A stretch of 64,000 nucleotides of DNA from a virus. The position numbers and the translations under genes are program-made. The stretch spans positions 62,001 to 126,000 of IMG/VR virus record IMGVR_UViG_3300029922_000007; one strand, given 5' to 3'. This document shows, one piece after another, positions 1 to 64,000 of this stretch (positions are counted from its first letter, which is position 1; the number at the start of each line of letters is the position of its first letter). The notes below the pieces were generated by a model. The model ran no database searches, was not told the origin of the DNA, and saw only the letters and a program-made list of their open reading frames with translations.

Positions 1-43
1 AGTCTGGGGAAGGCCTTATTCGTTACGTCCGTTTGAAAAAGAG

Positions 44-72
44 TTGACTCCTTTTGATCTCAATGGTATTCT
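44..72 (+). promoter_or_regulatory. sigma-70-type promoter
   Basis: TTGACT at 44-49 and TATTCT at 67-72 are separated by 17 bp. It lies just upstream of the tRNA-like element and the RNA ligase gene and probably drives both. The same TTGACT plus 16-17 bp plus TAnnnT layout recurs at several other places in the window, which supports it. Confidence 0.6.
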
Positions 73-80
73 ATTTTTGT

Positions 81-179
81 GGTGGACGAGTTGGTCAAGC
101 GTTTAGCGGCGCACGTAGGTTCGATTCCTACAATTAGGCGGGTAGCCTTAAAGGGGTTCGATTCCCATGGTCCACCACA
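81..179 (+). tRNA. Atypical class II tRNA-like element, possibly degenerate
   Basis: A perfect 7-bp acceptor stem is formed by GGTGGAC (81-87) and GTCCACC (170-176), followed by A at 177 with no full CCA. A D-like stem GTT/AGC fits 90-92 with 105-107. A 5-bp hairpin GTAGG/CCTAC with loop TTCGATT lies at 115-131; it could be an anticodon arm with CGA (serine) or a duplicated T arm. AGGC/GCCT at 136-148 resembles a long variable arm. A T arm with TTCGATT and one stem mismatch lies at 152-168, with an extra G at 169. A stretch of about seven bases (108-114) does not fit a normal cloverleaf. I see either an unusual serine-type tRNA or a decayed or rearranged one. The next gene encodes an RNA ligase. 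Confidence 0.45.
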
Positions 180-195
180 TTTTTAAGGAGAATCT

Positions 196-993
196 ATGGA
201 ATTTCAGGAATTTGCAAGTATCGAGATCTTAGAGTCGTTAGTAACTATCAGTGAAAAAATTCATGGCACCAATGCGCAAATTGCGATCAACGATTCTGGT
301 ACAGAAATGTACGTAGGATCTCGTACTCGATGGATTACTCCAGAAGACGACAACTATGGATTCGCTTCTTGGGCCTATGCAAATAAAGACACCCTGATCG
401 CGCTTCTTGGGCCAGGCAGGCATTTTGGAGAATGGTATGGGGCAGGTATTGGCCCTGGATATGGACTTAAGGAAAAACGTTTTGCTCTATTCAACACCCA
501 TCGTTGGACTAAGCCTAAACAGGATGGATTGCTTCTCCCTCGAATGGATGTAGTTCCAGTTCTGTATAGCGGCATTTTTACCCCAACGGTCGTTAAAGAA
601 ACCCAAGATAAGCTCAAAAAGGAAGGATCTTCCTTGGTTCCTGGTTTTATGCGCCCAGAAGGTATTGTAATGTACTTCTCACGCACTCAGACATATTTCA
701 AGCAGGTCTTCGATAAAGAAGAAACCGGATGGGATAGGAAAGACAAGAAAGAAAAAGTGGCCACAGATCCAGCTCTAGAAGCAAAAGTGCTGTCTTATCT
801 TCAACCTGTGCGTCTAGAAAAGCTTATTATGAGGGACGATCGCTATCTCCGAGAGTATCCAAAAACACTGCCAGATATCGCTCGCGACTATGTGGCAGAC
901 CTAGTTAAAGAATCAGAGCCTATCGATCCAGTAATCTTGGCGGAAGTGAAGAAAAAAGCATTTGTATTTATTAGGGAGACATACGGAAAATGA
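196..993 (+). CDS. RNA ligase (Rnl2/DRB0094-like nucleotidyltransferase)
   Basis: The protein has the covalent nucleotidyltransferase motifs. Motif I is EKIHG with the AMP-accepting lysine at residue 21, FGEWYG at 77-82 matches motif III/IIIa, EGIVMYF at 155-161 matches motif IV, and K169 (YFKQVF) is a candidate for motif V. The family seals nicked or broken RNA through enzyme-AMP and RNA-AMP intermediates; in phages it commonly repairs tRNA cut by host defence nucleases. The start ATG follows AAGGAG at 185-190 with ideal spacing. It lies directly behind a promoter and a tRNA-like element, and overlaps the next gene by 4 bp (ATGA). A DNA-ligase role is less likely because the protein is short and has no OB-fold extension. 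Confidence 0.85.
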   Translation: MEFQEFASIEILESLVTISEKIHGTNAQIAINDSGTEMYVGSRTRWITPEDDNYGFASWAYANKDTLIALLGPGRHFGEWYGAGIGPGYGLKEKRFALFNTHRWTKPKQDGLLLPRMDVVPVLYSGIFTPTVVKETQDKLKKEGSSLVPGFMRPEGIVMYFSRTQTYFKQVFDKEETGWDRKDKKEKVATDPALEAKVLSYLQPVRLEKLIMRDDRYLREYPKTLPDIARDYVADLVKESEPIDPVILAEVKKKAFVFIRETYGK

Positions 994-1427
994 CCGATCT
1001 ACTACTCAAGGCTGTCTTTCAAAAGCAACTTACTCCTGACACTGTTGAGATCCAGTTTTGTTCGGATTGGCTTAAGGATCAAATTACGGATCTCTTCACC
1101 AAGATCTCCCTTATGGAAGAAGAGCTTAAGTGGCGTCGTGGGGTCCATATTGTTACTGGTGTCGATAAGCTTAATGAGCAGCTCAATGCTTATAAGCTCC
1201 TACTGGAAGAAAGTTCCACAGGAAGGATCATCTTATTTGAACAGCTCCAAGAAGCTAAAGACGATGCCCTTAAGTTCGGGAGGGCCATGGAAGAAGAGCG
1301 CAATTTACGACTAGCCTTTCAGGAAGCTTTAGAGAAACTGTCCGTAGTAGACGATACCGGAACTGGCGGCTATATGGAAGACGTTATTGGAACTGCACTT
1401 TCCCTGTTGGAGAAGAGAAATGTCTAG
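990..1427 (+). CDS. Hypothetical protein, helical
   Basis: A 145-residue protein I do not recognise. The middle is rich in Glu, Lys and Leu, with probable amphipathic or coiled helices (residues 35-115). There is no signal peptide or membrane segment. It is translationally coupled to the RNA ligase through an ATGA overlap and overlaps the next start by 8 bp, so it belongs to the same transcript. Confidence 0.6.
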   Translation: MTDLLLKAVFQKQLTPDTVEIQFCSDWLKDQITDLFTKISLMEEELKWRRGVHIVTGVDKLNEQLNAYKLLLEESSTGRIILFEQLQEAKDDALKFGRAMEEERNLRLAFQEALEKLSVVDDTGTGGYMEDVIGTALSLLEKRNV

Positions 1428-1734
1428 AGAATTTGGATCTTATAGTTCCGGCTATTTTCACCAACAAATCCAAACTTGCGCCCAGGACTGTGCCGGAAGT
1501 AACGATGTTCTTGTTCAGCTTTGGGGTGAATTCCTAGAAGAGTTTTACGATGTAGCTTATTCTATTTCTTCTAGCGAGGCTTGTGATTCCGCCCCATACG
1601 ACCCTATTATGAAGACCATTGAAAAGATGGACGTTCTTCGTACTAAGTTAGACAAAATTAGTATCCACGTAGGGCCATATAGGCGAGTTGCTGAAGAGGC
1701 GGTTCGTGCTCATACTGATAAAAAGAAGAAATGA
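1420..1734 (+). CDS. Hypothetical protein
   Basis: A 104-residue protein starting at ATG 1420 (MSREF). An upstream in-frame ATG at 1387 would overlap the preceding gene by 41 bp and has no better ribosome-binding site; GGAGAAGAG lies just before 1420. It has four cysteines, including two in a CAQDC arrangement, and a Lys-rich tail. The function is unknown. It ends 2 bp from the end of the convergent nuclease gene on the other strand. Confidence 0.55.
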   Translation: MSREFGSYSSGYFHQQIQTCAQDCAGSNDVLVQLWGEFLEEFYDVAYSISSSEACDSAPYDPIMKTIEKMDVLRTKLDKISIHVGPYRRVAEEAVRAHTDKKKK

Positions 1735-1735
1735 G

Positions 1736-2602
1736 TTAGGAATTCTGTCCAGATAAAAATTCAAGGCAACGCCTAATACAACCCTCTTGGTCTGCAATCC
1801 AGTCTTCCTCTTTAATATGGAGGATTTGGATACCAATAGAGGCGAAGTAAGAATCTTTTATTTCGTGGTAGTTGTGAATGTCCTCATCGGGCCAATGAGG
1901 CCTAGAGCGTTTTAATCCTTTGAACGAATGCCAATAAATTCCATCAAACTCTATCCCCCTATTAAGTTCTGGAACAAATATGTCGATCTCAAAACCCTTG
2001 ATATGTAATTTATTGGGTACGAATATTTTGCAGAACCTTCTATGTCTTGCCGTAGGAAAAGATTTCTTAATTATTTTCAACAGGGTCTTTTCCGCTGACG
2101 ACGAACCGTTAGAGGGTTTCATAGCCTTACAAATCTTGCTGAAGAATTCCTCCCCTCTTGATCGCGCGGTTTGATAACAACTAAAGTTTCCTTTTGCGAA
2201 CTCACCGCGAGTTGGGTATCCATTCGCACAATTTTCGATCTTTTCGTCTGTCCATTTGAACCACGCATTGTTCTCCCCAGATCTATCGCACCATTTAGGC
2301 ATGTGGGAGCAGACTTTATCCAAAAAAGCTTCTCCCTTTTTCCATGCTGCATTGTAATGAGAAGGAGAATTCGAGGAAAAGTCGGTGCGCCTGGTATACT
2401 TGTTTGATTCAGATCGAATTTCTTGTTCCGAATAGGCCTCCGACTCTGAAGGGTCCATATGAGAACATATGCGGTCCAAGAACTCCTTGCCTAGGACGCA
2501 AGCGGCCTGATAAGCACCGGAACTACCCTTACGGAAGTGACCTCGCTTCCCGTATTTCTTGGCTTCTTTCGGCAATGTCTGCTCGTTCCAGAGTTTCTTC
2601 AT
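1736..2602 (-). CDS. Free-standing homing endonuclease, Vsr/EDxHD-like, with three N-terminal repeats
   Basis: The C-terminal part (about 168-288) has the Vsr-like nuclease core: E205-x-D207, then E218-F-D220-G and W-H225-S. This resembles the EDxHD homing endonucleases that share the very-short-patch-repair fold. The N-terminal 160 residues consist of three roughly 50-residue repeats (W, then R-G/D-x-F, then Y-x-A/T-A, G-x-x-F and I-C), which probably recognise DNA. It is the only - strand gene in the first 37 kb and is wedged between + strand genes, as expected for a mobile nuclease that carries its own promoter. The target site and activity are inferred. Confidence 0.75.
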   Translation of the reverse strand: MKKLWNEQTLPKEAKKYGKRGHFRKGSSGAYQAACVLGKEFLDRICSHMDPSESEAYSEQEIRSESNKYTRRTDFSSNSPSHYNAAWKKGEAFLDKVCSHMPKWCDRSGENNAWFKWTDEKIENCANGYPTRGEFAKGNFSCYQTARSRGEEFFSKICKAMKPSNGSSSAEKTLLKIIKKSFPTARHRRFCKIFVPNKLHIKGFEIDIFVPELNRGIEFDGIYWHSFKGLKRSRPHWPDEDIHNYHEIKDSYFASIGIQILHIKEEDWIADQEGCIRRCLEFLSGQNS

Positions 2603-2611
2603 ACTACTAAG

Positions 2612-2620
2612 ATTGTAGCA
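2612..2620 (-). promoter_or_regulatory. Extended -10 promoter for the - strand endonuclease
   Basis: Read on the - strand, TGCTACAAT (TG-n-TACAAT) occurs nine bases before the ATG at 2602. The -35 is only a partial match (CTTACA, 17 bp upstream). The message would have almost no leader. Confidence 0.35.
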
Positions 2621-2632
2621 CTTTATAGGAGT

Positions 2633-2666
2633 ATGTAAGGACCAATTCTCCCATAAAATGTAAGGA
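2633..2666 (+). repeat. Direct repeat ATGTAAGGA x2 in a divergent intergenic region
   Basis: The 9-mer ATGTAAGGA occurs at 2633-2641 and 2658-2666, 25 bp apart start to start. It lies between the divergent endonuclease gene and the sigma-like gene, so it could be a repressor or activator site. No regulator is identified. Confidence 0.3.
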
Positions 2667-2674
2667 TGGCCCTA

Positions 2675-2707
2675 TGATATAACCCTGTAAGACTACAAGG
2701 AGTTACA
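2675..2707 (+). promoter_or_regulatory. Extended -10 promoter and leader hairpin of the sigma-like gene
   Basis: TGATATAAC (2675-2683) is an extended -10 element without a good -35. In the leader, TGTAA (2686-2690) pairs with TTACA (2703-2707), displaying the ribosome-binding site AAGGAG in the loop ahead of ATG 2712. Confidence 0.4.
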
Positions 2708-2711
2708 CTTT

Positions 2712-3749
2712 ATGGCTAAAAAAACAAAGCCCTTTCGAGACAGTCACGATCCAATGTTCAGTACCTTAGCGAAACAGGTCGCGTACAACATCTCCATCTA
2801 TAAAGACGGCAAGAGCAACAAAGAGCACTTTGAGGAGCTAGTAGCCGCTGAGAAGGCTTTTCATGAACATCTCCTTAGCAATACGAAGTTATCTACTGAG
2901 ATCTATAAGCGTTTTATTCAAGAAATTCGCTTAGTTAACAAGAATATCCTGTCCGCTAGACCGTATTTTAGGGAAACAGCGGACAACTTCTCCCTAAATA
3001 TTACCCCTGCACTTAAGCTGGACAATCCAGATGCCATGAAACCCTTTCAAATTAACTTTCATTTTGTTAAGTTCGCCAAAGACAAATGGAAGGGTCTTTG
3101 GACTAAAAAATGTGACACCTTATTCAAACGAGTAGAGCACTGTAGGACGGTACTGATCGCCTTAAATTTTCCCCTGGTCATAAATCGCGCCAAACTATTT
3201 TTTCGTAAAACTCCTAAGGGCCACCTTACGTTTATGGATATGATTGAAGTGTCATCTTTAGGTCTATGCGCTGGAATCGACAAGTATTGTGGAATTTACC
3301 GCGCCAACTTTATTGGCGTTTGCATCGGCAGAATTGTTGGAAACCTCATTGACGCTTTCAGTGAGACCCAATTGCATTTTTACCCTAACGACCGCCGTAT
3401 CCTCTATAGGGCTAATAGTATTAGGGGTAGAAGGGGTATTACTGACATCCCAGAGCTATGCAGAGCAGTCAACGACACCTTCGCCCAGGACCTTCTAGAG
3501 GGTAAGACAGCACCCCCAGTTATTACAGAGTCTAATCTCGCCTATCTAATGGCTGCAGCCTCTCCGATCTCTTCAGACTCCAACGTTGGGGAGGAGGGGT
3601 TTGGAGTTTACGACTTCACTTCAGACGGTAAGGAAAATGCAGAGGAAATGTTAAGCAGTAGGCAAGAAACTCAAACTATGGTTGTATTGGCACGAAAATT
3701 GCCTATTCTTAACCGTAAAGTTTTGAGGCTTAAGGGAATTGAGATTTGA
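2712..3749 (+). CDS. RNA polymerase sigma-70-like factor, divergent
   Basis: Residues about 149-220 resemble sigma region 2: LNFPLVINRAKLFF, then FMDMIEVSSLGLCAGIDKY, then IGRIVGNLIDAFSE. These correspond to the 2.1-2.4 pattern of core RNA polymerase binding and -10 recognition. Residues 135-141 and the C-terminal helices could hold region 3/4-like parts, but I see no clear region 4 helix-turn-helix. The likely role is to redirect host RNA polymerase to middle or late phage promoters. It has its own extended -10 element and a strong AAGGAG site. The call rests on one degenerate region, so the fold is probable and the regulon is unknown. Confidence 0.6.
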   Translation: MAKKTKPFRDSHDPMFSTLAKQVAYNISIYKDGKSNKEHFEELVAAEKAFHEHLLSNTKLSTEIYKRFIQEIRLVNKNILSARPYFRETADNFSLNITPALKLDNPDAMKPFQINFHFVKFAKDKWKGLWTKKCDTLFKRVEHCRTVLIALNFPLVINRAKLFFRKTPKGHLTFMDMIEVSSLGLCAGIDKYCGIYRANFIGVCIGRIVGNLIDAFSETQLHFYPNDRRILYRANSIRGRRGITDIPELCRAVNDTFAQDLLEGKTAPPVITESNLAYLMAAASPISSDSNVGEEGFGVYDFTSDGKENAEEMLSSRQETQTMVVLARKLPILNRKVLRLKGIEI

Positions 3750-3773
3750 CTTCTAGTTTAGGTGTGGTATAGT
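3746..3773 (+). promoter_or_regulatory. Strong sigma-70-type promoter
   Basis: TTGACT (3746-3751), a 16-bp spacer and TATAGT (3768-3773), preceded by the extended -10 TGG. The -35 box overlaps the stop codon of the sigma-like gene. It should drive the operon from 3790 through SbcD. Confidence 0.7.
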
Positions 3774-3789
3774 TTCTACAGGAGATTTT

Positions 3790-4101
3790 ATGACTTTTTC
3801 ACTCAACAATCGACTCGTTCTAGAAGCTTATGTTAAAGACGGTCTCAGGGCCAAAGTTCAAAACGGTATCGCTACTCCTGGCCAACGGGACGGCTTGAAA
3901 GGACTCCGGGTTCTAGTTGGCACAGTTCTTGCCGATGGGCGTCATATCCCCAAGGGCTCTACGGCCTACATCCGAGAAGAAACCTTGCATAATGCTGCTT
4001 GGGCTGCTAAACTCCTTACCTGTGACTTCCTAACCGAAAAGTTCATCTTGGCTAACCTTCAGGATATTGAACTGATCTCAACCCCAGACGAGGCTGCTTA
4101 A
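3790..4101 (+). CDS. Small conserved-type phage protein, possible beta-barrel
   Basis: A 103-residue protein with ACAGGAG before ATG. The pattern LKGLRVLVGTVLADG, IPKGSTAYIREE, ending in an FILANLQDIELI strand, suggests a small beta-barrel. It recalls GroES-like co-chaperonins in layout, but the mobile-loop signature is not visible, so I give no function. It is the first gene after the promoter at 3746. Confidence 0.55.
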   Translation: MTFSLNNRLVLEAYVKDGLRAKVQNGIATPGQRDGLKGLRVLVGTVLADGRHIPKGSTAYIREETLHNAAWAAKLLTCDFLTEKFILANLQDIELISTPDEAA

Positions 4102-4102
4102 T

Positions 4103-4297
4103 ATGTCACTTCTTATTGTCCTTTTTACCATGCTTTCCATTTTTCTCGTAGTCGCTTCCTTCATTCTTCAGGCCTATGGTACAGTTCTTTGTTTTAAAAA
4201 GAAGTGGTATATGGGATTGGCCGCTTTGGCTGTTCCTGGATTTGCACTGGTAGTCGGTGCAGCTAAGGCTTTCTTTAAAAAGGACCTCCTTACGTGA
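4103..4297 (+). CDS. Small membrane protein (two transmembrane segments)
   Basis: 64 residues with two hydrophobic spans (about 3-28 and 37-55) separated by the basic turn FKKKW, and a basic C-terminus. It probably sits in the host inner membrane with both ends on the same side. The function is unknown; small membrane proteins of this kind in phage operons often act in superinfection exclusion or lysis control. It overlaps the next gene by 4 bp (GTGA). Confidence 0.55.
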   Translation: MSLLIVLFTMLSIFLVVASFILQAYGTVLCFKKKWYMGLAALAVPGFALVVGAAKAFFKKDLLT

Positions 4298-4476
4298 GAA
4301 TCGGTAGGCTCGACATTCACTGGTCCCCTGTACGGCGCTTCTACTACGATGTAGGAGTGTGCGGATGCAGGTTCGTGAATTTTGGGCTCCTATACGCCAC
4401 GTGGATTAGCGAACAATGTAAGTGCGGCATCTGTCGGCAATACGTTTGTTCTTGCCCTGAGGATCACTTTCAATGA
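4294..4476 (+). CDS. Cys-rich small protein
   Basis: 60 residues with a GTG start overlapping the previous stop. The second half has closely spaced cysteines (CKCGICRQYVCSC), typical of a small zinc-binding knuckle. The function is unknown. Its stop overlaps the SbcD start (ATGA), so it is coupled to it. Confidence 0.5.
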   Translation: MRIGRLDIHWSPVRRFYYDVGVCGCRFVNFGLLYATWISEQCKCGICRQYVCSCPEDHFQ

Positions 4477-6431
4477 AGATACTTCGTTTAGGCGATCCCC
4501 ACGTTAAGGTCTCCAACATAAAAGAGTCAGAAGCTCTCATGCAGTTCGTCCTATTCACGGCTACGGAACGAAAAGTGGATCGGATTGAAATTCTCGGAGA
4601 TCAGTTCGACAACCATAGCATTCTGAGACTAGAGGTTCTTGAGTTCTGGCAACGTTGGCTTTGGAACTTAAGCGATAGAGCTTATTCTTTCGATACGTAC
4701 GTTCTAACTGGAAATCACGACATTTCCGGCGATAATACCAATAACTATAGTGCCTTACAGGTTTTTAATGACATAGAGTTCGTAAACATCGTTAGTTCCC
4801 CTGTGGTGGTTGGAGCGATAGGGTATGCACCATATATCCACGATAATGCCAAATTCGTAGAGGAAGCCAATAAACTTGCTGATCAAGGAGCTAAAATCCT
4901 CGTTTCCCATACTACCTACCAGGGGTCCAAGTATGATAATGGTATGTACGCTCCAGATGGGGTAGATCCAGATCTTTTGGATCCTAGGCTTACTCATCTT
5001 ATTTCTGGTCACGTTCACTGTTACTCTTCCGACACAGAGTTTTTGACCGAAACCGGTTGGAAAACTTACGAAAACGTAAAAAGCGAAGACAACTTAATAA
5101 CCTTTGACATAAAAGAAAATTTATTGAAGCGGTCCCCTATTCTTGGACGGATAAGTAAGAATGTAAAAGAAGATTTGATTCGAATAAAAAACCAACACGT
5201 GGACCTTCTTCTTACGGATGGTCATAACGTCATCCTTAAACGTATCTTACCTGAAAGAGAAATAACCGATTTTGAAAAGTATAGGGCAGATAGTATCCCA
5301 GGATATGCATGTAAAATGCCGGTTAGCGCAAGGCTTGACCGTAGCGGAATCCCACTTTCTAACGACGAAATCAGACTTATCGTTTGGCTGATTACTGACG
5401 GAACTATAGAATTCAAAAACAAAGAAACCGAAAGATGTCAGATTAGATGGCACCTAAAAAAAGAACGAAAAATTTCTCGATTATCGAATCTCCTAGATAG
5501 GCTTAACATAAAGTACAGCAAAAATTTACAAAAATCTGGCACAACAAAAATAAATATCCTTTCGGACAACCACTATAAGGATAAGCTGCTGGAATGGTGT
5601 CTTTTAAATAGAACTAAGCAGATCCCCCTCTTCTTAAGAGACATGTCATTCGAACAATTCAACGCATTTATAGAAGAGTACGCTAATACTGATGGCAATT
5701 ACGGAACCTTCAGTGATAGGGTCGTTCAAATATCTACATCGAAAAAGAACGAAGCCGATCTCATACAGGAAATTTGTCACACGAACGGCGCTTCATGCAA
5801 AATAAGAGCTAAAAAGGGTAAGATCTCCCATAACATGCTTTATGTTAACTTAGATAGGGTAGATACAGAATTTGTAAGATGTAATAATGTTACTCGTGAA
5901 TCATACGAAGGACGCGTTGTTTGTTTTACCGTAAAAGAAGGTACTCTCTTAGTAAGAAGGAATGGAATGGTTTCGATATCTGGAAACTGCGAACAAGAGT
6001 TTGGACGCGTTTCCTATCCAGGAACAGCTCGATGGCTTTCTAAAAGTTGCGCTAATCGTCGGAAGGGCATTTGGATGGTCGAACACGACGATGTTACTGG
6101 AGCTATCCTATCTAAAGAATTTATCTCTACGGAAAATGTTTGCCAGCCCATCGTATCCATCAAGTGGAGCGAAGGTGAGGATAAACCTGAGATTCCTGAA
6201 AGTTCTAAGGTTGACATTGAGCTTGTGGGATCTTCCGAGTGGGTTTTAGCGCAGAAAAAGGAACTTAAGGGAACAGTTTCAGTGAGTTCCAAGATCACAG
6301 ACATCAAAAAATCAAAAACTCGTAAGGCCGGAAAATCTCTTTTCGAATTTCTTTCCGAGCACTATCAGGCCTCTCCAGAAAAACGCGACAAACTGATTCA
6401 ATACATGAAGGAGCAAAAATTGCTTGGCTGA
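4473..6431 (+). CDS. sbcD: SbcD/gp47-like DNA repair nuclease subunit, interrupted by an intein
   Basis: The extein has the Mre11/SbcD phosphoesterase motifs: GDPH (7-10), GDQFDN (42-47), GNHD (80-83), SH (145-146) and GHVH (179-182), followed after the intein by CEQEF. With SbcC (8903) it should form the ATP-gated nuclease that opens hairpins and processes double-strand ends; T4 gp46/gp47 do this for recombination-dependent replication. After removal of the 323-residue intein the mature protein would be about 329 residues, normal for phage members. The gene ends in a 3-codon overlap with the next start. Activity before splicing is unlikely because the intein separates GHVH from the C-terminal cap. 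Confidence 0.88.
   Translation: MKILRLGDPHVKVSNIKESEALMQFVLFTATERKVDRIEILGDQFDNHSILRLEVLEFWQRWLWNLSDRAYSFDTYVLTGNHDISGDNTNNYSALQVFNDIEFVNIVSSPVVVGAIGYAPYIHDNAKFVEEANKLADQGAKILVSHTTYQGSKYDNGMYAPDGVDPDLLDPRLTHLISGHVHCYSSDTEFLTETGWKTYENVKSEDNLITFDIKENLLKRSPILGRISKNVKEDLIRIKNQHVDLLLTDGHNVILKRILPEREITDFEKYRADSIPGYACKMPVSARLDRSGIPLSNDEIRLIVWLITDGTIEFKNKETERCQIRWHLKKERKISRLSNLLDRLNIKYSKNLQKSGTTKINILSDNHYKDKLLEWCLLNRTKQIPLFLRDMSFEQFNAFIEEYANTDGNYGTFSDRVVQISTSKKNEADLIQEICHTNGASCKIRAKKGKISHNMLYVNLDRVDTEFVRCNNVTRESYEGRVVCFTVKEGTLLVRRNGMVSISGNCEQEFGRVSYPGTARWLSKSCANRRKGIWMVEHDDVTGAILSKEFISTENVCQPIVSIKWSEGEDKPEIPESSKVDIELVGSSEWVLAQKKELKGTVSVSSKITDIKKSKTRKAGKSLFEFLSEHYQASPEKRDKLIQYMKEQKLLG
5019..5987 (+). 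mobile_element. Intein with LAGLIDADG-type homing endonuclease domain, in SbcD
   Basis: The element begins with Cys183 (CYSSDTEFLTETGWKTYENV is a good splicing block A) and ends VRRNGMVSISGN before the +1 Cys506, matching blocks F and G. Two degenerate LAGLIDADG (DOD) helices lie inside: RLIVWLITDGTI and FIEEYANTDGNYG, each with the acidic residue. The penultimate residue is Gly instead of the usual His, a variant known in some active inteins. Insertion is immediately after GHVH, a metal-binding motif, so unspliced protein should be inactive. The reading frame is intact throughout, so splicing is probably functional. Confidence 0.9.
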
Positions 6432-6750
6432 AGAAAACCCTCCCATTGGTGATTTGACCAAACTCATGATGTTTTTTGGCCGTATATCTGAAGTTCACAT
6501 GAAAAATCTTCAGTCGTACCCTTACATTTTCTTTAACGAGATCGAAGCAGCCCAACTGGACTATAACGTGGCTACTGCTGATAAGTCCGAACCTACCATT
6601 TTCTCCTATACCCTCCTTTTGAACCTAGAAGCTAACGACCAACTCGAAAAACGTTACAAGGCCTTGGAAGATGCTGTCCGTAAGCTCTTCTGGAAAGAAG
6701 CTCGTATTAAAGTAACCGTTAACATGGAAGAGGTATACGAGAGTGAGTGA
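6424..6750 (+). CDS. Hypothetical protein
   Basis: 108 residues. The TTG start at 6424 lies inside the end of SbcD, with AAGGAG about 11 bases upstream. Mostly helical and acidic, with no motif I recognise. It is coupled to both neighbours by overlaps and lies between SbcD and an HTH-type protein. Confidence 0.5.
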   Translation: MAEENPPIGDLTKLMMFFGRISEVHMKNLQSYPYIFFNEIEAAQLDYNVATADKSEPTIFSYTLLLNLEANDQLEKRYKALEDAVRKLFWKEARIKVTVNMEEVYESE

Positions 6751-7480
6751 TAACCTACCCGCAAAGATCAAGAATCCAAATGGTGATTTTACGCTTTCTG
6801 ACCTTGATAAGATCAAGGATTTCAAGGAAAAGGGCATGCCTGGACTCCACACTCTGGATGTGGACCACGTCGAACGCGCTATGGCCCTCTATTTGGGTGG
6901 TAAGAGCTATCGCCAAATCTGTAATATCCTTAAGGTACCTAAAACCATCATTTTGTTCTTATCCGACAAGTTCAATTGGTATGAACTTAGGTGGAACTAC
7001 CTCGACGAACTCAAAGAAACGATGGCACCTAAGATTATCGAATCCAAACTCCAATCCCAAGAGTTTTTGCTCCACCTCTCATTGGCCTATAGGAAGAGGA
7101 TTGGCACGAATATCGATCGATTTCTTAGAACTGATGACGCTAAGCACTTTGATGAGATAGACGGTAAAGATGTCACTAACTTACTCAAGATTGAAGAAAT
7201 GCTTCATAAGCTTAGTTCAGAGAATTATAGTCCTGGACAAGGAGATAAGTCTCTGATAGCATTGAACGGTATGGGCGAAGGTATGACTATTACCAAAACT
7301 AGCAATAATAGCGTTGAAATTACCCCTAAAAATACATTTGCGTCCAAGCTTAAACAATTTGCAGATCTTAAACGTGCCCAAGAAGAAGCAGACAAGCCCA
7401 TCCCCAAAGAAGCTCATGATATAAAGAGTGAAGTAGTTAACCCTAACCCCGAGAAAAAAGATGAAAAAACTCCTGTTTAG
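6743..7480 (+). CDS. Helix-turn-helix protein, terminase-small-subunit-like
   Basis: 245 residues from a GTG start. Residues about 46-88 (ERAMALYLGGKSYRQICNIL, then VPKTIILFLSDKFNWYELRW) form a helix-turn-helix of the kind found in terminase small subunits and other phage DNA-binding proteins. The tail from about 195 is Lys/Glu/Pro-rich and disordered. No large terminase lies in this window, so a packaging role is only a possibility; a regulatory DNA-binding role is equally likely. Its 3' end overlaps the start of the protease gene by 20 bp. Confidence 0.5.
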   Translation: MSDNLPAKIKNPNGDFTLSDLDKIKDFKEKGMPGLHTLDVDHVERAMALYLGGKSYRQICNILKVPKTIILFLSDKFNWYELRWNYLDELKETMAPKIIESKLQSQEFLLHLSLAYRKRIGTNIDRFLRTDDAKHFDEIDGKDVTNLLKIEEMLHKLSSENYSPGQGDKSLIALNGMGEGMTITKTSNNSVEITPKNTFASKLKQFADLKRAQEEADKPIPKEAHDIKSEVVNPNPEKKDEKTPV

Positions 7481-8318
7481 CCTTACAGTCCTTATGTTGC
7501 TTCTGATCCCCGGTACTTCCATTTCTAAGAGTAATGTCCCTGAAACTATTGTCATCACTGGCGACAATCTTCTCACTCTTAGCGGAGAAGTTAACGGAGA
7601 TAGCGTTGGTCCAATCATCATGAGGGCTAAGGAGCTTGACGCCAAGCTTTCCTCAGGTAAAATTACGCACGATCATACGACGCCACTCTATCTGTACATT
7701 AACAGTCCCGGTGGTAGCGTTCAAAGTGGCCTGGAAATGATCGAGGCTCTTAAAGGTCTCGGTCGTCCGGTACATACAATTACAGCGTTCGGGGCGTCTA
7801 TGGCGTGGCAGACTGTTCAAAATTTGGACGAACGGTACGTGCTCAAATCAGGTATTTTGATGAGTCATCGCGCTGCCGGTCAGTTTTCCGGTTCTTTTGG
7901 CGGAACTGCCCCCTCCCAGCTGGATAGTCGTGTTCGTTTGTGGACGCAGATCACTAAGGAAATGGATGAAGCTACGGTAGCCCGCACCAATGGTAAACAG
8001 ACCCTTAGTAGCTATCAGGCAGCCTATAGCCCAGAACTTTGGGTTACCGGACAGGAAGCTGTAAATCAGGGGTATGCTGATGCGGTCGTTAAGGTTAAGT
8101 GCGGAAAGGATCTCACCGGCACTACGAAACATGAGACAGAATTTTTAGGTCTTCCGGTTTCTTACGAGCTTGATGCTTGCCCACTGAATAGCTCTCCGAT
8201 GAACATCCACTTTGGATTTATCTTTGGTGTTTCACAGGACTACATTGATCGAGTAAAAGAACAGTTCCTATCTGGATACCAAATGAAGATGAGCACTCCC
8301 CTTCCACTGGTGTTCTAA
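7461..8318 (+). CDS. Exported ClpP-like serine protease
   Basis: The N-terminal 20-22 residues (KK, a Leu-rich core, then PGTSIS) are a signal peptide. The body has the ClpP/crotonase fold signatures: LYINSPGGSV (78-87), the nucleophile in FGASMAW with S113, and H136 in LMSHRA. Family knowledge: ClpP-like folds cut peptides through a Ser-His-Asp triad; phage relatives are usually cytoplasmic head-maturation proteases without signal peptides. A signal peptide implies action in the periplasm or envelope, perhaps in entry, lysis or inactivating envelope proteins. The C-terminus (from about 225) is unique to this protein. Confidence 0.75.
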   Translation: MKKLLFSLTVLMLLLIPGTSISKSNVPETIVITGDNLLTLSGEVNGDSVGPIIMRAKELDAKLSSGKITHDHTTPLYLYINSPGGSVQSGLEMIEALKGLGRPVHTITAFGASMAWQTVQNLDERYVLKSGILMSHRAAGQFSGSFGGTAPSQLDSRVRLWTQITKEMDEATVARTNGKQTLSSYQAAYSPELWVTGQEAVNQGYADAVVKVKCGKDLTGTTKHETEFLGLPVSYELDACPLNSSPMNIHFGFIFGVSQDYIDRVKEQFLSGYQMKMSTPLPLVF

Positions 8319-8570
8319 GTGCCTCTCATCTCCTATTCTTGCATCTGTGGTGAAACTACTAAGAAGTATCTGAAGCTGGCTAAGGATGCGGCCTCTTCAG
8401 TTACGTGTAAGTGCGGGTTAGAAGCGAAGAAGGTCTTTGGAACCACCTCAAATAGCTATAAAGTAACCATCGATCTTCCAGGCATGAGTAGGGCCATCGA
8501 AGTGCTTCCCGATATCCAAGAGATCAATGACGAGAGGTCAGCCAGGGACTACACCGAAGACCAGGATTGA
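8319..8570 (+). CDS. FmdB-type zinc-ribbon protein
   Basis: 83 residues with a GTG start directly after the protease stop. CICG (8-11) and CKCG (30-33) form a compact zinc ribbon like that of FmdB-family regulators. The rest is polar, with an acidic C-terminus. The role is unknown; zinc-ribbon proteins of this size often bind nucleic acid. Confidence 0.6.
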   Translation: MPLISYSCICGETTKKYLKLAKDAASSVTCKCGLEAKKVFGTTSNSYKVTIDLPGMSRAIEVLPDIQEINDERSARDYTEDQD

Positions 8571-8601
8571 CAAACTCTTCCTTTTATGAGAGGATGGCTA
8601 G

Positions 8602-8754
8602 ATGACGCTCGAATGCTTAGACCCAACTCGCTGCACCCCCTCTGATTTTCTCTCCATGTGTCCCAATTGCATGCTTAACCTGGAGAAATTGGCGATAATG
8701 AATGCTGCCAATATGGGGGTGCCAGATTATTTCTACATCACGTTGACCACATAG
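8602..8754 (+). CDS. Small Cys-containing protein
   Basis: A 50-codon frame beginning MTLECLD and ending YITLTT. AGAGGA lies about eight bases before the ATG. It contains C5, C11, and C20PNC23, which could bind a metal. It fills the first half of an otherwise empty stretch between the zinc-ribbon gene and sbcC. A TTGACA at 8567 could be a -35 but has no convincing -10. Unknown function. Confidence 0.4.
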
Positions 8755-8902
8755 AGGCGCTGCGAGGGAAGAATGTGTGCGGGCTTCATGTTCCTTGGAA
8801 TCTACAAATTTTGACCGCAAAAGAAAACATGAGTAAGGGCAATAGAGGCTCTTGAGTAGAACCTACAAAGACACAAGATATACTTAATAGGACAAACCCT
8901 TA
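8755..8902 (+). promoter_or_regulatory. sbcC leader region with a -10 element
   Basis: No gene of more than eight codons is present. TATACT at 8879-8884 is a good -10 but has no clear -35. AATAGGA at 8886-8892 is the ribosome-binding site for ATG 8903, and TTAA/GG can partly pair with CC/TTAA around it (8884-8903). I see nothing else. Confidence 0.35.
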
Positions 8903-11236
8903 ATGTTGATCCCCAAATCTCTCACTCTAGCAAATATTGGCCGGTTCGTAGAACCCCAAACTGTAGACTTTACGAAACTTGGATCGCTCGTTCAAGTTGA
9001 GGGTATCAACAATAATACAAATGGCAGTTCGGGCGCAGCCAAAAGCACTTTATTTAAATCTTTCAATTGGTTATTAGGACTTGACGGCCCCTCAACTACT
9101 ATTTTACAATCTCGCCTAACTAAAGAGCATATTGAAGTCTCGGGAATATTCGACTATGACGGTCAACCCCTCAAGATCTCTCGCGGTCGTAAACTTTCGA
9201 TCGAACTGAATGGCGTATTAACTACCGGTAGCTCCAAGCTAACAGAAGAGCTTCTAGATTCAATCATTGGAATGGATCGAGATCTATTCTCTAAAATCTT
9301 GCATAAGAAGCAGGGTTCAGGCGGATTTTTTTTGGAACTTGGACCAAGTAAAACCTACGAATTTTTGACCAAATGCCTTAGCCTGGACAAAGAGCAGGCA
9401 AAGATCACAACACTAGACCTTCGCCTGGACACTCTCGCCAAAAAGGAAGCTTCCCTAAAATCCGATATCGAATCTAACAAGTCAGGCCTTGAAGCCACTC
9501 AAAACGCCATTTTTAGCCTTGGCTCTGCTCCCAGTGGTCCAAATCCCGATTCGTTAGCGCTTCTCAAACAAGCTCACGTTCAAGCAACTGATACCCATCG
9601 GCTAGTGGTCGAGAGTCTAAAAGTTCAAATGGAAGAGCTTGAGAAGTCTAGGCCTCAAGTCACCGTTACTCCATACGATCGGTCCAAAATCGTCCAACTG
9701 GAACTAGAAATCGACCAAGTAAAGACACACGTAGCCCAACTCGAAAAAGCAGAGCATGATAGGCAATCCGAAGTCAAATCTAAGATCTCAGAGCTTCAGA
9801 TCCTGGCTTCCAAACTAGGACAATCTGAGATTACTAGGCAAAACGACATTAAGACCCAAATTTCCAGTCTTAGGGTAGAGATCGCCAAACTTCAGGGGTT
9901 GGAGCAAAGTAGGCAAAGTAACGCTAAGTCTTTCGTTTCAGCTCTACAGATCGAGCTGATCAAGGCCCAAGCTCTGGTAGCGCAAGGAGTTAAGGCTAAG
10001 GAAGAGGCTACAACCCTTGCTAAGGAGCTGCAGAAAGTAAAGACAGCTCTGTGCCCTACCTGTGAACGCGGCGATTGGGTTAACGATGCTTGTAAGGCCA
10101 AGGAAGCGGAGATCCTTGGTAAGCTGCTAGAATATAAGAAAACGATCATTGCTGGGACTGAAGCTTCCGGTAAGATAACTACCATTAACGAGCAGTTGGA
10201 ATTCTATAAAGAAGGGGCTAAACCTAGGCATCCTACTGATCAGATCGATCTTACTAAGAAAATCGCTGAATTAGAGGAAGATGCGAATCCTAGGGTGATC
10301 CCGGAAGTGTCCGAGCTTAGCTATCAGGTAGAGCATCTTAAGAGCGAACTTAGCCCCAAGATAGACCCGAAAGTTGTAGATTTGGGCCATACTCTTACCG
10401 CAACCACAGCCGTCCTTGGACATGAAAGGGCCTTCGAAAGAGACCACCAGTTTAAAGAGAACGCTAAATCACAACTTATACTTGTTAATTACGCGCAAAA
10501 ACAAACCGAACTCCGTAAAGAGCACCAATTTGCAGTGAAGTTCGCGCAAGACGCTGAGCAAAAGGCTCTCCATAGTCTTCGGGAAGTAGAATACGCCTTT
10601 AAGTCTTTTAAGGAAGCTAAGGCTAAGTTCGACCAATCCCAGGTGATGTTGGGGATGCAAGCTTCCACCTACCAGAACGAGATTGAACGGATTACTACCG
10701 AGTTACAGTATACCAATGAAGAACTTGAACTTGCCTTTTGGTCGAAAGAGGCCGTTAAGTCATATCTCTCCTGTTCCTTTGAAAGCGCCCTAGAAAGCAT
10801 TGGAGATGAGGCTACTCGAAGAATCCGTAGGCTCCCAAATATGCAGACTGCCACTTTGCAATTTGATGGACTAAAAGAGAATAAGGACGGTAAGGTTAAA
10901 GAAGAGGTGAATGCCATTCTTTCCATGGACGGGGAATTGGGGATACCCGTAAAGAGTCTGTCTGGCGGGGAGAGGTCTTCTGTGGACTTAGCCGTAGATC
11001 TTAGTGTGGTCAGGTTTATCGAAGAGACCACCGGTAAGGGGATTAACGTGATGTTGCTTGACGAATTCACGAACGGCCTGGATACTGTCAATATTATTGA
11101 AGCCCTTGAAATGTTAAGGGATAGCAATCCGGATAAGCAAATTCTTTTAATCGAACATAGTCCGGTAGCATCTCAATTTATTGACTGTAAGTTGATAGTA
11201 GTAAGAGACGGATCAACGAGTAAGATTACTCAATAG
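8903..11236 (+). CDS. sbcC: SbcC/gp46-like SMC-family ATPase
   Basis: The N-terminal Walker A is GSSGAAKST (41-49, Lys47). Two long coiled-coil arms surround a zinc hook CPTC (384-387). The ABC signature LSGGE is at 686-690, and Walker B VMLLDE at 716-721 is followed by the D-loop and LLIEHS. The protein pairs with SbcD (4473): ATP binding clamps DNA and controls the nuclease. At 777 residues it is longer than T4 gp46 but shorter than E. coli SbcC. The Walker A has Ala-Ala before Lys where Gly-Gly or Ala-Gly is usual, a small departure. The HNH gene follows its stop immediately. Confidence 0.88.
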   Translation: MLIPKSLTLANIGRFVEPQTVDFTKLGSLVQVEGINNNTNGSSGAAKSTLFKSFNWLLGLDGPSTTILQSRLTKEHIEVSGIFDYDGQPLKISRGRKLSIELNGVLTTGSSKLTEELLDSIIGMDRDLFSKILHKKQGSGGFFLELGPSKTYEFLTKCLSLDKEQAKITTLDLRLDTLAKKEASLKSDIESNKSGLEATQNAIFSLGSAPSGPNPDSLALLKQAHVQATDTHRLVVESLKVQMEELEKSRPQVTVTPYDRSKIVQLELEIDQVKTHVAQLEKAEHDRQSEVKSKISELQILASKLGQSEITRQNDIKTQISSLRVEIAKLQGLEQSRQSNAKSFVSALQIELIKAQALVAQGVKAKEEATTLAKELQKVKTALCPTCERGDWVNDACKAKEAEILGKLLEYKKTIIAGTEASGKITTINEQLEFYKEGAKPRHPTDQIDLTKKIAELEEDANPRVIPEVSELSYQVEHLKSELSPKIDPKVVDLGHTLTATTAVLGHERAFERDHQFKENAKSQLILVNYAQKQTELRKEHQFAVKFAQDAEQKALHSLREVEYAFKSFKEAKAKFDQSQVMLGMQASTYQNEIERITTELQYTNEELELAFWSKEAVKSYLSCSFESALESIGDEATRRIRRLPNMQTATLQFDGLKENKDGKVKEEVNAILSMDGELGIPVKSLSGGERSSVDLAVDLSVVRFIEETTGKGINVMLLDEFTNGLDTVNIIEALEMLRDSNPDKQILLIEHSPVASQFIDCKLIVVRDGSTSKITQ

Positions 11237-11238
11237 CT

Positions 11239-12036
11239 ATGAAAATTTGCAAGGGATGTAAGGAAAATAAAGAATCGTATGAGTTCTGCAAAGAAAGCAG
11301 AGTTCGTGATGGGCTTCAAGCTAAATGTAGGAAATGCGTTAATGAACGCGCTAGGTTAAAGGCATCAGCTCTTTCCCCAAAAAAGACCCCTCTTCCCATC
11401 GATTTAAAGAGGTGTTCTAAGTGTAGTATAATTAAGCACATAAATGAATTCGGTAAAAGCAATGGTAAGCCGATATCTAAGTGTAAAGAGTGCGCTAATA
11501 GTGACTCTAAAATCAGGAGATTGAAAAATCCGCAAAAGTGTCGCGAAATCGACAAGAAAAGCTACAGAAATCGTAAAATTAAGAAATCTCAATTACCAGA
11601 AATAAAGGCGTACCAGAAGGAATACTCCACAAAGAATAGGCGAAAAATCACCAAACAACAATCTCAAAGACTAAACGAAGATCCTACCTTAAAGCTAAGT
11701 AAAAATTTAAGGAATCGATTATTGCAAGCCATTAAAGGAGAGTATAGGTCTGGATCCGCCGTAGATGATTTGGGTTGTACGATTAAAGAGCTTAAAATAC
11801 ACATAGAGTCTCTTTTTTACCCTCACCCTATTACCAACGAACCAATGACATGGGAAAATTGGGGAAGGCTTTCTGGAAAATGGCAAATAGATCATATAAT
11901 GGCGCTACTAAACTTCGATCTTACCGACAGAACTCAATTTTTAAAAGCAAGCCACTATACGAACCTACAACCCTTATGGTTTGAAGATCATGTCAGAAAA
12001 ACCGCTACAGATTTTATAAGTCGAGACGGTAGATGA
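11239..12036 (+). CDS. HNH homing endonuclease with two N-terminal zinc fingers
   Basis: Two Cys4-type treble-clef units are seen at the N-terminus (CKGC at 4-7 with CRKC at 30-33, and CSKC at 59-62 with CKEC at 82-85). The HNH core is W-Q-I-D218-H219-I, then ASHYTNLQPLW. The middle is very basic and likely contacts DNA. Free-standing HNH genes of this type cut cognate sites in relatives that lack them. It sits two bases after sbcC with no operon break, the usual place for an intron-less homing nuclease. Confidence 0.8.
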   Translation: MKICKGCKENKESYEFCKESRVRDGLQAKCRKCVNERARLKASALSPKKTPLPIDLKRCSKCSIIKHINEFGKSNGKPISKCKECANSDSKIRRLKNPQKCREIDKKSYRNRKIKKSQLPEIKAYQKEYSTKNRRKITKQQSQRLNEDPTLKLSKNLRNRLLQAIKGEYRSGSAVDDLGCTIKELKIHIESLFYPHPITNEPMTWENWGRLSGKWQIDHIMALLNFDLTDRTQFLKASHYTNLQPLWFEDHVRKTATDFISRDGR

Positions 12037-12130
12037 ACAGGTCCGCTATCATCCATCCATCGAGCGCAGGGTGATTCTTAGATAACGATATTAAGTGGAC
12101 TTACCTCTAGAATCGTGCAACAATAGAAAA

Positions 12131-12550
12131 ATGGGCAAAATGGTCATTCTTGAACTCACAGAAAAAGAAGCAGAGCTGGTTCAAAAACTAGCATTGAATT
12201 ATGGCCTTATTCCTAGAAATAAGGAAGTTGAAGATTTTACCGATTATGAGCGTAGGATCGATAACACAAAAAATATCTCCGATAAGGTAGATCTAGCTCT
12301 TAAGTCTCAACCCGAATTCCCCATCACAGACAAAGACCTAATGCACATTATATCTATGGCCAAAGATCAGTATCTGGCCTTACCAGCAGATCTGCATATT
12401 TCTAACAAAAAAGTGAGAGAAGACGATTTTAAGCACATTTCTCTTGCTTCTGCGGTCGTAGTGTGGCTTAATAGTAAAAACCTGCTAAAGAGACTCGCAG
12501 GATTTGAATTTACGGATCACGCTTACGATTTTGAAGATACTAACGAATAA
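12131..12550 (+). CDS. Hypothetical protein
   Basis: About 139 residues from ATG 12131 (MGKMVILEL); an in-frame GTG at 12095 would add 12 residues, and ATG 12140 would remove three. None has a clear Shine-Dalgarno. It is charged and helical (ELTEKEAELVQKLAL) and has no membrane segment. The function is unknown. It lies just before the Acb2-like gene. Confidence 0.45.
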   Translation: MGKMVILELTEKEAELVQKLALNYGLIPRNKEVEDFTDYERRIDNTKNISDKVDLALKSQPEFPITDKDLMHIISMAKDQYLALPADLHISNKKVREDDFKHISLASAVVVWLNSKNLLKRLAGFEFTDHAYDFEDTNE

Positions 12551-12559
12551 GGAGACTAT

Positions 12560-12772
12560 ATGTTTGATACGCACAAACTTAACGAAAAAGGCTTTGAACA
12601 AGTAAAGGCATTCAAGACTCTTATGTCCGATGCGGTATATCGGGCACTTACCTATTTGCCAGAGAGTCGAGAAAAGTCTATCTTCGTAACTAAGCTTGAA
12701 GAAGCCATGTTCTTCGGAACTAAGGCTATCGCATCCAATCCTGAAAACCACACTGAAGTAACCAAATACTAG
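12560..12772 (+). CDS. Acb2/Tad1-hairpin-like protein (cyclic-nucleotide sponge candidate)
   Basis: 70 residues, two predicted helices forming a hairpin. The second half, LPESREKSIFVTKLEEA followed by MFFGTKAIASNP (33-61), matches the conserved pattern SRE-x-S-(L/I)-x-x-TKLEEA-x-(M/F)-(W/F)-x-x-KAIA-x-N that I know from small phage proteins annotated as Acb2/Tad1 domain. Proteins of this family bind CBASS cyclic dinucleotides and trinucleotides, and some bind Thoeris signals, blocking effector activation. The site is preceded by AAGGAGA. It lacks any neighbour that identifies the exact ligand. Residues for nucleotide contact cannot be checked by eye, so anti-CBASS activity is inferred. Confidence 0.6.
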   Translation: MFDTHKLNEKGFEQVKAFKTLMSDAVYRALTYLPESREKSIFVTKLEEAMFFGTKAIASNPENHTEVTKY

Positions 12773-12781
12773 GAGAATCGA

Positions 12782-13096
12782 ATGGCACGTCCAAAAGGTA
12801 GTAAGAATACTGGCCCTCTCACTGAACTGCAGAAGCTCGCAAAGAAGATCGGTCCTGACGGAGATGACGTCATTGCTGAACTTGAAGCGGCAGACGTTGA
12901 GGCCTTGAATAAGCGCATTGCACAAGCTAATCAAAGCATCTCAGACACTAAGGCTGAACTGGAGTTGAACGAAGACTACCAACAGGCCAAATCCGATGTT
13001 AAGCTTCTTTCCTCTGGGCTGTCCGAAGTGAAGAAGCGGCAAAACTCGATTATTGCTGTGGCTGTATCTTTCCGGAAAGCTAAAGGGGCAGCATGA
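12782..13096 (+). CDS. Coiled-coil protein with AT-hook-like N-terminus
   Basis: 104 residues. RPKGSKN at residues 3-9 resembles an AT-hook, and residues 30-90 form a likely coiled coil (EALNKRIAQANQSI, then LSEVKKRQNS). It could be a DNA-binding accessory protein; no family is recognised. AGGAG precedes the ATG. It overlaps the next gene by 4 bp. Confidence 0.5.
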   Translation: MARPKGSKNTGPLTELQKLAKKIGPDGDDVIAELEAADVEALNKRIAQANQSISDTKAELELNEDYQQAKSDVKLLSSGLSEVKKRQNSIIAVAVSFRKAKGAA

Positions 13097-13392
13097 TCCC
13101 AAAAGCTGAAGATTCCAGGAAAATGTCGGAAAACATTCGGAAGGCCGTGTATAGCCTGGAAAAGATCCTTGAAAGAGCCGAAAATGTAATCGCGCACGCA
13201 ACTAACGCCGGATATTGCGCTGCAAGTCTATCCAGTGACGATATTGCACGATTCGATCAAAAAACGCTAGAGCAATTGGAAAAAGAACTTATATCCTTAG
13301 GGTACATCGTATACAAATATAGTACCTCCTTTGGAGAAACACCTAAATGGGATAACGTCTCTTATGTCGGAATTAATTGGGACAAAGTATGA
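13093..13392 (+). CDS. Hypothetical protein
   Basis: 99 residues, ATGA-coupled to the preceding gene and to the micro-protein after it. The N-terminal half is helical; the C-terminal 30 residues look like a small beta region (YVGINWDKV). Not recognised. Confidence 0.5.
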   Translation: MIPKAEDSRKMSENIRKAVYSLEKILERAENVIAHATNAGYCAASLSSDDIARFDQKTLEQLEKELISLGYIVYKYSTSFGETPKWDNVSYVGINWDKV

Positions 13393-13505
13393 TCTTTTGG
13401 ACTATCAACCAGGATGCTGGTCTATTTACTTGGTTGACCTACGGTGTCTCAATGGTTCCGCTTGCTTTAATAGCATTAGCTCTCATATTAAGCTGTAGAA
13501 AATGA
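13389..13505 (+). CDS. 38-residue membrane micro-protein
   Basis: ATG 13389 overlaps the previous stop, and its own stop overlaps the RuvC-like start. Residues about 17-36 (YGVSMVPLALIALALILSC) are a single membrane span ending CRK. Position and coupling support a real gene although it is very short. Role unknown. Confidence 0.5.
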   Translation: MIFWTINQDAGLFTWLTYGVSMVPLALIALALILSCRK

Positions 13506-14185
13506 TTGAAAAGGAACGTATTTTATCAATAGATATGAGTACAAAAACGGGCTGGTCTTCCGTAGTAAGTACCGTAGATGGAGTGGAACTAGAGGAATAC
13601 GGTACTATTCCAGCTATCCACCAGCCCAAAGGGGAATACCCCGGAGTATTCGTAGACTGGGCTGAATTGGTGTTTACTAAGATCGACGAACTCGTTAAGC
13701 GCTTTAAACCAGATGTCTTAGTGATCGAAGAAACATGTGCTGGCTCCAAAGGTGTGTACACGCAAAAAATACTTGAATTTTCCCATTTTTTGCTTGCAAA
13801 ATTCATTAGAGATAGTAAGATCAAATCAGTGTATTTGTTGACTGGTGCCTGGAGAAGTGAAGTTGGATCTAAAATGACCAAAGAGGAATCTGCCCATAAT
13901 AAGTACGTTAAGGAATACAAGGAAAAGCACAATTCTAAGTTCGCATACGATATAAACGGTAAACTGATCGGTAAACTTACTAAGAAGCACATCAACGTTA
14001 GACGAGCAAACGAGGTATTTGGTAAGTTTCTGAAAAAACCTCTTATCAAAAAAGACGAAGATCAGGCAGATTCTCTCTTACTTTCATATTGTTATCATCT
14101 TCGCCGTTTGAAAACCTTAGAACGCCTTAAAAAGTTTGAAGAAATTGATCTATTTGAAGATAACTACGACAAGGAGACAGAATGA
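13502..14185 (+). CDS. RuvC-like Holliday junction resolvase
   Basis: The RNase H-fold motifs are in order: ILSIDMSTKTGWS with D11, DVLVIEETCAG with E76 or E77, and KDEDQADSLLL (184-194) with two or more acidic residues that would complete the metal site. The family nicks four-way junctions symmetrically; in phages it resolves recombination intermediates and clears branches before packaging. It is 227 residues, slightly longer than bacterial RuvC. It is coupled to membrane micro-proteins on both sides by ATGA overlaps, a layout that is odd for a nuclease. Confidence 0.75.
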   Translation: MIEKERILSIDMSTKTGWSSVVSTVDGVELEEYGTIPAIHQPKGEYPGVFVDWAELVFTKIDELVKRFKPDVLVIEETCAGSKGVYTQKILEFSHFLLAKFIRDSKIKSVYLLTGAWRSEVGSKMTKEESAHNKYVKEYKEKHNSKFAYDINGKLIGKLTKKHINVRRANEVFGKFLKKPLIKKDEDQADSLLLSYCYHLRRLKTLERLKKFEEIDLFEDNYDKETE

Positions 14186-14271
14186 CTTTAGGACAACTTG
14201 TATCTGGATTCATCGTCTCCGTAGTGGCCTTATTTGTGGTTTTGTACATTACTGGGAGAGAAGATAAATGA
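14182..14271 (+). CDS. 29-residue membrane micro-protein
   Basis: Single span at about residues 8-24 (SGFIVSVVALFVVLYIT), with a charged tail GREDK. AAGGAGACAG supplies a ribosome-binding site, and ATGA overlaps couple it on both sides. Real expression is likely given the layout; the role is unknown. Confidence 0.5.
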   Translation: MTLGQLVSGFIVSVVALFVVLYITGREDK

Positions 14272-14384
14272 CTCTTTACGGATTAATTGATGCTCATTTT
14301 CAAGATTTTTGTTTTATGACATGTATTGTATCGTCTGCTATTGCGGGAGCATTTTGTTTCTGTTTTTATTGGAGTAAGCAATGA
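14268..14384 (+). CDS. 38-residue Cys/Phe-rich membrane micro-protein
   Basis: One hydrophobic span at about 15-34 with four cysteines (FMTCIVSSAIAGAFCFCFYW). It overlaps the previous and next genes by 4 bp each. No family is recognised. Confidence 0.45.
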   Translation: MTLYGLIDAHFQDFCFMTCIVSSAIAGAFCFCFYWSKQ

Positions 14385-15238
14385 GTGGATTTTGGGATAA
14401 AAAAGCAATTACTACTCAAGAAACTGCCTACCAGCAGGCCCAACAGGCACTTCCAGCTCAACCAATCGTTTTGGATGAGGAAGCCTTAGCTGAAATTCAG
14501 GAAAATGAAGAATATGACGTATTTGAGGAAGAAGACGACGACATGTCTTCGGTCCTTTCTGATGCCAACCTTCGCCTAGAGCAAGGGCGTCTCTACCAAA
14601 TGATCATGAACTCTGATATCTTTGGAGAAACTGACGCTGACCCAAAAGCTATCAAGAACGTTAGCCGGGAAATGAGAAAATTCGCTAGGGATCGAATGGA
14701 AACCATGCTTGGTATGCGCCAGGAAGAAGCGACACAGAAAACTATCGTTTCTTCTCCCTTTAACGACATGGAAGTAACAGTCCTCAAGCTTTTGGCCTCA
14801 AAAATGTCTAAAGGTGCCACTGAAGAACAAGCTCCGGTGCAACCTCTGATTCAGGCTCCTCCTAAAAAGGATGGAATTACAGCTATCTCTGGAACTACAA
14901 GACCTAAGGCACCAGCGCCTCTCAAACGTGAATCTAAGCCTATCCAAAGGGCTCCACAACCTAAGATGACTGCTAAGCCTACTGCGACCTCTGCTATCAA
15001 ATCCGAAGAAGATACTAGACTTACTAAAGCTATTTCTGAAATGACTCCAGCCGAACTTGCCGAGTACGATAAAAAAGCATCTGAAATTCACGCTAGGAAG
15101 CACTCTGCCATGCCGCCAAATCTGATCCCGCATCCTAGCCCACAACAACTCGAAGCTATCTATACTGCCCACGCAAATCAATTATCTGGTCCAGGAAGTG
15201 CCCTAGGCAATGTCATGGCCCTGATGAATAAACGCTGA
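14381..15238 (+). CDS. Hypothetical acidic/proline-rich protein
   Basis: 285 residues. A very acidic stretch (43-55, EEYDVFEEEDDD) is followed by a helical middle and a long low-complexity basic/Pro/Ala region (145-205), then a helical end. The composition suggests a scaffold or a partner-binding protein; no family is seen. It overlaps the micro-protein before it. Confidence 0.5.
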   Translation: MSGFWDKKAITTQETAYQQAQQALPAQPIVLDEEALAEIQENEEYDVFEEEDDDMSSVLSDANLRLEQGRLYQMIMNSDIFGETDADPKAIKNVSREMRKFARDRMETMLGMRQEEATQKTIVSSPFNDMEVTVLKLLASKMSKGATEEQAPVQPLIQAPPKKDGITAISGTTRPKAPAPLKRESKPIQRAPQPKMTAKPTATSAIKSEEDTRLTKAISEMTPAELAEYDKKASEIHARKHSAMPPNLIPHPSPQQLEAIYTAHANQLSGPGSALGNVMALMNKR

Positions 15239-15287
15239 AATGTCTGAAAATAACCAAACCTAAGGAGCCCTAAATGTCTGAAAATAA
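15238..15287 (+). repeat. Duplicated start region with a 7-codon leader peptide
   Basis: The 16-mer AAATGTCTGAAAATAA occurs at 15238-15253 and 15272-15287. The first copy opens a frame MSENNQT (15240-15263) that stops within the AAGGAG of the following gene; the second copy is the start of that gene. It looks like a local duplication that left a translated leader. Confidence 0.5.
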
Positions 15288-16014
15288 AGCCGATACTCGT
15301 ACTGCTACTCAACGTATTGAAGATCTTGAAAAAGTCCTCACTGTTCTTTATCAAGCTGCCCAGCGCCACGAAGACATTCTTGGTGGACTCGGTGGTCTGA
15401 AGAACGATATGACTCTCGTAAAGGATGCGCTTAAGCTCATCAATAAACGGACTGATGCTATCATTCAATCCGCAAGCTCTGACAGTGGAATCACGTCTGC
15501 ATCTGTCGATACTCTCGTAATCCAAATGAACGTTGCCGAACTCGTTCAACAGACTGCAAACTATGTTACTGCTGGCCATCTTGCCCCTACCGATACTATC
15601 GTTGACAACACGTTTGTTGTCTGTGAAGAGCATAATTCGGACGGTAAGGTGATCAATCCTCGTATTCAGTTCAAGTTGGATACGCAAGATCCTGCTACTC
15701 AGGAATCTCTTAAGGGTAAGAAAGCCGGGGACACTGTTTCCTTCGGGGAAAATAAGTTCACAGTTAAGGTCCTGGAGGTTTACAGCCTTTTGGATCCAAA
15801 CGCCCCTAAAGCTGCGGACCCAGCTCCTGAGGCTCCTGCACCAGATAATTCTACGGGCTCTACAGAGCCTACGACTACGGCTGAAACGACTCCAGAAGCC
15901 CCTGCAGAGCAAGCAGCGCCCGCTGCAGCCACTGAAGCTAATCCTCTTCCTCCTGAGACCCCAGTTGTCCAATTCGTCCCTTCTGAACCTGGTATGATGG
16001 TTACGGCGCAATAA
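15274..16014 (+). CDS. GreA/GreB C-domain-like protein with Pro/Ala-rich tail
   Basis: Residues 1-65 are helical. Residues about 108-173 resemble the FKBP-like C-terminal domain of Gre transcript-cleavage factors: NPRIQFKL, then LKGKKAGDTVSFGENKFTVK, VLEVYSL. The final 70 residues are Ala/Pro/Thr-rich and disordered. Gre factors enter the RNA polymerase secondary channel, and the C-domain binds the channel rim; the acidic tip residues cannot be identified here. If correct, the phage may adjust host polymerase. Other small beta-barrel proteins are possible. AAGGAG precedes the start by seven bases. Confidence 0.45.
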   Translation: MSENKADTRTATQRIEDLEKVLTVLYQAAQRHEDILGGLGGLKNDMTLVKDALKLINKRTDAIIQSASSDSGITSASVDTLVIQMNVAELVQQTANYVTAGHLAPTDTIVDNTFVVCEEHNSDGKVINPRIQFKLDTQDPATQESLKGKKAGDTVSFGENKFTVKVLEVYSLLDPNAPKAADPAPEAPAPDNSTGSTEPTTTAETTPEAPAEQAAPAAATEANPLPPETPVVQFVPSEPGMMVTAQ

Positions 16015-16473
16015 ATGGCTAAGAAAAAAACCGCCCCAACTTGTAATTTTAAGGGATGTAAAACCGCCCGTAAATCTAGTACGAACGGTAGTTGGGGCGG
16101 ATTTTGTGGGTTTCATACTAGGAAGGCGACCATAAACGCTTTCTTAGGAGAACTATACAGCCGTATCCTCTCCAGAACGAGAGGAAAAAAAACAAAGAGA
16201 CCAGACCTTTATTTTAAGCTTCCTATTATGTCTAAAGAGGTCTTCATGAGTTGGTCTAAAAACCATCCCGATTTTCTAAGGCTCTATAAACAGTGGAAAA
16301 CTAGCGATTTCGATCGTAGACTTACCCCCACAGTCAATAGGATGAATTCTAGCAAGGGGTATACGCTCGACAATGTGGAATGGCTTACTAATTCACAAAA
16401 CTGTGGCCTATCTGGATCTGTAAGGCAAGCCAAAAACAGACAAGCTGTCTACGAACTTTTAGGAGTAAAATAA
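16015..16473 (+). CDS. Small homing-endonuclease-like protein
   Basis: 152 residues beginning immediately after the previous stop. CNFKGCKTARK with CGFH at the N-terminus could bind zinc. The C-terminal motif TVNRMNSSKGYTLDNVEWLT plus QN is the common end of phage HNH-type homing nucleases (DRID-x-x-KGYT-x-x-N-x-x-W-(V/L)-T). The catalytic His pair is not obvious, so it may be degenerate or use other residues. It overlaps the next start by one base (TAATG). Confidence 0.55.
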   Translation: MAKKKTAPTCNFKGCKTARKSSTNGSWGGFCGFHTRKATINAFLGELYSRILSRTRGKKTKRPDLYFKLPIMSKEVFMSWSKNHPDFLRLYKQWKTSDFDRRLTPTVNRMNSSKGYTLDNVEWLTNSQNCGLSGSVRQAKNRQAVYELLGVK

Positions 16474-17225
16474 TGTCCAAATCTACCAAACTTGAAAAAA
16501 TTCTTCTCATCCCCGATTGCCATCACCCATACGTAGATAAAAATGCCTGGAATTTGATGCTTAAAGCTGCCAGGGAATTTAAGCCACAACACGTTGTTAT
16601 CATGGGAGATTTTGCGGATTTCTATGGAGTCTCAAGCCATAGCAAAGATCCTAATCGGGCTCTTAAGCTTAAAGAAGAAATCGAAGCCACCAAAGACGCT
16701 TTGGACGAAGTTAAAAAACTGGGAGCCAAGAACTACCACTTTGTTTCCGGTAACCACGAAGACCGTCTTGAACGATACCTGCGTGATAAGGCTCCAGAAC
16801 TGTTTAACTTCATCTCCATCCCTAAGATCCTGGAGCTTAAGGAAAAGGGTTTCTCTTACACTCCCTATAAGCAATCTCTCAAGATCGGTAAGCTGAATAT
16901 TACCCACGATACGGGAACTGCTGGTCGTTACGCCCACTACAAGTCTTTGGATGCATTTCAATCCAATGTGGTTATCGGACATACTCATCGCATTGGATAT
17001 GTGGTCGAAGGCAATGCAAGCGGCGAGCGCCATATGGGCGCAATGTTGGGCTGGTTAGGAGATATTAATGAGATCGATTATCTCCATCAAATTAAGGCCC
17101 GGAAGGACTGGTCACATGGATTTGGGGTTGCCTATCTAGATCCTAAAACTCAAGCCGTTTACGTGGTTCCAACCCCTATTGTTAATGGGACCGTTGTTAT
17201 CGAAGGAAAGCTTGTTTCTCTTTAA
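16473..17225 (+). CDS. Calcineurin-like metallophosphoesterase
   Basis: All five metal-site motifs are present: PDCHHP (D15, H17), GDFAD (45-49), GNHED (93-97), TH (144-145) and GHTH (169-172). Family members hydrolyse phosphodiesters or phosphomonoesters using two metals. At 250 residues it has no obvious accessory domain. It is distinct from SbcD at 4473. Possible substrates include RNA 2',3'-cyclic ends, nucleotides or protein phosphate; none is indicated. Confidence 0.75.
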   Translation: MSKSTKLEKILLIPDCHHPYVDKNAWNLMLKAAREFKPQHVVIMGDFADFYGVSSHSKDPNRALKLKEEIEATKDALDEVKKLGAKNYHFVSGNHEDRLERYLRDKAPELFNFISIPKILELKEKGFSYTPYKQSLKIGKLNITHDTGTAGRYAHYKSLDAFQSNVVIGHTHRIGYVVEGNASGERHMGAMLGWLGDINEIDYLHQIKARKDWSHGFGVAYLDPKTQAVYVVPTPIVNGTVVIEGKLVSL

Positions 17226-17235
17226 CAATCTCTTG

Positions 17236-17267
17236 TGATATACTAAGTTTAGGAGTCAAACCTAAAC
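17236..17267 (+). promoter_or_regulatory. Extended -10 promoter starting inside a ribosome-binding-site hairpin
   Basis: TGATATACT (17236-17244) is an extended -10. GTTTAGG (17247-17253) pairs perfectly with CCTAAAC (17261-17267) across a 7-base loop. The hairpin contains the AGGAG ribosome-binding site and abuts ATG 17268. A transcript starting about 17251 would lack most of the 5' arm, leaving the site free, while read-through message would fold it. Confidence 0.5.
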
Positions 17268-17657
17268 ATGGGCCTCACAACAGATCTAGATAAGCTCAGT
17301 CGTGCTATCAAAGATGCCGATATTAGCCTTTTCTCTGTCAAAGCTCGTATAGAGCAACTAGACAAGGAAATCGCTATATTAGCTCCTCGTAAGAACGAAC
17401 TTGAACAAAATATAGAATTTCTTAAAAAGCAGGATACTATTCCTCTAGCTCAGGAATTTAAGAAATCCAAGGCTGAACTCGCTAAGACATCATCTAGGCT
17501 TAATATTATCGTATCTGAACGAGTAAAGGTTTATCAGGCATCTTTAGATATAGAGATGGCCATTGCCAAGTTTAAGCGAGACCACGACCAATTGATTATT
17601 GGTAGTGAAAACAATATTTTGAAGATTGATTTCGGGGGCAAACGTGGAAAAAGATGA
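17268..17657 (+). CDS. Coiled-coil protein
   Basis: 129 residues, almost all a heptad-type helix (about 8-120, for example ARIEQLDKEIAIL and KNELEQNIEFLKK). The basic tail is GGKRGKR. There is no enzymatic motif. Translation appears to be controlled by the hairpin just ahead of the start. It overlaps the next frame by 14 bp. Confidence 0.55.
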   Translation: MGLTTDLDKLSRAIKDADISLFSVKARIEQLDKEIAILAPRKNELEQNIEFLKKQDTIPLAQEFKKSKAELAKTSSRLNIIVSERVKVYQASLDIEMAIAKFKRDHDQLIIGSENNILKIDFGGKRGKR

Positions 17658-17883
17658 ACTAAAGCAAAAAATCATGGAAGATGAAGATTTTATCAAAGCG
17701 CCTAAATACGCAAACAGCTTGAATAGATTTTTAGCCAAGAACGAACGAAAGCTTGACAATGGGGCCATAGGTAGGTTACTCTTGATTACGGAAGAAGAGG
17801 TAGACCAGCTCTACGAACAATCCATAGTCGAGTTGCGCAAGGAGATGGTAGATGGTGAAGACGGAGAAGGTAGTCGCGAGTAA
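17644..17883 (+). CDS. Hypothetical helical protein
   Basis: 79 residues from GTG 17644; an in-frame start at 17626 would add six residues. GGGGG lies at 17634-17638. Acidic and helical, with LLLITEEEVDQLYEQSI in the middle. Unknown function. Confidence 0.5.
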   Translation: MEKDELKQKIMEDEDFIKAPKYANSLNRFLAKNERKLDNGAIGRLLLITEEEVDQLYEQSIVELRKEMVDGEDGEGSRE

Positions 17884-18046
17884 CGGTGATACGATCCTAA
17901 CGCTCCGTTACGAACTTGGACATCTCTATATCCGCGATCCAGAGGAGGGATGGTCCTCCGATCTTTGGCCAGATCAAGTAGAGCAGCTTTATAGCGCTTT
18001 AGGTAGATTTTTGGGCAAAGAATCATCTCCTGGAGAGCCATCTTGA
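17852..18046 (+). CDS. Hypothetical small protein
   Basis: 64 residues, overlapping the previous gene by 32 bp and the RNase H start by 4 bp. AAGGAG lies 12 bases upstream. A likely small beta fold (TILTLRYELGHLYIRDP). Not recognised. Confidence 0.45.
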   Translation: MVKTEKVVASNGDTILTLRYELGHLYIRDPEEGWSSDLWPDQVEQLYSALGRFLGKESSPGEPS

Positions 18047-18681
18047 AAATAGATCTATACTCTGATGGTTCCGCTCAAACCAAGGCCACCAATGGCGGTT
18101 GGGGTTGGGTGATGGTCGTAGACGGTATTAAGTATTCAGAAGGATCTGGACACGAGAAGAATGTCACCAACAACGATATGGAGCTAGCTGGCGCAATTCA
18201 AGGCCTAGCTGAAGTCCTTAAATTCGTTAATAGAAGTAGAGAGGCCAACGCCGAAACTTCTCAGGTAGATTTCGATGTAACACTCTGTTCCGATAGCCAA
18301 ATCGTCCTTGGTTGGGCAGACGGATCTTTTCGCTTCAAACAAGAAGAGAAAATGGAGAAATTCAAACAACTCCAATTTCTGGTCAAACGTCTAAACATTA
18401 AAACTCGTTGGGTAAAAGGCCATAGTGGAGACCCTAACAATAGTAGATGCGACCGGCTTGCTAATTTGGCTCGTAAGCAGATTAAAGAAGCGGCCTCAGA
18501 TCAAGTTGAGAACAAAACGCAATCAGCCATTGGAACTAAGCGCACCGACGTTGTAAGTTTGTGGTACAAGGGTCTTTTAAAAATCATTGACTTTGAGACT
18601 GGAGTAATAGAAGATTATAGCCGGGAAGCTCACGGTAAACGTGGATCCGTACTTGAGATTAGAGAGGCAAAAGAACGATGA
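18043..18681 (+). CDS. rnhA: Ribonuclease HI
   Basis: The TTG start overlaps the previous stop. The catalytic set is D8 (YSDGSA), E47 (NDMELAG), D84 (CSDSQIV) and D137 (SRCDRLAN), with H127 in VKGHSGD. The domain ends near 148; a 60-residue extension of unknown role follows. It removes RNA from RNA-DNA hybrids, probably the primers made by the AEP-type primase at 34266. Its stop overlaps the membrane protein start (ATGA). Confidence 0.85.
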   Translation: MKIDLYSDGSAQTKATNGGWGWVMVVDGIKYSEGSGHEKNVTNNDMELAGAIQGLAEVLKFVNRSREANAETSQVDFDVTLCSDSQIVLGWADGSFRFKQEEKMEKFKQLQFLVKRLNIKTRWVKGHSGDPNNSRCDRLANLARKQIKEAASDQVENKTQSAIGTKRTDVVSLWYKGLLKIIDFETGVIEDYSREAHGKRGSVLEIREAKER

Positions 18682-18848
18682 AAAAGCATTACCATATTTT
18701 TAAAATAGCGTTAGGTCTATTTTTGACCATAAATGCCGTTATTACCGTGAATAAAGACAATACTACAGTAAATCTAGTAACCGGCATTATTTGGTGTTTT
18801 CTAACATCCCTTTTTATCGACAATCTTTTGGAGAGTAAGCGTAAATGA
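18678..18848 (+). CDS. 56-residue membrane protein
   Basis: Two hydrophobic stretches, about residues 8-24 (FKIALGLFLTINAVITV) and 34-48 (VTGIIWCFLTSLFI), between short charged ends. It is coupled by ATGA overlaps to RNase H and the exonuclease. Unknown role. Confidence 0.5.
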   Translation: MKKHYHIFKIALGLFLTINAVITVNKDNTTVNLVTGIIWCFLTSLFIDNLLESKRK

Positions 18849-19480
18849 GCGATCAATACTTTTGTTGCATGGACAGCGAAACTGGTGGGCTCCGAGCTAA
18901 GCAAAATGACATCTTAACTCTGTACATGGCCATGACTGACGAAAACCTTAAGGTCTTGGAAGAGCTAGATCTAAAGCTCAAACCTAACGATAGGTTGCCA
19001 GTATGTGATCCGCAGGCGATGGCCGTGAACCACATCGACCTTCAAAAACATTTATCCGACCCAAACACTGTGACCTACGCTGAAGCTAAGGTCAAAATCA
19101 TCGCTTTTGCTAAGAAGTATCTCAAGAAGCGTGGGCGCTATAGTAACCTCATTGTTCTTGGTCAAAATGTTATGTTTGACTTGAAGTTCATTTGGGAGTA
19201 CATTATTCCAGAAGAGGAGTGGGAAGGATTGTTCTCCTATAATGTGGAAGATACGAAGACATCGGCCCTATTCCTGAAACGATGTGGGTGGCTGCCCAAG
19301 GAAATCGGTACGTTGAAGAGCATGGTTGAATACTTCAATATTCCACGCCGGGAAGCTCATGAAGCGAAGGGAGACGTGCATATGACAATCGATGTATACA
19401 AAGCCATGCTTTCTTTGATGGATTCAAAGAAAAATGGTGGGTCTACTCAGGACATTATTTCCTTGCTGGAGGCAGAATGA
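18845..19480 (+). CDS. DnaQ-like 3'-5' exonuclease (DEDDh)
   Basis: Motif Exo I is MDSETGG (D10, E12), Exo II is GQNVMFDLKF, and Exo III is HEAKGDVH with the His-x4-Asp spacing of DEDDh enzymes. Such domains proofread DNA synthesis as the epsilon subunit of Pol III. The alpha subunit is encoded 470 bp downstream in the same operon, so this is probably its proofreading partner. A clamp-binding motif is not obvious. Confidence 0.8.
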   Translation: MSDQYFCCMDSETGGLRAKQNDILTLYMAMTDENLKVLEELDLKLKPNDRLPVCDPQAMAVNHIDLQKHLSDPNTVTYAEAKVKIIAFAKKYLKKRGRYSNLIVLGQNVMFDLKFIWEYIIPEEEWEGLFSYNVEDTKTSALFLKRCGWLPKEIGTLKSMVEYFNIPRREAHEAKGDVHMTIDVYKAMLSLMDSKKNGGSTQDIISLLEAE

Positions 19481-19668
19481 AAACTGGATACTATATTCCC
19501 ATTTATAGTTGGGGACCAAACCCTTCTGAAGTAGCGGGATCTAGTACTGGCGCTACTTTATACTGGGAGCTTAAGGATCTTTGGGGCTTTGAACCAGATG
19601 CGGTGGGATATTTCGAAGTTTTTGGCAATATTCCTACTCAGGAAGAGTTCGAGGAAAGCCAAAAATGA
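19477..19668 (+). CDS. Hypothetical protein
   Basis: 63 residues, aromatic- and acid-rich (YYIPIYSWGPNPS, then YFEVFG). ATGA-coupled on both sides. No family recognised. Confidence 0.45.
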   Translation: MKTGYYIPIYSWGPNPSEVAGSSTGATLYWELKDLWGFEPDAVGYFEVFGNIPTQEEFEESQK

Positions 19669-19952
19669 AACTCCTATTCGATTGGTGCCATCTCTTCAAA
19701 GACGACGATTGGAATTGTAAACTCGGCCTTGATTGGTACGGGTTTGAGCCGATTGTAGGCTGTAGAAAGGACCTAGAAGGTTCTAAGGGCTTCACTGTCG
19801 TTCTCTACGCCGTTTGGTGGCGCTATTCCTTGACGTGGATTCATGACTATGCTAAATATAGTGCTAGGATGAATTATAGACATTCAGACACCATCAAACG
19901 CATATCGGACTTAAAAGAGCGAATCGAAGCTAAGAGAGCGAAAAAAGAATGA
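19665..19952 (+). CDS. Hypothetical protein
   Basis: 95 residues with several Trp and Cys in the first half and a basic helical tail (RISDLKERIEAKRAKKE). It is coupled to the polymerase gene by a 4-bp overlap. Unknown function. Confidence 0.45.
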   Translation: MKLLFDWCHLFKDDDWNCKLGLDWYGFEPIVGCRKDLEGSKGFTVVLYAVWWRYSLTWIHDYAKYSARMNYRHSDTIKRISDLKERIEAKRAKKE

Positions 19953-22900
19953 CCCTAAAAGTTTCGCCGCATCAGCACGTAGAGTCAGCCCTTAGCGGTT
20001 CTACTCTTTCCTCAATGATTTCTAGAGCCATAGAGCTTAAACGAGAATACTTCTCCTATACAGATCTAGGACACCTCAGCTCTGCGCTCAAAACCTACCA
20101 ATCAGTTAAAAAGGCTGGACTTAAGCCTATCCTTGGCCTCGAATTCTACCTAAAGGACCCCTTGGACGAACTAATTCAAGGAACCCCCGCAGATCGGTGT
20201 AAATACTTCACTTCTACTATCTATGCCAAGGACCAAGTTGCATACCAAGAATTGTGCCGTACTGTTTCTCGCACTGACTTTCCCACTATCGAAATTCAGG
20301 GTGAAGTTCAGTCCCTATTTGATTGGAAAACCCTAGAACACCTTTCTAAGTTCAACACCCTTCTCGTTCTTGGTGGACCTCACGATTTGGTAGGGAAATG
20401 CTTGCTCGCATCAGACGCAAATCTTGCGGAGCAAGTCTTTCTTAATCTCCGCAAAATGTTCGGTGACAGGCTATCGGTTTCATTGATCTGCGAACCCTGG
20501 AGTAAGAAATTTACGTCTGTCGTAAAAATCGATTTTCAAGACGGCAGTAGCGATTCCCTCCTAGCCACGGACATGGTCAAGACGGATAAGGCCCGAAATA
20601 TTAAAGCTATTGACCTGGTAATTCGGTCTGGACATGCCAAGATCGAATCCAAGATTTCAAATGGGGTCTACCACAATGTCGGCAAGTGGATCGATAAGGT
20701 AAAAGAGCACCGTGGATTTCTTCCTTTGCCTGTGGATGTGACACTAGAAATCAATAAATTTTTACTTGAAATGTCCAAAAAGCACAGTGTTCTGGTATTG
20801 GCTTCAGATTACGCCTTTTACTCTGAGAAGAGCGATAAGATCGTCCAAACGATGATTTTGGCCGGAAATGGAATTCTTAAGTCTGACCTTCATATGAAAA
20901 CTGAAGAGGAATTTTCAGGGTATCTATTGAAAGAGATGGGTCTAACTCAGGAAAAAACTTCCGAGATCTTATCTAACAACAATGATTGGGCTAAGAACTT
21001 TGATAGCTTCGAGCTGAAATATGAGTGGCGTTTGGCCGACAGCGATGGTAACGCTCTCCAACAGTGCATGGAAATTATCAAAGCCAAGGGGCTAATGCGC
21101 TGGCAAGACCCCATCTGGACTTCGAGACTAAAGGAGGAAGTCCTCGTTATCGCTAAAAATAAAGTAAAGGATCTCTCCCCCTACTTTCTCCCCATTCATG
21201 ACGTTATCTCCCACTACGAAGAAAACGGCAGACTTTCTGGGCCAGGCCGTGGGTCTTCGGCTGGAAGTTTGATTGCATACCTTATGGGTATTACGAAAGT
21301 TCCCCCTTTTAAGTATGACCTCAGCTTTGGTCGTTTTTATTCTACCGATCGAATCGAAGCCCTTAAATTGGCCGACATCGATAGCGATCTTGAGTCTCGC
21401 GATCTCCTAACCGGGGAGGACGGTAAGAGCGGATACCTCTACCATCGATGGGGAAACAAAGCAGCGCAGATCTCTACGAGAGGAATGTCCAGGCTAAAAT
21501 CTTCCATTAAAGACGTAAATCGCTATTTTAAAGGCTCTGTCGAAAAAGAAATCGAACAACTCTGTAAGAAGCTTCCAGATGCAGGACAGGGGATTACGGA
21601 TGAACAGTTCCTATTTGGCTTCCAGGACGAAGATGAAAACCATATCGATGGACTATTTGAGACATCTGACGCCTTAAAGAACTATGCCGCCACTCGTCCA
21701 GCAGAGTGGGACGTGGTGCAAAAAACATTAGGAATTACGAGAAATTTTTCGGTCCATGCTTGCGCTTTTGTGGTTGCTGATAAGCCTATTTCAGATTTTG
21801 TTCCACTCAAAGAAGGCCATATAACTCAATATACCGCTTCCGAAGTGGAGACGGCTGGACTCGTTAAGTATGATTTCCTCGTTGTTTCTAACTTAAAAGA
21901 TATTCGTGTATGTCTAGATCTCATCAATAAGAAGAACGGCGAAAACAATAAGGTTGGCCACTTCACTCACAAGGGCAATCCAACCTATATTTGGGACCTT
22001 CCAGAAGATCAGGAAGCCTATAAGAGTGTTTGGGATGGAGCTACAGAGTCTTGCTTTCAGATCAATACCCAGACGATGACCCCCTTTGTCAAAGAGATCA
22101 TGCCTAAGAATATGGAAGACCTCTCCATCATTCTATCTCTGGTTCGTCCAGGCCCTCTCGATTACGTTATTGAAGAGACTGGTCGTAACATGGCGGAAGA
22201 GTACGTTTATCGTCGTAACGGTAATTCGTATGAAGATATTCCGATCCTAAAGGAGCTAATTCCTGAAACGTATTCAGTTCTTGTGTACCAAGAGCAAATC
22301 ACCAAACTTGCAAAGCAGCTCGCTGGCTTTAGTGGTTCTGCTGCAGAAAATCTCAGAGAGGCCATTGGTAAGAAGAAACGCGCTGCCATGCTCAAGATCA
22401 AGCCCGAATTCATTAACGGATGTCTCAAATCCGGTAAAGTTACGGAAGATGAAGCCCAGCAACTTTGGGACCGAATTGTAACGTTTGGACGCTATGCTTT
22501 TAATAAGAGTCATGGAATTTCATATAGCTATATTACCTATGCTTGTATGTTCCTTAAGCATCACTACTTCCTTGAGTGGTGGACTGCAATTCTTTCCAAT
22601 GCTACCCAGAAAGAAATCTCGGGAAAGCTTTGGCCTCACGTTAAGCACTTAATTACCAGTCCTGACATTAACCTCTCTACAGACCAAATGGAGATCGACT
22701 ACGCCAATGGGAAGATCCGATCGAAGTTGGGGATGGTCCGAGGAATGCAAGAAAAGACCATTGACCCTATCATCGCTGGTAGGCCTTACTTGAGCATCCA
22801 AGATTTCGTCAATCGGGACGTTGCCGGGGCGGCTCTTTCACGTAAGCTCATCCACGTTGGTGTCTTGGATTCTCTTTTTCCTCCCAAGTCTAAGCTCCTG

Positions 22901-23518
22901 GATAAGTTACAGCTATTCGAAGACGCGGTGGAAATCCAGAAATACAATGAAAAGGTCGCAAAAGCTGCCAAAGAAGGTAAACTTATCAAGGCCTTGGAAC
23001 CTAAAAAGGGTGAAATTCCAGAACAGTACCTTACCATAGAACAAGACCCTCTTAAAAATGCCGCTATTCAAAAGTCGATCCTTCCAAGCTTACTTGTGGG
23101 CCTTTATCATCTCGGACAGAACCATTCTAAGTGTATCCTAGGCCGCTCTAAGCCCTCTAAAATCATGACCAATCCTAATACGGGCTTGGAGACTCTTTTA
23201 GTATCTGGAGAGGTCCTACAGCGCTTAAATGAGCTTCCAGGAGAGGCCGTATCTGAGGATAAGATGGTAGCCGTTTCCGCCTTTATCGTAGATACTAAGG
23301 TTCAGGACTATAAGAACAATACCAAGCAAATGCTCAAGGTTGTAGCTGACTACGACGGATACGTTAAGGAGATGGTCGCTTGGCCAGATTACTTCAGCGG
23401 TGTTTTGTCGTATCCCCCAGAACTTAAGAAGGGGCAGATTGTAACCGTATTCCTTAAGAAGCGCGCCGGTAAGGACGGAGACTGCTCCATTCAGGATATT
23501 GTGATTGAAAGTAGTTGA
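19949..23518 (+). CDS. dnaE: DNA polymerase III alpha subunit (DnaE-type)
   Basis: 1,189 residues in the bacterial C-family order. The PHP domain begins at the N-terminus (HQHVESALSGSTL, YTDLGHLSSAL, GLKPILGLEF). The palm holds GPGRGSSAGS (431-440) and the catalytic pair D476-I-D478. FSVHACAFVV, then VKYDFL, then a helix-hairpin-helix (IQDFVNRDVAG) and a C-terminal OB-fold (VAVSAFIVDTK and following) complete it. Phages more often use A- or B-family polymerases, so this is notable. Clamp loader and clamp genes are not in the window, so it may recruit host partners. Confidence 0.9.
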   Translation: MTLKVSPHQHVESALSGSTLSSMISRAIELKREYFSYTDLGHLSSALKTYQSVKKAGLKPILGLEFYLKDPLDELIQGTPADRCKYFTSTIYAKDQVAYQELCRTVSRTDFPTIEIQGEVQSLFDWKTLEHLSKFNTLLVLGGPHDLVGKCLLASDANLAEQVFLNLRKMFGDRLSVSLICEPWSKKFTSVVKIDFQDGSSDSLLATDMVKTDKARNIKAIDLVIRSGHAKIESKISNGVYHNVGKWIDKVKEHRGFLPLPVDVTLEINKFLLEMSKKHSVLVLASDYAFYSEKSDKIVQTMILAGNGILKSDLHMKTEEEFSGYLLKEMGLTQEKTSEILSNNNDWAKNFDSFELKYEWRLADSDGNALQQCMEIIKAKGLMRWQDPIWTSRLKEEVLVIAKNKVKDLSPYFLPIHDVISHYEENGRLSGPGRGSSAGSLIAYLMGITKVPPFKYDLSFGRFYSTDRIEALKLADIDSDLESRDLLTGEDGKSGYLYHRWGNKAAQISTRGMSRLKSSIKDVNRYFKGSVEKEIEQLCKKLPDAGQGITDEQFLFGFQDEDENHIDGLFETSDALKNYAATRPAEWDVVQKTLGITRNFSVHACAFVVADKPISDFVPLKEGHITQYTASEVETAGLVKYDFLVVSNLKDIRVCLDLINKKNGENNKVGHFTHKGNPTYIWDLPEDQEAYKSVWDGATESCFQINTQTMTPFVKEIMPKNMEDLSIILSLVRPGPLDYVIEETGRNMAEEYVYRRNGNSYEDIPILKELIPETYSVLVYQEQITKLAKQLAGFSGSAAENLREAIGKKKRAAMLKIKPEFINGCLKSGKVTEDEAQQLWDRIVTFGRYAFNKSHGISYSYITYACMFLKHHYFLEWWTAILSNATQKEISGKLWPHVKHLITSPDINLSTDQMEIDYANGKIRSKLGMVRGMQEKTIDPIIAGRPYLSIQDFVNRDVAGAALSRKLIHVGVLDSLFPPKSKLLDKLQLFEDAVEIQKYNEKVAKAAKEGKLIKALEPKKGEIPEQYLTIEQDPLKNAAIQKSILPSLLVGLYHLGQNHSKCILGRSKPSKIMTNPNTGLETLLVSGEVLQRLNELPGEAVSEDKMVAVSAFIVDTKVQDYKNNTKQMLKVVADYDGYVKEMVAWPDYFSGVLSYPPELKKGQIVTVFLKKRAGKDGDCSIQDIVIESS

Positions 23519-23543
23519 CTTTGGTCTCTATTAAGAGTAGGAT
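23515..23543 (+). promoter_or_regulatory. sigma-70-type promoter before the subtilisin-like gene
   Basis: TTGACT (23515-23520, overlapping the polymerase stop), 17 bp, TAGGAT (23538-23543), then six bases to ATG 23550. AGGA within the -10 can also act as the ribosome-binding site; either way the leader is tiny. Confidence 0.5.
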
Positions 23544-23549
23544 TTAGCT

Positions 23550-24293
23550 ATGAAGAAGTTCTTTCCGTTTATCCTTCTAATTCTGCTTTCAACCCTAGGA
23601 TATGCGTCCCTAAAGACTCACTTTCATCGTAGCCATAAACCGCACAAGAAGATCCATGTTGCTATAGTGGACACGGGCTTAGATCTGAAAGATCCACGGT
23701 TTAAGGACCATCTCTGTCCTACTGGACATAAGAACTTTGTGCCGGGTGAGACTTTGGACGATATTAACAACCATGGGACTTTTGTGGCTGGACTTATTCA
23801 GAGATATGCGGACAATTCCGACTTCTGTCTGCTGATATATAAGTACTATTCAAATGCTGCCTCTGGAGAACAAAACCTACAACGAGAAGCCTTGGCCATG
23901 CAAGAAGCAGTCTCAAATGGTGCGGATATTGTTAACTATTCCGGAGGCGGACCAGAATTTAATGAAGAGGAGTTTTTGATTATTCGTAACCACCCTAAAA
24001 CTATTTTCGTTGTAGCTGCTGGGAATGAACATCAAAGTCTAGACGTGTCCGGAAATGAGTTCTACCCCGCTTCTTATTTTCTGAAAAATGAGCACGTTGT
24101 TAGCGCCAACGCTATCGATGGATTCCGCCTAGGTTCTTCTAATTGGGGTAGTCGAGTAACGGATTCTGAACTTGGCGATAGTGTTCTATCCTTTCTTCCT
24201 AACGACCTTATAGGGATCATGTCAGGTACTTCGATGGCCTGCGCAATTTTTTCTGGGAAACTTGTTGACAGGATGTCACGAGATGTGCAATAG
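23550..24293 (+). CDS. Exported subtilisin-like serine protease (S8)
   Basis: The signal peptide is at residues 1-20 (KK, then FPFILLILLSTLGYAS). The catalytic triad is D41 (VDTGLD), H75 (NNHGTFVAG) and S228 (SGTSMAC), with oxyanion Asn in AAGNEH. There is no long propeptide, only about 15 basic residues before the domain. The likely site is the periplasm or outside the cell. The role could be in lysis, release, or removing surface proteins; it is the second exported protease in this phage. It has its own promoter. Confidence 0.8.
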   Translation: MKKFFPFILLILLSTLGYASLKTHFHRSHKPHKKIHVAIVDTGLDLKDPRFKDHLCPTGHKNFVPGETLDDINNHGTFVAGLIQRYADNSDFCLLIYKYYSNAASGEQNLQREALAMQEAVSNGADIVNYSGGGPEFNEEEFLIIRNHPKTIFVVAAGNEHQSLDVSGNEFYPASYFLKNEHVVSANAIDGFRLGSSNWGSRVTDSELGDSVLSFLPNDLIGIMSGTSMACAIFSGKLVDRMSRDVQ

Positions 24294-24313
24294 TTAGTCA
24301 TCGAGGTTATCCA

Positions 24314-24571
24314 ATGGCAGTTACTGGAACAGATTTCAAAGTAATGAAAGAAAAGAAATTGGACAAGGATACAACCCTAGTCATTAAGAAGAACGTAATG
24401 AACGGTCGTATCTTCGTAGAATTTACCTCTAGCAATCCACGAATTGTCTTGCAAAAGAACTTCCAAGACAACTATGATGGTAAGAACCTATCTGAAGCTT
24501 TTGCAAAAAGTATAAAGAGTACAGAGCAGCTTAGAGCGTATTTTGGAATCAAAAATAAGGAGAACGAATAA
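24314..24571 (+). CDS. Hypothetical protein
   Basis: 85 residues, basic and lysine-rich, mixed alpha/beta (TTLVIKKNVMNGRIFVEF). Ends with a one-base TAATG overlap to the next gene. Not recognised. Confidence 0.5.
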   Translation: MAVTGTDFKVMKEKKLDKDTTLVIKKNVMNGRIFVEFTSSNPRIVLQKNFQDNYDGKNLSEAFAKSIKSTEQLRAYFGIKNKENE

Positions 24572-25374
24572 TGTCATTGTCTACTATTCTGAAAGAAATT
24601 GAAACCCATCGTCCTAATTCCCTGATCGATGTCGATAAGGGGCCAAAAGAAATGTATGGTGGTCGTAGGGGTCTCAAACTCAATGCCACCGAATCAATCA
24701 AGCGCCTTCGCCTTCAGTTTCGCACCGAATTGATGGCCCAAGTAGCTTTTATCGTGGTTACTGGTTCCAATAGGGACAAGTTTACGGAAGTGGCTTCCAC
24801 CGATGAATTTGGATGTTTCTCTGTAGATCCAGACGACTTCTTTAAGGATCTCACGTCTCGTATCGACAAGACCCTTTTTGGCCGTGAAACCACTCGGAAT
24901 CTCTTCAACATTGCTACCAATGTCTTGGAAGATAAGGCCCTTGAGCTTGATATCAATTCGTATCCCATGTTGCACTTCGGCGAGAAGTACAATACTACCG
25001 CTCGTACTCCTGAAGAATTTGTTCCTATTGTTCGTAATGCCGTAACCGAACAAGTTGGTTCTGAATTGGTTGGGGTTAGCGCTGTATATTCCGTAGTGGA
25101 CAAAGCTATCGAAAAAGGATACAATGCAACTGTAACTCCAATTATCCTGAATACTCCGGATGAACAGTTCGCGCTGGATTTGTTTAAGAATCTTAAGAAA
25201 CATACCCATACGGACGGTATGAGTCGAGGATTGACTTCAAAGGTCTTCCTGGTAGCGGCTGGGAAAACTTCAAAAGAGCTTAAGGGTACCTTGGGAGCTT
25301 TTGCGGTTAAGGATGCCAACGAAAGTTCTGTTGGCCAGACCTTGACTGCTATCCGTTCTAAAATTGTGAGCTGA
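24571..25374 (+). CDS. Hypothetical protein, possibly structural or DNA-associated
   Basis: 267 residues with no signal peptide and no motif I recognise. The sequence is a balanced alpha/beta mix (MAQVAFIVVTGSN, then VFLVAAGKTS). It is long for an unknown in this operon and sits between a basic protein and the ssDNA-binding protein, which suggests a replication or recombination role, but this is only context. Confidence 0.5.
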   Translation: MSLSTILKEIETHRPNSLIDVDKGPKEMYGGRRGLKLNATESIKRLRLQFRTELMAQVAFIVVTGSNRDKFTEVASTDEFGCFSVDPDDFFKDLTSRIDKTLFGRETTRNLFNIATNVLEDKALELDINSYPMLHFGEKYNTTARTPEEFVPIVRNAVTEQVGSELVGVSAVYSVVDKAIEKGYNATVTPIILNTPDEQFALDLFKNLKKHTHTDGMSRGLTSKVFLVAAGKTSKELKGTLGAFAVKDANESSVGQTLTAIRSKIVS

Positions 25375-25375
25375 T

Positions 25376-25618
25376 ATGAAATTGACTACCAAAAACACTA
25401 AGGGTAAGATAGTAAAAATCAAAGACTGTATGGGGAGATACATTCCACACTGTTTTGCCTATAATACCTTAACTCGGGAAGCCAGCCTGTTTATCCATGC
25501 AAAAGCTGGGAAAAAGGACAGTATCGTTACTGCTCGAAAAAACGATAAAGGGTATGTTTTGAAAGTTAAGGTAGTAATTCCAGGTTCTTACGCTGAAGTT
25601 AATGGTAAACGATTTTAA
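25376..25618 (+). CDS. Small basic beta-rich protein
   Basis: 80 residues with many Lys (GKIVKIKDCMG, then GYVLKVKVVIPGSY). Probably a small beta-barrel. Function unknown. Confidence 0.45.
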   Translation: MKLTTKNTKGKIVKIKDCMGRYIPHCFAYNTLTREASLFIHAKAGKKDSIVTARKNDKGYVLKVKVVIPGSYAEVNGKRF

Positions 25619-25638
25619 TTAAAATAAAGGAAAATATT

Positions 25639-26754
25639 ATGTCAGATTTTTTTGGTACCCCAGCTTATGGTCAGAATGGTAATAGCAAATTCAAGAAAAA
25701 GGTCTTCTTTAGTTTGGACACTGGAGACGAAGCCTTCCGCATCTTGCCTCCTATGGGCGCTCTCCGAGAAAAGAATGTTTGGAGCCGTTATTTTTCAGTA
25801 AACTACGGCTACAAGAACATGGCCGGTAAGATGCGCAGCTTCTTGAGCACTCAGGCCAAGAAAGATAAGGTTATTGTCAACCGAGATGCAGCATTGGACC
25901 GCTTGAATACCCTTAAGGAAGCATTGGAGAAGATCAAGCTGGAACCGACTAATCCACAATTCCCTACGCTCTTCGCTCTGGTTGGACAAGGAAAGGGTCA
26001 TAAACCGGTCTATAATGTCGATAACAATCACCACATGTGGGTAGTCGATCTCAATGGGACTATTGGCATTCTTAAGCTTAAGCATAAGACCAAAGTGAAG
26101 TTGGATAATGAGATTGACAAGCTTCGTGCTGAAGGGATTGACCCTCTTTCTGTTGAAAACGGTCGATTCTTCGTGTTTAATCGGGTCGTTGCTGGTCGTG
26201 ATACCGACGTGTCTATCAAGGTCTATAAAGAAAAGGTCGACGTCCCAGGATTTGGTAAAGTTGAACGAGATTTTGTTCATTCCATCACCCCCGATTTGGA
26301 AATGAAGCTTCGGTCTGAAGTGGTTAGCCTAGATACCCTCTATCAGGTCATCACCGCCGAAGAAGTGGCTCAGATTGTCGCCGAATCGGACCTTAAGACC
26401 GGTAAAAGCCCTGCTTGTGACCGCATCTTTGATGCTCGTTGGAAGGCAGAAGCTGACGCTCGTAAGGCAGCTGCCACTCCAAATGCTGGCGTTGTTGCTC
26501 CGTTGGCCTCCCCAGTGGCTCCTAAGGCCCTACCAGCAGCTCTAGAGACATTGGATGAGCCGGATGAAGGGTACACCCCTCCAGCGGTGACCGCCACGGT
26601 AAAGCCTGTTAATAACCTTCCTACTACTTTGGCTGTTGTAGCTAAGGCTGCTCCCGCTACCGTTGTGACGGTCGCCACTCCTCAGACTCAGGCCCAATAC
26701 ATTGCGGAGCAACCCGATAAGGACTTCTTCGCTTCTATTGGGGTTGAGGTCTAA
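25639..26754 (+). CDS. gp32-like single-stranded DNA-binding protein
   Basis: AAAGGA precedes the start. FRILPPMG (33-40), WSRYFSV, MRSFLST and basic/aromatic OB-type strands recall the FRILP motif of phage T4 gp32-type ssDNA-binding proteins. No zinc cysteines are present. The C-terminal 120 residues are Ala/Pro/Val/Thr-rich and disordered, ending DKDFFASIGVEV, similar to acidic tails that bind partner proteins. The position directly before a recombination mediator candidate and RecA fits. Confidence 0.6.
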   Translation: MSDFFGTPAYGQNGNSKFKKKVFFSLDTGDEAFRILPPMGALREKNVWSRYFSVNYGYKNMAGKMRSFLSTQAKKDKVIVNRDAALDRLNTLKEALEKIKLEPTNPQFPTLFALVGQGKGHKPVYNVDNNHHMWVVDLNGTIGILKLKHKTKVKLDNEIDKLRAEGIDPLSVENGRFFVFNRVVAGRDTDVSIKVYKEKVDVPGFGKVERDFVHSITPDLEMKLRSEVVSLDTLYQVITAEEVAQIVAESDLKTGKSPACDRIFDARWKAEADARKAAATPNAGVVAPLASPVAPKALPAALETLDEPDEGYTPPAVTATVKPVNNLPTTLAVVAKAAPATVVTVATPQTQAQYIAEQPDKDFFASIGVEV

Positions 26755-27129
26755 ATGGAATTAAATCCAGAAACTGATCTGTCCATTGATGTTGCGAATT
26801 TAAGCTCTGAGTTTAAAGTATTTCCCTTGAAATTCTATCGATATTGCCTTCATAAGGCTAAGGTGGAACTTCAAAGGGACGTAGCTAAGGCTAAACTTAA
26901 GGAAGCAAGGGCCGTCACCTATAAGAGGATTAAGGGCGATACCACCAAAAAATGGACCGAGAACAGTATGGAAGCCGAAATCGACACCGATCCAGTAGTT
27001 CTGGCTGCTCAACTTACCTTTATGAGAGCCGAACACGATGCTGCCACTTGGTGTGGTGCGGTAGATTCAATGAAAGCTAAAAAGGATATGTTGATGCAAA
27101 TAGGGGCCGACGCTAGAAAAGAAAAATAG
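26755..27129 (+). CDS. Helical protein, recombination-mediator-like by position
   Basis: 124 residues, almost all helix. Many basic residues (FKVFPLKFYRYCLHKAK) and an Ala-rich C-terminal helix. It lies between the ssDNA-binding protein and RecA, the position of UvsY-type or other recombination mediators in phages, but no specific sequence signature is visible. Confidence 0.45.
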   Translation: MELNPETDLSIDVANLSSEFKVFPLKFYRYCLHKAKVELQRDVAKAKLKEARAVTYKRIKGDTTKKWTENSMEAEIDTDPVVLAAQLTFMRAEHDAATWCGAVDSMKAKKDMLMQIGADARKEK

Positions 27130-27131
27130 GT

Positions 27132-27761
27132 ATGATTAAAGAAAAGGAAGTTGAGATTATAGTGTCTCAAAATATGATAAAATACCTAAAAGATTTGGGG
27201 TACGAACTGCCTACCCATATCTATAGAGGAGTAGTGAAAACTATTCAAAACGTTCCATTTACCATAAAAGTAGAGCATTTGAAACCAAAATCTAGTGTAA
27301 AAATTACTAGGATTTGTGACAATTGTAAAGAAGAAAGAATTGTTTCTCGCGCTAAATATAAACCTCTTTGTTTTAAGTGCTCCACCTATAAAATAGGGTT
27401 AGCGCTAACCGGAGAAAATAATGGGATGTTTGGTAAAAAGGGGGAATTATCTCCCAGATGGAATCCAAATATAAGTTCTGAAGAAAAACTAAATAACCGT
27501 AGAAGATTTTATTCAAAAGAGCTTCAACGTTGGTCTAAATGGGTAAAGGAGTTGTACGATTTTACTTGTCAGAAATGTAAGATTAGAGGCGGAGCATTAG
27601 TCTCCCATCACATAGAATCTTGGGATGCTTGTATTGAGTTAAGACACGATATTTCAAACGGTATTTGTTTTTGTAACGAGTGCCACCTGGATTTTCATAG
27701 AATTTATGGAAAAGGTAATAACAGTAGAAAACAGCTGATAGAATTTTTAGAGGAAAAATAA
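27132..27761 (+). CDS. HNH homing endonuclease
   Basis: Two Cys pairs (CDNC and CFKC near 62 and 80) form a zinc finger, followed by a basic linker. The HNH core is CQKCKIRGG, VSHHIESW, then ISNGICFCNECHLDFHRIYG with four Cys and the paired His. It sits two bases after one gene and one base before recA, and its last codons carry the GAGG ribosome-binding site for recA. That exact fit suggests insertion at a conserved junction of the recombination operon. Confidence 0.85.
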   Translation: MIKEKEVEIIVSQNMIKYLKDLGYELPTHIYRGVVKTIQNVPFTIKVEHLKPKSSVKITRICDNCKEERIVSRAKYKPLCFKCSTYKIGLALTGENNGMFGKKGELSPRWNPNISSEEKLNNRRRFYSKELQRWSKWVKELYDFTCQKCKIRGGALVSHHIESWDACIELRHDISNGICFCNECHLDFHRIYGKGNNSRKQLIEFLEEK

Positions 27762-27762
27762 A

Positions 27763-28665
27763 ATGGCAAAAGAACAAGTGTCCTTGGTAGATCGTATTCG
27801 CAATCGTCTGAATGAAAGTAGCGGCAAAGAACTGGTTAAGACTTTCGGTGAGGGGGATGAACTTCTCCAGGTTAAGTCTTGGATTCCTTTGAAGCCTTTC
27901 TTTAAGCTTGGAACTGGTGGGGATGGGTTTCCTTGCGGCCACATCACCCAGATCATCGGTAAGCCAGATTCTGGAAAATCTACCCTCGCGATGGAGGGAA
28001 TGGTTTCATGTCAAAAACTTGGTGGACAAGTATTTCTTCTTGATTCAGAGCATAAGTTCTCTATGGGTCGTCTCAAGTTGATGGGTGGCAAGCCAGAAGA
28101 GGTGATGGTTGTTCAGACCAATACTCTTGAGGAAGCTTGGGACGGATTCGAGAAAATCTTGCAAGAAGTAACTACCCTGCGAGAAGAAGGCGTTAAGACG
28201 CCAATGATGCTCGTGTGGGATTCAGTGGCCGCTTCCGTACCAGAATCGATTATGACTTCGGAATCTGGAGACTTTCATGTGGCAGTTGAAGCTAAGATGA
28301 ACAATAAAAACGTTCGTAGGCTTCGTCAGCTAATTGAGAAGACTGAACTTGCTTGCGTATTCATCAACCACTACTATATGACTCAGCCAAAATCAAAGTA
28401 CGAGCAGGCGGAACTAATTATTAAGGGTGGAGAGGAACTTGCCTTTCTTTCAACTTTGATCTTGCGTACCAAACAGGGCGCTAAGATTATGCGTACGGTT
28501 CTGGGCGAGGAACAACAGATTGGACGTGTTACCCGGTTCTTTGTCCATAAAGGACACTTCCATGGTCGGACCATTACAAAGGATGTCAATGTAGTGGACC
28601 TTGGAATCTTGGAGAGTGCGGAAGAATTGGCAGCATATCAAAAATCTCTTAGAGGAACACTTTAA
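27763..28665 (+). CDS. recA: RecA-like recombinase
   Basis: Walker A is GKPDSGKST (66-74), and Walker B is MLVWDSVAA; INHYYM corresponds to the conserved motif before L2, and L2-like GGEELAF follows. At 300 residues it is shorter than bacterial RecA (about 350), missing most of the C-terminal domain, but the ATPase core is complete. It would drive strand exchange with the ssDNA-binding protein upstream. The non-coding RNA follows within a few bases of the stop. Confidence 0.85.
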   Translation: MAKEQVSLVDRIRNRLNESSGKELVKTFGEGDELLQVKSWIPLKPFFKLGTGGDGFPCGHITQIIGKPDSGKSTLAMEGMVSCQKLGGQVFLLDSEHKFSMGRLKLMGGKPEEVMVVQTNTLEEAWDGFEKILQEVTTLREEGVKTPMMLVWDSVAASVPESIMTSESGDFHVAVEAKMNNKNVRRLRQLIEKTELACVFINHYYMTQPKSKYEQAELIIKGGEELAFLSTLILRTKQGAKIMRTVLGEEQQIGRVTRFFVHKGHFHGRTITKDVNVVDLGILESAEELAAYQKSLRGTL

Positions 28666-28667
28666 GG

Positions 28668-29160
28668 GTTGGTCGGGTCGCTACCGGCCTGAACTGAGGA
28701 CTTGCAGGTTAGCTCAGCTAGATTGACAAATCCTGCACATTTTTAAAGTTTTAAGATAGGGCGAGCACAAAAGGGCGAAACAATGTTCCTCTCCGCAACT
28801 CGTGCAATGGCGAAATGACTACTTCGTGAGGAAGTAAGGTACAGCGGAATTAAGCCGCGTGGGCAATCCCCAAGTCAGAGTAGGTCTCAGTCTTATCTTA
28901 AAAAGGGTTCCCAGGTTGCCCGAATCGATCTGGTCTAAGGAAGTTGCTAACAGTTGAAGCTTAGACGACGTGGGAACCGAGTCGTAAATCGGACCAAAAT
29001 TAAGCGAAACCATTAGTGATACGGGTGGGAGTAGCATGTGCCATGAAAGACCTTAGAATTGCTGTACACAGTGACCCTCTAAGAAAATCTTCCTCTGGCT
29101 TCGGGTAGGCGCTCATGGTAGTATGGGGTTAAAGCACAGGCCTGTTTGGCAGCCTACTTT
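28668..29160 (+). ncRNA. Large structured non-coding RNA (about 490 nt), family not assigned
   Basis: No credible frame lies in this stretch on the + strand. Many perfect or near-perfect helices are present: GGTCGG/CCGGCC (28670-28688), TGCAGG/CCTGCA (about 28703-28737), TACTTC/GAAGTA (28820-28836), GCGG/CCGC (28844-28858), GGTTCCCA/TGGGAACC (28907-28978), GTCTAAG/CTTAGAC (28933-28967), CTGT/ACAG (about 29063-29072), and GTAGGC/GCCTAC (29105-29157). GGGCAA (28861-28866) can pair with TTGCCC (28915-28920) across the GGTTCCCA helix, giving a pseudoknot. GCGAAA recurs three times (28775, 28810, 29004), perhaps as loops. It ends in TTTTTT. Size and phage location recall ROOL or GOLLD RNAs, but I cannot match it to either. 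It is unlike group I or II introns or RNase P. Confidence 0.75.
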
Positions 29161-29176
29161 TTAAAAAGGAGTTTAT

Positions 29177-29359
29177 GTGAGCAAGTTTAGGAATTGGCTT
29201 ATAAATAATTTTACAGATCTAACCAATAAACTATCTCCTTGTAAATGCTGTCCTAATCGAACTGAGCTTAGCGTATGTCGCAATAAAGCTCTTAAAGAGA
29301 ATTGGGAAAGTATCCAAAGACTTGTAGCTCCATTTCATAAAAGGGAAAACATCAAATGA
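29177..29359 (+). CDS. Small Cys-containing protein
   Basis: 60 residues, GTG start behind AAAAAGGAG. CKCC with a later Cys (CRN) could bind a metal. It follows the structured RNA and overlaps the next gene by 4 bp. Unknown function. Confidence 0.5.
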   Translation: MSKFRNWLINNFTDLTNKLSPCKCCPNRTELSVCRNKALKENWESIQRLVAPFHKRENIK

Positions 29360-30264
29360 ACTACGGCACTATAGAAAGACCTAAAGCTCCTGATAAAAAG
29401 ATCAATACTTCCAATGACTTCGAACTCTGTTTGTTGCGCCACCAATACTTCCGCAGAGCTAACTACAATCCTACTGAAGCTGAAATGCAGCCATTCATGC
29501 GAATCGTAGAACATTTCACTAAAAACACCTTCTTCACCTATTTCAATCTCTTTCGCGCTGTTGGCCTATACCACGACGACGTGCTTAACATTGGTAGAGT
29601 GCATCTGGTTTCATTTCTAGGCCTGTATTCTCTAGATCGCACTCCCGATAAGAAACTTGCTTTTGAACAGATTTTTACCAATAATAATTTCAAGTTGCCT
29701 GAAGAAAAGAACTACCTAGATAAGAATAAGGCGAATTTCACCCTATTCTTTAAGCAACGAATGGAAGATCTAGTACGGGTTTGTCGTCAAAAGGTCAGGA
29801 ATATTAAAGGACAACCCTCTGAAGAGTTCATCGTTTTCTGTGGAGAAGCTAAGCCTCCAAGGTACCATAGGAAGATTTTGAGAGAGCATTCGGAATTAGG
29901 ATATAGGAAGATCGATTTTGCCGTATTTAAAAGTATCCGTAAAAAGGCAAACGTAAATTTTGACGCCACTATCTTTGAATTCGCAGGTCTCTGGTACGTA
30001 GCCATTCCTTTGGATCAAAAACCGCTCGCCTTAGAGGATATCGTTGGATCTGGAGCAGATCCATATCAAAACCAACATAATAGGCAACCGAACGAACTTT
30101 TGGAGGAAAAAGAGTTTGAAACTCTGTCCACTCTATTCCAAGGTAAGACCAACGACAAAAAGGTGAAGGTCATCCGAAAATTCATTGCAAAAAACAAGAA
30201 CTCAGGGCAGTATAGGGAAGAGATCTATACCGCTAGAAAATTGCTTCGCGAACTTGGGGCTTAA
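29356..30264 (+). CDS. Possible sigma-factor-like protein
   Basis: 302 residues. Residues about 42-95 (MQPFMRIVEHFTK, HDDVLNIGRVHLVSFLGLYSL) recall sigma region 2.1-2.2 (EDL-x-Q-x-G-x-x-G-L-x-x-A), and FTLFFKQRMEDLVRVCRQK (128-147) is a plausible continuation. The last 60 residues (FQGKTNDKKVKVIRKFIAKN, EEIYTARKLLREL) might hold a region 4-like helix bundle. The similarity is weak. If correct the phage has two sigma-like proteins. An alternative is a different helical replication protein. Confidence 0.4.
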   Translation: MNYGTIERPKAPDKKINTSNDFELCLLRHQYFRRANYNPTEAEMQPFMRIVEHFTKNTFFTYFNLFRAVGLYHDDVLNIGRVHLVSFLGLYSLDRTPDKKLAFEQIFTNNNFKLPEEKNYLDKNKANFTLFFKQRMEDLVRVCRQKVRNIKGQPSEEFIVFCGEAKPPRYHRKILREHSELGYRKIDFAVFKSIRKKANVNFDATIFEFAGLWYVAIPLDQKPLALEDIVGSGADPYQNQHNRQPNELLEEKEFETLSTLFQGKTNDKKVKVIRKFIAKNKNSGQYREEIYTARKLLRELGA

Positions 30265-30761
30265 TGAGAACCGTTGATCGAATCCTTAAAGACTGGAAGA
30301 ACGCGGTAGGCACCCTTAAAACCGGTAAGAATAGCCAATACGTTGCTATTGAGTTTAAGGAAAGAACTACCCTCCTTCTGATGTTGGCTCAGACCATGCT
30401 GGATGAAGGGCACGATGAGAATGTCGTCCTATCTCCTTCTACACAAGTTAAGGTCGTAGACTGCTGCACTCCATCAAAAGAAGTCCCAATTCCAGCCAAA
30501 AATATTAAGAAGTGGAAGGCGATAGTAACCCAAGAATGGGACTATGCTAGGGATAAGGTCGTGGGGACTAAGATTTCTAAGTATGAGGAGAAGAAGGTTG
30601 TTACTGAAGCCCCTAAACCTGAAAAATCGATTAAAAATCTTGAATTAAATCCCACAGATAGAATTAAAGTGGATACTTCTGAGTACGTAGAGTCGGAAAT
30701 AGACATGGACTTTCTCAAAGAAATTGGTGCCGATCTGACTATTTTTGGTGAAACCGAATGA
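30264..30761 (+). CDS. Hypothetical protein
   Basis: 165 residues, basic N-terminal half, acidic C-terminus (YVESEIDMDFLKEIG). Coupled by single-base and 4-bp overlaps to its neighbours, and just upstream of the helicase, so it might load or regulate the helicase; no sequence signature supports this. Confidence 0.45.
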   Translation: MRTVDRILKDWKNAVGTLKTGKNSQYVAIEFKERTTLLLMLAQTMLDEGHDENVVLSPSTQVKVVDCCTPSKEVPIPAKNIKKWKAIVTQEWDYARDKVVGTKISKYEEKKVVTEAPKPEKSIKNLELNPTDRIKVDTSEYVESEIDMDFLKEIGADLTIFGETE

Positions 30762-31939
30762 GTGATATTACGCCCCAAAAAACTGTGTCTCAAGCATTAG
30801 AAGAGCTTAATGCTCAACTCGAAAAAGATATCATCGTAGATAAGCGTAAGAAAGACGTAGCCGAAAAAGATCTCATTCTTAGAGAGAATAGGGTTAATAG
30901 AGAGCTAAATGAACTCGTTAAAAATACCTCTGAACTAGAACAGGCTAAAAATGTTTCATTTGGTAAGATGACCGATGAAAACATTGAACAATTAGTCTTA
31001 GACAACGACTCCTACATGGAGGCTGCGAAACACTCCATGCAATTTATCAACTCTGAGTTTAAAGGGGTTGTACCATTTTTTAAGCATAACCTAATCTTAG
31101 TTGGGGGGGATACCGGAGACGGAAAATCTACAACTGTGAGCGGGATTGTGTATAGTGTTATCTCTCGAAAGGATCCAATAACTGGACTACCTGGAAGAGC
31201 GTTGATTTTGACCAACGAGGAGCATCCTTCCGATTTCTTCAATAGAATCACATGCTTAATCAAGAATTGGAAGTATACTAACCATGACCAGTTTACCGAG
31301 GAGCAGAAAAAGACATTCAGCGAACATATCCCTATTCTAGCAAAAGATGGTCGCTTAACGGTAATTGGAGATGTATATGATGGTGTTCCCGGTTGGACTA
31401 CTACTCCAGAGGGCATCGAAGCTATTTTTAACAATCTGATTCGGGACAAACAGTATTACAACTGCATCATTTTGGACTACTACCAAAATGTTAAGACTTC
31501 TAAACTTAATCCTAAATTGGCGGAATGGGAGTGTCAGCAAAAACTATGCGGCATCCTAGATCAGATGAAAATTCGCTATCCCGCACCGATTGTTATCATG
31601 GCGCAAATGGCTAAACTTACAGACGAAGACGACTCGACACCGTTCAATGTTCGCCTAAAAGGAAGAAAAATTCTTTGCGATAAGGCTACGATGATTTTAG
31701 AGTTGATTCCTGAGCGTCCCCTATTGAGAAGTAAGTGGAAGGTCTGGAAAAGCCGTTTTACCGATTCTGTTGGAAAATGCATATATACTGGATACGATAG
31801 GGGAAAATTTGTTCCTTATTCTGTCGAATTCCAAAAAAATGTAGCTAAGTTGGTAGAAAAAAATCTAGAAAGAGACAGAGAACAACAGCTTGGTCTTGGT
31901 GGAGACAACGAAAATAATGGCGAAGAAACGAACGATTGA
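30758..31939 (+). CDS. DnaB-type replicative helicase
   Basis: Walker A is GGDTGDGKST (116-125). The Walker B strand is YNCIILDYYQN, and PAPIVIMAQM carries the sensor glutamine. The first 90 residues form a coiled-coil instead of the DnaB N-terminal primase-binding collar, so the protein is a reduced or diverged hexameric helicase (393 residues). It would unwind DNA 5' to 3' ahead of the polymerase. The C-terminus is acidic and Asn-rich. The endonuclease gene that follows overlaps it by 23 bp. Confidence 0.8.
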   Translation: MSDITPQKTVSQALEELNAQLEKDIIVDKRKKDVAEKDLILRENRVNRELNELVKNTSELEQAKNVSFGKMTDENIEQLVLDNDSYMEAAKHSMQFINSEFKGVVPFFKHNLILVGGDTGDGKSTTVSGIVYSVISRKDPITGLPGRALILTNEEHPSDFFNRITCLIKNWKYTNHDQFTEEQKKTFSEHIPILAKDGRLTVIGDVYDGVPGWTTTPEGIEAIFNNLIRDKQYYNCIILDYYQNVKTSKLNPKLAEWECQQKLCGILDQMKIRYPAPIVIMAQMAKLTDEDDSTPFNVRLKGRKILCDKATMILELIPERPLLRSKWKVWKSRFTDSVGKCIYTGYDRGKFVPYSVEFQKNVAKLVEKNLERDREQQLGLGGDNENNGEETND

Positions 31940-33062
31940 CGATATGCACAGAACAGCCTCAGAACGTGGAGGCTATTGTCGTTCCACAGCATACAAGGGG
32001 CAGAATCACGACCTAGATTGGGAATGTGGGGTGGGCCATTCTTGGTCTGCTGCTCCAGGAAATGTTTGTAAGACAAACGGAACTTGGTGCCCGTATTGTA
32101 AGGCTCCTAGGGGGGAGCGTATTTGTCGTGCCTATTTTGAGTACATATTCAACAAAAAATTCCCCAAGATTAGACCTCTTTGGCTTAAAATGGAAAGTGG
32201 CAGTAGGTTAGAACTAGATGGCTATTGTGAAGAACTTGGGATAGCCTTTGAGCATCAAGGGTATCAACATTACAAAAAAGCTCATTATTCTAATACCGAT
32301 AAGAAATTCGGTGACATATTAAAAAGAGACGCACGGAAGAAATTCCTGTGTCGGAAAAACGGAGTCGTATTGATCCTAATTCCAGAGATAGGGACTTTAA
32401 CTAAAATAAAAAATCTCAAAGCCTTCCTATCGAAAGAATTTAAAAAGAACGCTATAGATATCCCTAACGTACCGGAAATACGTATCGATTGGAACGCTAT
32501 TTATAGTCCTAAGGACGTAGAGTCTTTTAGTAAGTTAAAGGACGTGATAACCTCTAAAGGAGGTAAACTAAAGTCCAAAGAATTCTTAGGGTTAAGAGAA
32601 AAATACCTTATAGAGTGTAAAAATGGACATGAATGGAAGGCTTGCGGCAACGACATAGTGTTTGGAAATCAGACGTGGTGCGGAATTTGTTCTAAACGCG
32701 TTCCTCATGGGATCGAAAAACTTACAAAATTTGTAGAATCTAAGGGCGGAAAATTTCTCTCAAAAAGATACCATAACGCACACTTTAAATACCGAATTGA
32801 ATGCGAAAATGGACATGAGTGGAAAGCCACTGCCTCAAATCTATTGAATAGGGGGTATTGGTGTCCCGACTGCGCTATATTGGCTTCAGAAGATAAGTGC
32901 TGTAAGGCAATTATATGCTTAGAGACCGGTATCGTATATAAGTCGGCAGCAGAGGCAGCAAGAAAGCTTAAGATAGGTAGGCCCAATATCAGCAACACAG
33001 CTCTTGGCAACAGAGATAATGCGGGAGGCTTTCATTTTGAGTTCCATAAGAAAAACTCTTGA
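31917..33062 (+). CDS. Homing endonuclease, Vsr/EDxHD-like core with treble-clef repeats and NUMOD1-like end
   Basis: ATG 31917 (MAKKR) is the better start; the frame opens 27 bp earlier. The core is R-L-E99-L-D101-G, then F-E112-H113-Q-G-Y-Q-H, as in Vsr-fold homing enzymes. Three treble-clef units (CGVGHSW..CPYC, CKNGHEW..CGIC, CENGHEW..CPDC) flank it, and residues about 330-381 (SAAEAARKLKIGRPNIS) form a NUMOD1-type helix-turn-helix. It is inserted in the helicase tail region without breaking it. The nearest paralogue in the window is the 49486 gene. Confidence 0.8.
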   Translation: MAKKRTIDDMHRTASERGGYCRSTAYKGQNHDLDWECGVGHSWSAAPGNVCKTNGTWCPYCKAPRGERICRAYFEYIFNKKFPKIRPLWLKMESGSRLELDGYCEELGIAFEHQGYQHYKKAHYSNTDKKFGDILKRDARKKFLCRKNGVVLILIPEIGTLTKIKNLKAFLSKEFKKNAIDIPNVPEIRIDWNAIYSPKDVESFSKLKDVITSKGGKLKSKEFLGLREKYLIECKNGHEWKACGNDIVFGNQTWCGICSKRVPHGIEKLTKFVESKGGKFLSKRYHNAHFKYRIECENGHEWKATASNLLNRGYWCPDCAILASEDKCCKAIICLETGIVYKSAAEAARKLKIGRPNISNTALGNRDNAGGFHFEFHKKNS

Positions 33063-33087
33063 CCCCTTCTCCCACTTCTGCTACAGT
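33059..33087 (+). promoter_or_regulatory. sigma-70-type promoter
   Basis: TTGACC (33059-33064), 17 bp, TACAGT (33082-33087). It restarts transcription after the endonuclease gene and overlaps its stop. AAGGAG and ATG 33107 follow. Confidence 0.6.
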
Positions 33088-33106
33088 CTTACTTAAGGAG
33101 CCTCAA

Positions 33107-33406
33107 ATGACCCACCAAGAACGCCAGGAACTCAATACTCTTTCGAAACAATGCTTTGGAACCGCCTCAAGATGGAAGAAGATCACAGACTATGGCGTGA
33201 TCGATACAATGTCTAGGGATCGCGAAGTTGTCATTCCTGGCCCTTCTGGACTTAAGACTGAAATTTTTAAGGATACTAAGTATGTCACCAAGCACTATTC
33301 TGTGGAAGAAGTAAAGAAGCTCATGACGGAGATCTTGGCCGATAGGGTTAAACATACAGTAGTTCAGGAAGTTCCTGCAGAGGCTTCACTTCAGAGCGAC
33401 AAATGA
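33107..33406 (+). CDS. Hypothetical protein
   Basis: 99 residues from ATG 33107; an in-frame TTG at 33059 is part of the promoter and is not used. Mostly charged, no motif recognised. 4-bp overlap with the next gene. Confidence 0.5.
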   Translation: MTHQERQELNTLSKQCFGTASRWKKITDYGVIDTMSRDREVVIPGPSGLKTEIFKDTKYVTKHYSVEEVKKLMTEILADRVKHTVVQEVPAEASLQSDK

Positions 33407-33597
33407 GACAGGTTTGTGACGAAACCGGTGCAGTTATCCAGAAAGGTGATATCATTCGAGTATTTCACTTCATTGGAGCACGCAGGAAAAAGCACTACAT
33501 GTATAAGTACGTAATAGTAAAACATGACGAGCTTTATGCGCTTCACACCGGAACCCTTTCGCCAACAGAATCAGAGGACAGTTTGGAACAGAGATAG
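33403..33597 (+). CDS. Small beta-rich hypothetical protein
   Basis: 64 residues. KGDIIRVFHFIG and HYMYKYVIVKHDELYALHTG suggest a beta-barrel of the KOW or SH3 kind. Unknown function. Confidence 0.45.
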   Translation: MRQVCDETGAVIQKGDIIRVFHFIGARRKKHYMYKYVIVKHDELYALHTGTLSPTESEDSLEQR

Positions 33598-33609
33598 AGG
33601 AGTCCCCAA

Positions 33610-33819
33610 ATGAAAACAAGAAAAAATGAGCCTCTTTCTAAGGAAACCGAAGAATTCATTGCAAGAATGTTTGTTTGCGAACCGCCATGTGATTCCTATG
33701 GAATATGTGAAGCTTGCATGGAAGAAACTATTTTCCTAGCCGGGTACAACTTTGGATACCGAGCCTCAGAGAAAAGAGTTCCTGGTAAGCAGCCAGATGG
33801 CTCGGAATGGTACCCATGA
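33610..33819 (+). CDS. Small Cys-rich protein
   Basis: 69 residues. C23, C27, C33 and C36 (CEPPCDSYGICEACME) are spaced like a zinc-binding site. AGGAG precedes the ATG. Overlaps the next start by 4 bp. Confidence 0.5.
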   Translation: MKTRKNEPLSKETEEFIARMFVCEPPCDSYGICEACMEETIFLAGYNFGYRASEKRVPGKQPDGSEWYP

Positions 33820-34115
33820 ACGAAACAGTATTCCTAGTCGCATTTTTTAAGTTTGATAATCGTGGCCCCGAATGGGGATTCAAACGTATCGATCTAGAGG
33901 TTATATTTAAGACCGAGCAAGAAGCCCTACGCAACATTTCTTTTTGTGATGAAGCCGGTTGGTACGAGGGTGCCTTGATTGAGGAACGCATGTTAGGATA
34001 CCACGATACGGTATTTCGAGGCAAACGGATATGGTTGATCCAGAACTCAGAGGGGGTTCTCCAGCCCATTCATGAGCCTCGTACTTTTAAAAACGTCACT
34101 CATTTAATAGGATAA
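33816..34115 (+). CDS. Hypothetical protein
   Basis: 99 residues from ATG 33816 (MNETVF), which overlaps the previous stop; ATG 33807 in frame is possible. Mixed alpha/beta with several Trp. Not recognised. Confidence 0.5.
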   Translation: MNETVFLVAFFKFDNRGPEWGFKRIDLEVIFKTEQEALRNISFCDEAGWYEGALIEERMLGYHDTVFRGKRIWLIQNSEGVLQPIHEPRTFKNVTHLIG

Positions 34116-34117
34116 GA

Positions 34118-34309
34118 ATGACCCCTCCCAATATGTCCCAAATTCTAGCCCAAGCCGCTAATGACCGAAAAGAACGTATCCGGCTAGAAGAAGCTTTAAA
34201 AGCTTTAGATATGATGCTATATTGTAAGGACAAGGAGATTCTACTCCTAAGGAATCGATATCTTTATGGACCAAACCGGGCAAAAATTATTGAAATTGAT
34301 GTTCAATGA
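34118..34309 (+). CDS. Small helical protein
   Basis: 63 residues, helix-rich (RKERIRLEEALKALDMML). It overlaps the primase gene by 44 bp, an unusual overlap for this phage. Unknown function. Confidence 0.4.
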   Translation: MTPPNMSQILAQAANDRKERIRLEEALKALDMMLYCKDKEILLLRNRYLYGPNRAKIIEIDVQ

Positions 34310-35132
34310 AGGCGAAAGCGTTTGCGTTAGCCCAAATCAATTTGGCTACCATTCTATTCCCATTGATAATGTCGTAGAGGGTCGCATAAACTTAGTATCC
34401 GAGGACCCAAAACTACCTTTAAGACAGTGCGATTCCTCCGAACTCCTCCTCTTGGCCATCAATCCAATCCGGGGGTTTCGCAAGGATGCAAATGTCCAAA
34501 AGTACAGATCTTTCCTTTTCGAGTGCGATACCGGCAGCACAAAAGAGCAGCTTGGCTACTTTAAACATCTTGGCGTCCCGCTCTCAGCTCAGATTTTCAG
34601 TGGGAACAAATCAGTCCATTCTTTGGTAGTTTTGGACACGGACGGACTAGACGAGAAGACCTATAGACTACTCTATGTTTGGGCCTTAAGTATCCTTACT
34701 ATGTGCGATCAGGCCTGTAAAAATGCCTCAAGATCCATAAGAATTCCGGGTACTTACAGAGAACCAGGTAAAAAACAAAGGCTCATTTGGATGGGCGAAA
34801 GAGTTAAGCTAGAAAACTTCATGGCTTGGCTTAACCGTTTCCCCCATCTTAGACCCCAAGCTAAGCCTCCAAGAAAAAGGTTGCAAGGAGAGCCAGACTA
34901 CGGTAGGCTATCTCCATGGGCTCGAAAGATGCTTAAAGATGGTATCGACTTCAAGACTGGTCGAAATCAGGGCTGGTTTGGACTCGCTTACGATTTCGCC
35001 TTGGCTGGATTTACACAGGATCAGGCTACTGAGATCCTTCTAAGTAAATTCGAAGAAGAACACGATTTTAAGGAAAAAGAGCTTTTAGTTTGTATCAATT
35101 CGGCTTTTAAAAATGTAGAAGAGAACAAATGA
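34266..35132 (+). CDS. AEP-superfamily primase/PrimPol-like protein
   Basis: Residues 83-119 show the archaeo-eukaryotic primase pattern: FLFECD (E86, D88), then a basic stretch, then FSGNKSVH with S112 and H118. A basic patch follows (SRSIRIPGTYR, KKQRLIWMG). The C-terminal third (205-285) resembles PrimPol-associated helices (PWARKMLKDG). It would make RNA or DNA primers for the DnaE polymerase; no DnaG-type primase appears in the window. The start ATG lies within the preceding gene. Confidence 0.65.
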   Translation: MDQTGQKLLKLMFNEGESVCVSPNQFGYHSIPIDNVVEGRINLVSEDPKLPLRQCDSSELLLLAINPIRGFRKDANVQKYRSFLFECDTGSTKEQLGYFKHLGVPLSAQIFSGNKSVHSLVVLDTDGLDEKTYRLLYVWALSILTMCDQACKNASRSIRIPGTYREPGKKQRLIWMGERVKLENFMAWLNRFPHLRPQAKPPRKRLQGEPDYGRLSPWARKMLKDGIDFKTGRNQGWFGLAYDFALAGFTQDQATEILLSKFEEEHDFKEKELLVCINSAFKNVEENK

Positions 35133-35623
35133 TCAGAGATAGTGAAATTAATCGCCTAATCAAGTACGCCCAAGGTCTAGGGCTGTCCGTGCATTTTAAG
35201 CCCTACGTTAAGGGCTCAAATGTGGGAGGTGGTTGGGTCGTTGACGGTTCCGAAATCGTAATCTACGTTATTCCAAATGAGCCAAAGATCAATAAGGTCC
35301 TATACTTAATCCATGAAATCGCCCATATGAAGGGGTTTATTGAGAACAAAAGGACCATAGATCCAAAGGTTATGGAAGCCTTGAACGACGAGGAAGAGAA
35401 GAAGAGAAGTCGCAAAAGGATCTATCTGGATGAGGTAAATGACACCCAATACTGGGAGCAAATTTATCATGACACTAACTGCGGATTTCCTATTGAAAAA
35501 CTTTATCGAGAACGAGACTACGATATTTGGACATATGAAAGGTACTACCTAGATGGCAAATTCCCAAAAGTTAAAGAAAAACGTGAAAAAATCAAAGAAC
35601 TCAAAGAAAAATATCGAAAATAG
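35129..35623 (+). CDS. HExxH zinc-metallopeptidase-like protein
   Basis: 164 residues. LIHEIAHMKGF contains H62-E63-x-x-H66, the gluzincin signature found in ImmA/IrrE-type and SprT-type small metallopeptidases. The rest is helical and very basic (EKREKIKELKEKYRK at the end). A third ligand is not certain. It may cleave a host regulator, but there is no direct support. Overlaps the next gene by 71 bp. Confidence 0.55.
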   Translation: MIRDSEINRLIKYAQGLGLSVHFKPYVKGSNVGGGWVVDGSEIVIYVIPNEPKINKVLYLIHEIAHMKGFIENKRTIDPKVMEALNDEEEKKRSRKRIYLDEVNDTQYWEQIYHDTNCGFPIEKLYRERDYDIWTYERYYLDGKFPKVKEKREKIKELKEKYRK

Positions 35624-35792
35624 GACAGTCAAAGTCGATAAGAACGGATTCGTCGTTCTATCCGATTTTGATGGACTGCTTCCTACGGAACGGGTATCGT
35701 ACTACGAAGCTACGGCTAACAAGGACGGCACTGTGGATTTAAAATTCTATGACAAAAATATGAAAATGGTGAAGCCTTATGCCAGTACCTGA
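35553..35792 (+). CDS. Small basic protein
   Basis: 79 residues, an exceptionally Lys-rich start (KLKKNVKKSKNSKKN) followed by a beta-rich half. The start lies inside the metallopeptidase frame. Unknown function. Confidence 0.4.
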   Translation: MANSQKLKKNVKKSKNSKKNIENRTVKVDKNGFVVLSDFDGLLPTERVSYYEATANKDGTVDLKFYDKNMKMVKPYAST

Positions 35793-36069
35793 TGATATCT
35801 ATGCTATCTCCGGAAGAGTGAAGAATTTTATGGCTAGAGAAGATCTTGGCTTAACGCCTGCTGGGGAGATCCTTAGTAACACCTTCTCATTATTTTTAAA
35901 GGACCTATACTCCTTTTCAGATACTCTTCCAGAACCATATAAGACTCAACTTTGGAACATCGCTTACGATAGGGAGAATCTTCCCTGTTACATCATTCGG
36001 CTCTGTACCCCTAAGCCCAATCCAGAGGCCCATCTCTATGGGGCAGAGCTTCCGGAGTATGACGAATGA
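35779..36069 (+). CDS. Hypothetical protein
   Basis: 96 residues, helical N-terminal half and a Pro/aromatic C-terminal half. Overlaps both neighbours. Not recognised. Confidence 0.45.
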   Translation: MPVPDDIYAISGRVKNFMAREDLGLTPAGEILSNTFSLFLKDLYSFSDTLPEPYKTQLWNIAYDRENLPCYIIRLCTPKPNPEAHLYGAELPEYDE

Positions 36070-36209
36070 TCTCTAAATGCGAAAGAGTATTCTACCTATT
36101 GACTATTGCAGTGCTACTGTCGTTTATGTCCTATGAATTTCAGTTTTTTGTTAAGCACTACACATACTTAGAACAGCTAAACTCCTTTATCTTTAAGAGG
36201 TGCCGATGA
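36066..36209 (+). CDS. 47-residue single-span membrane protein
   Basis: ATGA-coupled at both ends. CERVFYLLTIAVLLSFMSY (5-23) is a membrane span, followed by an aromatic stretch and a basic end FKRCR. Unknown function. Confidence 0.5.
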   Translation: MISKCERVFYLLTIAVLLSFMSYEFQFFVKHYTYLEQLNSFIFKRCR

Positions 36210-36499
36210 AACTAGTACAATCTCTGGCAGCAGACTATTGGCTTGAAAACTCAGAACAGATCTATAAGGAAGATCTTCACGTATCTACCCCAGTCATGGA
36301 AGCGTATGAGGCGGGATTTAGGAAAGCTATTGAACTGTGTCTTAGTCATGGCGAGATACGCTTCCCTAATATTGCAGACCGAGATGATGGTTTTGGGCCA
36401 AGTCTGCACGATCAGGTTATGGCGGAAGATTTTTTCGTGTACGATGAGTTAGGATATCTTGGAAGGTTTTTTCGTTGGGCTATTAACCTATTTAAATAA
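36206..36499 (+). CDS. Hypothetical protein
   Basis: 97 residues from ATG 36206, which overlaps the preceding stop and has AAGAGG before it. A frame from 36200 is less supported. Acidic; the C-terminal FRWAINLFK could be amphipathic. Confidence 0.45.
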   Translation: MKLVQSLAADYWLENSEQIYKEDLHVSTPVMEAYEAGFRKAIELCLSHGEIRFPNIADRDDGFGPSLHDQVMAEDFFVYDELGYLGRFFRWAINLFK

Positions 36500-36508
36500 G
36501 GAGTTACC

Positions 36509-37060
36509 ATGTCATTGAAAGTAAAGTTGATCAGTCAGTTTAAGGCTTTGTTGGATCGGCGTCTGTTAGGTGCGGATAAATCGGGGAAAAAAGCTCTTAG
36601 GAGCAAGCATAGCATTCTGGATTTCTTCCTGAAGAATGAACGTTGGCCCAGCCGATTGAGTCGATACAAAAACGAAAAGAGCTTAGGGTATCGATTTGAA
36701 AACTTTATGTCTAAAGAAAGTGCCTCATTTGATCCAGAATTCAGAAAACTAGTTATGGCCAATGGACGAAAGACGAATAATAAGCGCAAACATAAGGTAA
36801 AACAATTCAAGAAGGATATTATAGCCTTTATGGAAGAACATGGACGAGCACCAGCAACCCACAGGGCGTATGAAGCTACCGAGGGAGAAAGCCTACTTCG
36901 AAGCCGGTTGGACTACTATACCGAAAAGTGCAACGATACAACCCTTCTTGGAGAAGTCTATTCATTGGATCCATGCCATAAATCTGGAATTCCGTTGAAG
37001 TACCGTGCTCTGATTAATAAGGATTTGAATGTTCAGAAACCATTGATCCGATTGGTGTAA
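36509..37060 (+). CDS. Protein with two helicase-associated-like repeats
   Basis: 183 residues. Two repeats of about 60 residues share the pattern D/I-F/I-x-x-F-x-E/K-x-x-x-R-x-P, then ...L-x-x-R: ILDFFLKNERWPSRLSRY (35-52) and IIAFMEEHGRAPATHRAY (about 103-120). This resembles the three-helix helicase-associated domain that binds DNA. The rest is basic. Its role is unknown; nucleoid or DNA association is plausible. Confidence 0.5.
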   Translation: MSLKVKLISQFKALLDRRLLGADKSGKKALRSKHSILDFFLKNERWPSRLSRYKNEKSLGYRFENFMSKESASFDPEFRKLVMANGRKTNNKRKHKVKQFKKDIIAFMEEHGRAPATHRAYEATEGESLLRSRLDYYTEKCNDTTLLGEVYSLDPCHKSGIPLKYRALINKDLNVQKPLIRLV

Positions 37061-37062
37061 AC

Positions 37063-37278
37063 ATGGATCACCCGAAATTCACATTGATCTACGACAACAA
37101 TAGTTTCACCCCCTATCAAATAATGGAGTTCATCCCATGTAAAGAGGGAGTTTTAAGTCGAGTTCATTCATCCTTTCAGTCTTTTGATGAAGCCGTGTAC
37201 AGTCTTGGATACCTCTGTAAGAAGCCAATTATTCTAGCTATCTCTGAAGATAAGATGGATGGGGTATTTGAGGTATGA
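37063..37278 (+). CDS. Hypothetical protein
   Basis: 71 residues, small alpha/beta. 4-bp overlap with the next gene. No family recognised. Confidence 0.45.
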   Translation: MDHPKFTLIYDNNSFTPYQIMEFIPCKEGVLSRVHSSFQSFDEAVYSLGYLCKKPIILAISEDKMDGVFEV

Positions 37279-37637
37279 GTGAACCCTTTACGATAGCAGA
37301 AGCTAAATTTACAATTGCTGAACTTAAAGCTCTAAGCCTAAAACCAGGAGATGTGCTGACTGTAAAGCTCGTGGACAGTACAGGACTAGAGATTTTTACA
37401 CAGCAAGACATGCTTTCTCTTCGAGCAAAACTCAAGAAGGTCTTTAAAGACAACGAAGTAATGGTTTTTGCCATGCCTCAGAATACAGATATTGTATTTG
37501 AGGCGGTTAGTCCGGAAGTTAAGAGCGATTGCTCTCCATATAGTTCGGCTAGTATTGGATACTGCTCTGATTGTGGCTGTGGTAAGAAAGAGGCTTTCTT
37601 GGCTAATCCGGAGAATCTTGGGAATGATGGATCGTGA
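37275..37637 (+). CDS. Hypothetical protein with Cys-rich end
   Basis: 120 residues. The C-terminal part has CSDCGCGKKE (97-106), a compact Cys cluster that could bind a metal. The rest has beta strands and helices. Overlaps neighbours by 4 bp each. Confidence 0.45.
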   Translation: MSEPFTIAEAKFTIAELKALSLKPGDVLTVKLVDSTGLEIFTQQDMLSLRAKLKKVFKDNEVMVFAMPQNTDIVFEAVSPEVKSDCSPYSSASIGYCSDCGCGKKEAFLANPENLGNDGS

Positions 37638-37867
37638 GTGAAGTAGAGCATCTAGTCCAAGCCCAGCAAAAGCAGATCGAAACCCTAATCCAAGAGGTAG
37701 CTGATCTAAAAAGCCATATTGAGGACTTTGAGCGCATTGCACATGTCTGGAAAAAGAGTTATCAAGACATGGAAGCGAAGTACCGGATCCAATTAGGAAA
37801 CGCTGCACAATCAATCTCGCAACTCGAAGAGGAGTTGCGAGATTTTAAGACTAATCGCGATTATTGA
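37634..37867 (+). CDS. Coiled-coil protein at the end of the + strand operon
   Basis: 77 residues, GTG start, continuous coiled coil (QKQIETLIQEVADLKSHIED). Its last codons overlap the end of the convergent tail-fibre gene, and a terminator hairpin is encoded within its coding sequence. Confidence 0.5.
   Translation: MSEVEHLVQAQQKQIETLIQEVADLKSHIEDFERIAHVWKKSYQDMEAKYRIQLGNAAQSISQLEEELRDFKTNRDY
37814..37846 (+). terminator. Rho-independent terminator
   Basis: ATCTCGCAACTC and GAGTTGCGAGAT form a perfect 12-bp stem with a 6-base loop, followed by TTTT. It lies inside the last codons of the coiled-coil gene and ends the early + strand transcript just before the convergent late genes. Confidence 0.75.
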
Positions 37868-38913
37868 TAGAATTCTTCTACAATAATGTAGCCTGAACCA
37901 CCTGCACCCCCGGCATTTCCTCCGGTTCCAGCGCCGCCTGCACCGCCCGCTGAACCTATTGAATAAGAATACGAAGTTGTCGGCGAAGTAATAAGTGCAT
38001 CTACGAATCCGCCCGATCCTCCGCCAGATCCTCCGATAGTTGTCGCAGCAGCACCCGAACCGCCTGCGCCGCCTCCAGACCCGGAGTTTGCTGCTGCCGC
38101 ACCGCCGGTATTATTATAATTTGCACCCGCACCCGCGCCGCCGAAAGGCGATGCACCGCCGGAGCCACCTGAAGCCTGCCCAACGGAGCCTTGTTCTAAA
38201 CTTCCGCCTTGACCACCTGAACCCGTAACGGCAGTCCCGAGGGGACCTGATCCTAAAGACGCCGTACCGCCTGCGCCAGCTACGCCTTGCCAACTGCCAG
38301 CCGAACCCCCATTAGCAACAAGCAAAGAGGTTCCAAAAGTAGTATTACCACCGCTTGTCGGCGCGGTTCCTGGAGTAGCACTTCCGCCTCCGCTACCGCC
38401 TCCGCCGCCGCCGACCATTCTAACCCTTAAGTAAAGGGGGGTTCTAGGAGATGTAGGGGTGGTATATGTTGCAGCTGTTCCCGTAGTAAGCGTACGAACT
38501 GTGGGTGCAATAAATGTTGCCGTAGTAACATTTGAAGAAGTAATGGTACCGCTAATAGTAGTTGCTGTTCCAAGAGAAGAAATTACGGCCCAAGTTCCGG
38601 CACTAGTCCCGTTAGTCTGAAGTTGGATATAAAGCGAAGATCCCGTTAAGATAGTACCATAAGCATTTCCGGCTGCATCGGTAAATGAACCACCCCCATT
38701 AAAATGTAGCGTCAATGATCCAGTGGACTGATTTACTATTTCGAACTTCTGCCCGACAAACATGGTCGTAGCATTAGGCAAAACTACGGTTTGGGTAGTA
38801 GACCCAGTAAACACTTGAATTTGGTGTGAAGTGACCGTAAGCGTAGTTGTTCCCGCTGCCGTAGCGGTAGTCGCTAATTGTTCTGTAATTCCGCCTGCTT
38901 GAAAACTTGCCAT
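37861..38913 (-). CDS. Glycine-rich tail-fibre tip/adhesin
   Basis: 350 residues. The N-terminal half is beta-rich and Thr-rich. From about residue 168 it is dominated by Gly-rich runs (GGGGGGSGGG, GGAGGAGTGGNAGGAGG), ending SGYIIVEEFY. This resembles glycine-rich phage adhesins whose polyglycine-II bundle carries receptor loops (as in S16-like gp38). GAGGAG precedes the ATG. It probably decides host binding and is likely variable. Confidence 0.65.
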   Translation of the reverse strand: MASFQAGGITEQLATTATAAGTTTLTVTSHQIQVFTGSTTQTVVLPNATTMFVGQKFEIVNQSTGSLTLHFNGGGSFTDAAGNAYGTILTGSSLYIQLQTNGTSAGTWAVISSLGTATTISGTITSSNVTTATFIAPTVRTLTTGTAATYTTPTSPRTPLYLRVRMVGGGGGGSGGGSATPGTAPTSGGNTTFGTSLLVANGGSAGSWQGVAGAGGTASLGSGPLGTAVTGSGGQGGSLEQGSVGQASGGSGGASPFGGAGAGANYNNTGGAAAANSGSGGGAGGSGAAATTIGGSGGGSGGFVDALITSPTTSYSYSIGSAGGAGGAGTGGNAGGAGGSGYIIVEEFYQ

Positions 38914-38945
38914 GATAACTCCTCGTTATACTATAAGATTGCCGG

Positions 38946-39800
38946 TTATACGGCAGTTGTTGAGATGGCGAAATAGGTCAAAATGTAATTCGCCGAAGAC
39001 GTGGGTGCATTGAAAGAAACAGTAAATTGTGAAGAAGTCTGAGCTGTTACAAGCAAGGGCTGAAATTGAGGGTAAGTATCCGTAACATCACTTAAAGACG
39101 CTACAACAGTGAAGCCGGTACTTCCATAGGCTATGGGAAGGGGAACAACTACAGAAGTAACTCCAGATCCAACTGCTACTTGGGCTGTAGGGTTGTCGAT
39201 CCAGACTAACTGGTAGTTGGCACTACTAGTTGGGGCATTGAATGAATCCGTAAAACTCGTACTCGTTTGAGCGGTAATAAGGGCGGTTTGAAATTGAGGA
39301 TACGTATCCACTAAATTCTGAGTTACTCCAATAATTCCATAACTTGGACCGTTTTGTGGAATGTTTAGGGCAGCCGTCACACTGGTAGACGCGCTAGGGA
39401 TAGAGGTTTCACCGCCCTGCGTTGGAAGGGCCGGAATGATGAAATTTATTAGGTAATTTGAAGATGAAAGAGGAGCATTCCACTCGAAAATGAAGCCCGT
39501 GGTAGACTTAGAAACTACTTCGACTTGCTGATATTGTGGGGTTGAATCGACGGTATTTTGCATCATAGCTAAAACTACATAAGACAGATCTGGCCTGGCG
39601 GGAATAGTGACGGTATAGGAAGTAGTTCCAGCGGTTAAGGCTACGCTATTGGCAATATAGGAACTATTGCTGGTCAGGCCACCTAAAATAGCGTTGATTC
39701 TATTGAATATATCGTCAAGAGTATCATTGGCTGGAGAACCAATATTCGATAAAGCTAAACGGTTTACAACTTGACGATCGTCCAAAGGCTTATATGACAT
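38946..39800 (-). CDS. Tail-fibre/structural protein with three repeats
   Basis: 284 residues. Three copies of a roughly 75-residue beta unit are seen (TYPQFQTALITAQTSTSF, then NAPTSSANY; TYPQFQPLLVTAQTSSQF, then NAPTSSANY; and a first, more divergent copy). The same unit ends the next gene (39821), so modules have been exchanged. Start ATG follows AAGGA. Confidence 0.6.
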   Translation of the reverse strand: MSYKPLDDRQVVNRLALSNIGSPANDTLDDIFNRINAILGGLTSNSSYIANSVALTAGTTSYTVTIPARPDLSYVVLAMMQNTVDSTPQYQQVEVVSKSTTGFIFEWNAPLSSSNYLINFIIPALPTQGGETSIPSASTSVTAALNIPQNGPSYGIIGVTQNLVDTYPQFQTALITAQTSTSFTDSFNAPTSSANYQLVWIDNPTAQVAVGSGVTSVVVPLPIAYGSTGFTVVASLSDVTDTYPQFQPLLVTAQTSSQFTVSFNAPTSSANYILTYFAISTTAV

Positions 39801-39815
39801 ACGTTCCTTATATCA
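39801..39815 (-). promoter_or_regulatory. Shared initiation box TGATATAAGGAACGT
   Basis: On the - strand, TGATATAAGGAACGT directly precedes ATG 39800. The same 15-mer with one difference (TGATATAAGGATCGT) precedes the endonuclease at 62334. TATAAG could be a -10 giving a nearly leaderless message, or AAGGA could be the ribosome-binding site. Confidence 0.35.
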
Positions 39816-39820
39816 TCTGA

Positions 39821-40636
39821 TTAATTGTTAAGAATAGCTTGCCAGTTTAACACATAATTCGCCGTTAAAGTGTTAACGTTCCAGCTTGCCGTAAAGCCAG
39901 TTGCAGATTGTGCAGTAACGACAATTGGTTGAAACTGAGGAGAGCTATCGGTTGTGTTCACCATATTAACCGTAACCGCATAACTTGTACTTCCAAGAGT
40001 AGAACTAAAAGTCACTGCTTGAGTGGCAACCCCAGAAGAGATAGAAGTTTGCCCAGCCCTAATCCCCAATGAAGTCAGGGTTGGCGCTGCTGGAAGAGAT
40101 TGAAAGGTAGGAGCCGTAGTCGTTCCAGTTGCGGTCAAGACCTGTCCAGAAGTACCGCCTGCAACCTGAGCTAAAGCGCCGGTGGAAGTAGTGCCCCCAA
40201 TAATAACTTGGTTAACGGTAAACGAAGTATCGCCAGTACCGCCGTTTGCAACAGGAATTGGGCCTAACATTGATAGTACTTGTGCTACAGTCAAATCTAA
40301 AGGAGCACCAGAAGCGCCTATATTGTTGCCCTTAATGGTATTTGCAGGCATTACGGCCAATTGAGTATTAGTGATTGAGTGAGGAAGAACGTACAGCTTA
40401 TTGGCACTGACTCCAATAGTAGAGTTATCTACCTGGACATCTAAGCCGGATGCGTTTACGATAAGAGCGCTAGCTACGGGGATAAGAATCCCAACAGTAG
40501 TTCCGCTGCCGCCAGTGATACCTCCGCTAGAGTTGAACGTGGTTGAAACGATCTTATTCTGGTCTACAGAATTAGATGCCATCTTAGCTAAGGTAATTGC
40601 ACTATTCAAAATAAACTTTGTAGAAATTTGGCTCAT
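39821..40636 (-). CDS. Tail-fibre protein
   Basis: 271 residues. The start MSQISTKFI resembles the start of the next gene (MSQIVTKFI at 42465), so both share an attachment end. VANGGTGDTSFTVNQVIIGG is the repeated fibre unit also found in its neighbours. The end is the shared beta module. Likely side-tail-fibre component. Confidence 0.6.
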   Translation of the reverse strand: MSQISTKFILNSAITLAKMASNSVDQNKIVSTTFNSSGGITGGSGTTVGILIPVASALIVNASGLDVQVDNSTIGVSANKLYVLPHSITNTQLAVMPANTIKGNNIGASGAPLDLTVAQVLSMLGPIPVANGGTGDTSFTVNQVIIGGTTSTGALAQVAGGTSGQVLTATGTTTAPTFQSLPAAPTLTSLGIRAGQTSISSGVATQAVTFSSTLGSTSYAVTVNMVNTTDSSPQFQPIVVTAQSATGFTASWNVNTLTANYVLNWQAILNN

Positions 40637-40644
40637 ACGTTTTT

Positions 40645-40659
40645 GAAGTTCCTAACTTC
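40645..40659 (-). other. Leader hairpin of tail-fibre gene
   Basis: On the - strand GAAGTT and AACTTC form a 6-bp hairpin with AGG in the loop, 8-22 bases before ATG 40636. The AGGA ribosome-binding site overlaps this hairpin. Confidence 0.3.
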
Positions 40660-40701
40660 GGAGGTATCCACCCCCAGCTTCGATATTTCAATCGGTAATT
40701 A

Positions 40702-40723
40702 GGGGCAGACTTTCATCTGCCCC
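40702..40723 (-). terminator. Hairpin, possible terminator
   Basis: GGGGCAGA/TCTGCCCC is a perfect 8-bp stem in the gap after the 40735-42465 gene. It has no clear T-run on the - strand, so it may be an attenuator or processing site; the + strand has a short T-rich run. Confidence 0.4.
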
Positions 40724-40734
40724 ACTATTTTAAA

Positions 40735-42465
40735 TTAATACGCGTATTTGATCATGAGAATGTCGCCCGAGACCAAGGCAGCATTGCCGCCAGTAGCTAG
40801 ATCCCCAGCAAATGTAATTCTAGTAACCCCACCAGCACCACCGGTCAAGGAAACGGTATAGTCCACTCCCTTGAGTTGTTCTGGTCCACCAACAACATTA
40901 AGAGAAATGCTGTTTACGGTAGCGCTAGAACCTTGAGCTGGGTGAAGAAGATCTACGAACTGATTAGTTATATCTCCAGACACCAGAGTCTTGATGTCTT
41001 CGGTAACGGTCAGAGCGCTAGCAGTTGCTTGCCACGTTGGAGCAGCAGTGGCTCCATTGGAGGTCAACACGAATCCGGACGATGCGCCAGCAACTTGAGC
41101 CAGTGGTCCCGTTGAGGTAGTCCCACCAATAACGACTTGGTTGGCCGTGAAAGAAGAATCTCCAGTGCCACCGTTAGCTACTGGAAGGACTCCGGTAACG
41201 CCGCTAGTCAGTGGCAGGCCGGTAGCGTTCGTAAGAACCGCAGCGCTAGGAGTTCCCAATGCTGGGGTTACGAGCGTTGGGCTCGTGGCCAAAACCACAT
41301 TCCCAGAGCCGGTAGTTGAAGCCGCACTGATTGCAGTTCCATTGCCTTGCAGAATACCGGTAATAGTCGTAGAAACTGTTAGTGCTGTACCGCTGTAGGT
41401 TCCAGCGAATCCATTGGCAGAAGCCATCGACATGACTACGGAACCTTGAGCCCCATTAACGAAGCTAACACCGGCAGCAGGAGTCGTTAATACCCATTTA
41501 GTCCCATTGTAGATTACCAGATCGCCAATTTGGAAGTTGACCATCGAGGGATCTGTCAACCCAGCAACCGTTCCAGTATCGGCAGCACTTACCCAATAAG
41601 TAAAACCGGTAGTTCCTGTACCATCAACCAAGGTAGGGGTATTGGTATTTGGATTCCAATTACCTTGGAATTCCATGAGGGTAGATGGAAGCTGCGAAAG
41701 AGGGACTTTTCCGCCGCCATCCAAAGTGGCTACTCCACCCGCTGAACCTGCAAATGATAAATCTCCTACGACAATAGCACGAGGGGTCATTGCCCCAGCG
41801 GAACCATTTGGAGAAGCCAAGAATAAATTTGCTGCTTCAGAAGTACCGGTAATGGCCAGAGTTCCAGAAGTGGTAATTGGGGAGCCGGTAACCGTCAACC
41901 AAGAAGGGGTCGTCAAGGCAACAGAGGTTACCGTTCCAGTAGAAGCAGTTTGCCAAGTAGGGGCTGCGGTCGTTCCGTTAGAGGTCAGAACGGTACCGGT
42001 AGCTCCTCCTGCAACAGCAGTGAATGGATTGGTAGAAGTCGTACCAGCGATAATAACCTGGTTAGCGCTGAAAGAACCAGAGCCGGTTCCACCATTGGCA
42101 ACAGGGAGAATACCTGCTACTTGGGTCGTTAAACTAACAGTACCCGTCAGTTGGGACGTAGCAATCGAGAGCCCTGAACCGCCAGTAACGCCTACTGGAA
42201 GAACTCCGCTAAGGTTAGCCGCTGCCAAATTGGTTAAAGCCGATCCATTGACCGCTCCGAATGTACCTCCCGATACTTGTGAGCCAGAAATGGAAATACC
42301 CGAAACATCTCCAGAAGCAATCGCCCTAAAAGTTGTACCGCCAGATCCATCAGAAAAAAGAGCCGTGGTAGCCGCAGCCGCTCCAGAACCGATTTTACCG
42401 TGGGCTGCAGATGATCCTGAAGTTACCGCTAAGTCTTTGATAAATTTTGTTACGATTTGGCTCAT
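40735..42465 (-). CDS. Repeat-rich tail-fibre protein
   Basis: 576 residues. The unit LPVANGGTG followed by FSANQVIIAGTTST, VAGG, GTVLTSNGTTAAPTWQ recurs about twice (about 116-175 and 430-495), and the ends (MSQIVTKFI; AAL-x-SGDILMIKYAY) are shared with fibre paralogues. Ser/Thr/Gly/Ala-rich. Likely a trimeric beta-helix fibre of the virion tail. AAGGAAT precedes the ATG. Confidence 0.65.
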   Translation of the reverse strand: MSQIVTKFIKDLAVTSGSSAAHGKIGSGAAAATTALFSDGSGGTTFRAIASGDVSGISISGSQVSGGTFGAVNGSALTNLAAANLSGVLPVGVTGGSGLSIATSQLTGTVSLTTQVAGILPVANGGTGSGSFSANQVIIAGTTSTNPFTAVAGGATGTVLTSNGTTAAPTWQTASTGTVTSVALTTPSWLTVTGSPITTSGTLAITGTSEAANLFLASPNGSAGAMTPRAIVVGDLSFAGSAGGVATLDGGGKVPLSQLPSTLMEFQGNWNPNTNTPTLVDGTGTTGFTYWVSAADTGTVAGLTDPSMVNFQIGDLVIYNGTKWVLTTPAAGVSFVNGAQGSVVMSMASANGFAGTYSGTALTVSTTITGILQGNGTAISAASTTGSGNVVLATSPTLVTPALGTPSAAVLTNATGLPLTSGVTGVLPVANGGTGDSSFTANQVVIGGTTSTGPLAQVAGASSGFVLTSNGATAAPTWQATASALTVTEDIKTLVSGDITNQFVDLLHPAQGSSATVNSISLNVVGGPEQLKGVDYTVSLTGGAGGVTRITFAGDLATGGNAALVSGDILMIKYAY

Positions 42466-42474
42466 AAAAATTCC

Positions 42475-43497
42475 TTAATTGTATTGAACTACGAGCATAT
42501 CGCCCGAAACTAAAACCCCATCTAAGAATAATCCACTCCAACTAAGCTGAGAGCCGGAAACTGTGTAATCTGCCCCATACGATTGCATAGGGCCGCCAAT
42601 AACTGTAAGAATGGTATCGGCGGCTGTATCTGGAGCGGAACTAAGTGTTACAAATTTATTGGTAATGTCTGTACCAGACAAAGTAAATAAATTAACATTA
42701 TAAGAAGATGCCAACATCGAATTAGTGATAGCGCCATTTGCGATACTTGTAGCATTACCAACACTTGTAACTACACCAGTAAGATTAGCGTTTGTGGTGA
42801 CGGTCCCGGCATTACCGGTAATACTCCCAGTAGGAATAACGTAATCTGTTCCAGCGGTGGCTGCTGAAACGGCTGTACCGTTACCTTTAAGGAGCCCAGA
42901 GATAGTAGTCGAGATTGTGATAGCAGGGGTAGTAGTAGCTGTAGCTACGGTCCCCGCAAAACCGTTTGCAGAAACAACTGAGACAGAAGATACCGTACCT
43001 GATCCAGCTGCAGGAGTCATCCATGCGGGTAGACCAGAAACAACAGTTAGGACTTGTCCTGCAGACCCAATCGGCAATCTAGCCGCTGCTGGAGTCGCAT
43101 TTTCAAAAAGTATATCTCCAGCGGTAGTTAAAGGAGATAGAGCATTAAAAGAAGAAGACGTAGAAGTTTGGCCCGTTCCACCATTAGCTACTGGAAGAGC
43201 AGTTCCAGAAAGGGTTACTGCTAGGGTACCAGTGCTGGTGATGGGAGATCCTGAAACACTCAAGAAAGATGGTACAGTTAATGCAACAGATGTGACTGTT
43301 CCAGAACCACTACCAGGACTCCAACTCAGATTCCCAGCTCCATCGTTGGTCAGAACGTAACCGGAAGAGGCGGCTTGGGCTGGAGGCCAGAAAATAGAAT
43401 ACGTTGTAGTTACTGCGGAAGCAAATTGAGTTATAGAGCCAGAAGTGGCTCCGCTTAGTTGAGATTTAGCGCTAGTAGAAGATGGATTGTATGACAT
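42475..43497 (-). CDS. Tail-fibre protein
   Basis: 340 residues with the same fibre signatures (TSVALTVPSFLSVSGSPIT, LPVANGGTGQT) and a C-terminal end like its neighbour (VSGDMLVVQYN). No strong Shine-Dalgarno; the start overlaps the end of the upstream gene, so it may be translated by coupling. Confidence 0.6.
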   Translation of the reverse strand: MSYNPSSTSAKSQLSGATSGSITQFASAVTTTYSIFWPPAQAASSGYVLTNDGAGNLSWSPGSGSGTVTSVALTVPSFLSVSGSPITSTGTLAVTLSGTALPVANGGTGQTSTSSSFNALSPLTTAGDILFENATPAAARLPIGSAGQVLTVVSGLPAWMTPAAGSGTVSSVSVVSANGFAGTVATATTTPAITISTTISGLLKGNGTAVSAATAGTDYVIPTGSITGNAGTVTTNANLTGVVTSVGNATSIANGAITNSMLASSYNVNLFTLSGTDITNKFVTLSSAPDTAADTILTVIGGPMQSYGADYTVSGSQLSWSGLFLDGVLVSGDMLVVQYN

Positions 43498-43498
43498 A

Positions 43499-46447
43499 TT
43501 ACAGAATATCCCATCCTGAGCCGTTGGAAGCTAAAGTAAACGATTCGTACTGAACATTTTCATATTGGGCGCTGAATCCATCGATTAAATCCGATCCAAA
43601 CGCGTTGATGTTTAGGTAATTTGACGTACTGTCAACCTTTTTTAGGTAGAAAATTCTTCCAGTTACGGTAGAAGCGGCTGGTAAATCAAAGTTAACTACT
43701 CCAGCAGTGCAATCCGCGCGTAAAATACAGTCGCCTGTAAGAACAGCGTAGGTAGTTGGACCGAACTTAGTGGAAACAGAAACGGGAGTCATGCTTCCGT
43801 TCAGTCCTGGAGCGCCAGGAGCACCAGCCGGACCAGCAGGACCGACAGCGTTAGCTCCATTGCCTCCTCCGCCACCAAGCCTAATTTCAACTTCGTCCCC
43901 AATAACTAAGCCGCCGCCAGGAAGAGTAAGAATCTGAATTTGATTAGAAGGAGTTCCAGGTGCGCCAACTTCAGCGTAAGCTCCGGACTCCAAATCCATG
44001 AACTGACCGTTCAAGAATAAGAGGAGCGACCCTGCTCCAACAGTATACTGTTGTGGGATATTTCCTTCTCTGCTATTGTTAGGAAGAGTAAGGAAACTTC
44101 CATTAGCAACGGGACCATTCAAACTGGTCGGTGGGGTTGCGCCTGATGCGACTATCTCGATAACTTCATCGTACGAAGGAGAATCCAAGAGGGCTTGGAT
44201 ATTCCCAATAGCTTTATCTAGCTCTTTGATAGCTAAGGTCAAACTATCGGAGTCATGTATAACGTAGTTACCAGTGCCAGTCCCGGATTGAGAAGTAGTG
44301 ATCGCAAATGGAGCGCCAACGTTTACATTGCTAGCACCATTCGAAGTTCCTGCAGATGTATTGGTTACTACAAGTGTGCCAACCCCAGAAGTAGCTGAAA
44401 AGTCTCCAAATGGAGCTGAATTCAGAGCAAGAGCCAACTTTGTTGCAACTTGAGTGGCTGTATCTCCAGTTAAGATGTCCACTTCAATAATAGCATTCGT
44501 ATTTGGAGCTACAGGAGCACTACCTACACCGCTAACTTTGAACCAAACAGCGTATTCGCGAGCGTCTGCAGAAGAGCTAATGAGGAAATACTGACCGCCA
44601 GTAATAGTTGATCCACCACCAGTGGTAAAATCGGAGATCTGAACGGTAGATCCTGGATTCATAGCCGCTACATATTGTGGCTTAGAAGATGACGCCGATG
44701 GAGAACCGATATATTGCAGAAGCTCAAGAGAGGTAGTTCCGGAAACAGATACACTCTCGCCATTATCAAGTTCTTGTGATAGGAAGCGAATGTAAACTTT
44801 AGGATTTCCCCCATTGTCTTCTCGCAGGAACAGCCAGAAAACATCGGCCCCTACTGGAACAGAGGCGCGGGACGAAATTTGAATAGCGCGGGTATCGCCA
44901 ACTGGAGATGGCGAAGCATGATAAGAGCCAAACGCATACTGGGCTTGAGATCCGCCAGCACCAGAATTGTCCCCAGCCGAAACATTGCTCGTAAGGGTAA
45001 CTTGAGATCCAGAATTGACTGTCAAGATCTGGTAATAACCGGAAGAAGTATTTGAAGCGACCTTAATAAAGTCACCGGGAAGTAGTCCAGAAGTCCAGGT
45101 TACAGCGCCAACAGAATTGACAGTTGGGGAACCTGAAACAAAAATCAGGTTTGGAGCGATAGGGACTTCTCTATTAAGGAGAATATAGGCTACTTCATCA
45201 TCCGTAAGTGTTATATCGGTAGAAGAAGGATTAGCAGCAATAGTATAGGTGAGGGAAGATCCGATGACACGAATTTCAATCGGTTGATCCCAATTGATCT
45301 GCCCTGGAGAAGTGATAGCGCTCGGACTATAGAAACTTACGCCAATTCCAGTACCGTTTAGGGTAGCTGGTTGGGACATGGTAATCGTAGACCCAGCGAT
45401 AGAAAGTATGGTAGCCCCTTGAGGAATACCAGTACCGAAGATGAAGTCCCCATTAACTAATCCAGCAGTAGAAGCTAGAGAGGTTAACTGATTGCTAGTG
45501 ACAGCTATATTTCCGGTGGTAACTAGGATAGGATCAGAATTAGGTAGAATCCCGTTAGAAATTTCACCACTGCCGGTAATAACAGTATTCCCGAGATCCT
45601 GGAAAAGACTTTGCAGGGAGGGAATTGGACCACCTCCACCGCCGCCTGCTCCTGAGAACCAATAGGGCGTGCCCTTGATTCCAAGAAGTTCGGACATGAT
45701 GGCGTTCATCCAAGATTTCAGGCTGTCTAGTTGTTTATCGCCGCCTATAAAGGGGTTAGCGGAGCTATTAGTAGCACTGATGGTTACTGGAGACTGGGTT
45801 TGCCCTTGGCTCCAAGGATAGGTGAAGTTAGGGTTAGGGCTAATTCCACCAGTTTCGAGGGAATAGAGCATCCAGCGGGGATCGGTGATAGTTAGGACGT
45901 TTCCGTTAGAATCTGTGGTTACGATAGCTGCTGGGAGGACGTTTTGAGCCCAAGGAGAGGTCGTGATGATGATTTTGTAGGTGAGGGTTTGGGCTTCAGG
46001 TGCTATCTCAGTTATTTCGTCGTTGGCGGTTGCGTTCCAGATGTACTTGGTTACGTCTGTGCTAGGATCAGCGAATCGATTGTAATCAATACCCACATAG
46101 TTCGTGCTGGAAGCTGTGAAGGATCCGGAAACATTAGGATTTGTGGCTGCATTTAGGACCTGGTTAGCGGTCCCAAGTGGTACCTGGAAAACGGTGCCGC
46201 TGGCCGACGCATCAATATTTAAAATAGAGCCTGGGTCTACGATCATCTGTAGGCCGTTTGCGGCGGAGCCAATAGCTCCGGACGTAACCAGTGAGAACCC
46301 GCGAATGATGTAACCCTGCGAAGTTCCAGTAATAATGGCGGTTACTGCAGCATCCCAATCAGAACGGGAAGCGCTTTCGATGCGCCTAAGGCTGCTCACA
46401 TCCAGGCGTTGCTCGCTCAAAATGTTAAGAGTGCTTAATACTGCCAT
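43499..46447 (-). CDS. Large tail-fibre/baseplate-attached protein
   Basis: 982 residues. Repeated beta domains rich in Ser, Gly and Asn, a short collagen-like stretch GPAGPAGAPGAPGLNG near residue 870, and a C-terminal domain ending FTLASNGSGWDIL. Its first codons overlap the GIY-YIG gene by 23 bp. The start follows AGGAAA. Probably the proximal part of the tail fibre. Confidence 0.6.
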   Translation of the reverse strand: MAVLSTLNILSEQRLDVSSLRRIESASRSDWDAAVTAIITGTSQGYIIRGFSLVTSGAIGSAANGLQMIVDPGSILNIDASASGTVFQVPLGTANQVLNAATNPNVSGSFTASSTNYVGIDYNRFADPSTDVTKYIWNATANDEITEIAPEAQTLTYKIIITTSPWAQNVLPAAIVTTDSNGNVLTITDPRWMLYSLETGGISPNPNFTYPWSQGQTQSPVTISATNSSANPFIGGDKQLDSLKSWMNAIMSELLGIKGTPYWFSGAGGGGGGPIPSLQSLFQDLGNTVITGSGEISNGILPNSDPILVTTGNIAVTSNQLTSLASTAGLVNGDFIFGTGIPQGATILSIAGSTITMSQPATLNGTGIGVSFYSPSAITSPGQINWDQPIEIRVIGSSLTYTIAANPSSTDITLTDDEVAYILLNREVPIAPNLIFVSGSPTVNSVGAVTWTSGLLPGDFIKVASNTSSGYYQILTVNSGSQVTLTSNVSAGDNSGAGGSQAQYAFGSYHASPSPVGDTRAIQISSRASVPVGADVFWLFLREDNGGNPKVYIRFLSQELDNGESVSVSGTTSLELLQYIGSPSASSSKPQYVAAMNPGSTVQISDFTTGGGSTITGGQYFLISSSADAREYAVWFKVSGVGSAPVAPNTNAIIEVDILTGDTATQVATKLALALNSAPFGDFSATSGVGTLVVTNTSAGTSNGASNVNVGAPFAITTSQSGTGTGNYVIHDSDSLTLAIKELDKAIGNIQALLDSPSYDEVIEIVASGATPPTSLNGPVANGSFLTLPNNSREGNIPQQYTVGAGSLLLFLNGQFMDLESGAYAEVGAPGTPSNQIQILTLPGGGLVIGDEVEIRLGGGGGNGANAVGPAGPAGAPGAPGLNGSMTPVSVSTKFGPTTYAVLTGDCILRADCTAGVVNFDLPAASTVTGRIFYLKKVDSTSNYLNINAFGSDLIDGFSAQYENVQYESFTLASNGSGWDIL

Positions 46448-47327
46448 AAATATTTGATTTCCTAGGCCTTTTCTTCAATTTATTGGATCTACGGCCTATA
46501 ACCTTAGTACCATTAAAGGTGGCGATAGCGTATAGGTATCGCTCTTCTAATAAGATTGTGGGTTGGTCCTCATCTGCAAAAACCCAAACATGCTGTCCAG
46601 CGGACTTACTCTCCTTGAATAGGCAAGCCCCTCTTATTGCTGTAGAATGAGCGTCGATAGTTTTTTGGGCTACGAAACAGGACGGAAATTCTATAATTGA
46701 GCCATCGACTAAAGACTTACCTATAATAGCCCTGGATTGGTCATTGTTTCCGCGTTTTTTGGCCATTAATCTTCTTCGTTCCATCTCCTCCACATTAAAT
46801 TCGGATTTATGCATCCAAACCCAGCCACCGCAAGAAATTGCCTGCTGAGTTCTCTTCCCACAAATAGAAACCGATAGTAGACAACATTTTCCGATATTTT
46901 TATAGTTAAACCCATCTAGGGCCGTATCTTTCCCACACGAGTATTCTTTAATCTCACCAGTCTCTATAGACATTCCTATAATTGGTTTCTTAGAGGATTC
47001 TCCTATTTTTCTTTTTGCCTCTTCCGTATGCTTTACTGGGGGAGCGTCATAGCCGCCCTTTTTAAGGTTATATAGGCGATGTTTTTCGTTTTCTAAGGTA
47101 AATATTTCTGCGGCTTCCATCTCCGCAATAGTTGAGAATTTCTGCCTTATGTGATACTTAAAAGCGCCTACTCCGAATTCGTTGTATGCTTCTTGCAACT
47201 TATAGTTGTAGTGTTCATTTCTTTCCAATGATTTTCTGTGGGCAGACCAACGTCGTTCGATCCTACCCTTGGTAATTCCGGCGTAGCCCATTCCGTTAAC
47301 AGTATTCGTAATCTCGTATAGAAACAT
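46425..47327 (-). CDS. GIY-YIG homing endonuclease
   Basis: The GIY-YIG domain is at the N-terminus: Y4-E-I, then GMGY15-A-G17 and R25/R26, with the catalytic glutamate E74 (EAAEIFTLENE). HTEEAKRKIG (about 100-109) is a NUMOD3-type DNA-contacting motif, followed by two NUMOD1-like segments. It sits between the tail-fibre gene and a divergent + strand gene. Its TATAGT -10 is six bases from the ATG, so the message is nearly leaderless. Confidence 0.8.
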   Translation of the reverse strand: MFLYEITNTVNGMGYAGITKGRIERRWSAHRKSLERNEHYNYKLQEAYNEFGVGAFKYHIRQKFSTIAEMEAAEIFTLENEKHRLYNLKKGGYDAPPVKHTEEAKRKIGESSKKPIIGMSIETGEIKEYSCGKDTALDGFNYKNIGKCCLLSVSICGKRTQQAISCGGWVWMHKSEFNVEEMERRRLMAKKRGNNDQSRAIIGKSLVDGSIIEFPSCFVAQKTIDAHSTAIRGACLFKESKSAGQHVWVFADEDQPTILLEERYLYAIATFNGTKVIGRRSNKLKKRPRKSNIYGSIKHS

Positions 47328-47333
47328 ACCCTT

Positions 47334-47342
47334 ACTATATCA
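47334..47342 (-). promoter_or_regulatory. Extended -10 of the GIY-YIG gene
   Basis: TGATATAGT on the - strand, six bases from ATG 47327. No good -35 at 17 bp. The palindrome at 47361-47374 lies just upstream. Confidence 0.45.
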
Positions 47343-47351
47343 TATCTCTCC

Positions 47352-47380
47352 TTGATTTCACTACAATCTTGTAGTAGAGT
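47352..47380 (+). promoter_or_regulatory. sigma-70-type promoter with a palindrome in its spacer
   Basis: TTGATT (47352-47357), 17 bp, TAGAGT (47375-47380), then six bases to ATG 47387. The spacer contains the perfect palindrome CTACAATCTTGTAG (47361-47374), which would cover the promoter and could be an operator controlling both divergent genes. Confidence 0.5.
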
Positions 47381-47386
47381 ACGAAT

Positions 47387-47779
47387 ATGAGGTGCGATTT
47401 GGGTAAAATCCGTCGTGGGTCAAAAGAATATTCTAAAGAACAGAGATTGATCAGAGAAAACAAACAGTTGAAGAAAGAGCTGGGTCACCTACGCAAGCAA
47501 ATTGCTAGAATCGACCTCGACCGATACGAAACTGTTACGCAAATGTGCGCGGACTATCAAGAATCTGAGAGATTTCAGGAAAATATGGCTGATACCACTT
47601 CAAATGTGGACGATTTGAAGAAGGAATGGGCCTGTAATTCCTGTAGTTCCGGATACTTAGAGATTTTCTTGTACTCCAAGATGGGCGAAACGCACTACTA
47701 TAGACGGTGCAACGGCTGTCAACATAGGACCCACGGAAAAAGATATTCGGCACAAGTCAAAGGAATTTTACATCAATGA
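47387..47779 (+). CDS. Coiled-coil zinc-ribbon protein
   Basis: 130 residues. An N-terminal basic coiled coil (KEQRLIRENKQLKKELGHL) and a C-terminal zinc ribbon CNSC (about 83-86) with CNGC (about 109-112). It has little or no leader and no good Shine-Dalgarno. Unknown role; perhaps nucleic-acid binding. First gene of the + strand island in the late region. Confidence 0.55.
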   Translation: MRCDLGKIRRGSKEYSKEQRLIRENKQLKKELGHLRKQIARIDLDRYETVTQMCADYQESERFQENMADTTSNVDDLKKEWACNSCSSGYLEIFLYSKMGETHYYRRCNGCQHRTHGKRYSAQVKGILHQ

Positions 47780-48000
47780 GTGATTATTTTAAAGAAGGCT
47801 CTGTGGTAATTGTAGATACCGGCCAATCGGGTTGTCTTACCCATCTGGACGGTAACGAAGCTTCTGTTCTACTTCTAAACCTAGAAATGTGGCACGGAAT
47901 GACCAATAGGCTTAGACTGCCTCAGAACCAGGAAGATTTAAGCGCGTGCCCTCTTAATGTTGAAAAAGAGATCCCTCTTAAGCGTATTTCTAGGGATTAG
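47776..48000 (+). CDS. Hypothetical small protein
   Basis: 74 residues, ATGA-coupled to the previous gene. Probably a small beta-barrel (GSVVIVDTGQSG, then LEMWHGMTNRLRLP). Its end overlaps the convergent gene by 4 bp. Unknown function. Confidence 0.45.
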   Translation: MSDYFKEGSVVIVDTGQSGCLTHLDGNEASVLLLNLEMWHGMTNRLRLPQNQEDLSACPLNVEKEIPLKRISRD

Positions 48001-48737
48001 CTTACCCAGTACTTAATGAATGGATGTCCGGACTGGTAATAAGCTTGAGCAACCCCATTCATTTCGGCATCCCCATAGTCTTTTTTTAAACGCCAATACC
48101 AAATAAAAGAAGCTACGTAGCACATGAAGGATGTTTGGTAAGTATTCTGCATAAGATGCCAACTTAAGCGTCTTGGGTCTGCCTGATTGATGGGCGTATT
48201 CGTGCAGCTAATCGCTATGGATGCTGCTGCTATAAAAAATAAGGGCATCGCCATAACCCTAACCAAAAGATGAAGTGGGTTCCAGAAAGACGGGAACGCA
48301 GCTGAAACCATAGCTGCTAATAGTTGAGGCTGTCTGACCAAAAAACTTTGAGTGGTCCACTGACCTGGGCTAACATTGTTCAACGCTCCGAGATATCGAA
48401 AAACAGCCCAAAGAAATTTTCTGGGTATTTTAGTGTTTCCTAAGTATGAGCAAGCATTTAGGACGGCATAGTAGTCGTCCGGACCTTCTTGACCATCTGA
48501 TTGACTAGTTGGAACCCTATTGAGCATACCCTGTGAGTTTATGCAGTTTTGTATCGTTTTATCGAAAGTTACACAATCATCTTGCGTTAATTGATTAGAT
48601 TTTGCTAAGATAGTGTAATATTCGGACGTAAACATTGGGCCGTTGTCACTAGCAGAAAGCGTTCCGGGTGTAACTAGATTTGGTGAAATCAATCCGTTAC
48701 CATCTATATAAGGCTTAATGTCGTCTCTAATACTCAT
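47997..48737 (-). CDS. Hypothetical protein with a hydrophobic segment
   Basis: 246 residues. Residues about 165-182 (AMPLFFIAAASIAISC) are hydrophobic. Several Trp/Tyr-rich helices (DDYYAVLNAC, RKFLWAVFRYLGALNN) suggest an alpha-helical toroid. Not recognised. Between a + strand island on both sides. Confidence 0.45.
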   Translation of the reverse strand: MSIRDDIKPYIDGNGLISPNLVTPGTLSASDNGPMFTSEYYTILAKSNQLTQDDCVTFDKTIQNCINSQGMLNRVPTSQSDGQEGPDDYYAVLNACSYLGNTKIPRKFLWAVFRYLGALNNVSPGQWTTQSFLVRQPQLLAAMVSAAFPSFWNPLHLLVRVMAMPLFFIAAASIAISCTNTPINQADPRRLSWHLMQNTYQTSFMCYVASFIWYWRLKKDYGDAEMNGVAQAYYQSGHPFIKYWVS

Positions 48738-48747
48738 ACTAGTAAGA

Positions 48748-48776
48748 TTGACATTAGAATTTTGGCATGGTAGAGT
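48748..48776 (+). promoter_or_regulatory. sigma-70-type promoter, leaderless transcript
   Basis: TTGACA (48748-48753), 17 bp, TAGAGT (48771-48776), six bases to ATG 48783. No Shine-Dalgarno sits between, so the transcript would start at or beside the ATG. It matches the layout at 47352. Confidence 0.65.
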
Positions 48777-48782
48777 CTAGAA

Positions 48783-49229
48783 ATGGAAGTAATGACCCTT
48801 ATTATGTCTGCGGCTAAGGCGGTTGGAGTATCTGGAACCCTGTTGCTTGCTATTTGCAACCATGAATCTGGGGGGTTTAGGCAAAATTATGCCCCTTTTG
48901 ATAAGGGCACACCAAGTTATGGTTCTTGCCAGCTAAAGGAAGATACGGCCTTAATGTTTAACTTTCAGGGTCTCCCCTTTGAACTTAACGATCCCAAAGA
49001 AAATGCCAAATATTCCGCCTTATATCTGAAATATCAGCAGGATAGATACGGTGAAGACTGGGTTAAGATGACAGCGGCCTATAATAGTGGCACGTTTTTT
49101 GAAAGTAAGAGGGTTCCTGGCTGTCCGCGCAACCTCCGATACGTCAATCTGGTAAAGGCCAAGCTGCCCTTGGATTTGCAAGGAAGGCTGAATTGTGGCT
49201 TTTCTAGCAATTTTGCGGAGGCAGAATGA
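48783..49229 (+). CDS. Lytic transglycosylase (endolysin candidate)
   Basis: 148 residues. LLLAICNHESGGF carries the catalytic E28, YGSCQLKEDTA (46-56) is the GxxQ-type motif, and AAYNSGT (98-104) is the soluble lytic transglycosylase signature. It would cut murein between MurNAc and GlcNAc. There is no signal peptide, so it needs a holin or could act in the virion. Its sigma-70 promoter and position among structural genes fit a lysis function. Overlaps the next gene by 4 bp. Confidence 0.8.
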   Translation: MEVMTLIMSAAKAVGVSGTLLLAICNHESGGFRQNYAPFDKGTPSYGSCQLKEDTALMFNFQGLPFELNDPKENAKYSALYLKYQQDRYGEDWVKMTAAYNSGTFFESKRVPGCPRNLRYVNLVKAKLPLDLQGRLNCGFSSNFAEAE

Positions 49230-49420
49230 TTAAGTTTTGTTGGCTGTGCAGCAAGAAACTCTGGGGTCGTCACAAAGAAGTCTTGATAATTGATTACTAT
49301 CCTAGGACCCTCCACAAGTCTTGTGCTAAGGACATTAAGCGAGAATCTGACTACCAGAAGGACAGAGATGGAAGCTATCACTCCATGCATTGGGAGCCTA
49401 TGGGCGCTTTTACGGATTAG
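49226..49420 (+). CDS. Small zinc-finger-like protein
   Basis: 64 residues. CWLCSKKLWG (5-14) with HKSC (30-33) gives a Cys/His zinc site. Coupled to the lytic enzyme. Unknown function. Confidence 0.45.
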   Translation: MIKFCWLCSKKLWGRHKEVLIIDYYPRTLHKSCAKDIKRESDYQKDRDGSYHSMHWEPMGAFTD

Positions 49421-49422
49421 GA

Positions 49423-49477
49423 TTGACTCTTTAAGGTAGGTGTGATACTGTCTTTTTAGGTAGAAAGCCTAGAAAGA
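49423..49477 (+). promoter_or_regulatory. sigma-70-type promoter starting inside a ribosome-binding-site hairpin
   Basis: TTGACT (49423-49428), 17 bp, TACTGT (49446-49451). TCTTTTTAGG (49451-49460) pairs with CCTAGAAAGA (49468-49477) in a 10-bp stem with a 7-base loop. The AAAGAG site ahead of GTG 49486 lies in the 3' arm. Transcripts starting about 49458 would free it; read-through ones would hide it. Confidence 0.5.
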
Positions 49478-49485
49478 GTTGATCC

Positions 49486-50736
49486 GTGGGAGTAAGTAGG
49501 ATATCTGATAAACAACATTACGAAAACTTAAAAGATTGTGTTGAAAAACGCGGTGGTAAGCTAGTATCTGAAAAATACTTAGGATCTAGAATAAAGCTAA
49601 CCATAGACTGCGGTAAGGGGCACGAATGGGACTCTATACCCCGAAATATAATCGTTCTGAAGTCTTGGTGTCCGTTTTGCGCTAAAACCAGAACTCCTGG
49701 GATTGAAGGTATGCAGGAATTGGCTCAAGGTCAGAATCTTGTGTGCTTAAATAAATTTAAAAAGGGGGAAGAAAACACTTTTCAGTGGAAATGTTTGTTG
49801 TGTGGCGACACCTTCATAAGAAGGTTGAGCCATATTAGAAGCAGACCCGGTTGTTCCAATTGTAAGGCTAGAAATTTAGGCGAAAGGGTTTGTAGGCTAT
49901 CTTTTGAGGCAATCTTTGAATCGAAATTCCCCAATACACACATGTCATGGCTTATAAACAATAACGGAAATACGCTAACCCTAGATGGGGTTAATACCGA
50001 TCTTAAGATAGCATTTGAGCATCAAGGAGAACAGCATTTTAAATTTAAAAAACACTTTCATAGAAAGGAAGGCGCTCTAGAAGATATTATACGGAGGGAT
50101 AATTTGAAGATTAAGCTTTGTGAGGAAAATGGATATAAATTAGCAATAGTGCCAGACCTAATCTGTGTAGGAAAAATATTTTCCTCTATAGAGTCAGGAC
50201 AATCCCTTATCCCCATTCCCGAACCGATTTTATTGGCCTGTAAGAACGCTGGAATAATACTACCAGACAGCGTAAGATCGATACTGTTGGACTTAAAGAA
50301 AATTACCGGAAAAGAAAGCGATCAAATACTGGAATCTCTCAAAATTCATGCAAAAAATGGTGGGTTTAGTATACCTGACTGTCTTATTTATAGCATGCAC
50401 GATACTCCAATAAAAGCTATTTGCTATAAGTGTGAGTACGAGTGGAACACAACACCTACAAGAATAAAAGTGGGAAAGGCGTGTCCTAGATGTGCTGGGA
50501 CGTTAAGGCTAGAAATAGGTTGGTTCAAACAAGAAGCGGAAAGGCGCGGCGATGTCCTTTTATCTACTCAGTACAACGGCCTATCGAGCTTTATCGAAGT
50601 AAAATGCGGCAAATGTAGCCATATTAGGAAAGTGCTAGCGCAAAGCTTTAGAAAGGGGCATGGTTGCAAAAAGTGTTCAGATAAAGAAGGCGCCAAGAAA
50701 AGATTAGCAAATCAGCTCAGGTCAAGAGGCCAATAA
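49486..50736 (+). CDS. Homing endonuclease, Vsr-like core flanked by treble-clef repeats
   Basis: 416 residues from GTG. TLTLDGVN (163-170) then IAFEHQGEQHF (175-185) is the Vsr/EDxHD core, but the expected first Glu is replaced by Thr165. Two zinc treble-clefs (CGKGHEW..CPFC and CLLCGDTF..CSNC) precede it, and two more (CYKCEYEW..CPRC, CGKC..CKKC) follow. It is related to the 31917 gene. It overlaps the tail-tube-like gene by 25 bp and has a hairpin-controlled start. Confidence 0.75.
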   Translation: MGVSRISDKQHYENLKDCVEKRGGKLVSEKYLGSRIKLTIDCGKGHEWDSIPRNIIVLKSWCPFCAKTRTPGIEGMQELAQGQNLVCLNKFKKGEENTFQWKCLLCGDTFIRRLSHIRSRPGCSNCKARNLGERVCRLSFEAIFESKFPNTHMSWLINNNGNTLTLDGVNTDLKIAFEHQGEQHFKFKKHFHRKEGALEDIIRRDNLKIKLCEENGYKLAIVPDLICVGKIFSSIESGQSLIPIPEPILLACKNAGIILPDSVRSILLDLKKITGKESDQILESLKIHAKNGGFSIPDCLIYSMHDTPIKAICYKCEYEWNTTPTRIKVGKACPRCAGTLRLEIGWFKQEAERRGDVLLSTQYNGLSSFIEVKCGKCSHIRKVLAQSFRKGHGCKKCSDKEGAKKRLANQLRSRGQ

Positions 50737-51143
50737 AGTACTTGGCCGATAAAAGAAAAGCTTACAGAGTAAACCCCCTTAGTCTGAACCGACTCAGAAA
50801 TATTCGATACTTGTGCCTTAGGAATTGACCAGATTGTCTCGCCGCTTTGGCGATCTTCGAGTCTAAGGCTGCAGTAATTTGTTGCGGCCAAATTCGAAAA
50901 TAAAGAGATCAAATTAGATCCCTGAAGTCCTCCGCTGTTGGTTATCCGCACTCCTTTACAGTTCCCCTTAACTACATTTTGTCCGCCAGTAGCTATTTCT
51001 TGCGGATAGGGAGAGTTGATCCCATAGATACTATAAGCGCCTTGATCCAACTCTATGGATACACTCTGAGTTATTGAAAAAATTTTATTGTTAACGTAGA
51101 GTCTACATCTAGCCCCAGTTATTACGAGCGATTGTTGCGCCAT
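50712..51143 (-). CDS. Tail-tube-like protein
   Basis: 143 residues, a beta-sandwich-type sequence (CRLYVNNKIFSITQSVSIEL, YGINSPYPQEIATGGQ, GVRITNSG, IWSIPKAQVSNISESV, VYSVSFSFIGQ) like phage tail-tube or related tail-terminator folds. AAGGAG precedes the ATG. It lies among baseplate genes. A tail-completion role is equally possible. Confidence 0.5.
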   Translation of the reverse strand: MAQQSLVITGARCRLYVNNKIFSITQSVSIELDQGAYSIYGINSPYPQEIATGGQNVVKGNCKGVRITNSGGLQGSNLISLFSNLAATNYCSLRLEDRQSGETIWSIPKAQVSNISESVQTKGVYSVSFSFIGQVLYWPLDLS

Positions 51144-51152
51144 ATGAACTCC

Positions 51153-53084
51153 TTATGGTCCGTAAACATAGTCAACTTCCGAGTAAACAGTTCCATATTT
51201 ACCCAATCCGATGTCGTTAGGATACAGGATCGTAAAATTTACCGTAACGCCAGCAGCCACAACCGAACCAATAATTGTTTGGCAGTAGGACCTAGCGTTC
51301 GCTGTGTCTGTGAGATATCCTTGATAGTAGGAGCCGTCGCTTGGCAAAACGATCGGCGCTTTAGAGGTAACCAAAAGAACCGAAGTTCCAACTGGATGAT
51401 CTTTTTGAATGAAATATGCTGGACTAACAAGAAGAGTCCCAGAACTTGGGGCAGCTATATAAGGAATGGGACCTTCCTGATTTTCTCCGCCATAGTCAAA
51501 AATAAAGTACCCGCTTGCGTCTGGGAATCCTACAGAAGACCCGACTGTAATGACGTGACTAGTCTCGCCGTTGACATCTTCTGTCAGGGTAGTGCTAGCG
51601 CCACCGATCGTAAAACCTTGGCTCGGATCAAAAATATAGGGTCCTAGCGTTATTGGCAAACTCGGTCCGGCATCTGCGATGGTAGTTGGATCGACCACAG
51701 TCATCGTAACGACGTTATCTACTACAGTATAGGTCAGAGTTGGAAGAACCGCACTAACAGCATCAAAAACCTTAGCGGCGACAGTGCCTGGCAAATCCTC
51801 GCTTCCAATATTGACTTCAATCCCAGTGTATCCATTTGGAGCAGGATCCGTATTTCCACCATCGACATTAAGCCAACCATAGTACTGGAACATCGACCCT
51901 AAATCGTCTATCAAATAGTAATCTGCTATACCGGTACTAGGATAGAAACTTCCTGCTTGCAGAACTAATTGTACCACGGGCTGTTCTGTAACCCCATGCA
52001 GGTGCATTGAACCGATCCTGCTTCTTTCGATTATCTTTGTTGTAGCGGGCAAAAATATCTGTAGGGTATTGGCCTGAACTTGATAAACTGCAGCATAGTA
52101 TTGCTTATTTAGGATAGTTTCTCTAACTGGTGTGTAGAATAAAACAGCAGTATCTGTTCCCTGCACTACAATTCCAGTACTTCCAAGTGGACTATAGATT
52201 TGAAAATACGCAATGTCTACAGCCCCACCTTGGGATGATATAATAGGATACGATCCTTCGTTACTAGAAGAAGCGAACCCTCCACCAAAAATATTCACGT
52301 ACTGCTGAGGTTCAACCACTCCAAGATTTGGGTCTGCTCCACCTGTCCAAGTAAATCTTAAATTCCCGCCTGGTTGTTGACTGATAGTCCACTGAGTTGA
52401 AAAATTGCCCCCAGCTGGGACTGTTGCACTAAATGAAAGTACGTTTTCTGCTCTACCACCTAAGACTGTAATGGAAGAAGAAGCTCCAATAGTGCTAGAT
52501 ACTAATTGAACATAGTTTCCATTGCCATCATTATTTACGATCGCACTACCAGAAACACCCAAACGGCTCAATCCAATAGAAATAGCGTTTGCGATTTCCT
52601 GCGCACTTGCTGCAGCGATACTAGTAAACTGACTTGCATGAAAAGTAACAGTACTGGTATTTGCGCCATCAAAGTTAACGATTAGGGTGTCGCCGTCTTG
52701 CAAATTATAGGGCTCTAAGTTTTGAGCGTTAGAGGTGGCTTTTACGAATTCATCGCCAAACACAATGTCCAGGATGTTATTGATTAGATCTCGTACTTGC
52801 TTTCTATTTTTAACTTGAATACCCAAAGCACTGAAGATGGTATCACTAAGCCCAATAGTAGGATCTCTGGTGATCCCATAGTTGGCCAAACGAAGGTCTA
52901 GAAAGGCTCCTTGGGCAGTACCGATATAGAGAGAATCGTTAACTGCAGCGGCTGAATTCACCAAATAAGTACTGCACGAGGATGCAATAGCATTAAGAAT
53001 TGCTGTAGTATTAGGCCCATTAATATATTGGCTAAGATACTGTCTTAACTTTTTATATTCTGTTGCTGTATCAGTGACTGCCAT
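51153..53084 (-). CDS. Baseplate-J-related structural protein
   Basis: 643 residues. AAVNDSLYIGTAQGAFLDLRLANYGITRD (about 45-73) resembles the N-terminal signature of baseplate J-like proteins (A-x-G-x-x-L-D-x-x-A-x-x-x-G-I-x-R), also present in the next gene. The rest is beta-rich and Ser/Gly-rich. It likely forms a baseplate wedge or spike ring. Confidence 0.6.
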   Translation of the reverse strand: MAVTDTATEYKKLRQYLSQYINGPNTTAILNAIASSCSTYLVNSAAAVNDSLYIGTAQGAFLDLRLANYGITRDPTIGLSDTIFSALGIQVKNRKQVRDLINNILDIVFGDEFVKATSNAQNLEPYNLQDGDTLIVNFDGANTSTVTFHASQFTSIAAASAQEIANAISIGLSRLGVSGSAIVNNDGNGNYVQLVSSTIGASSSITVLGGRAENVLSFSATVPAGGNFSTQWTISQQPGGNLRFTWTGGADPNLGVVEPQQYVNIFGGGFASSSNEGSYPIISSQGGAVDIAYFQIYSPLGSTGIVVQGTDTAVLFYTPVRETILNKQYYAAVYQVQANTLQIFLPATTKIIERSRIGSMHLHGVTEQPVVQLVLQAGSFYPSTGIADYYLIDDLGSMFQYYGWLNVDGGNTDPAPNGYTGIEVNIGSEDLPGTVAAKVFDAVSAVLPTLTYTVVDNVVTMTVVDPTTIADAGPSLPITLGPYIFDPSQGFTIGGASTTLTEDVNGETSHVITVGSSVGFPDASGYFIFDYGGENQEGPIPYIAAPSSGTLLVSPAYFIQKDHPVGTSVLLVTSKAPIVLPSDGSYYQGYLTDTANARSYCQTIIGSVVAAGVTVNFTILYPNDIGLGKYGTVYSEVDYVYGP

Positions 53085-53093
53085 AAATTTCCC

Positions 53094-56000
53094 TTATGTT
53101 AGTAACGATACACTTATATCACTAAGTTGAACGACGAATGCTTTTTGGCCAGTAGCTAATACAATTTCGTCATTGTTTACATTATATGCTGGACTCACCA
53201 TCACAACGCTGGTCACACCAGGGATCAGCCTTACAGTTTCCACGATAGAACTCAAGTCAATACTAACTCCCAAGGGATTCGATTCAATCAAGGAGTACAC
53301 TGAAGCTTGGATCTGCTGAGTAATCTGGCTGAACGAAACACCAATATTAGTTCTTATGGCCAAAGAAACTTTAACTCTGAAATCGAGAGGTTCTCTGATA
53401 AAAATATTAGTACCAGCCGCCGAGACTCCTGGGTAGCTGATTGGATCACGTGGATCGCCATAGATTACTCGATTTGATTCACCGATCAAACCCGTATCGT
53501 AGTTATACGAATCTATTCCAAGTCTAATCGTTGTTGGAAAGTTTAATTTTCCAAGTGCAGTCATAGTAACACCAGCGCTCAGATCGATTTTTTCATATTG
53601 GGCAGATGTATTGAAAACGATATCGTTAAAGCTGGTAGTTCCTGGCTCAGATGCAACATATGCAACCTGTTTATAGCCGGTGTACTTGATACCTTCTTGC
53701 ACAGAGAGAGATGAAAAATTACCAGCAACATTCGTATCGTATTGAGTAGAAATTACACCAGATACAACGACAGATGTTGGACTCAAAACCTGCAAGATAT
53801 TATAGGTTCCAGAATTGCCTGCTCCAAGAACGGTTCCATTAACGACAAACTTATCTCCGGGAACGGCAGCTTCGTATGGATAGAATTGAATCTGAGGACG
53901 ATCTACGGAGAAAGTTACAGATGAGATTCCAGACTGTACCACAGCGGAAGGATTAACGACCGTCAAGAATGGGGTTTGTCCGGTTTGAGTTACCACAAAG
54001 CTGAATGCGGCAGGCATCGAAACATCAACAGGAACATGGGTCGCGGCTGCAACAGTAGCAGTTACAGTAACGACATTCCCACTTACAGAATGGGTCATCA
54101 AGGCCAAAGCTGAAAGGGCAGTATTGGTCTTAGTGGCAACCGTAGCTGCCGTATCTGGAGTAACACCACCAACGACGGTCACTTCGATACCAGTAAAACC
54201 AGCAGGAGCCGGATCAGTATTTGAGCCACCAGATACATTATACCAAACGTAGTACTTATTAGCGTTTCCACCGTTCCAAATTTCGAAGTAGTCTCCAGGA
54301 CCAGTCGATGGGAAGGTTATAGCTGGGGGCATTGTAAATTGAACAATTTGTTGCTGTGAAGGTCCAGATTGTTTTACAGTGAAGCTTCCTTGATTTGGGG
54401 TAGAGAAACCGGTTCCAAAAGTAACCACATCGCCTGGTTGGGCAACCCCTAAGAATGGAGCAGTTCCAGTTCCAGTCCAACTGAGAGTTTCGATCCCTCC
54501 AGAAACAGAAACATTAAATACAGTAGTAGCATCGTATCCAGTAGAAATAGTACCTGCAGTGCAGGTTACTTCTTCTTCTACAGAGTTAGCATTTTCATAC
54601 CAAACACTATCGTTGTTTTCACGAATGACTCGATATTCACCTTGATTGAGGGGGCTGAAGGGGGAAGCTAAAATCATCGTGTCGCCTTCAGAAACAGATG
54701 ATGTAGCGGTGAAGTCTCCAGCTAGTACAATAGTCCCATTTTCAACTACTACGGATGGATTAGAAACGGTAAAGGACAATCCATCTGGAGATACTCCAGT
54801 TACAAAGAATGTCCCGTTATTGCCAGCGTTCGCCATCCTCGTAATGGTAATCAAGTCTCCAATAGAGAGACCGGCAAAGTTGGCATTGCCAGCAGGTCCA
54901 GGAGGGGCTGACTGTGTGTTAATGGTTGCTGTATCGCTTAAGGTAACCGCTGCAGTCAAGGCGATTAGGGACCCATTTACGATGCCGCCAAGAGTGTTGA
55001 TGATGCTTGCCTGAGCTACAATATTACCTTCAAAGGTTCCAGCACTTCCACTATTAATGGTAGCAGATGAACCCACAATCCAGAAGATGTCTGCTGCAGT
55101 AGCCCCACCAGTCAAAACCATAGTTGGAACCCCACCAGCTCCAGTTGTGAGGGTAGACGCCGCATAAATGATGTATTGTCCTGCACCATTAAAAGTCAGG
55201 GTTGCAGGACCCGATGTGGCCAAGTTAAACGTCCCGCTAGATTCCTTATAATTCCCAGGAGTCAAAACTACTCCATCGAGATCTGCAGAAATAGCAGTTC
55301 CGGCCAACCCAAGAGTTTGCATGCTAGTATATGCTGCTAGAGCATCATTTTGGGCGGTATTTGCTGCTGAGTTAGCCAAGTTAGTAGAGCCAGTAACGGT
55401 AAAAGTGCCGGTAACAGTAGATCCAGGATATTCACCCAAATTCCCATTAACTACGCTGGTTCCAACACTATTAGTGATGGCAGAAGATGCCAAGATCCCA
55501 TAGGTAGCTGCTGACGCTAAAGGGCTTGGAGGTGGGGTTGGAGTTGGAACAGAGGTGTACGTACCATCAGAAGATACGTTTACGGTCCAATTCCCAGTAT
55601 CGTTAAAATTCACTGAAGAGCTAAAGTCGGGAGAAGTTCCAACCCCATTCCAGCTAAGGCAGGTCAACAATCCTTGTTTTTCTACCCTGAAAGTATCTCC
55701 TACAACCCTAATACCGCTTCTAGGAGCGCCAAAGTAGAGTTGCGCAGTTTCTTGGTTCAGGAGTATGATCGTAGATTGTCCATCTATCGGCGTATTTTGT
55801 AGAACGGTAACACTCGTGTTATTGCTGATCCCCGTATCTTTCGTTTGATAGTTTGCCGCTTGGAGTCTGAACCATTGATCGCTAGCTACTGCTTGACTGG
55901 CGATGCTGTTAGCGGAGATGGACATCTCATTGTTACCAAGTAGCTCCCCAGAAGTCAATACTGGAACGACATATTCGTTACCACTTCCGCCTACGATTTG

Positions 56001-59000
56001 GATAGCTCCGACAGATCCCAATGTTTCCGTTGCGAGTTGGAGTTTGGTTCCACGATCGACCACTTCTACAGTTCCAACGGTAGTAAACCCAGTTACAGCC
56101 AAGATAGACCAAAGCCTTTGGACTTGATCCATAGTAGTTGGAATAAGTCTGACTTCATCTCCACTTGTAAAGAAGCTATAACCTGTATCGCTAGGGTAGG
56201 TAAGTGGTTCTTTAAGGGTAAATTGTGGATTTCCAGTAACGTTGGAGCTTGCAATCCAGTTAATCCCATCTTTTAGGAAGTAGAATGGATGTGTAAATCC
56301 GCTATCTTCGAAAGTACTCAAAGCGATAATGCCAGATCCAGTAGTTCCGCCGTCATTTACGATCGTGGAAGTAAAGTACTGTTTTAGATTTGCATTGATA
56401 TAGGTATTTATTTGTGCTGCCGTAGTTGGGGTTGCAATATAAAAAGTAATCCCGTTTAGAATGGTAGTAACTACTCCAGTTTGATTTACGGCGGTACCGG
56501 TTGGGACTTGAACACTAAAGGATGTAGAAGTTGGAGTAAATCCTACTGCAGAAGATACCTTGAATGTTCCAGTGTTTGCGATGTTAAATCCGGTCGATGA
56601 CAAGATCGTAACGTACTCTCCACCAGACAAGAACAGGGCTGGGTTGCCAGGACCGGAAAGGGTAAAGGCCGAGAAAGCAATCGTAGAATCGCCAGTTCCG
56701 GAAGTCTTGGTTAAGATTCCAGACGCAAGAGGCGGCCCACCAGCGCTCATTGCCGTTATCGTCGTACCAACAAGCGTAACCTTAGTCGCGGTGACAGTGA
56801 ACGTTTGGCCATTACTCGTATAGGTCGCGCCAATAGTTGCAGCGGCTGCCGTTGGGACAGTGAAAGTATACACTCCGTCCCAATTATAGGTTACTTGATC
56901 TGTCCCAGCAGTAGGGGTATTAGGGGTTACCGTTACGTTCCAAAGAGTGCTTGGCGCAATAGAAGATGCAATTGGTGCTCCGGACTGTAGGCCGATCGAA
57001 ACACTTACTTCATTGTTAGAAGTGACAGTAACCGTAGAATTAATGGGTTGATTGGCAGAAGTAGGGTAGACATAGGAAACATTTACCGCTTCACCGCTTC
57101 GGCCCCAAAGGGTGGACCTGATCAAAAGCGCTGTTTGAGCATTTGATCCCTGAAGTACAAATTTTGGTTGCAATAGGACCTTGAAGTTTGAGAAATCAAA
57201 GCCAGCAAAGTTTGTGGCAAAGGAAGCAGTAGGGCCAGCATCCACATCGTATGCGTTGAAACTATAATCGTTAGCGGGCCAAGTGCTGTTAACTATGGCT
57301 CTCCTGTAAAGAGGCATAGTATAGGTTTCGCCAGCAGTATTGTTGTCTACGATGGTAACTACCGTATCGTTATATCCAAAGTCGAGTGGGTTGGCCACAT
57401 AGTACCTATCAGCGATTCTAAGACGTCTAACGTTTGGATACTCTGGGAGGATGGTAATTGCGGTTCCAGAAGTTGCCCACATTTGAACATTTTCTTCAGA
57501 AGGCTGTTCGTCATCAATAAGGCCAGTTCCAGCAGTAGTAAGGGTGGTTCCAGCTATGATGGTGGTACCTACCGTGAAGAAAATTCCGTTGTTAGAATAC
57601 ACAGCCCCGGAAGTTGCGTTTGCAGAGGTAGTCGTAAAGACAAATTGTCCTGGAGCAGGCGATGTAAACGCAGAGAAAGTAATCGTTGAATCTCCGGTTC
57701 CAGAAACTTTGGTAAGAACTGGGGATCCAGAAGAAGGCTGTGAGTTGACTACTGCTGCAGCGCTTAAAGTTACAGCGGCAGTCAAGGCAATTAAAGATCC
57801 GTTAACTGTTCCGCCGAGGGTATTGGTGATGGAGGCCTGCGCTATGATGTTACCTTGGAAGGTTCCAATATTCCCGCTATTGATGGTAGCTGAGCTGCCT
57901 ACAATCCAGAAGATGTTCTTTGCTAAAGCCCCACCAGAGAGGACCATGGTTGGAACGCCACCAGCACCGGTAGTAAGGGTAGAAGCGGTGATAATGATGT
58001 ACTGTCCTGCCCCATTAAATGTAAGAGTTGCAGGACCAGAGGTAGCTAAAGTCGCTGCACCGGAAGAGAAGCTATATACGCCTGGAGTCAGGGTTTGACC
58101 GTCCAAGGCGGAAGGAATGACAGTCCCTGGAGCTTCTGCTGCCATGGTAGTATAAGCGGCCAAGGCGTCGTTTTGGGCGGTATGGGCCGCGCCATTAGCT
58201 AAGTTTGTAGCTCCAGTAACCGTAAAAGAACCGGTAACGGTAGAGCCAGGATATTCACCCAAGCTGCCGTTAACAGTGCTAGTCCCGACGCTATTGGTGA
58301 TAGCGGAAGCCGCCAAGATACCATAATCGGCGGCTGAAGCTAGTGGGCTCGTAGAAGGACCGCCAGTAAGAGAGGGCGAGCTACCATATGGGTTCAGGAA
58401 ATTGATAATTTCATTTGGACCGAATTGACTCAAAGATCTGGTGGACGTGAAGTTGGTTAGATATGTATCGATAGGTTCAGCATAGGAATCAGCACTGATC
58501 GTAGAATGAAAGAAAAGTGGTAATTCGGCAGTAGTAGCCTGGGTTTCATAGAACGCTACAAGGGCGTCCTGACTAGAGCTATTAGCCTGAGTGGTAAATC
58601 CAAGAGCTTGTCCTTCGGCATCAGCCGTAACAATGGTAAGCTCGCCTTCAGTATTGAGGGTGTTGGTAGTAACTACGATATTCGTATTGTCGAATACAGT
58701 GAAGGTGGCTTCGTCCGTTTGAGCTTGGAGTTCAGCGGCAATAACATCCAATGTACTGGTCCCAGACGTTACTTCGAACTTCTGAGGAACGTTGTTGGTT
58801 CTAACAACTACTAAACCCTGAACATAGAGGGCGTTCGTTACTGGAGTTACCAGGGCAGCTTCAGCGGCTGTGACCTTAATAGTCAGAACGGATCCGGTTG
58901 CGGAATGAACTCTTCCTTCAAGTTGGTCAGTATCGGGAATTTCGGCAGACCAAATGATGACGTAGTCTCCGGGAAGAACATTCGAAAATGAATTAGCTCC

Positions 59001-61334
59001 AGAAGAAGTGTAGCTAACCAAATCTCCTGAGACAGAAACGGAAAGATTAGATCCGGATTGGATGGTTGGAATGATTACTTCTGGAGAATCGATTAGGATC
59101 CAAACATGGGCGTTAGAGGTGAGCGTTACTGATCCAGAAGGAATGGTGATGCCTTTAATGTTGGCTTGAGTTACGAGAGTGCCTGCGGAAAGCTTATCTC
59201 CTTTAACCAAGGGCTTGACCAACTGAATCTGAGCGGTATTTCTGTCCAAAATATAGTCTGAAGCTACCCCAGTGGAGGTGAGGTCGGTGACGCTGATCAT
59301 TCCCTTAGCAATCAAAGAGCTTGGATTAGCTACGGTATTTACGACCGTAACTTGAGCGCGATTTACCGCGCCAAGATTACTGGTGAATTCGATGGTGGAC
59401 CCAACAGGGGTAGCAGTAACACCGGTAAGAAGTTTATTGAAGACGTTGACCCAAGATTGAATGCTGTTTGAGGAAGAGACGGTTTGATAAGTACCTTCAG
59501 CGACAAATTCAGCATCGGTGACAGTATAGGTCGTTGGTTGGGTTCCATCTACTGAAAGACTGAGAGTTTCGCCATTAGCAATAGTAGCGGACCAAAGACT
59601 CTGTGACTCAGTAAAGATAGAAGCAGTAGATCCATCTTCAGTGAGAAGGATTCCGTTTTTGTAGAGTCTGAGAGTTTTGGCGACGTTGGACGGGAATTGG
59701 AGTGCGAGGTTTGCATCGGTTACCAGGGAAGAGCTTGGGGGTTTAACTTGGATAGTATTGATAGTTTGGGAAATAGGACGAATGACGACAAAAGTTCCGT
59801 CGCCAGAAGTAACCGCTTCATAGGCAAGTAGGGTGTCGGCATTAATGCTAGCGGTAACTTCGTAGGCCGTAGCAGATCCTGGATTCTGAAAGTCGGTGGA
59901 AGCGAAAGTGTGCTGATAAGTAACATTCCCAACGATAACTTCCAGGACTTCGCCACCAGAAAGGGCGAATGGGGATGGAGCAACAGTTTCAAGGAGAGCC
60001 TTAGTTACTGAAGTTTGGGTTCCACCAGTTACGAGTTGAAAATATTGTTCGCCGCCAAGAGCAGAATCTACGATGGACTCGATTCCAACACCTAACCACG
60101 TAGCTTCGTAGCCGGAGCCATCATCAACATAAACAATGGTATTGCCCGAAGAATTCAGGATATCCGTGCTAACGATGGTAGCCGAAGAATTAGGGTCTTG
60201 GACCCCGAGCAATGCGCTCTCGATTGCAGTTACGGTCCCTAAGCCAGTAGAAGAAAGTTGAAGCTTGATTCTAATCCTGTACGCATCATCTGTCTCTGTG
60301 TCGGCCCCGGTGGTAAAAGAAACGGGGTTAGTAACTGTAGCATTTGGGAAAGGAGCGCCTGCAAATTCATCAACGGCACCAGCAGGAGCGTTCCCTAGAG
60401 CGCCTGGAAGCATGGCCGTCACAGCCACATTAGTCACGGTCGTTTCGCCATCGAGAATGATGGCCTGCTGAGTTACTGAGAATTGAATGTCTGGAGTGGA
60501 CCCAACACCTGGATCGACTACGACAGTATTGACTGGGATAGTCCTAACGCCACCTTGAGCAAGAATAACGGATTCGTTCAGGTTGTGATACTTAGTGGTT
60601 GGGCTAACCAGGGTAATGGCCCAATAGGAGCCAACTCGAACTGGAGGGGTACTGAAGGTAAAGACGATCCCACCAGCAGTTGCGGTGGCCGGATTGCTGA
60701 TTGTAATTTGGCTACTAGAATCTACTGATTGGATGATGGATCCAGCTACAATGCCGATACCTGAAATAGGGAAGCCAGCGAGTAGGCCAAGAGTCGAAGA
60801 TAGGCCGGAAATGACGTTTGAGAGATTTGCAGTGCTACCAGTGGCAGAAAGGGTTCCGGTGCCATAGGTTAGAGGGCCTTCGATGTCGGAGGTGCCACGG
60901 CCAATATAGAGGCCTCCGGTGGCTGGGAAGAGGGAAGCGTCGGAAACATAGATGGTGGTAGAGCCAATGAGGGGTGGATTCAAGCCAGAATAGATCTTGG
61001 CAGAAATCTTCTGAAATGAAGTATCAATTACCGTTACAAATCCAGTAGTTACCTTGGCGGTAAGGCGTGGAATGCCGTATTCTACGCCAAGACGATCTAA
61101 ACTACTGCCCGTAGCCCTATCCAGGGAGAAATCTCGGAGGATAGAGAAGATGTCCCCGCTTGACCTAGCGGCTATCAAACTGACAATTTCAAAAAATTTT
61201 ACATTGGCAGCCGAAACGCTTTGATCGGAAATCCCCAACGATCCCGCATAGCTAGAGAGTGCATTGCCAAGAATCTGTTGGTAGCTCTGGGGCTGTGGGA
61301 GAGATCCATTTTGAGAAGTAGGGGTAGTGGCCAT
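53094..61334 (-). CDS. Giant baseplate-J-like protein with two ice-binding-like domains
   Basis: 2,746 residues. The N-terminal portion has the baseplate J features: SFDL-type start, DRATGSSLDRLGVEYGIPR (about 72-90), then GADTETDDAYRIRIKLQLSS (about 341-360) typical of gpJ/gp6 wedge proteins. From about 620 onward the protein is a long chain of beta domains. Two DUF3494 ice-binding-like domains lie at 996-1199 and 1937-2141. TKxSGTGDST-type and FTVTxT modules recur. The C-terminus (2,560-2,746) again looks like gpJ (VKVSLAIRTNIGV, SLIESNPLGVSIDLSSIVETVRLIPGV). So the fold is J-like with a huge insertion. No Shine-Dalgarno is visible before the ATG, perhaps because of the endonuclease inserted upstream. 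Confidence 0.75.
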   Translation of the reverse strand: MATTPTSQNGSLPQPQSYQQILGNALSSYAGSLGISDQSVSAANVKFFEIVSLIAARSSGDIFSILRDFSLDRATGSSLDRLGVEYGIPRLTAKVTTGFVTVIDTSFQKISAKIYSGLNPPLIGSTTIYVSDASLFPATGGLYIGRGTSDIEGPLTYGTGTLSATGSTANLSNVISGLSSTLGLLAGFPISGIGIVAGSIIQSVDSSSQITISNPATATAGGIVFTFSTPPVRVGSYWAITLVSPTTKYHNLNESVILAQGGVRTIPVNTVVVDPGVGSTPDIQFSVTQQAIILDGETTVTNVAVTAMLPGALGNAPAGAVDEFAGAPFPNATVTNPVSFTTGADTETDDAYRIRIKLQLSSTGLGTVTAIESALLGVQDPNSSATIVSTDILNSSGNTIVYVDDGSGYEATWLGVGIESIVDSALGGEQYFQLVTGGTQTSVTKALLETVAPSPFALSGGEVLEVIVGNVTYQHTFASTDFQNPGSATAYEVTASINADTLLAYEAVTSGDGTFVVIRPISQTINTIQVKPPSSSLVTDANLALQFPSNVAKTLRLYKNGILLTEDGSTASIFTESQSLWSATIANGETLSLSVDGTQPTTYTVTDAEFVAEGTYQTVSSSNSIQSWVNVFNKLLTGVTATPVGSTIEFTSNLGAVNRAQVTVVNTVANPSSLIAKGMISVTDLTSTGVASDYILDRNTAQIQLVKPLVKGDKLSAGTLVTQANIKGITIPSGSVTLTSNAHVWILIDSPEVIIPTIQSGSNLSVSVSGDLVSYTSSGANSFSNVLPGDYVIIWSAEIPDTDQLEGRVHSATGSVLTIKVTAAEAALVTPVTNALYVQGLVVVRTNNVPQKFEVTSGTSTLDVIAAELQAQTDEATFTVFDNTNIVVTTNTLNTEGELTIVTADAEGQALGFTTQANSSSQDALVAFYETQATTAELPLFFHSTISADSYAEPIDTYLTNFTSTRSLSQFGPNEIINFLNPYGSSPSLTGGPSTSPLASAADYGILAASAITNSVGTSTVNGSLGEYPGSTVTGSFTVTGATNLANGAAHTAQNDALAAYTTMAAEAPGTVIPSALDGQTLTPGVYSFSSGAATLATSGPATLTFNGAGQYIIITASTLTTGAGGVPTMVLSGGALAKNIFWIVGSSATINSGNIGTFQGNIIAQASITNTLGGTVNGSLIALTAAVTLSAAAVVNSQPSSGSPVLTKVSGTGDSTITFSAFTSPAPGQFVFTTTSANATSGAVYSNNGIFFTVGTTIIAGTTLTTAGTGLIDDEQPSEENVQMWATSGTAITILPEYPNVRRLRIADRYYVANPLDFGYNDTVVTIVDNNTAGETYTMPLYRRAIVNSTWPANDYSFNAYDVDAGPTASFATNFAGFDFSNFKVLLQPKFVLQGSNAQTALLIRSTLWGRSGEAVNVSYVYPTSANQPINSTVTVTSNNEVSVSIGLQSGAPIASSIAPSTLWNVTVTPNTPTAGTDQVTYNWDGVYTFTVPTAAAATIGATYTSNGQTFTVTATKVTLVGTTITAMSAGGPPLASGILTKTSGTGDSTIAFSAFTLSGPGNPALFLSGGEYVTILSSTGFNIANTGTFKVSSAVGFTPTSTSFSVQVPTGTAVNQTGVVTTILNGITFYIATPTTAAQINTYINANLKQYFTSTIVNDGGTTGSGIIALSTFEDSGFTHPFYFLKDGINWIASSNVTGNPQFTLKEPLTYPSDTGYSFFTSGDEVRLIPTTMDQVQRLWSILAVTGFTTVGTVEVVDRGTKLQLATETLGSVGAIQIVGGSGNEYVVPVLTSGELLGNNEMSISANSIASQAVASDQWFRLQAANYQTKDTGISNNTSVTVLQNTPIDGQSTIILLNQETAQLYFGAPRSGIRVVGDTFRVEKQGLLTCLSWNGVGTSPDFSSSVNFNDTGNWTVNVSSDGTYTSVPTPTPPPSPLASAATYGILASSAITNSVGTSVVNGNLGEYPGSTVTGTFTVTGSTNLANSAANTAQNDALAAYTSMQTLGLAGTAISADLDGVVLTPGNYKESSGTFNLATSGPATLTFNGAGQYIIYAASTLTTGAGGVPTMVLTGGATAADIFWIVGSSATINSGSAGTFEGNIVAQASIINTLGGIVNGSLIALTAAVTLSDTATINTQSAPPGPAGNANFAGLSIGDLITITRMANAGNNGTFFVTGVSPDGLSFTVSNPSVVVENGTIVLAGDFTATSSVSEGDTMILASPFSPLNQGEYRVIRENNDSVWYENANSVEEEVTCTAGTISTGYDATTVFNVSVSGGIETLSWTGTGTAPFLGVAQPGDVVTFGTGFSTPNQGSFTVKQSGPSQQQIVQFTMPPAITFPSTGPGDYFEIWNGGNANKYYVWYNVSGGSNTDPAPAGFTGIEVTVVGGVTPDTAATVATKTNTALSALALMTHSVSGNVVTVTATVAAATHVPVDVSMPAAFSFVVTQTGQTPFLTVVNPSAVVQSGISSVTFSVDRPQIQFYPYEAAVPGDKFVVNGTVLGAGNSGTYNILQVLSPTSVVVSGVISTQYDTNVAGNFSSLSVQEGIKYTGYKQVAYVASEPGTTSFNDIVFNTSAQYEKIDLSAGVTMTALGKLNFPTTIRLGIDSYNYDTGLIGESNRVIYGDPRDPISYPGVSAAGTNIFIREPLDFRVKVSLAIRTNIGVSFSQITQQIQASVYSLIESNPLGVSIDLSSIVETVRLIPGVTSVVMVSPAYNVNNDEIVLATGQKAFVVQLSDISVSLLT
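54912..55526 (-). other. DUF3494 ice-binding-like domain, copy 2
   Basis: Residues 1937-2141 of the giant baseplate protein. It matches the DUF3494 pattern as copy 1 does: LASAATYGILASSAITNSVG, NGNLGEYPGSTVTG, a helix AAYTSMQTLGLAG, LTPGNYKESSG, TLTFNGAGQYIIYAAS, IFWIVGSSATINSG, and VNGSLIALTAAVTLS. It is similar to copy 1 and most divergent in the helix between residues 60 and 90. Confidence 0.7.
57738..58349 (-). other. DUF3494 ice-binding-like domain, copy 1
   Basis: Residues 996-1199 of the same protein. The family has a right-handed beta-solenoid with a helix along it; it binds ice in many cold-adapted microbes. The matching parts are LASAADYGILAASAITN, NGSLGEYPGSTVTGSF, LTPGVYSFSSGA, TLTFNGAGQYIII, FWIVGSSATINSGN, GTFQGNIIAQASI and GTVNGSLIALTAAVTL. 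Ice binding itself cannot be read from sequence; some DUF3494 domains serve only in adhesion. Confidence 0.75.
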
Positions 61335-61350
61335 ACAGTAAGATTGGGGG

Positions 61351-62334
61351 TTAAAGGATCCCCATCTCCTTAAGTTTTTTCTTATCCCAAAGCTCAGAGT
61401 TTGGAAATTGGGTAAGAAACCAATCCCATTTAATTTGGGACTTCGGTCTCATATATCCCTTAATTTCTACCCACTTATTTTCATTAATTAGAAAAAGATC
61501 TGGTAGGTAGGTGGAAGTTTTGCCGGTTATAGCTGATGCCGGTAGGGTGAAGGTTTGAGGCTGCCATAGGAAATCTATTTTCCTCTCATTCAGATAATCA
61601 ACGACCTTAGGCTCGTAAGAGGCCTGACAAACAAGTTCTTCCCCTGTTTTCCAATGAAATTTTATGACGCTGTTGCTTTGTGTTCTAGCAGCTTTTAGGG
61701 AAACATCTTTATTTTGCATTGGATTGGGAAACCCGTACTTTTCCAAATTAGTTTTCATAAATTTTTGTCTAGTTCTAGCGGGATGTCCGTGTCCTTTAAA
61801 GGCGCTAGTGACTAAGCATTCGAAGGCCCCATGCTCTTTATCTATGAAAGATGCTTTGTCGTTGATTACGGTATAGGTATCCTCTACTATAGTAATGGTG
61901 TCTCCATGAACATCCGATATTCTTTTCCTTACTTCTGTAATGGGAATTCTGTACGTAAGCGGATGATTAGTGCCGTTAACTACTACGTTTTTAACTGAAG
62001 CGTCCCATGGACCGTGAGTTTTATTTATAAACGTTGCATCACTTCTTGAATTTTTGTAGGTCTCTTCGACTATTGTAACGTCCTCCCCATGCATTTTAAA
62101 AAGTCTACGTTTTACCTCTTCTATTTTTTGTGTTTTCTTTTCAGTGCTATCTTTGGGGTGGCCGTGACCGTCTAGGATATTCTTAACCCATGGATTCCAG
62201 GGTCCGTGTTTCTTATGTATGAAAGTTGCTTTAGCTAATATTTCCGTATAGGTGCTTTCCACTATGGAGATTGTGTCTCCATGTGCCCTGAATATCCTAT
62301 TTTTAATCTCTTCGATGGGGATCCTTTTACTCAT
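61351..62334 (-). CDS. PD-(D/E)XK homing endonuclease with three DUF723-like repeats
   Basis: 327 residues. Three repeats of about 60 residues share HGD-x-(I/V)-x-I-V-E-x-T-Y, then (A/S)-x-F-I-x-K-x-H-G, a pattern like DUF723 in phage nucleases. A Lys-rich segment (KTNLEKYGFPNPMQN) is followed by the nuclease YLPD279LFL, then WVE290IK292GY, a PD-(D/E)XK site. It lies between two baseplate genes with a TGATATAAGG box before it. It likely moved in recently as a free-standing homing gene. Confidence 0.7.
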   Translation of the reverse strand: MSKRIPIEEIKNRIFRAHGDTISIVESTYTEILAKATFIHKKHGPWNPWVKNILDGHGHPKDSTEKKTQKIEEVKRRLFKMHGEDVTIVEETYKNSRSDATFINKTHGPWDASVKNVVVNGTNHPLTYRIPITEVRKRISDVHGDTITIVEDTYTVINDKASFIDKEHGAFECLVTSAFKGHGHPARTRQKFMKTNLEKYGFPNPMQNKDVSLKAARTQSNSVIKFHWKTGEELVCQASYEPKVVDYLNERKIDFLWQPQTFTLPASAITGKTSTYLPDLFLINENKWVEIKGYMRPKSQIKWDWFLTQFPNSELWDKKKLKEMGIL

Positions 62335-62349
62335 ACGATCCTTATATCA
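62335..62349 (-). promoter_or_regulatory. Initiation box TGATATAAGGATCGT
   Basis: On the - strand it runs into ATG 62334 and overlaps the stop of the baseplate gene. It differs by one base from the box at 39801. It can be read as a TATAAG -10 or as the AAGGA ribosome-binding site. Confidence 0.35.
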
Positions 62350-64000
62350 TTGATTCGCTAGCTGATTACCTAGTTGGAATCCGATTGGAAAAACTCCGGC
62401 GACCCCCGCAATACCCACTGCAAGATTAATGCTAAGTGATGGACCTTGCTGGTTAATTTGTAGGCCCGTAATCCCACTAAATCTTGGATCAGAAGTAATA
62501 GCGTTCGTAATCGAATTATAGATATCTTGTGCTTTGAAGTCGGCGATACTGGATCCCGGCTTTACCGCAGCACCAAATGTTGGATTGGCGTAACTGGTCC
62601 CAGCAACACTGGACATGGTGGTCGTCAAAGCCTGCACGAGATTTGGGATCCCTGCTGCAAGTCTAAAATCTCCAGTATTGGTAACGGCAAGGTCCGCACC
62701 ACTTCCATTACTGTTGGGCTGTAAAAGCCAATCGACCTTCGAAAGTGCGACTAAATCCACATTTGCCACGGAAGTTGGAATTGATATTTGGTCGTAGGCT
62801 GGAGTTTGCAAATCTGAAGGGATAAAGATCACATTCGAACTATTGACGGTGCCAGGCAGGTACGCTTTCAGGTAGGCTCCGTCCGCGATTTTATAGATTT
62901 CCAGGTTCGCATCTCCATCTAAAGTCAACAAGAAGCTCGTCTGTGAAAGCGTAACGATATCCAGGATAGTTCTAGTGGTTGGGCTCTGAACCGAAGAATT
63001 GATGGAAACTAGCTGGCCTACAACTAAATTGGTACTGTCTCCGATGACTATATTCCTACCGTCGGCGTTGGATAGCAAATTATAAACAAAGCCCGTCTGA
63101 TCGATGTAGGGTTCGACTAAGTTATTTAGTGTTGCAATCTCAAGCCATCTCTGCGCATCTCCCAAATATCTGAGAGCGATCCCTTCCATATCCAAACCAA
63201 ACGGGACTGGCTGTTGAACCTTAGAATTCGGAATAGAGAATGGGATACCTGAAGCTTGAGCTAAACTCTGTACGTACTCCATGTTATTTAGGGTATCCTG
63301 ACTATCCAATTGTTGGGTTGCCGTCAGAATATCGTACGATTGCAGAAGCTCATAGAAAGTTTGCAGGATACTATATTGGTCTAAGGTGATAACCTGATTG
63401 CTAGTGTTTGGTGTAAATGGAGTATTATAGATTTTGCTATAGTACTGGTTTCCAGCCCCGAAAGAACTCTCAAGCTGCGTGACCATTGTTAGGATCGTTC
63501 CGCGCATTGCCTTGAGTTGTGCTACAGAAAATGAGTTTACCGTATCTACTTCGTTTTCTAGAGCCGCTTGTTGCTTTGAATTGAGTTTTAGGCTATTCAC
63601 TGGAACCTGGCTGAAAAGCATTGGATTTAGTTGTGGTTTAACGAAGATATTATAGGCTGGATCGACTACGGAGGCTGGAGAGATAGGAGAAGAGGTTACC
63701 CGCATTCTACCGCCTATATGAGGTTTCACGGGACCTGGCTGAGATCCTGCGAAGTTTTGTGGTGATAGCCCTTCGTTATCTCCAACAGAGGCCTTCAGAG
63801 CTTTAATTGCCCCGAGTACCCCTCCATTAGTGGCTCCAGCGCCCGTCAGGTTATTTAGGGTAAGCGTACTCATGAACTGAGTGATAGTGCTTGAAGCGTC
63901 GTTAATAAGCTGTGAGGGTAAGTCGGAAGCAGCAATGGCAACTCCGGCAAGATCTTTAACGAATAGTCCAGTTTGACGGATTATATTCAGGATATTGTCA
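62347..64000 (-). CDS. Baseplate protein with W/gp25-like C-terminus (5' end outside the window)
   Basis: The frame continues without a stop past ATG 63873 to the window edge (42 more codons ending in TQF), and no ribosome-binding site precedes that ATG, so the true start is beyond 64000. In the visible part, LGDAQRWLEIATLNNL (about 233-248 counted from ATG 63873) is a LysM-like segment as in gp53-type wedge proteins. The end resembles gp25/W: FRLAAGIPNLVQAL, then FGAAVKPGSS, SDPRFSGITGL. It fits a baseplate wedge component of a contractile tail. Confidence 0.65.
   Translation of the reverse strand, partial: DNILNIIRQTGLFVKDLAGVAIAASDLPSQLINDASSTITQFMSTLTLNNLTGAGATNGGVLGAIKALKASVGDNEGLSPQNFAGSQPGPVKPHIGGRMRVTSSPISPASVVDPAYNIFVKPQLNPMLFSQVPVNSLKLNSKQQAALENEVDTVNSFSVAQLKAMRGTILTMVTQLESSFGAGNQYYSKIYNTPFTPNTSNQVITLDQYSILQTFYELLQSYDILTATQQLDSQDTLNNMEYVQSLAQASGIPFSIPNSKVQQPVPFGLDMEGIALRYLGDAQRWLEIATLNNLVEPYIDQTGFVYNLLSNADGRNIVIGDSTNLVVGQLVSINSSVQSPTTRTILDIVTLSQTSFLLTLDGDANLEIYKIADGAYLKAYLPGTVNSSNVIFIPSDLQTPAYDQISIPTSVANVDLVALSKVDWLLQPNSNGSGADLAVTNTGDFRLAAGIPNLVQALTTTMSSVAGTSYANPTFGAAVKPGSSIADFKAQDIYNSITNAITSDPRFSGITGLQINQQGPSLSINLAVGIAGVAGVFPIGFQLGNQLANQ

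Follow-up and report, generated by a model that had tools for sequence, protein, structure and literature searches.

Phages related to the one studied here appear to reserve the interval between a recA-type gene and a downstream gene (gene X), here called the recA-X slot, for an accessory structured RNA. In most of the relatives examined, this RNA belongs to a family that is absent from Rfam and would act in trans, while in the window it would have diverged or been replaced; taken as a whole, this reading is given an even chance. The window is the 64-kb stretch of DNA that was analyzed, taken from a 166-kb virus record (positions 62001-126000). Comparison among phages establishes the predicted helices of the family, its RNA strand, its wide spread in phages, its occurrence as genes of its own at other sites, and the placement of putative promoters at the outer helix, P1. 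An earlier note, made from the letters of the window, had proposed that a structured, non-coding RNA follows recA, and this proposal is supported mainly by the syntenic relatives, in which covariation is strong.

The recA-X slot in related phages

About two dozen related phages were reached via the proteins of the region. In most of them a non-coding RNA of ~80-430 nt, consisting of at least one unit, lies between the recA-type gene and gene X, usually immediately upstream of gene X. At least 10 phages other than the one under study carry such an RNA in this position, and most of these RNAs form one family. Gene X was found without the RNA in L047, L050, and L058; the phages of the latter two have family copies at other genome sites. 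Slot RNAs falling outside the covariance model of the family (R1) were also found, for example in L016, L027, L031, L039, and L043. Six viral contigs (L158-L163) carry a second type of slot RNA (TTGGGA..CTAAACAAYCCGAG).

The slot RNA of L068 contains a tRNA-like domain (4489-4555) which scores 42.6 bits with the Rfam tRNA model (cut-off 29) and in which a four-base loop replaces the anticodon loop. When 29 loci were searched with R1, no match was obtained in L068. In the P3 arm of L023, a clear member of the family, lies a T-arm-like hairpin with a weak Rfam match to the tmRNA T-arm. Directly after the family RNA of L026, ARAGORN reports a tRNA-Ala (CGC) at 3991-4078, a call not backed by the Rfam tRNA model. 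In another viral contig, L137, a family RNA is located 18 nt upstream of a different RecA-like gene.

A covarying RNA family absent from Rfam

Members of the family are ~120-280 nt in size and share a P1-P2-P3-C architecture. P1 is formed by pairing of the 5' and 3' ends of the RNA. It is followed by P2 and P3, which are parted by a conserved internal loop (GGRAAGCU/UGGAGA), and then by variable arms. The terminal hairpin (C), with the loop GUNGCG, lies immediately 5' of the P1 3' strand, and the family core reads GUGGRAAGCUGUGG ... CUGGAGACACG. An alanine anticodon can be read in the GUNGCG loop. Most loops, however, leave 8 rather than 7 bases unpaired, so the reading of this hairpin as an anticodon arm is treated as a lead alone.

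In a composite of ten relatives, mostly from recA-X slots, 97% of cells were paired (31-46% when slid) and both sides had changed in 19 of 21 pairs. Because the pieces of this composite were cut by hand or eye, an independent set was needed. A two-part pattern located the family in 48 viral (phage) contigs, and 36 of the members found in this way were aligned by MAFFT with no structural guidance. In this alignment 98.3% of cells were paired, with 156 double-change cells (slid, 31-45%), and none of 500 shuffles reached the observed pairing. The bases of P2 and P3 are largely fixed by the search pattern, and therefore the independent evidence is that of P1 and the terminal hairpin, whose boundaries were picked by a script favoring long helices within a few bases. 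Among 61 distinct members, in an alignment fitted to the covariance model, 96.4% of cells were paired, 287 cells were double changes, and 21 of 22 pairs had changed on both sides. The covariation of the predicted family helices is overwhelming.

The paired cells hold 26 G-U against 5 A-C combinations, which fixes the RNA strand. Ranking of column pairs by mutual information placed the pairs of P1, P3, and the terminal hairpin on top, followed by a single non-helical coupling. This coupling links the purine of GUGG-R-AAG to the base preceding the terminal hairpin (columns 18 and 338), and after dereplication 46 of 50 sequences conform to it (permutation p < 5e-5).

R1 recovers most of the recA-X slot RNAs, with scores from 99.9 bits (L023) to 16.5 bits (L054). 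Of 14 related phages, 10 contain copies detected by R1, with a maximum of three per phage and with some arranged as tandem doublets ~15-20 nt apart (G021, 75039-75453; G026, 49398-49856; G028, 92952-93320). A search for the core in the related phage records located copies elsewhere in their genomes, and many family members lie outside the recA-X slot.

Rfam 15 at gathering thresholds returned ordinary tRNAs alone for 20 family loci, and at gathering and E-value thresholds it gave no match for the RNAs themselves in the window and relatives. A BLAST search of 50,697 phage records with three family members as queries gave nothing useful and no sequenced isolate with the core. In host genomes, one of 144 relatives of a bog MAG had a match, which was the bog MAG itself. 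A literature search by topic or core sequence, whose scope left out bioRxiv preprints and many subscription journals, found no paper. No family of this conserved shape is present in Rfam 15.

The slot of the window and its neighbors

In the window the stretch 28666-29170 is non-coding and lies between an intact recA gene and gene X; by position it corresponds to the slot of the relatives (Table 1). As had been claimed in the earlier note, there is no reading frame on the + strand after recA: no ORF of at least 50 aa separates the stop of recA (28665) from the GTG at 29177. The 60-aa protein that begins there has no family match in Pfam or PHROG.

Table 1. Features of the recA-X region, in window coordinates unless indicated
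Feature	Position	Strand	Description
recA / UvsX-like recombinase gene	27763..28665	+	intact; PHROG_97 UvsX 3.1e-39, Pfam RecA 4.5e-24; upstream border of the slot
Unit 1	28660..28748	+	closed by CUUUAAGGGU/AUUUUUAAAG; overlaps recA stop codon
Hairpin GGUCGG-GUCGCUA-CCGGCC	28671..28689	+	loop similar to that of the family GUNGCG hairpin
Unit 2	28749..28903	+	outer helix of 14 bp (28749-28762/28890-28903); candidate for a diverged family member
Degraded terminal (C) hairpin CAGAGUAGGUCU	28876..28887	+	immediately 5' of P1 3' strand
Unit 3	28899..29166	+	closed by UAAAAAG 28899-28905 / CUUUUUA 29157-29163
Extra block of the twin phage	between 29001 and 29002; L002 6240-6351	+	112 nt inside unit 3
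60-aa protein	29177..29359	+	CxCCP..RT..SVCR (CxCC..C); relative precedes gene X in L026
Gene X	29356..30264	+	downstream neighbor of the slot; possibly sigma-like; 29-sequence alignment A6

Of the two neighbors named in the earlier note, recA was confirmed, and the sigma-like character of gene X found weak backing. An AlphaFold2 model of gene X (pLDDT 84) was matched to two sigma region 2 chains, 5xj0_F (Z 5.6, 73 residues, 2.8 A) and 8qu6_F (Z 5.2), at ranks 2 and 3 and over residues ~42-150, with both Z values too low to tell a shared helical fold from chance similarity. No match to gene X was found in Pfam, PHROG, or PDB sequences, nor by Foldseek at E 0.001 or better. The modeled protein resembles sigma region 2 weakly. 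A distant homologue of 541 aa is present in Myxococcus phage Mx1.

Directly upstream of recA, an HNH endonuclease-like gene (27132-27761) with a weak NUMOD3 match likely encodes a homing endonuclease. Farther upstream, subtilisin-like motifs (VAIVDTGLD, GTSMA) were spotted by eye in the ORF 23550-24293. The only tRNA that ARAGORN reports in the window is a tRNA-Ser at 90-176.

Three putative tandem units in place of one large RNA

The idea of a single ornate RNA of ~490 nt, as put forward in the earlier note, is not supported. The whole stretch folds at -149.1 kcal/mol, against -151.2 kcal/mol for dinucleotide shuffles (z 0.31), and 60 of 100 shuffles equal or exceed it in stability. A division into three tandem closed units, obtained by cutting at strong local closing helices, describes the stretch better, and the single-unit fold was dropped because its long-range helices compete with these. 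Fold z-scores are -1.53 for unit 1 and -1.75 for unit 2 (for either unit, 13 of 200 shuffles do as well) and 0.13 for unit 3 as it stands in the window; none is significant alone.

Within unit 1, GCAGG..CCTGCACAT is similar to the second RNA of L003, and the hairpin listed in Table 1 is the only one with a GUNGC loop found in the region. The 14-bp helix of unit 2 is the strongest single feature of the stretch. Its CAGAGUAGGUCU was aligned to the family CAGAGUNGCGNCUG both by model R1 and by script. Unit 3 contains GGUUCCCA/UGGGAACC.

Other elements that had been noticed in the letters are present, although their structural reading changes. The two pairs of the proposed pseudoknot, GGGCAA 28861-28866 / TTGCCC 28916-28921 and GGTTCCCA 28907-28914 / TGGGAACC 28971-28978, exist and would cross, but they would join two units each having its own closing helix and are without comparative support. 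The word GCGAAA occurs three times, though not as a hairpin loop in the predicted folds. The terminal T-run lies at 29158-29162, with no terminator hairpin before it on the + strand.

No match to the window RNA was found by blastn among the 50,697 phage records, and a 20-base exact piece of it matches a twin phage (L002) alone. Blastn shows L002 and the window to be 100% identical in the 6239 and 3516 bp that flank the extra block, and another 19,901 bp are also 100% identical; the 112-nt block is the sole difference in ~29.7 kb between the window record and L002. Collapse of the assembly at a repeat is unlikely, since the joints have only ~1 base in common. With the block, unit 3 of the twin folds with a z of -0.90 as compared to 0.13 without it, an indication that the window carries a deletion form.

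Membership of unit 2

Unit 2 has the outer architecture of the family, a 14-bp P1 and a degraded terminal hairpin, without the conserved core. The core CACTGGAGACACG, allowing one mismatch, is absent from the whole 166-kb record; R1 gave no match in that record at E 0.1 and none in the window by default search. With filters off, over 651 nt, R1 matches best at 28754-28898 (4.1 bits, E 0.14). Taken by itself this match lacks significance; it coincides with the unit drawn by hand from its closing helix. A scan for a P1 of at least 11 bp plus a terminal-hairpin-like word, designed after the unit 2 candidate had been seen, returned three places on both strands of the 64-kb window, the one in unit 2 having the longest helix. 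Since it fails the core test, unit 2 was not filed as a member; that it is a far-diverged copy lacking the core has about even odds.

The stretch could instead be unrelated to the family, with another RNA or a decaying spacer having replaced the member in the slot, and this is held to be only slightly short of an even chance. Such a replacement would agree with the missing core motif, with a whole-stretch fold no better than that of shuffles, with the twin being the only homologue found, and with the other slot RNAs that likewise fall outside R1. Against it stands a 14-bp helix accompanied by a terminal-hairpin-like word at the expected place, just before the 3' strand.

Transcription and possible function

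In 19 of 38 upstream regions, -10 words lie 15-21 nt upstream of the core (shuffles: mean 9.2, maximum 18 in 2000), a placement from which transcription would start at P1. L093 and L097 have a TTGACA/TATAAT-type promoter at the right distance.

In the preferred reading, the slot between recA and gene X would be retained for an accessory structured RNA acting in trans, as a compact RNA or an RNA-protein particle. A putative docking of the internal loop with the base of the terminal hairpin, which the non-helical coupling supports, would expose the conserved loops to a partner and leave the arms free to vary. The tRNA-like domain of one slot RNA outside the family, the L068 RNA that R1 does not score as a member, hints weakly that the partner may be linked to tRNA or the translation machinery. 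The window would then hold three tandem units in the slot, the middle one possibly far-diverged. Action in trans is favored by the predicted promoters, by copies facing convergent genes, by phages with gene X but no RNA, and by the unrelated genes downstream of copies.

A broader version is tentative and less likely than not. It posits a widespread, autonomously transcribed class of phage RNA, often in doublets and with large or tRNA-like inserts, which would act in trans on host machinery, and of which the window would carry a diverged three-unit array that loses and gains entire RNA modules between phages identical elsewhere.

Rather unlikely is a cis-acting leader, a 5' UTR controlling transcription or translation of the next gene in the manner of a riboswitch or attenuator whose switch is P1. 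P1 does always pair even though its sequence varies; a T-run follows it in 19 of 39 copies; a ribosome-binding-site-like word and start codon come just after the 3' end in 18 of 39; and in the recA-X slot the RNA mostly stands right before gene X. Start codons close to about half of the copies also fit a leader role. A leader is at odds with downstream genes that are unrelated between phages, with copies that face convergent genes (L107, L129, L138), and with the phages in which gene X lacks the RNA, two of which keep copies elsewhere.

It is improbable that the internal loop is the catalytic core of a self-cleaving ribozyme or processing element releasing RNAs from phage transcripts. The small, highly conserved core, the sequence-variable closing helix, the tandem doublets, and the intergenic position would suit such an element, but the predicted promoters start the RNA at P1, making cleavage needless for the 5' end, the variable arms are unlike those of known small ribozymes, and no Rfam ribozyme is matched.

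Size and phage context aside, there is next to nothing to suggest a known large phage RNA, an intron, a tmRNA, or a frame-shifted gene: the Rfam search proposed in the earlier note gave no GOLLD, ROOL, or other match for the stretch at gathering in the 64 kb and, at E up to 10 over 841 nt, a sub-threshold human lncRNA match alone; group I and II introns have no Rfam match, recA ends at its own stop, and recA and gene X are intact with nothing split or interrupted and no + frame between them; and neither ARAGORN nor Rfam reports a tmRNA or tRNA in the region. The likeness to GOLLD and ROOL drawn in the earlier note is kept as an analogy alone.

Comparison with known systems

Phages were already known to carry structured RNAs without an assigned function; the family itself is new relative to Rfam 15. 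Structured RNAs that covary so strongly, are so widespread, and yet are missing from Rfam deserve attention in their own right. The family supplies a covariance model, predicted 5' and 3' ends, a testable tertiary contact, and many natural variants, and with these a host partner can be sought directly. For the window the gain is smaller, namely the view of a slot with rapid turnover of RNA modules.

Like riboswitches and leader RNAs, the family has a conserved inner core, a sequence-variable P1, and often a start codon nearby; unlike them, it has copies in convergent contexts and predicted promoters of its own, and it lacks a conserved downstream gene and an Rfam match. ROOL, a phage or prophage RNA whose function is unknown (PMC12286853), is comparable in both respects, whereas the family is much smaller, has another core and closing helix, and is not matched by the ROOL model. 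GOLLD and ROOL were found to form RNA nanocages (PMC12286853). The family differs from GOLLD in its size (~120-280 nt as opposed to often >800), its core, and the lack of an Rfam match. Both are phage-encoded structured RNAs of unknown function with more and less conserved parts, and the linker of GOLLD, which sometimes contains tRNAs (PMC12286853), has its counterpart in the tRNA-like domain of the L068 slot RNA.

Follow-up and report, generated by a model that had tools for sequence, protein, structure and literature searches.

The window, a 64,000-nucleotide stretch of a 166,169-base IMG/VR virus record (G000), contains a tail gene cluster in which the gene for a baseplate J-like protein (gpJ) carries two domains of the DUF3494 (PF11999) family, known elsewhere from ice-binding proteins of bacteria and algae. 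The features that concern us are given below in window coordinates, except where G000 is named.

43499..46447, minus strand: fibre-like tail protein, 982 aa, with an empty DUF3494 site; orthologues L008 and L011 carry the insert
50712..51143, minus strand: small tail-cluster protein, syntenic with WNM70276.1 of Myxococcus phage Mx1
51153..53084, minus strand: tail gene beside gpJ with a YYVWYNV module; homologue of the Mx1 kelch-repeat protein, matching its N-terminal part
53094..61334, minus strand: gpJ, baseplate J-like protein gene with two DUF3494 domains, 2746 aa; PHROG match, Mx1 homologue WNM70274.1
54912..55526, minus strand: DUF3494 domain 2 (D2), gpJ residues 1937-2141; second PF11999 stretch, phmmer match to 7bwx, gap in the Mx1 alignment
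57525..58373, minus strand: whole module with D1 and the SGTGDST linker, gpJ residues 988-1270; missing in the L013 orthologue
57738..58349, minus strand: DUF3494 domain 1 (D1), gpJ residues 996-1199; PF11999, AlphaFold pLDDT 90, Foldseek matches to ice-binding proteins
62347..63873, minus strand: baseplate assembly protein, phrog_975, 34% identical to that of Mx1; the frame extends past the window end
G000 19060-21993, outside the window: 977-aa tail sheath with PF11999, identified by Mx1 homology
G000 149914-151239, outside the window: 441-aa protein (p441) with PF11999, identified by profile match

The gpJ frame is intact, running from an ATG to a stop codon. A sequence-only reading had taken it for a phage baseplate protein, and this held: the ORF matches phrog_6, 'baseplate wedge subunit', at E=1.7e-21, and among 50,697 phage records the only one bearing a homologue was that of Mx1 (OR576727.2), where the protein is annotated 'baseplate protein J-like protein'. 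Homology to Mx1 gpJ at both ends, position within the tail cluster and syntenic neighbours place it in the baseplate J/wedge group. Mx1 gpJ aligned to residues 10-932, 1287-1918 and 2482-2745 of the window protein, so that both DUF3494 domains fall in alignment gaps. The two phages have a homologous virion module and similar genome sizes (47% identity for the major capsid protein, 47% for the portal and 31% for the terminase, with sheath, gpJ and baseplate assembly protein also matched), but Mx1 gives no PF11999 match and has different material in the region of the sheath insert. Pieces of the gpJ region are present at 100% identity in two other metagenome contigs, and a separate contig of 162 kb, L010, repeats the architecture with an identity of about 66-69%. 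Because the matching arrangement occurs in separate contigs, an assembly chimera was ruled out and the architecture is not an assembly artefact. Near the N-terminus, about 65 gpJ residues (about 158-222) are missing in the orthologues from L010 and L013.

Searched against Pfam-A, gpJ matched PF11999 Ice_binding and no other family; the match falls into two stretches and has E=1.3e-51 and a score of 175.7 bits, against a curated cut-off of 28.7; the best stretch covers residues 1006-1195 and profile positions 1-207 of 208. Two DUF3494 domains with precisely the boundaries listed for D1 and D2 had been proposed from the letters of the sequence, and both the assignment and the coordinates proved correct. 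Against PDB sequences, phmmer returned EfcIBP (6eio, 2e-18), AnpIBP (7bwx), 6bg8, 3wp9 and other ice-binding proteins. An AlphaFold model of D1, built on an alignment of 13 relatives, had a mean pLDDT of 90.3 and showed the family strands and a long helix (63-80), that is, the anticipated β-solenoid with a long helix along one face. All 31 chains that Foldseek retrieved with this model at E<=1e-3 were DUF3494 proteins, the top match being 6eio (E=5.3e-13). In both D1 and D2 the profile is matched in order, and the canonical chain order of b1, helix and b2 to b6 is kept. The phage domains thus share with EfcIBP (6EIO), AnpIBP (7BWX), SfIBP_1 (6BG8) and ColAFP (3WP9) the family, the solenoid with its bracing helix and a flat B-face of small residues. 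Those proteins, however, are free and cellular, whereas the phage copies are embedded in tail proteins, permuted in the sheath, and form a branch of their own with no more than 46% identity to any cellular sequence found.

Across G000, PF11999 has five matches in three proteins. The Mx1 counterpart of the 977-aa protein is annotated 'tail sheath protein', and its closer homologues (L012, 65-68% identical; L015, 61%) match phrog_279, 'tail sheath', at 1.4e-21 and 1.1e-24, respectively, with homologues overall at 1e-21 to 1e-26. Searched alone in PHROGs, the 977-aa protein gave no significant match, and its membership among tail sheaths follows from homology to annotated sheath proteins. The best phrog_279 stretches flank the insert, that of L012 ending at profile position 127 and that of L015 beginning at 135. 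A comparison with Mx1 and L039, both without DUF3494, suggests a fixed loop of a sheath subdomain as the place of insertion; a tail sheath evidently tolerates a 200-residue insertion.

The DUF3494 blocks of the sheath are swapped. Profile positions 49-207, from the helix onward, match residues 243-396, and positions 1-48 match residues at about 399-444, so that all parts are present with the helix and b2-b6 first and b1 last. As read from these profile matches, the sheath domain is circularly permuted, and the same order was found in six sheath genes (our own and those of L012, L015, G002, G003 and G006). Permuted copies also occur in p441-like and other ORFs and, in part, in a fibre-like ORF (L171, L174, L157). 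The model of the full L012 sheath was poor (pLDDT 41); residues 181-380 score best, at 51-87 in blocks, and only its well-scored part, 184-380, was used. It runs from a helix (186-201) through coils up to residue 335 to the b1 strands (348-370), and this permuted segment matches DUF3494 structures. In solved structures the coils stack as b1-b6-b5-b4-b3-b2 (PMC7966756), which means that the C-terminal coil b6 adjoins the N-terminal coil b1. Joining b6 to b1 would make the solenoid continuous, and a cut before the helix would create new termini from residues that were formerly chain neighbours. As circular permutants that occur in nature, the sheath copies should be useful for studying how a discontinuous solenoid folds.

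Presence and absence of the domain vary among close relatives. At the site of the ~283-residue window block (988-1270), the L013 gpJ orthologue, 67% identical over long stretches, reads ...HPYGVVPGTILDDEQP...; conversely, the L008 and L011 orthologues of the fibre-like protein (68%) carry a DUF3494 domain and the window copy is without one. Empty sites are thus seen in L013 gpJ, in the window's fibre-like ORF when set against L008 and L011, and in the gpJ and sheath of Mx1. The large relative contigs G002 and G003 have 4-5 PF11999 matches each. In a wider scan of IMG/VR we found 80 DUF3494 loci, whose carriers include gpJ homologues, fibre homologues and sheaths.

In a maximum-likelihood tree, 22 tail domains of these phages cluster away from cellular ones, with an SH-aLRT of 54 for the strict group and 95 when one further viral domain is included. 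Our D2 pairs with the D2 of L010 (94) and our D1 joins that pair (88). L010 D1, which occupies the same gpJ position as our D1, falls outside and represents a different lineage, which indicates that copies have been replaced or moved between sites. At the DNA level D1 and D2 are 71% identical, and a duplication event would therefore not be recent. The sequence-only proposal that the two arose by duplication is right to the extent that they are closely related; with another lineage at the D1 site of L010, an in-place duplication accounts for no more than part of their history.

Sheaths have gained the domain more than once. L173 is a phrog_279 sheath with DUF3494 in canonical order, and a second sheath family, phrog_2839, carries canonical DUF3494 domains that start near residues 65-240. 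Members of the latter were recognized by PHROG (L182, L192, L201) or by homology (L185, L188, L189, L197, L203, L205, L213), and their domains lie on other branches of the tree (96-98), with L201 separate, which marks them as separate acquisitions. L201 matches both families, showing that phrog_279 and phrog_2839 are distantly alike and should not be called unrelated. Taken together, the occurrence of DUF3494 at the same and at other tail sites, the empty sites and the second sheath family argue that it is probably a mobile virion-decoration module and not a baseplate speciality.

A recent capture from a host is not supported, the best identity to a cellular sequence being only 38-46%. An initial scan of cellular sequences with one sequence found no relatives. 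In a first tree the nearest cellular rows were from Acidobacteriota (SH-aLRT 84), a grouping that the larger tree does not keep. A tblastn search of the 50,697 phage records with the domain and two other viral DUF3494 domains gave no match.

We then consider the flat B-face, which binds ice in solved relatives, with positions taken from the published AnpIBP map (PMC7277481). Columns 1, 2 and 4 of D1 hold A, G, S or T at 18 of 18 positions; column 4 is T in 5 of 6 rungs, with the register of the b2 rung uncertain, and column 2 reads A,A,S,S,T,T. D2 has small residues at 16 of 18, with I and N at B-face positions. Among the 22 phage domains, mean entropy at the B-face is 0.53 bits, against 1.21 for other small or polar positions (permutation p=1.5e-4), which implies that the face is maintained, and it is likely to be an active surface. 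The share of small residues on this face is almost equal in cellular homologues (0.93 against 0.95), so a composition of this kind cannot by itself establish ice binding. Threonine is abundant in column 4 whatever the habitat, and alanine is favoured in column 2 where the habitat is pure ice (PMC12337378), whereas column 2 of D1 is mixed. PF11999 also occurs in many ice-free habitats, including caves, lake sediment and hydrothermal vents, and the family has been credited with binding substrates as well as ice (PMC12337378). Antifreeze activity has been demonstrated for solved relatives (PMC7277481, PMC7966756). Ice is compatible with these observations as a ligand, and strong ice binding is not implied.

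We propose that DUF3494 would have been inserted as an independently folding β-solenoid with its two ends side by side, into two sites of gpJ, the sheath, the fibre-like protein in relatives and the 441-aa protein. In the sheath the first coil, normally out of order, would follow coil 6 and give a continuous solenoid. The flat B-face, lined by Thr, Ser and Ala, might then grip a repetitive surface where hosts live. Sheath subunits are present in many copies per virion, and very many DUF3494 domains would be displayed through that protein, presumably facing outward and serving adhesion. An analogy is offered by the Ig-like domains that decorate structural proteins of phages, such as T4 Hoc: they too are mobile, adhesion-type domains that are distributed over several virion proteins and present or absent between close relatives. 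They differ in fold and family, DUF3494 being a solenoid and not an Ig fold, and DUF3494 lies also inside the tail sheath. DUF3494 would most likely work as a multivalent, low-specificity adhesin. The best explanation of our data, to which we assign a probability of about 60%, is a mobile virion-surface decoration module that acts as an adhesin; scatter over sheath, baseplate and fibre, gain and loss, and a conserved flat face fit multivalent decoration better than a receptor-binding tip. The sequence-only reading had inferred an adhesin hanging from the baseplate. The adhesin remains sensible, but the restriction to the baseplate does not, as the sheath, the fibre-like protein and the 441-aa family carry the domain as well.

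For a decoration module of this kind, we rank ice or the freezing-water interface ahead of other repetitive environmental surfaces, and these ahead of a host polymer. Ice, or a quasi-liquid layer where soil water freezes, leads because ice has been shown experimentally for the family, and we put it forward tentatively. It is more doubtful that the tails of contractile phages in freezing soils became ice-binding surfaces on several occasions, with sheaths studded with solenoids and one lineage permuted. If they did, virions would hold on to ice at places to which meltwater carries hosts, and would be the first virions known to bind ice.

An alternative that we consider unlikely, although it survives best, is that DUF3494 is a receptor-binding domain which recognizes a host-surface polymer and aids adsorption through baseplate or fibre, with no role for ice. 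The domain does sit in baseplate and fibre-like proteins, and in a p441 homologue the C-terminal domain is CHB_HEX_C_1, of a type that usually accompanies carbohydrate-active domains. Specificity determinants, however, are usually found at fibre tips and diversify, whereas the B-face is near-uniform and conserved, and the domain occurs at two gpJ sites as well as in the tail sheath. The description of the family as substrate-binding as well as ice-binding (PMC12337378) also speaks for a receptor role.

Less likely still is that the domains inhibit ice growth or recrystallisation and keep virions intact through freeze-thaw; solved relatives have the required antifreeze activity (PMC7277481, PMC7966756) and many copies per virion would raise its local concentration, but there would be no need to build a protective protein into so many structural genes. 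Least probable is a neutral filler, one of several shuffled domains that lengthen the tail and have no ligand, for although the small SGTGDST and YYVWYNV modules are also shuffled among the same proteins, conservation is higher on the outward B-face than at other polar or small positions and another sheath family acquired the domain separately.

In the open-access literature searched, we found no paper that links DUF3494 with a phage or baseplate, in agreement with the initial statement that no such baseplate was known. PF11999 in Arctic marine viral contigs has been read as host cryoprotection 'auxiliary metabolic genes' (PMC11515562); here, in contrast, the domains are parts of virion proteins. 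The same paper mentions Synechococcus phage S-SKS1, which we rejected as a precedent, since its PF11999 match was not reproduced with the Pfam model. The Marinomonas ice adhesin MpAFP uses an ice-binding domain for adhesion (PMC3492233, PMC4083281); it shares the concept only, as its ice-binding domain is of another kind and belongs to a giant adhesin of a cell. As a decoration module, DUF3494 would count among the building blocks of virions and no longer as a freeze-tolerance gene of hosts, and would provide a testable idea about virus persistence in freezing or particulate habitats. Where PF11999 matches occur in viral contigs, the carrier protein should be checked before they are called auxiliary metabolic genes.

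Other modules recur in these tail proteins. One of ~65 residues, YTFTVTxANATxGATYSNN...TLTKTSGTGDSTIxFSAF, is found in several of them: gpJ (about 1207-1270 and 1490-1560), the L020 sheath (114-181) and the L008 fibre-like protein. In the last of these, DUF3494 sits within the module; beside our D1 the module halves are swapped. A ~100-residue YYVWYNV module (YYVWYNVSGGSNTDPAPAGFTGIEVTI) is common to three proteins of this phage, at residues 2311-2409 of gpJ (window 54108-54404), 363-480 of the 51153-53084 product and 110-205 of the 441-aa protein. In L057, a homologue of the 441-aa protein has a CHB_HEX_C_1/Fn3-associated domain at residues 471-540, after DUF3494; our own 441-aa protein lacks it, which is another sign of module exchange. 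Endonuclease-like ORFs lie within the tail cluster at window positions 46425-47327, which matches homing endonuclease PHROGs, 49486-50736 and 61351-62334; L013 has an equivalent ORF at the position of the last, and L010 does not. Elsewhere in G000, a GroEL-like phage chaperonin (58212-60056, minus strand) is 38% identical to that of Mx1, and a ribonucleotide-reductase-like ORF (L021:2391-5573; G000 142391-145573, minus strand) carries, to judge by its sequence, an apparent intein with an endonuclease part, which ends ...GSVRSHN/TVSQL.
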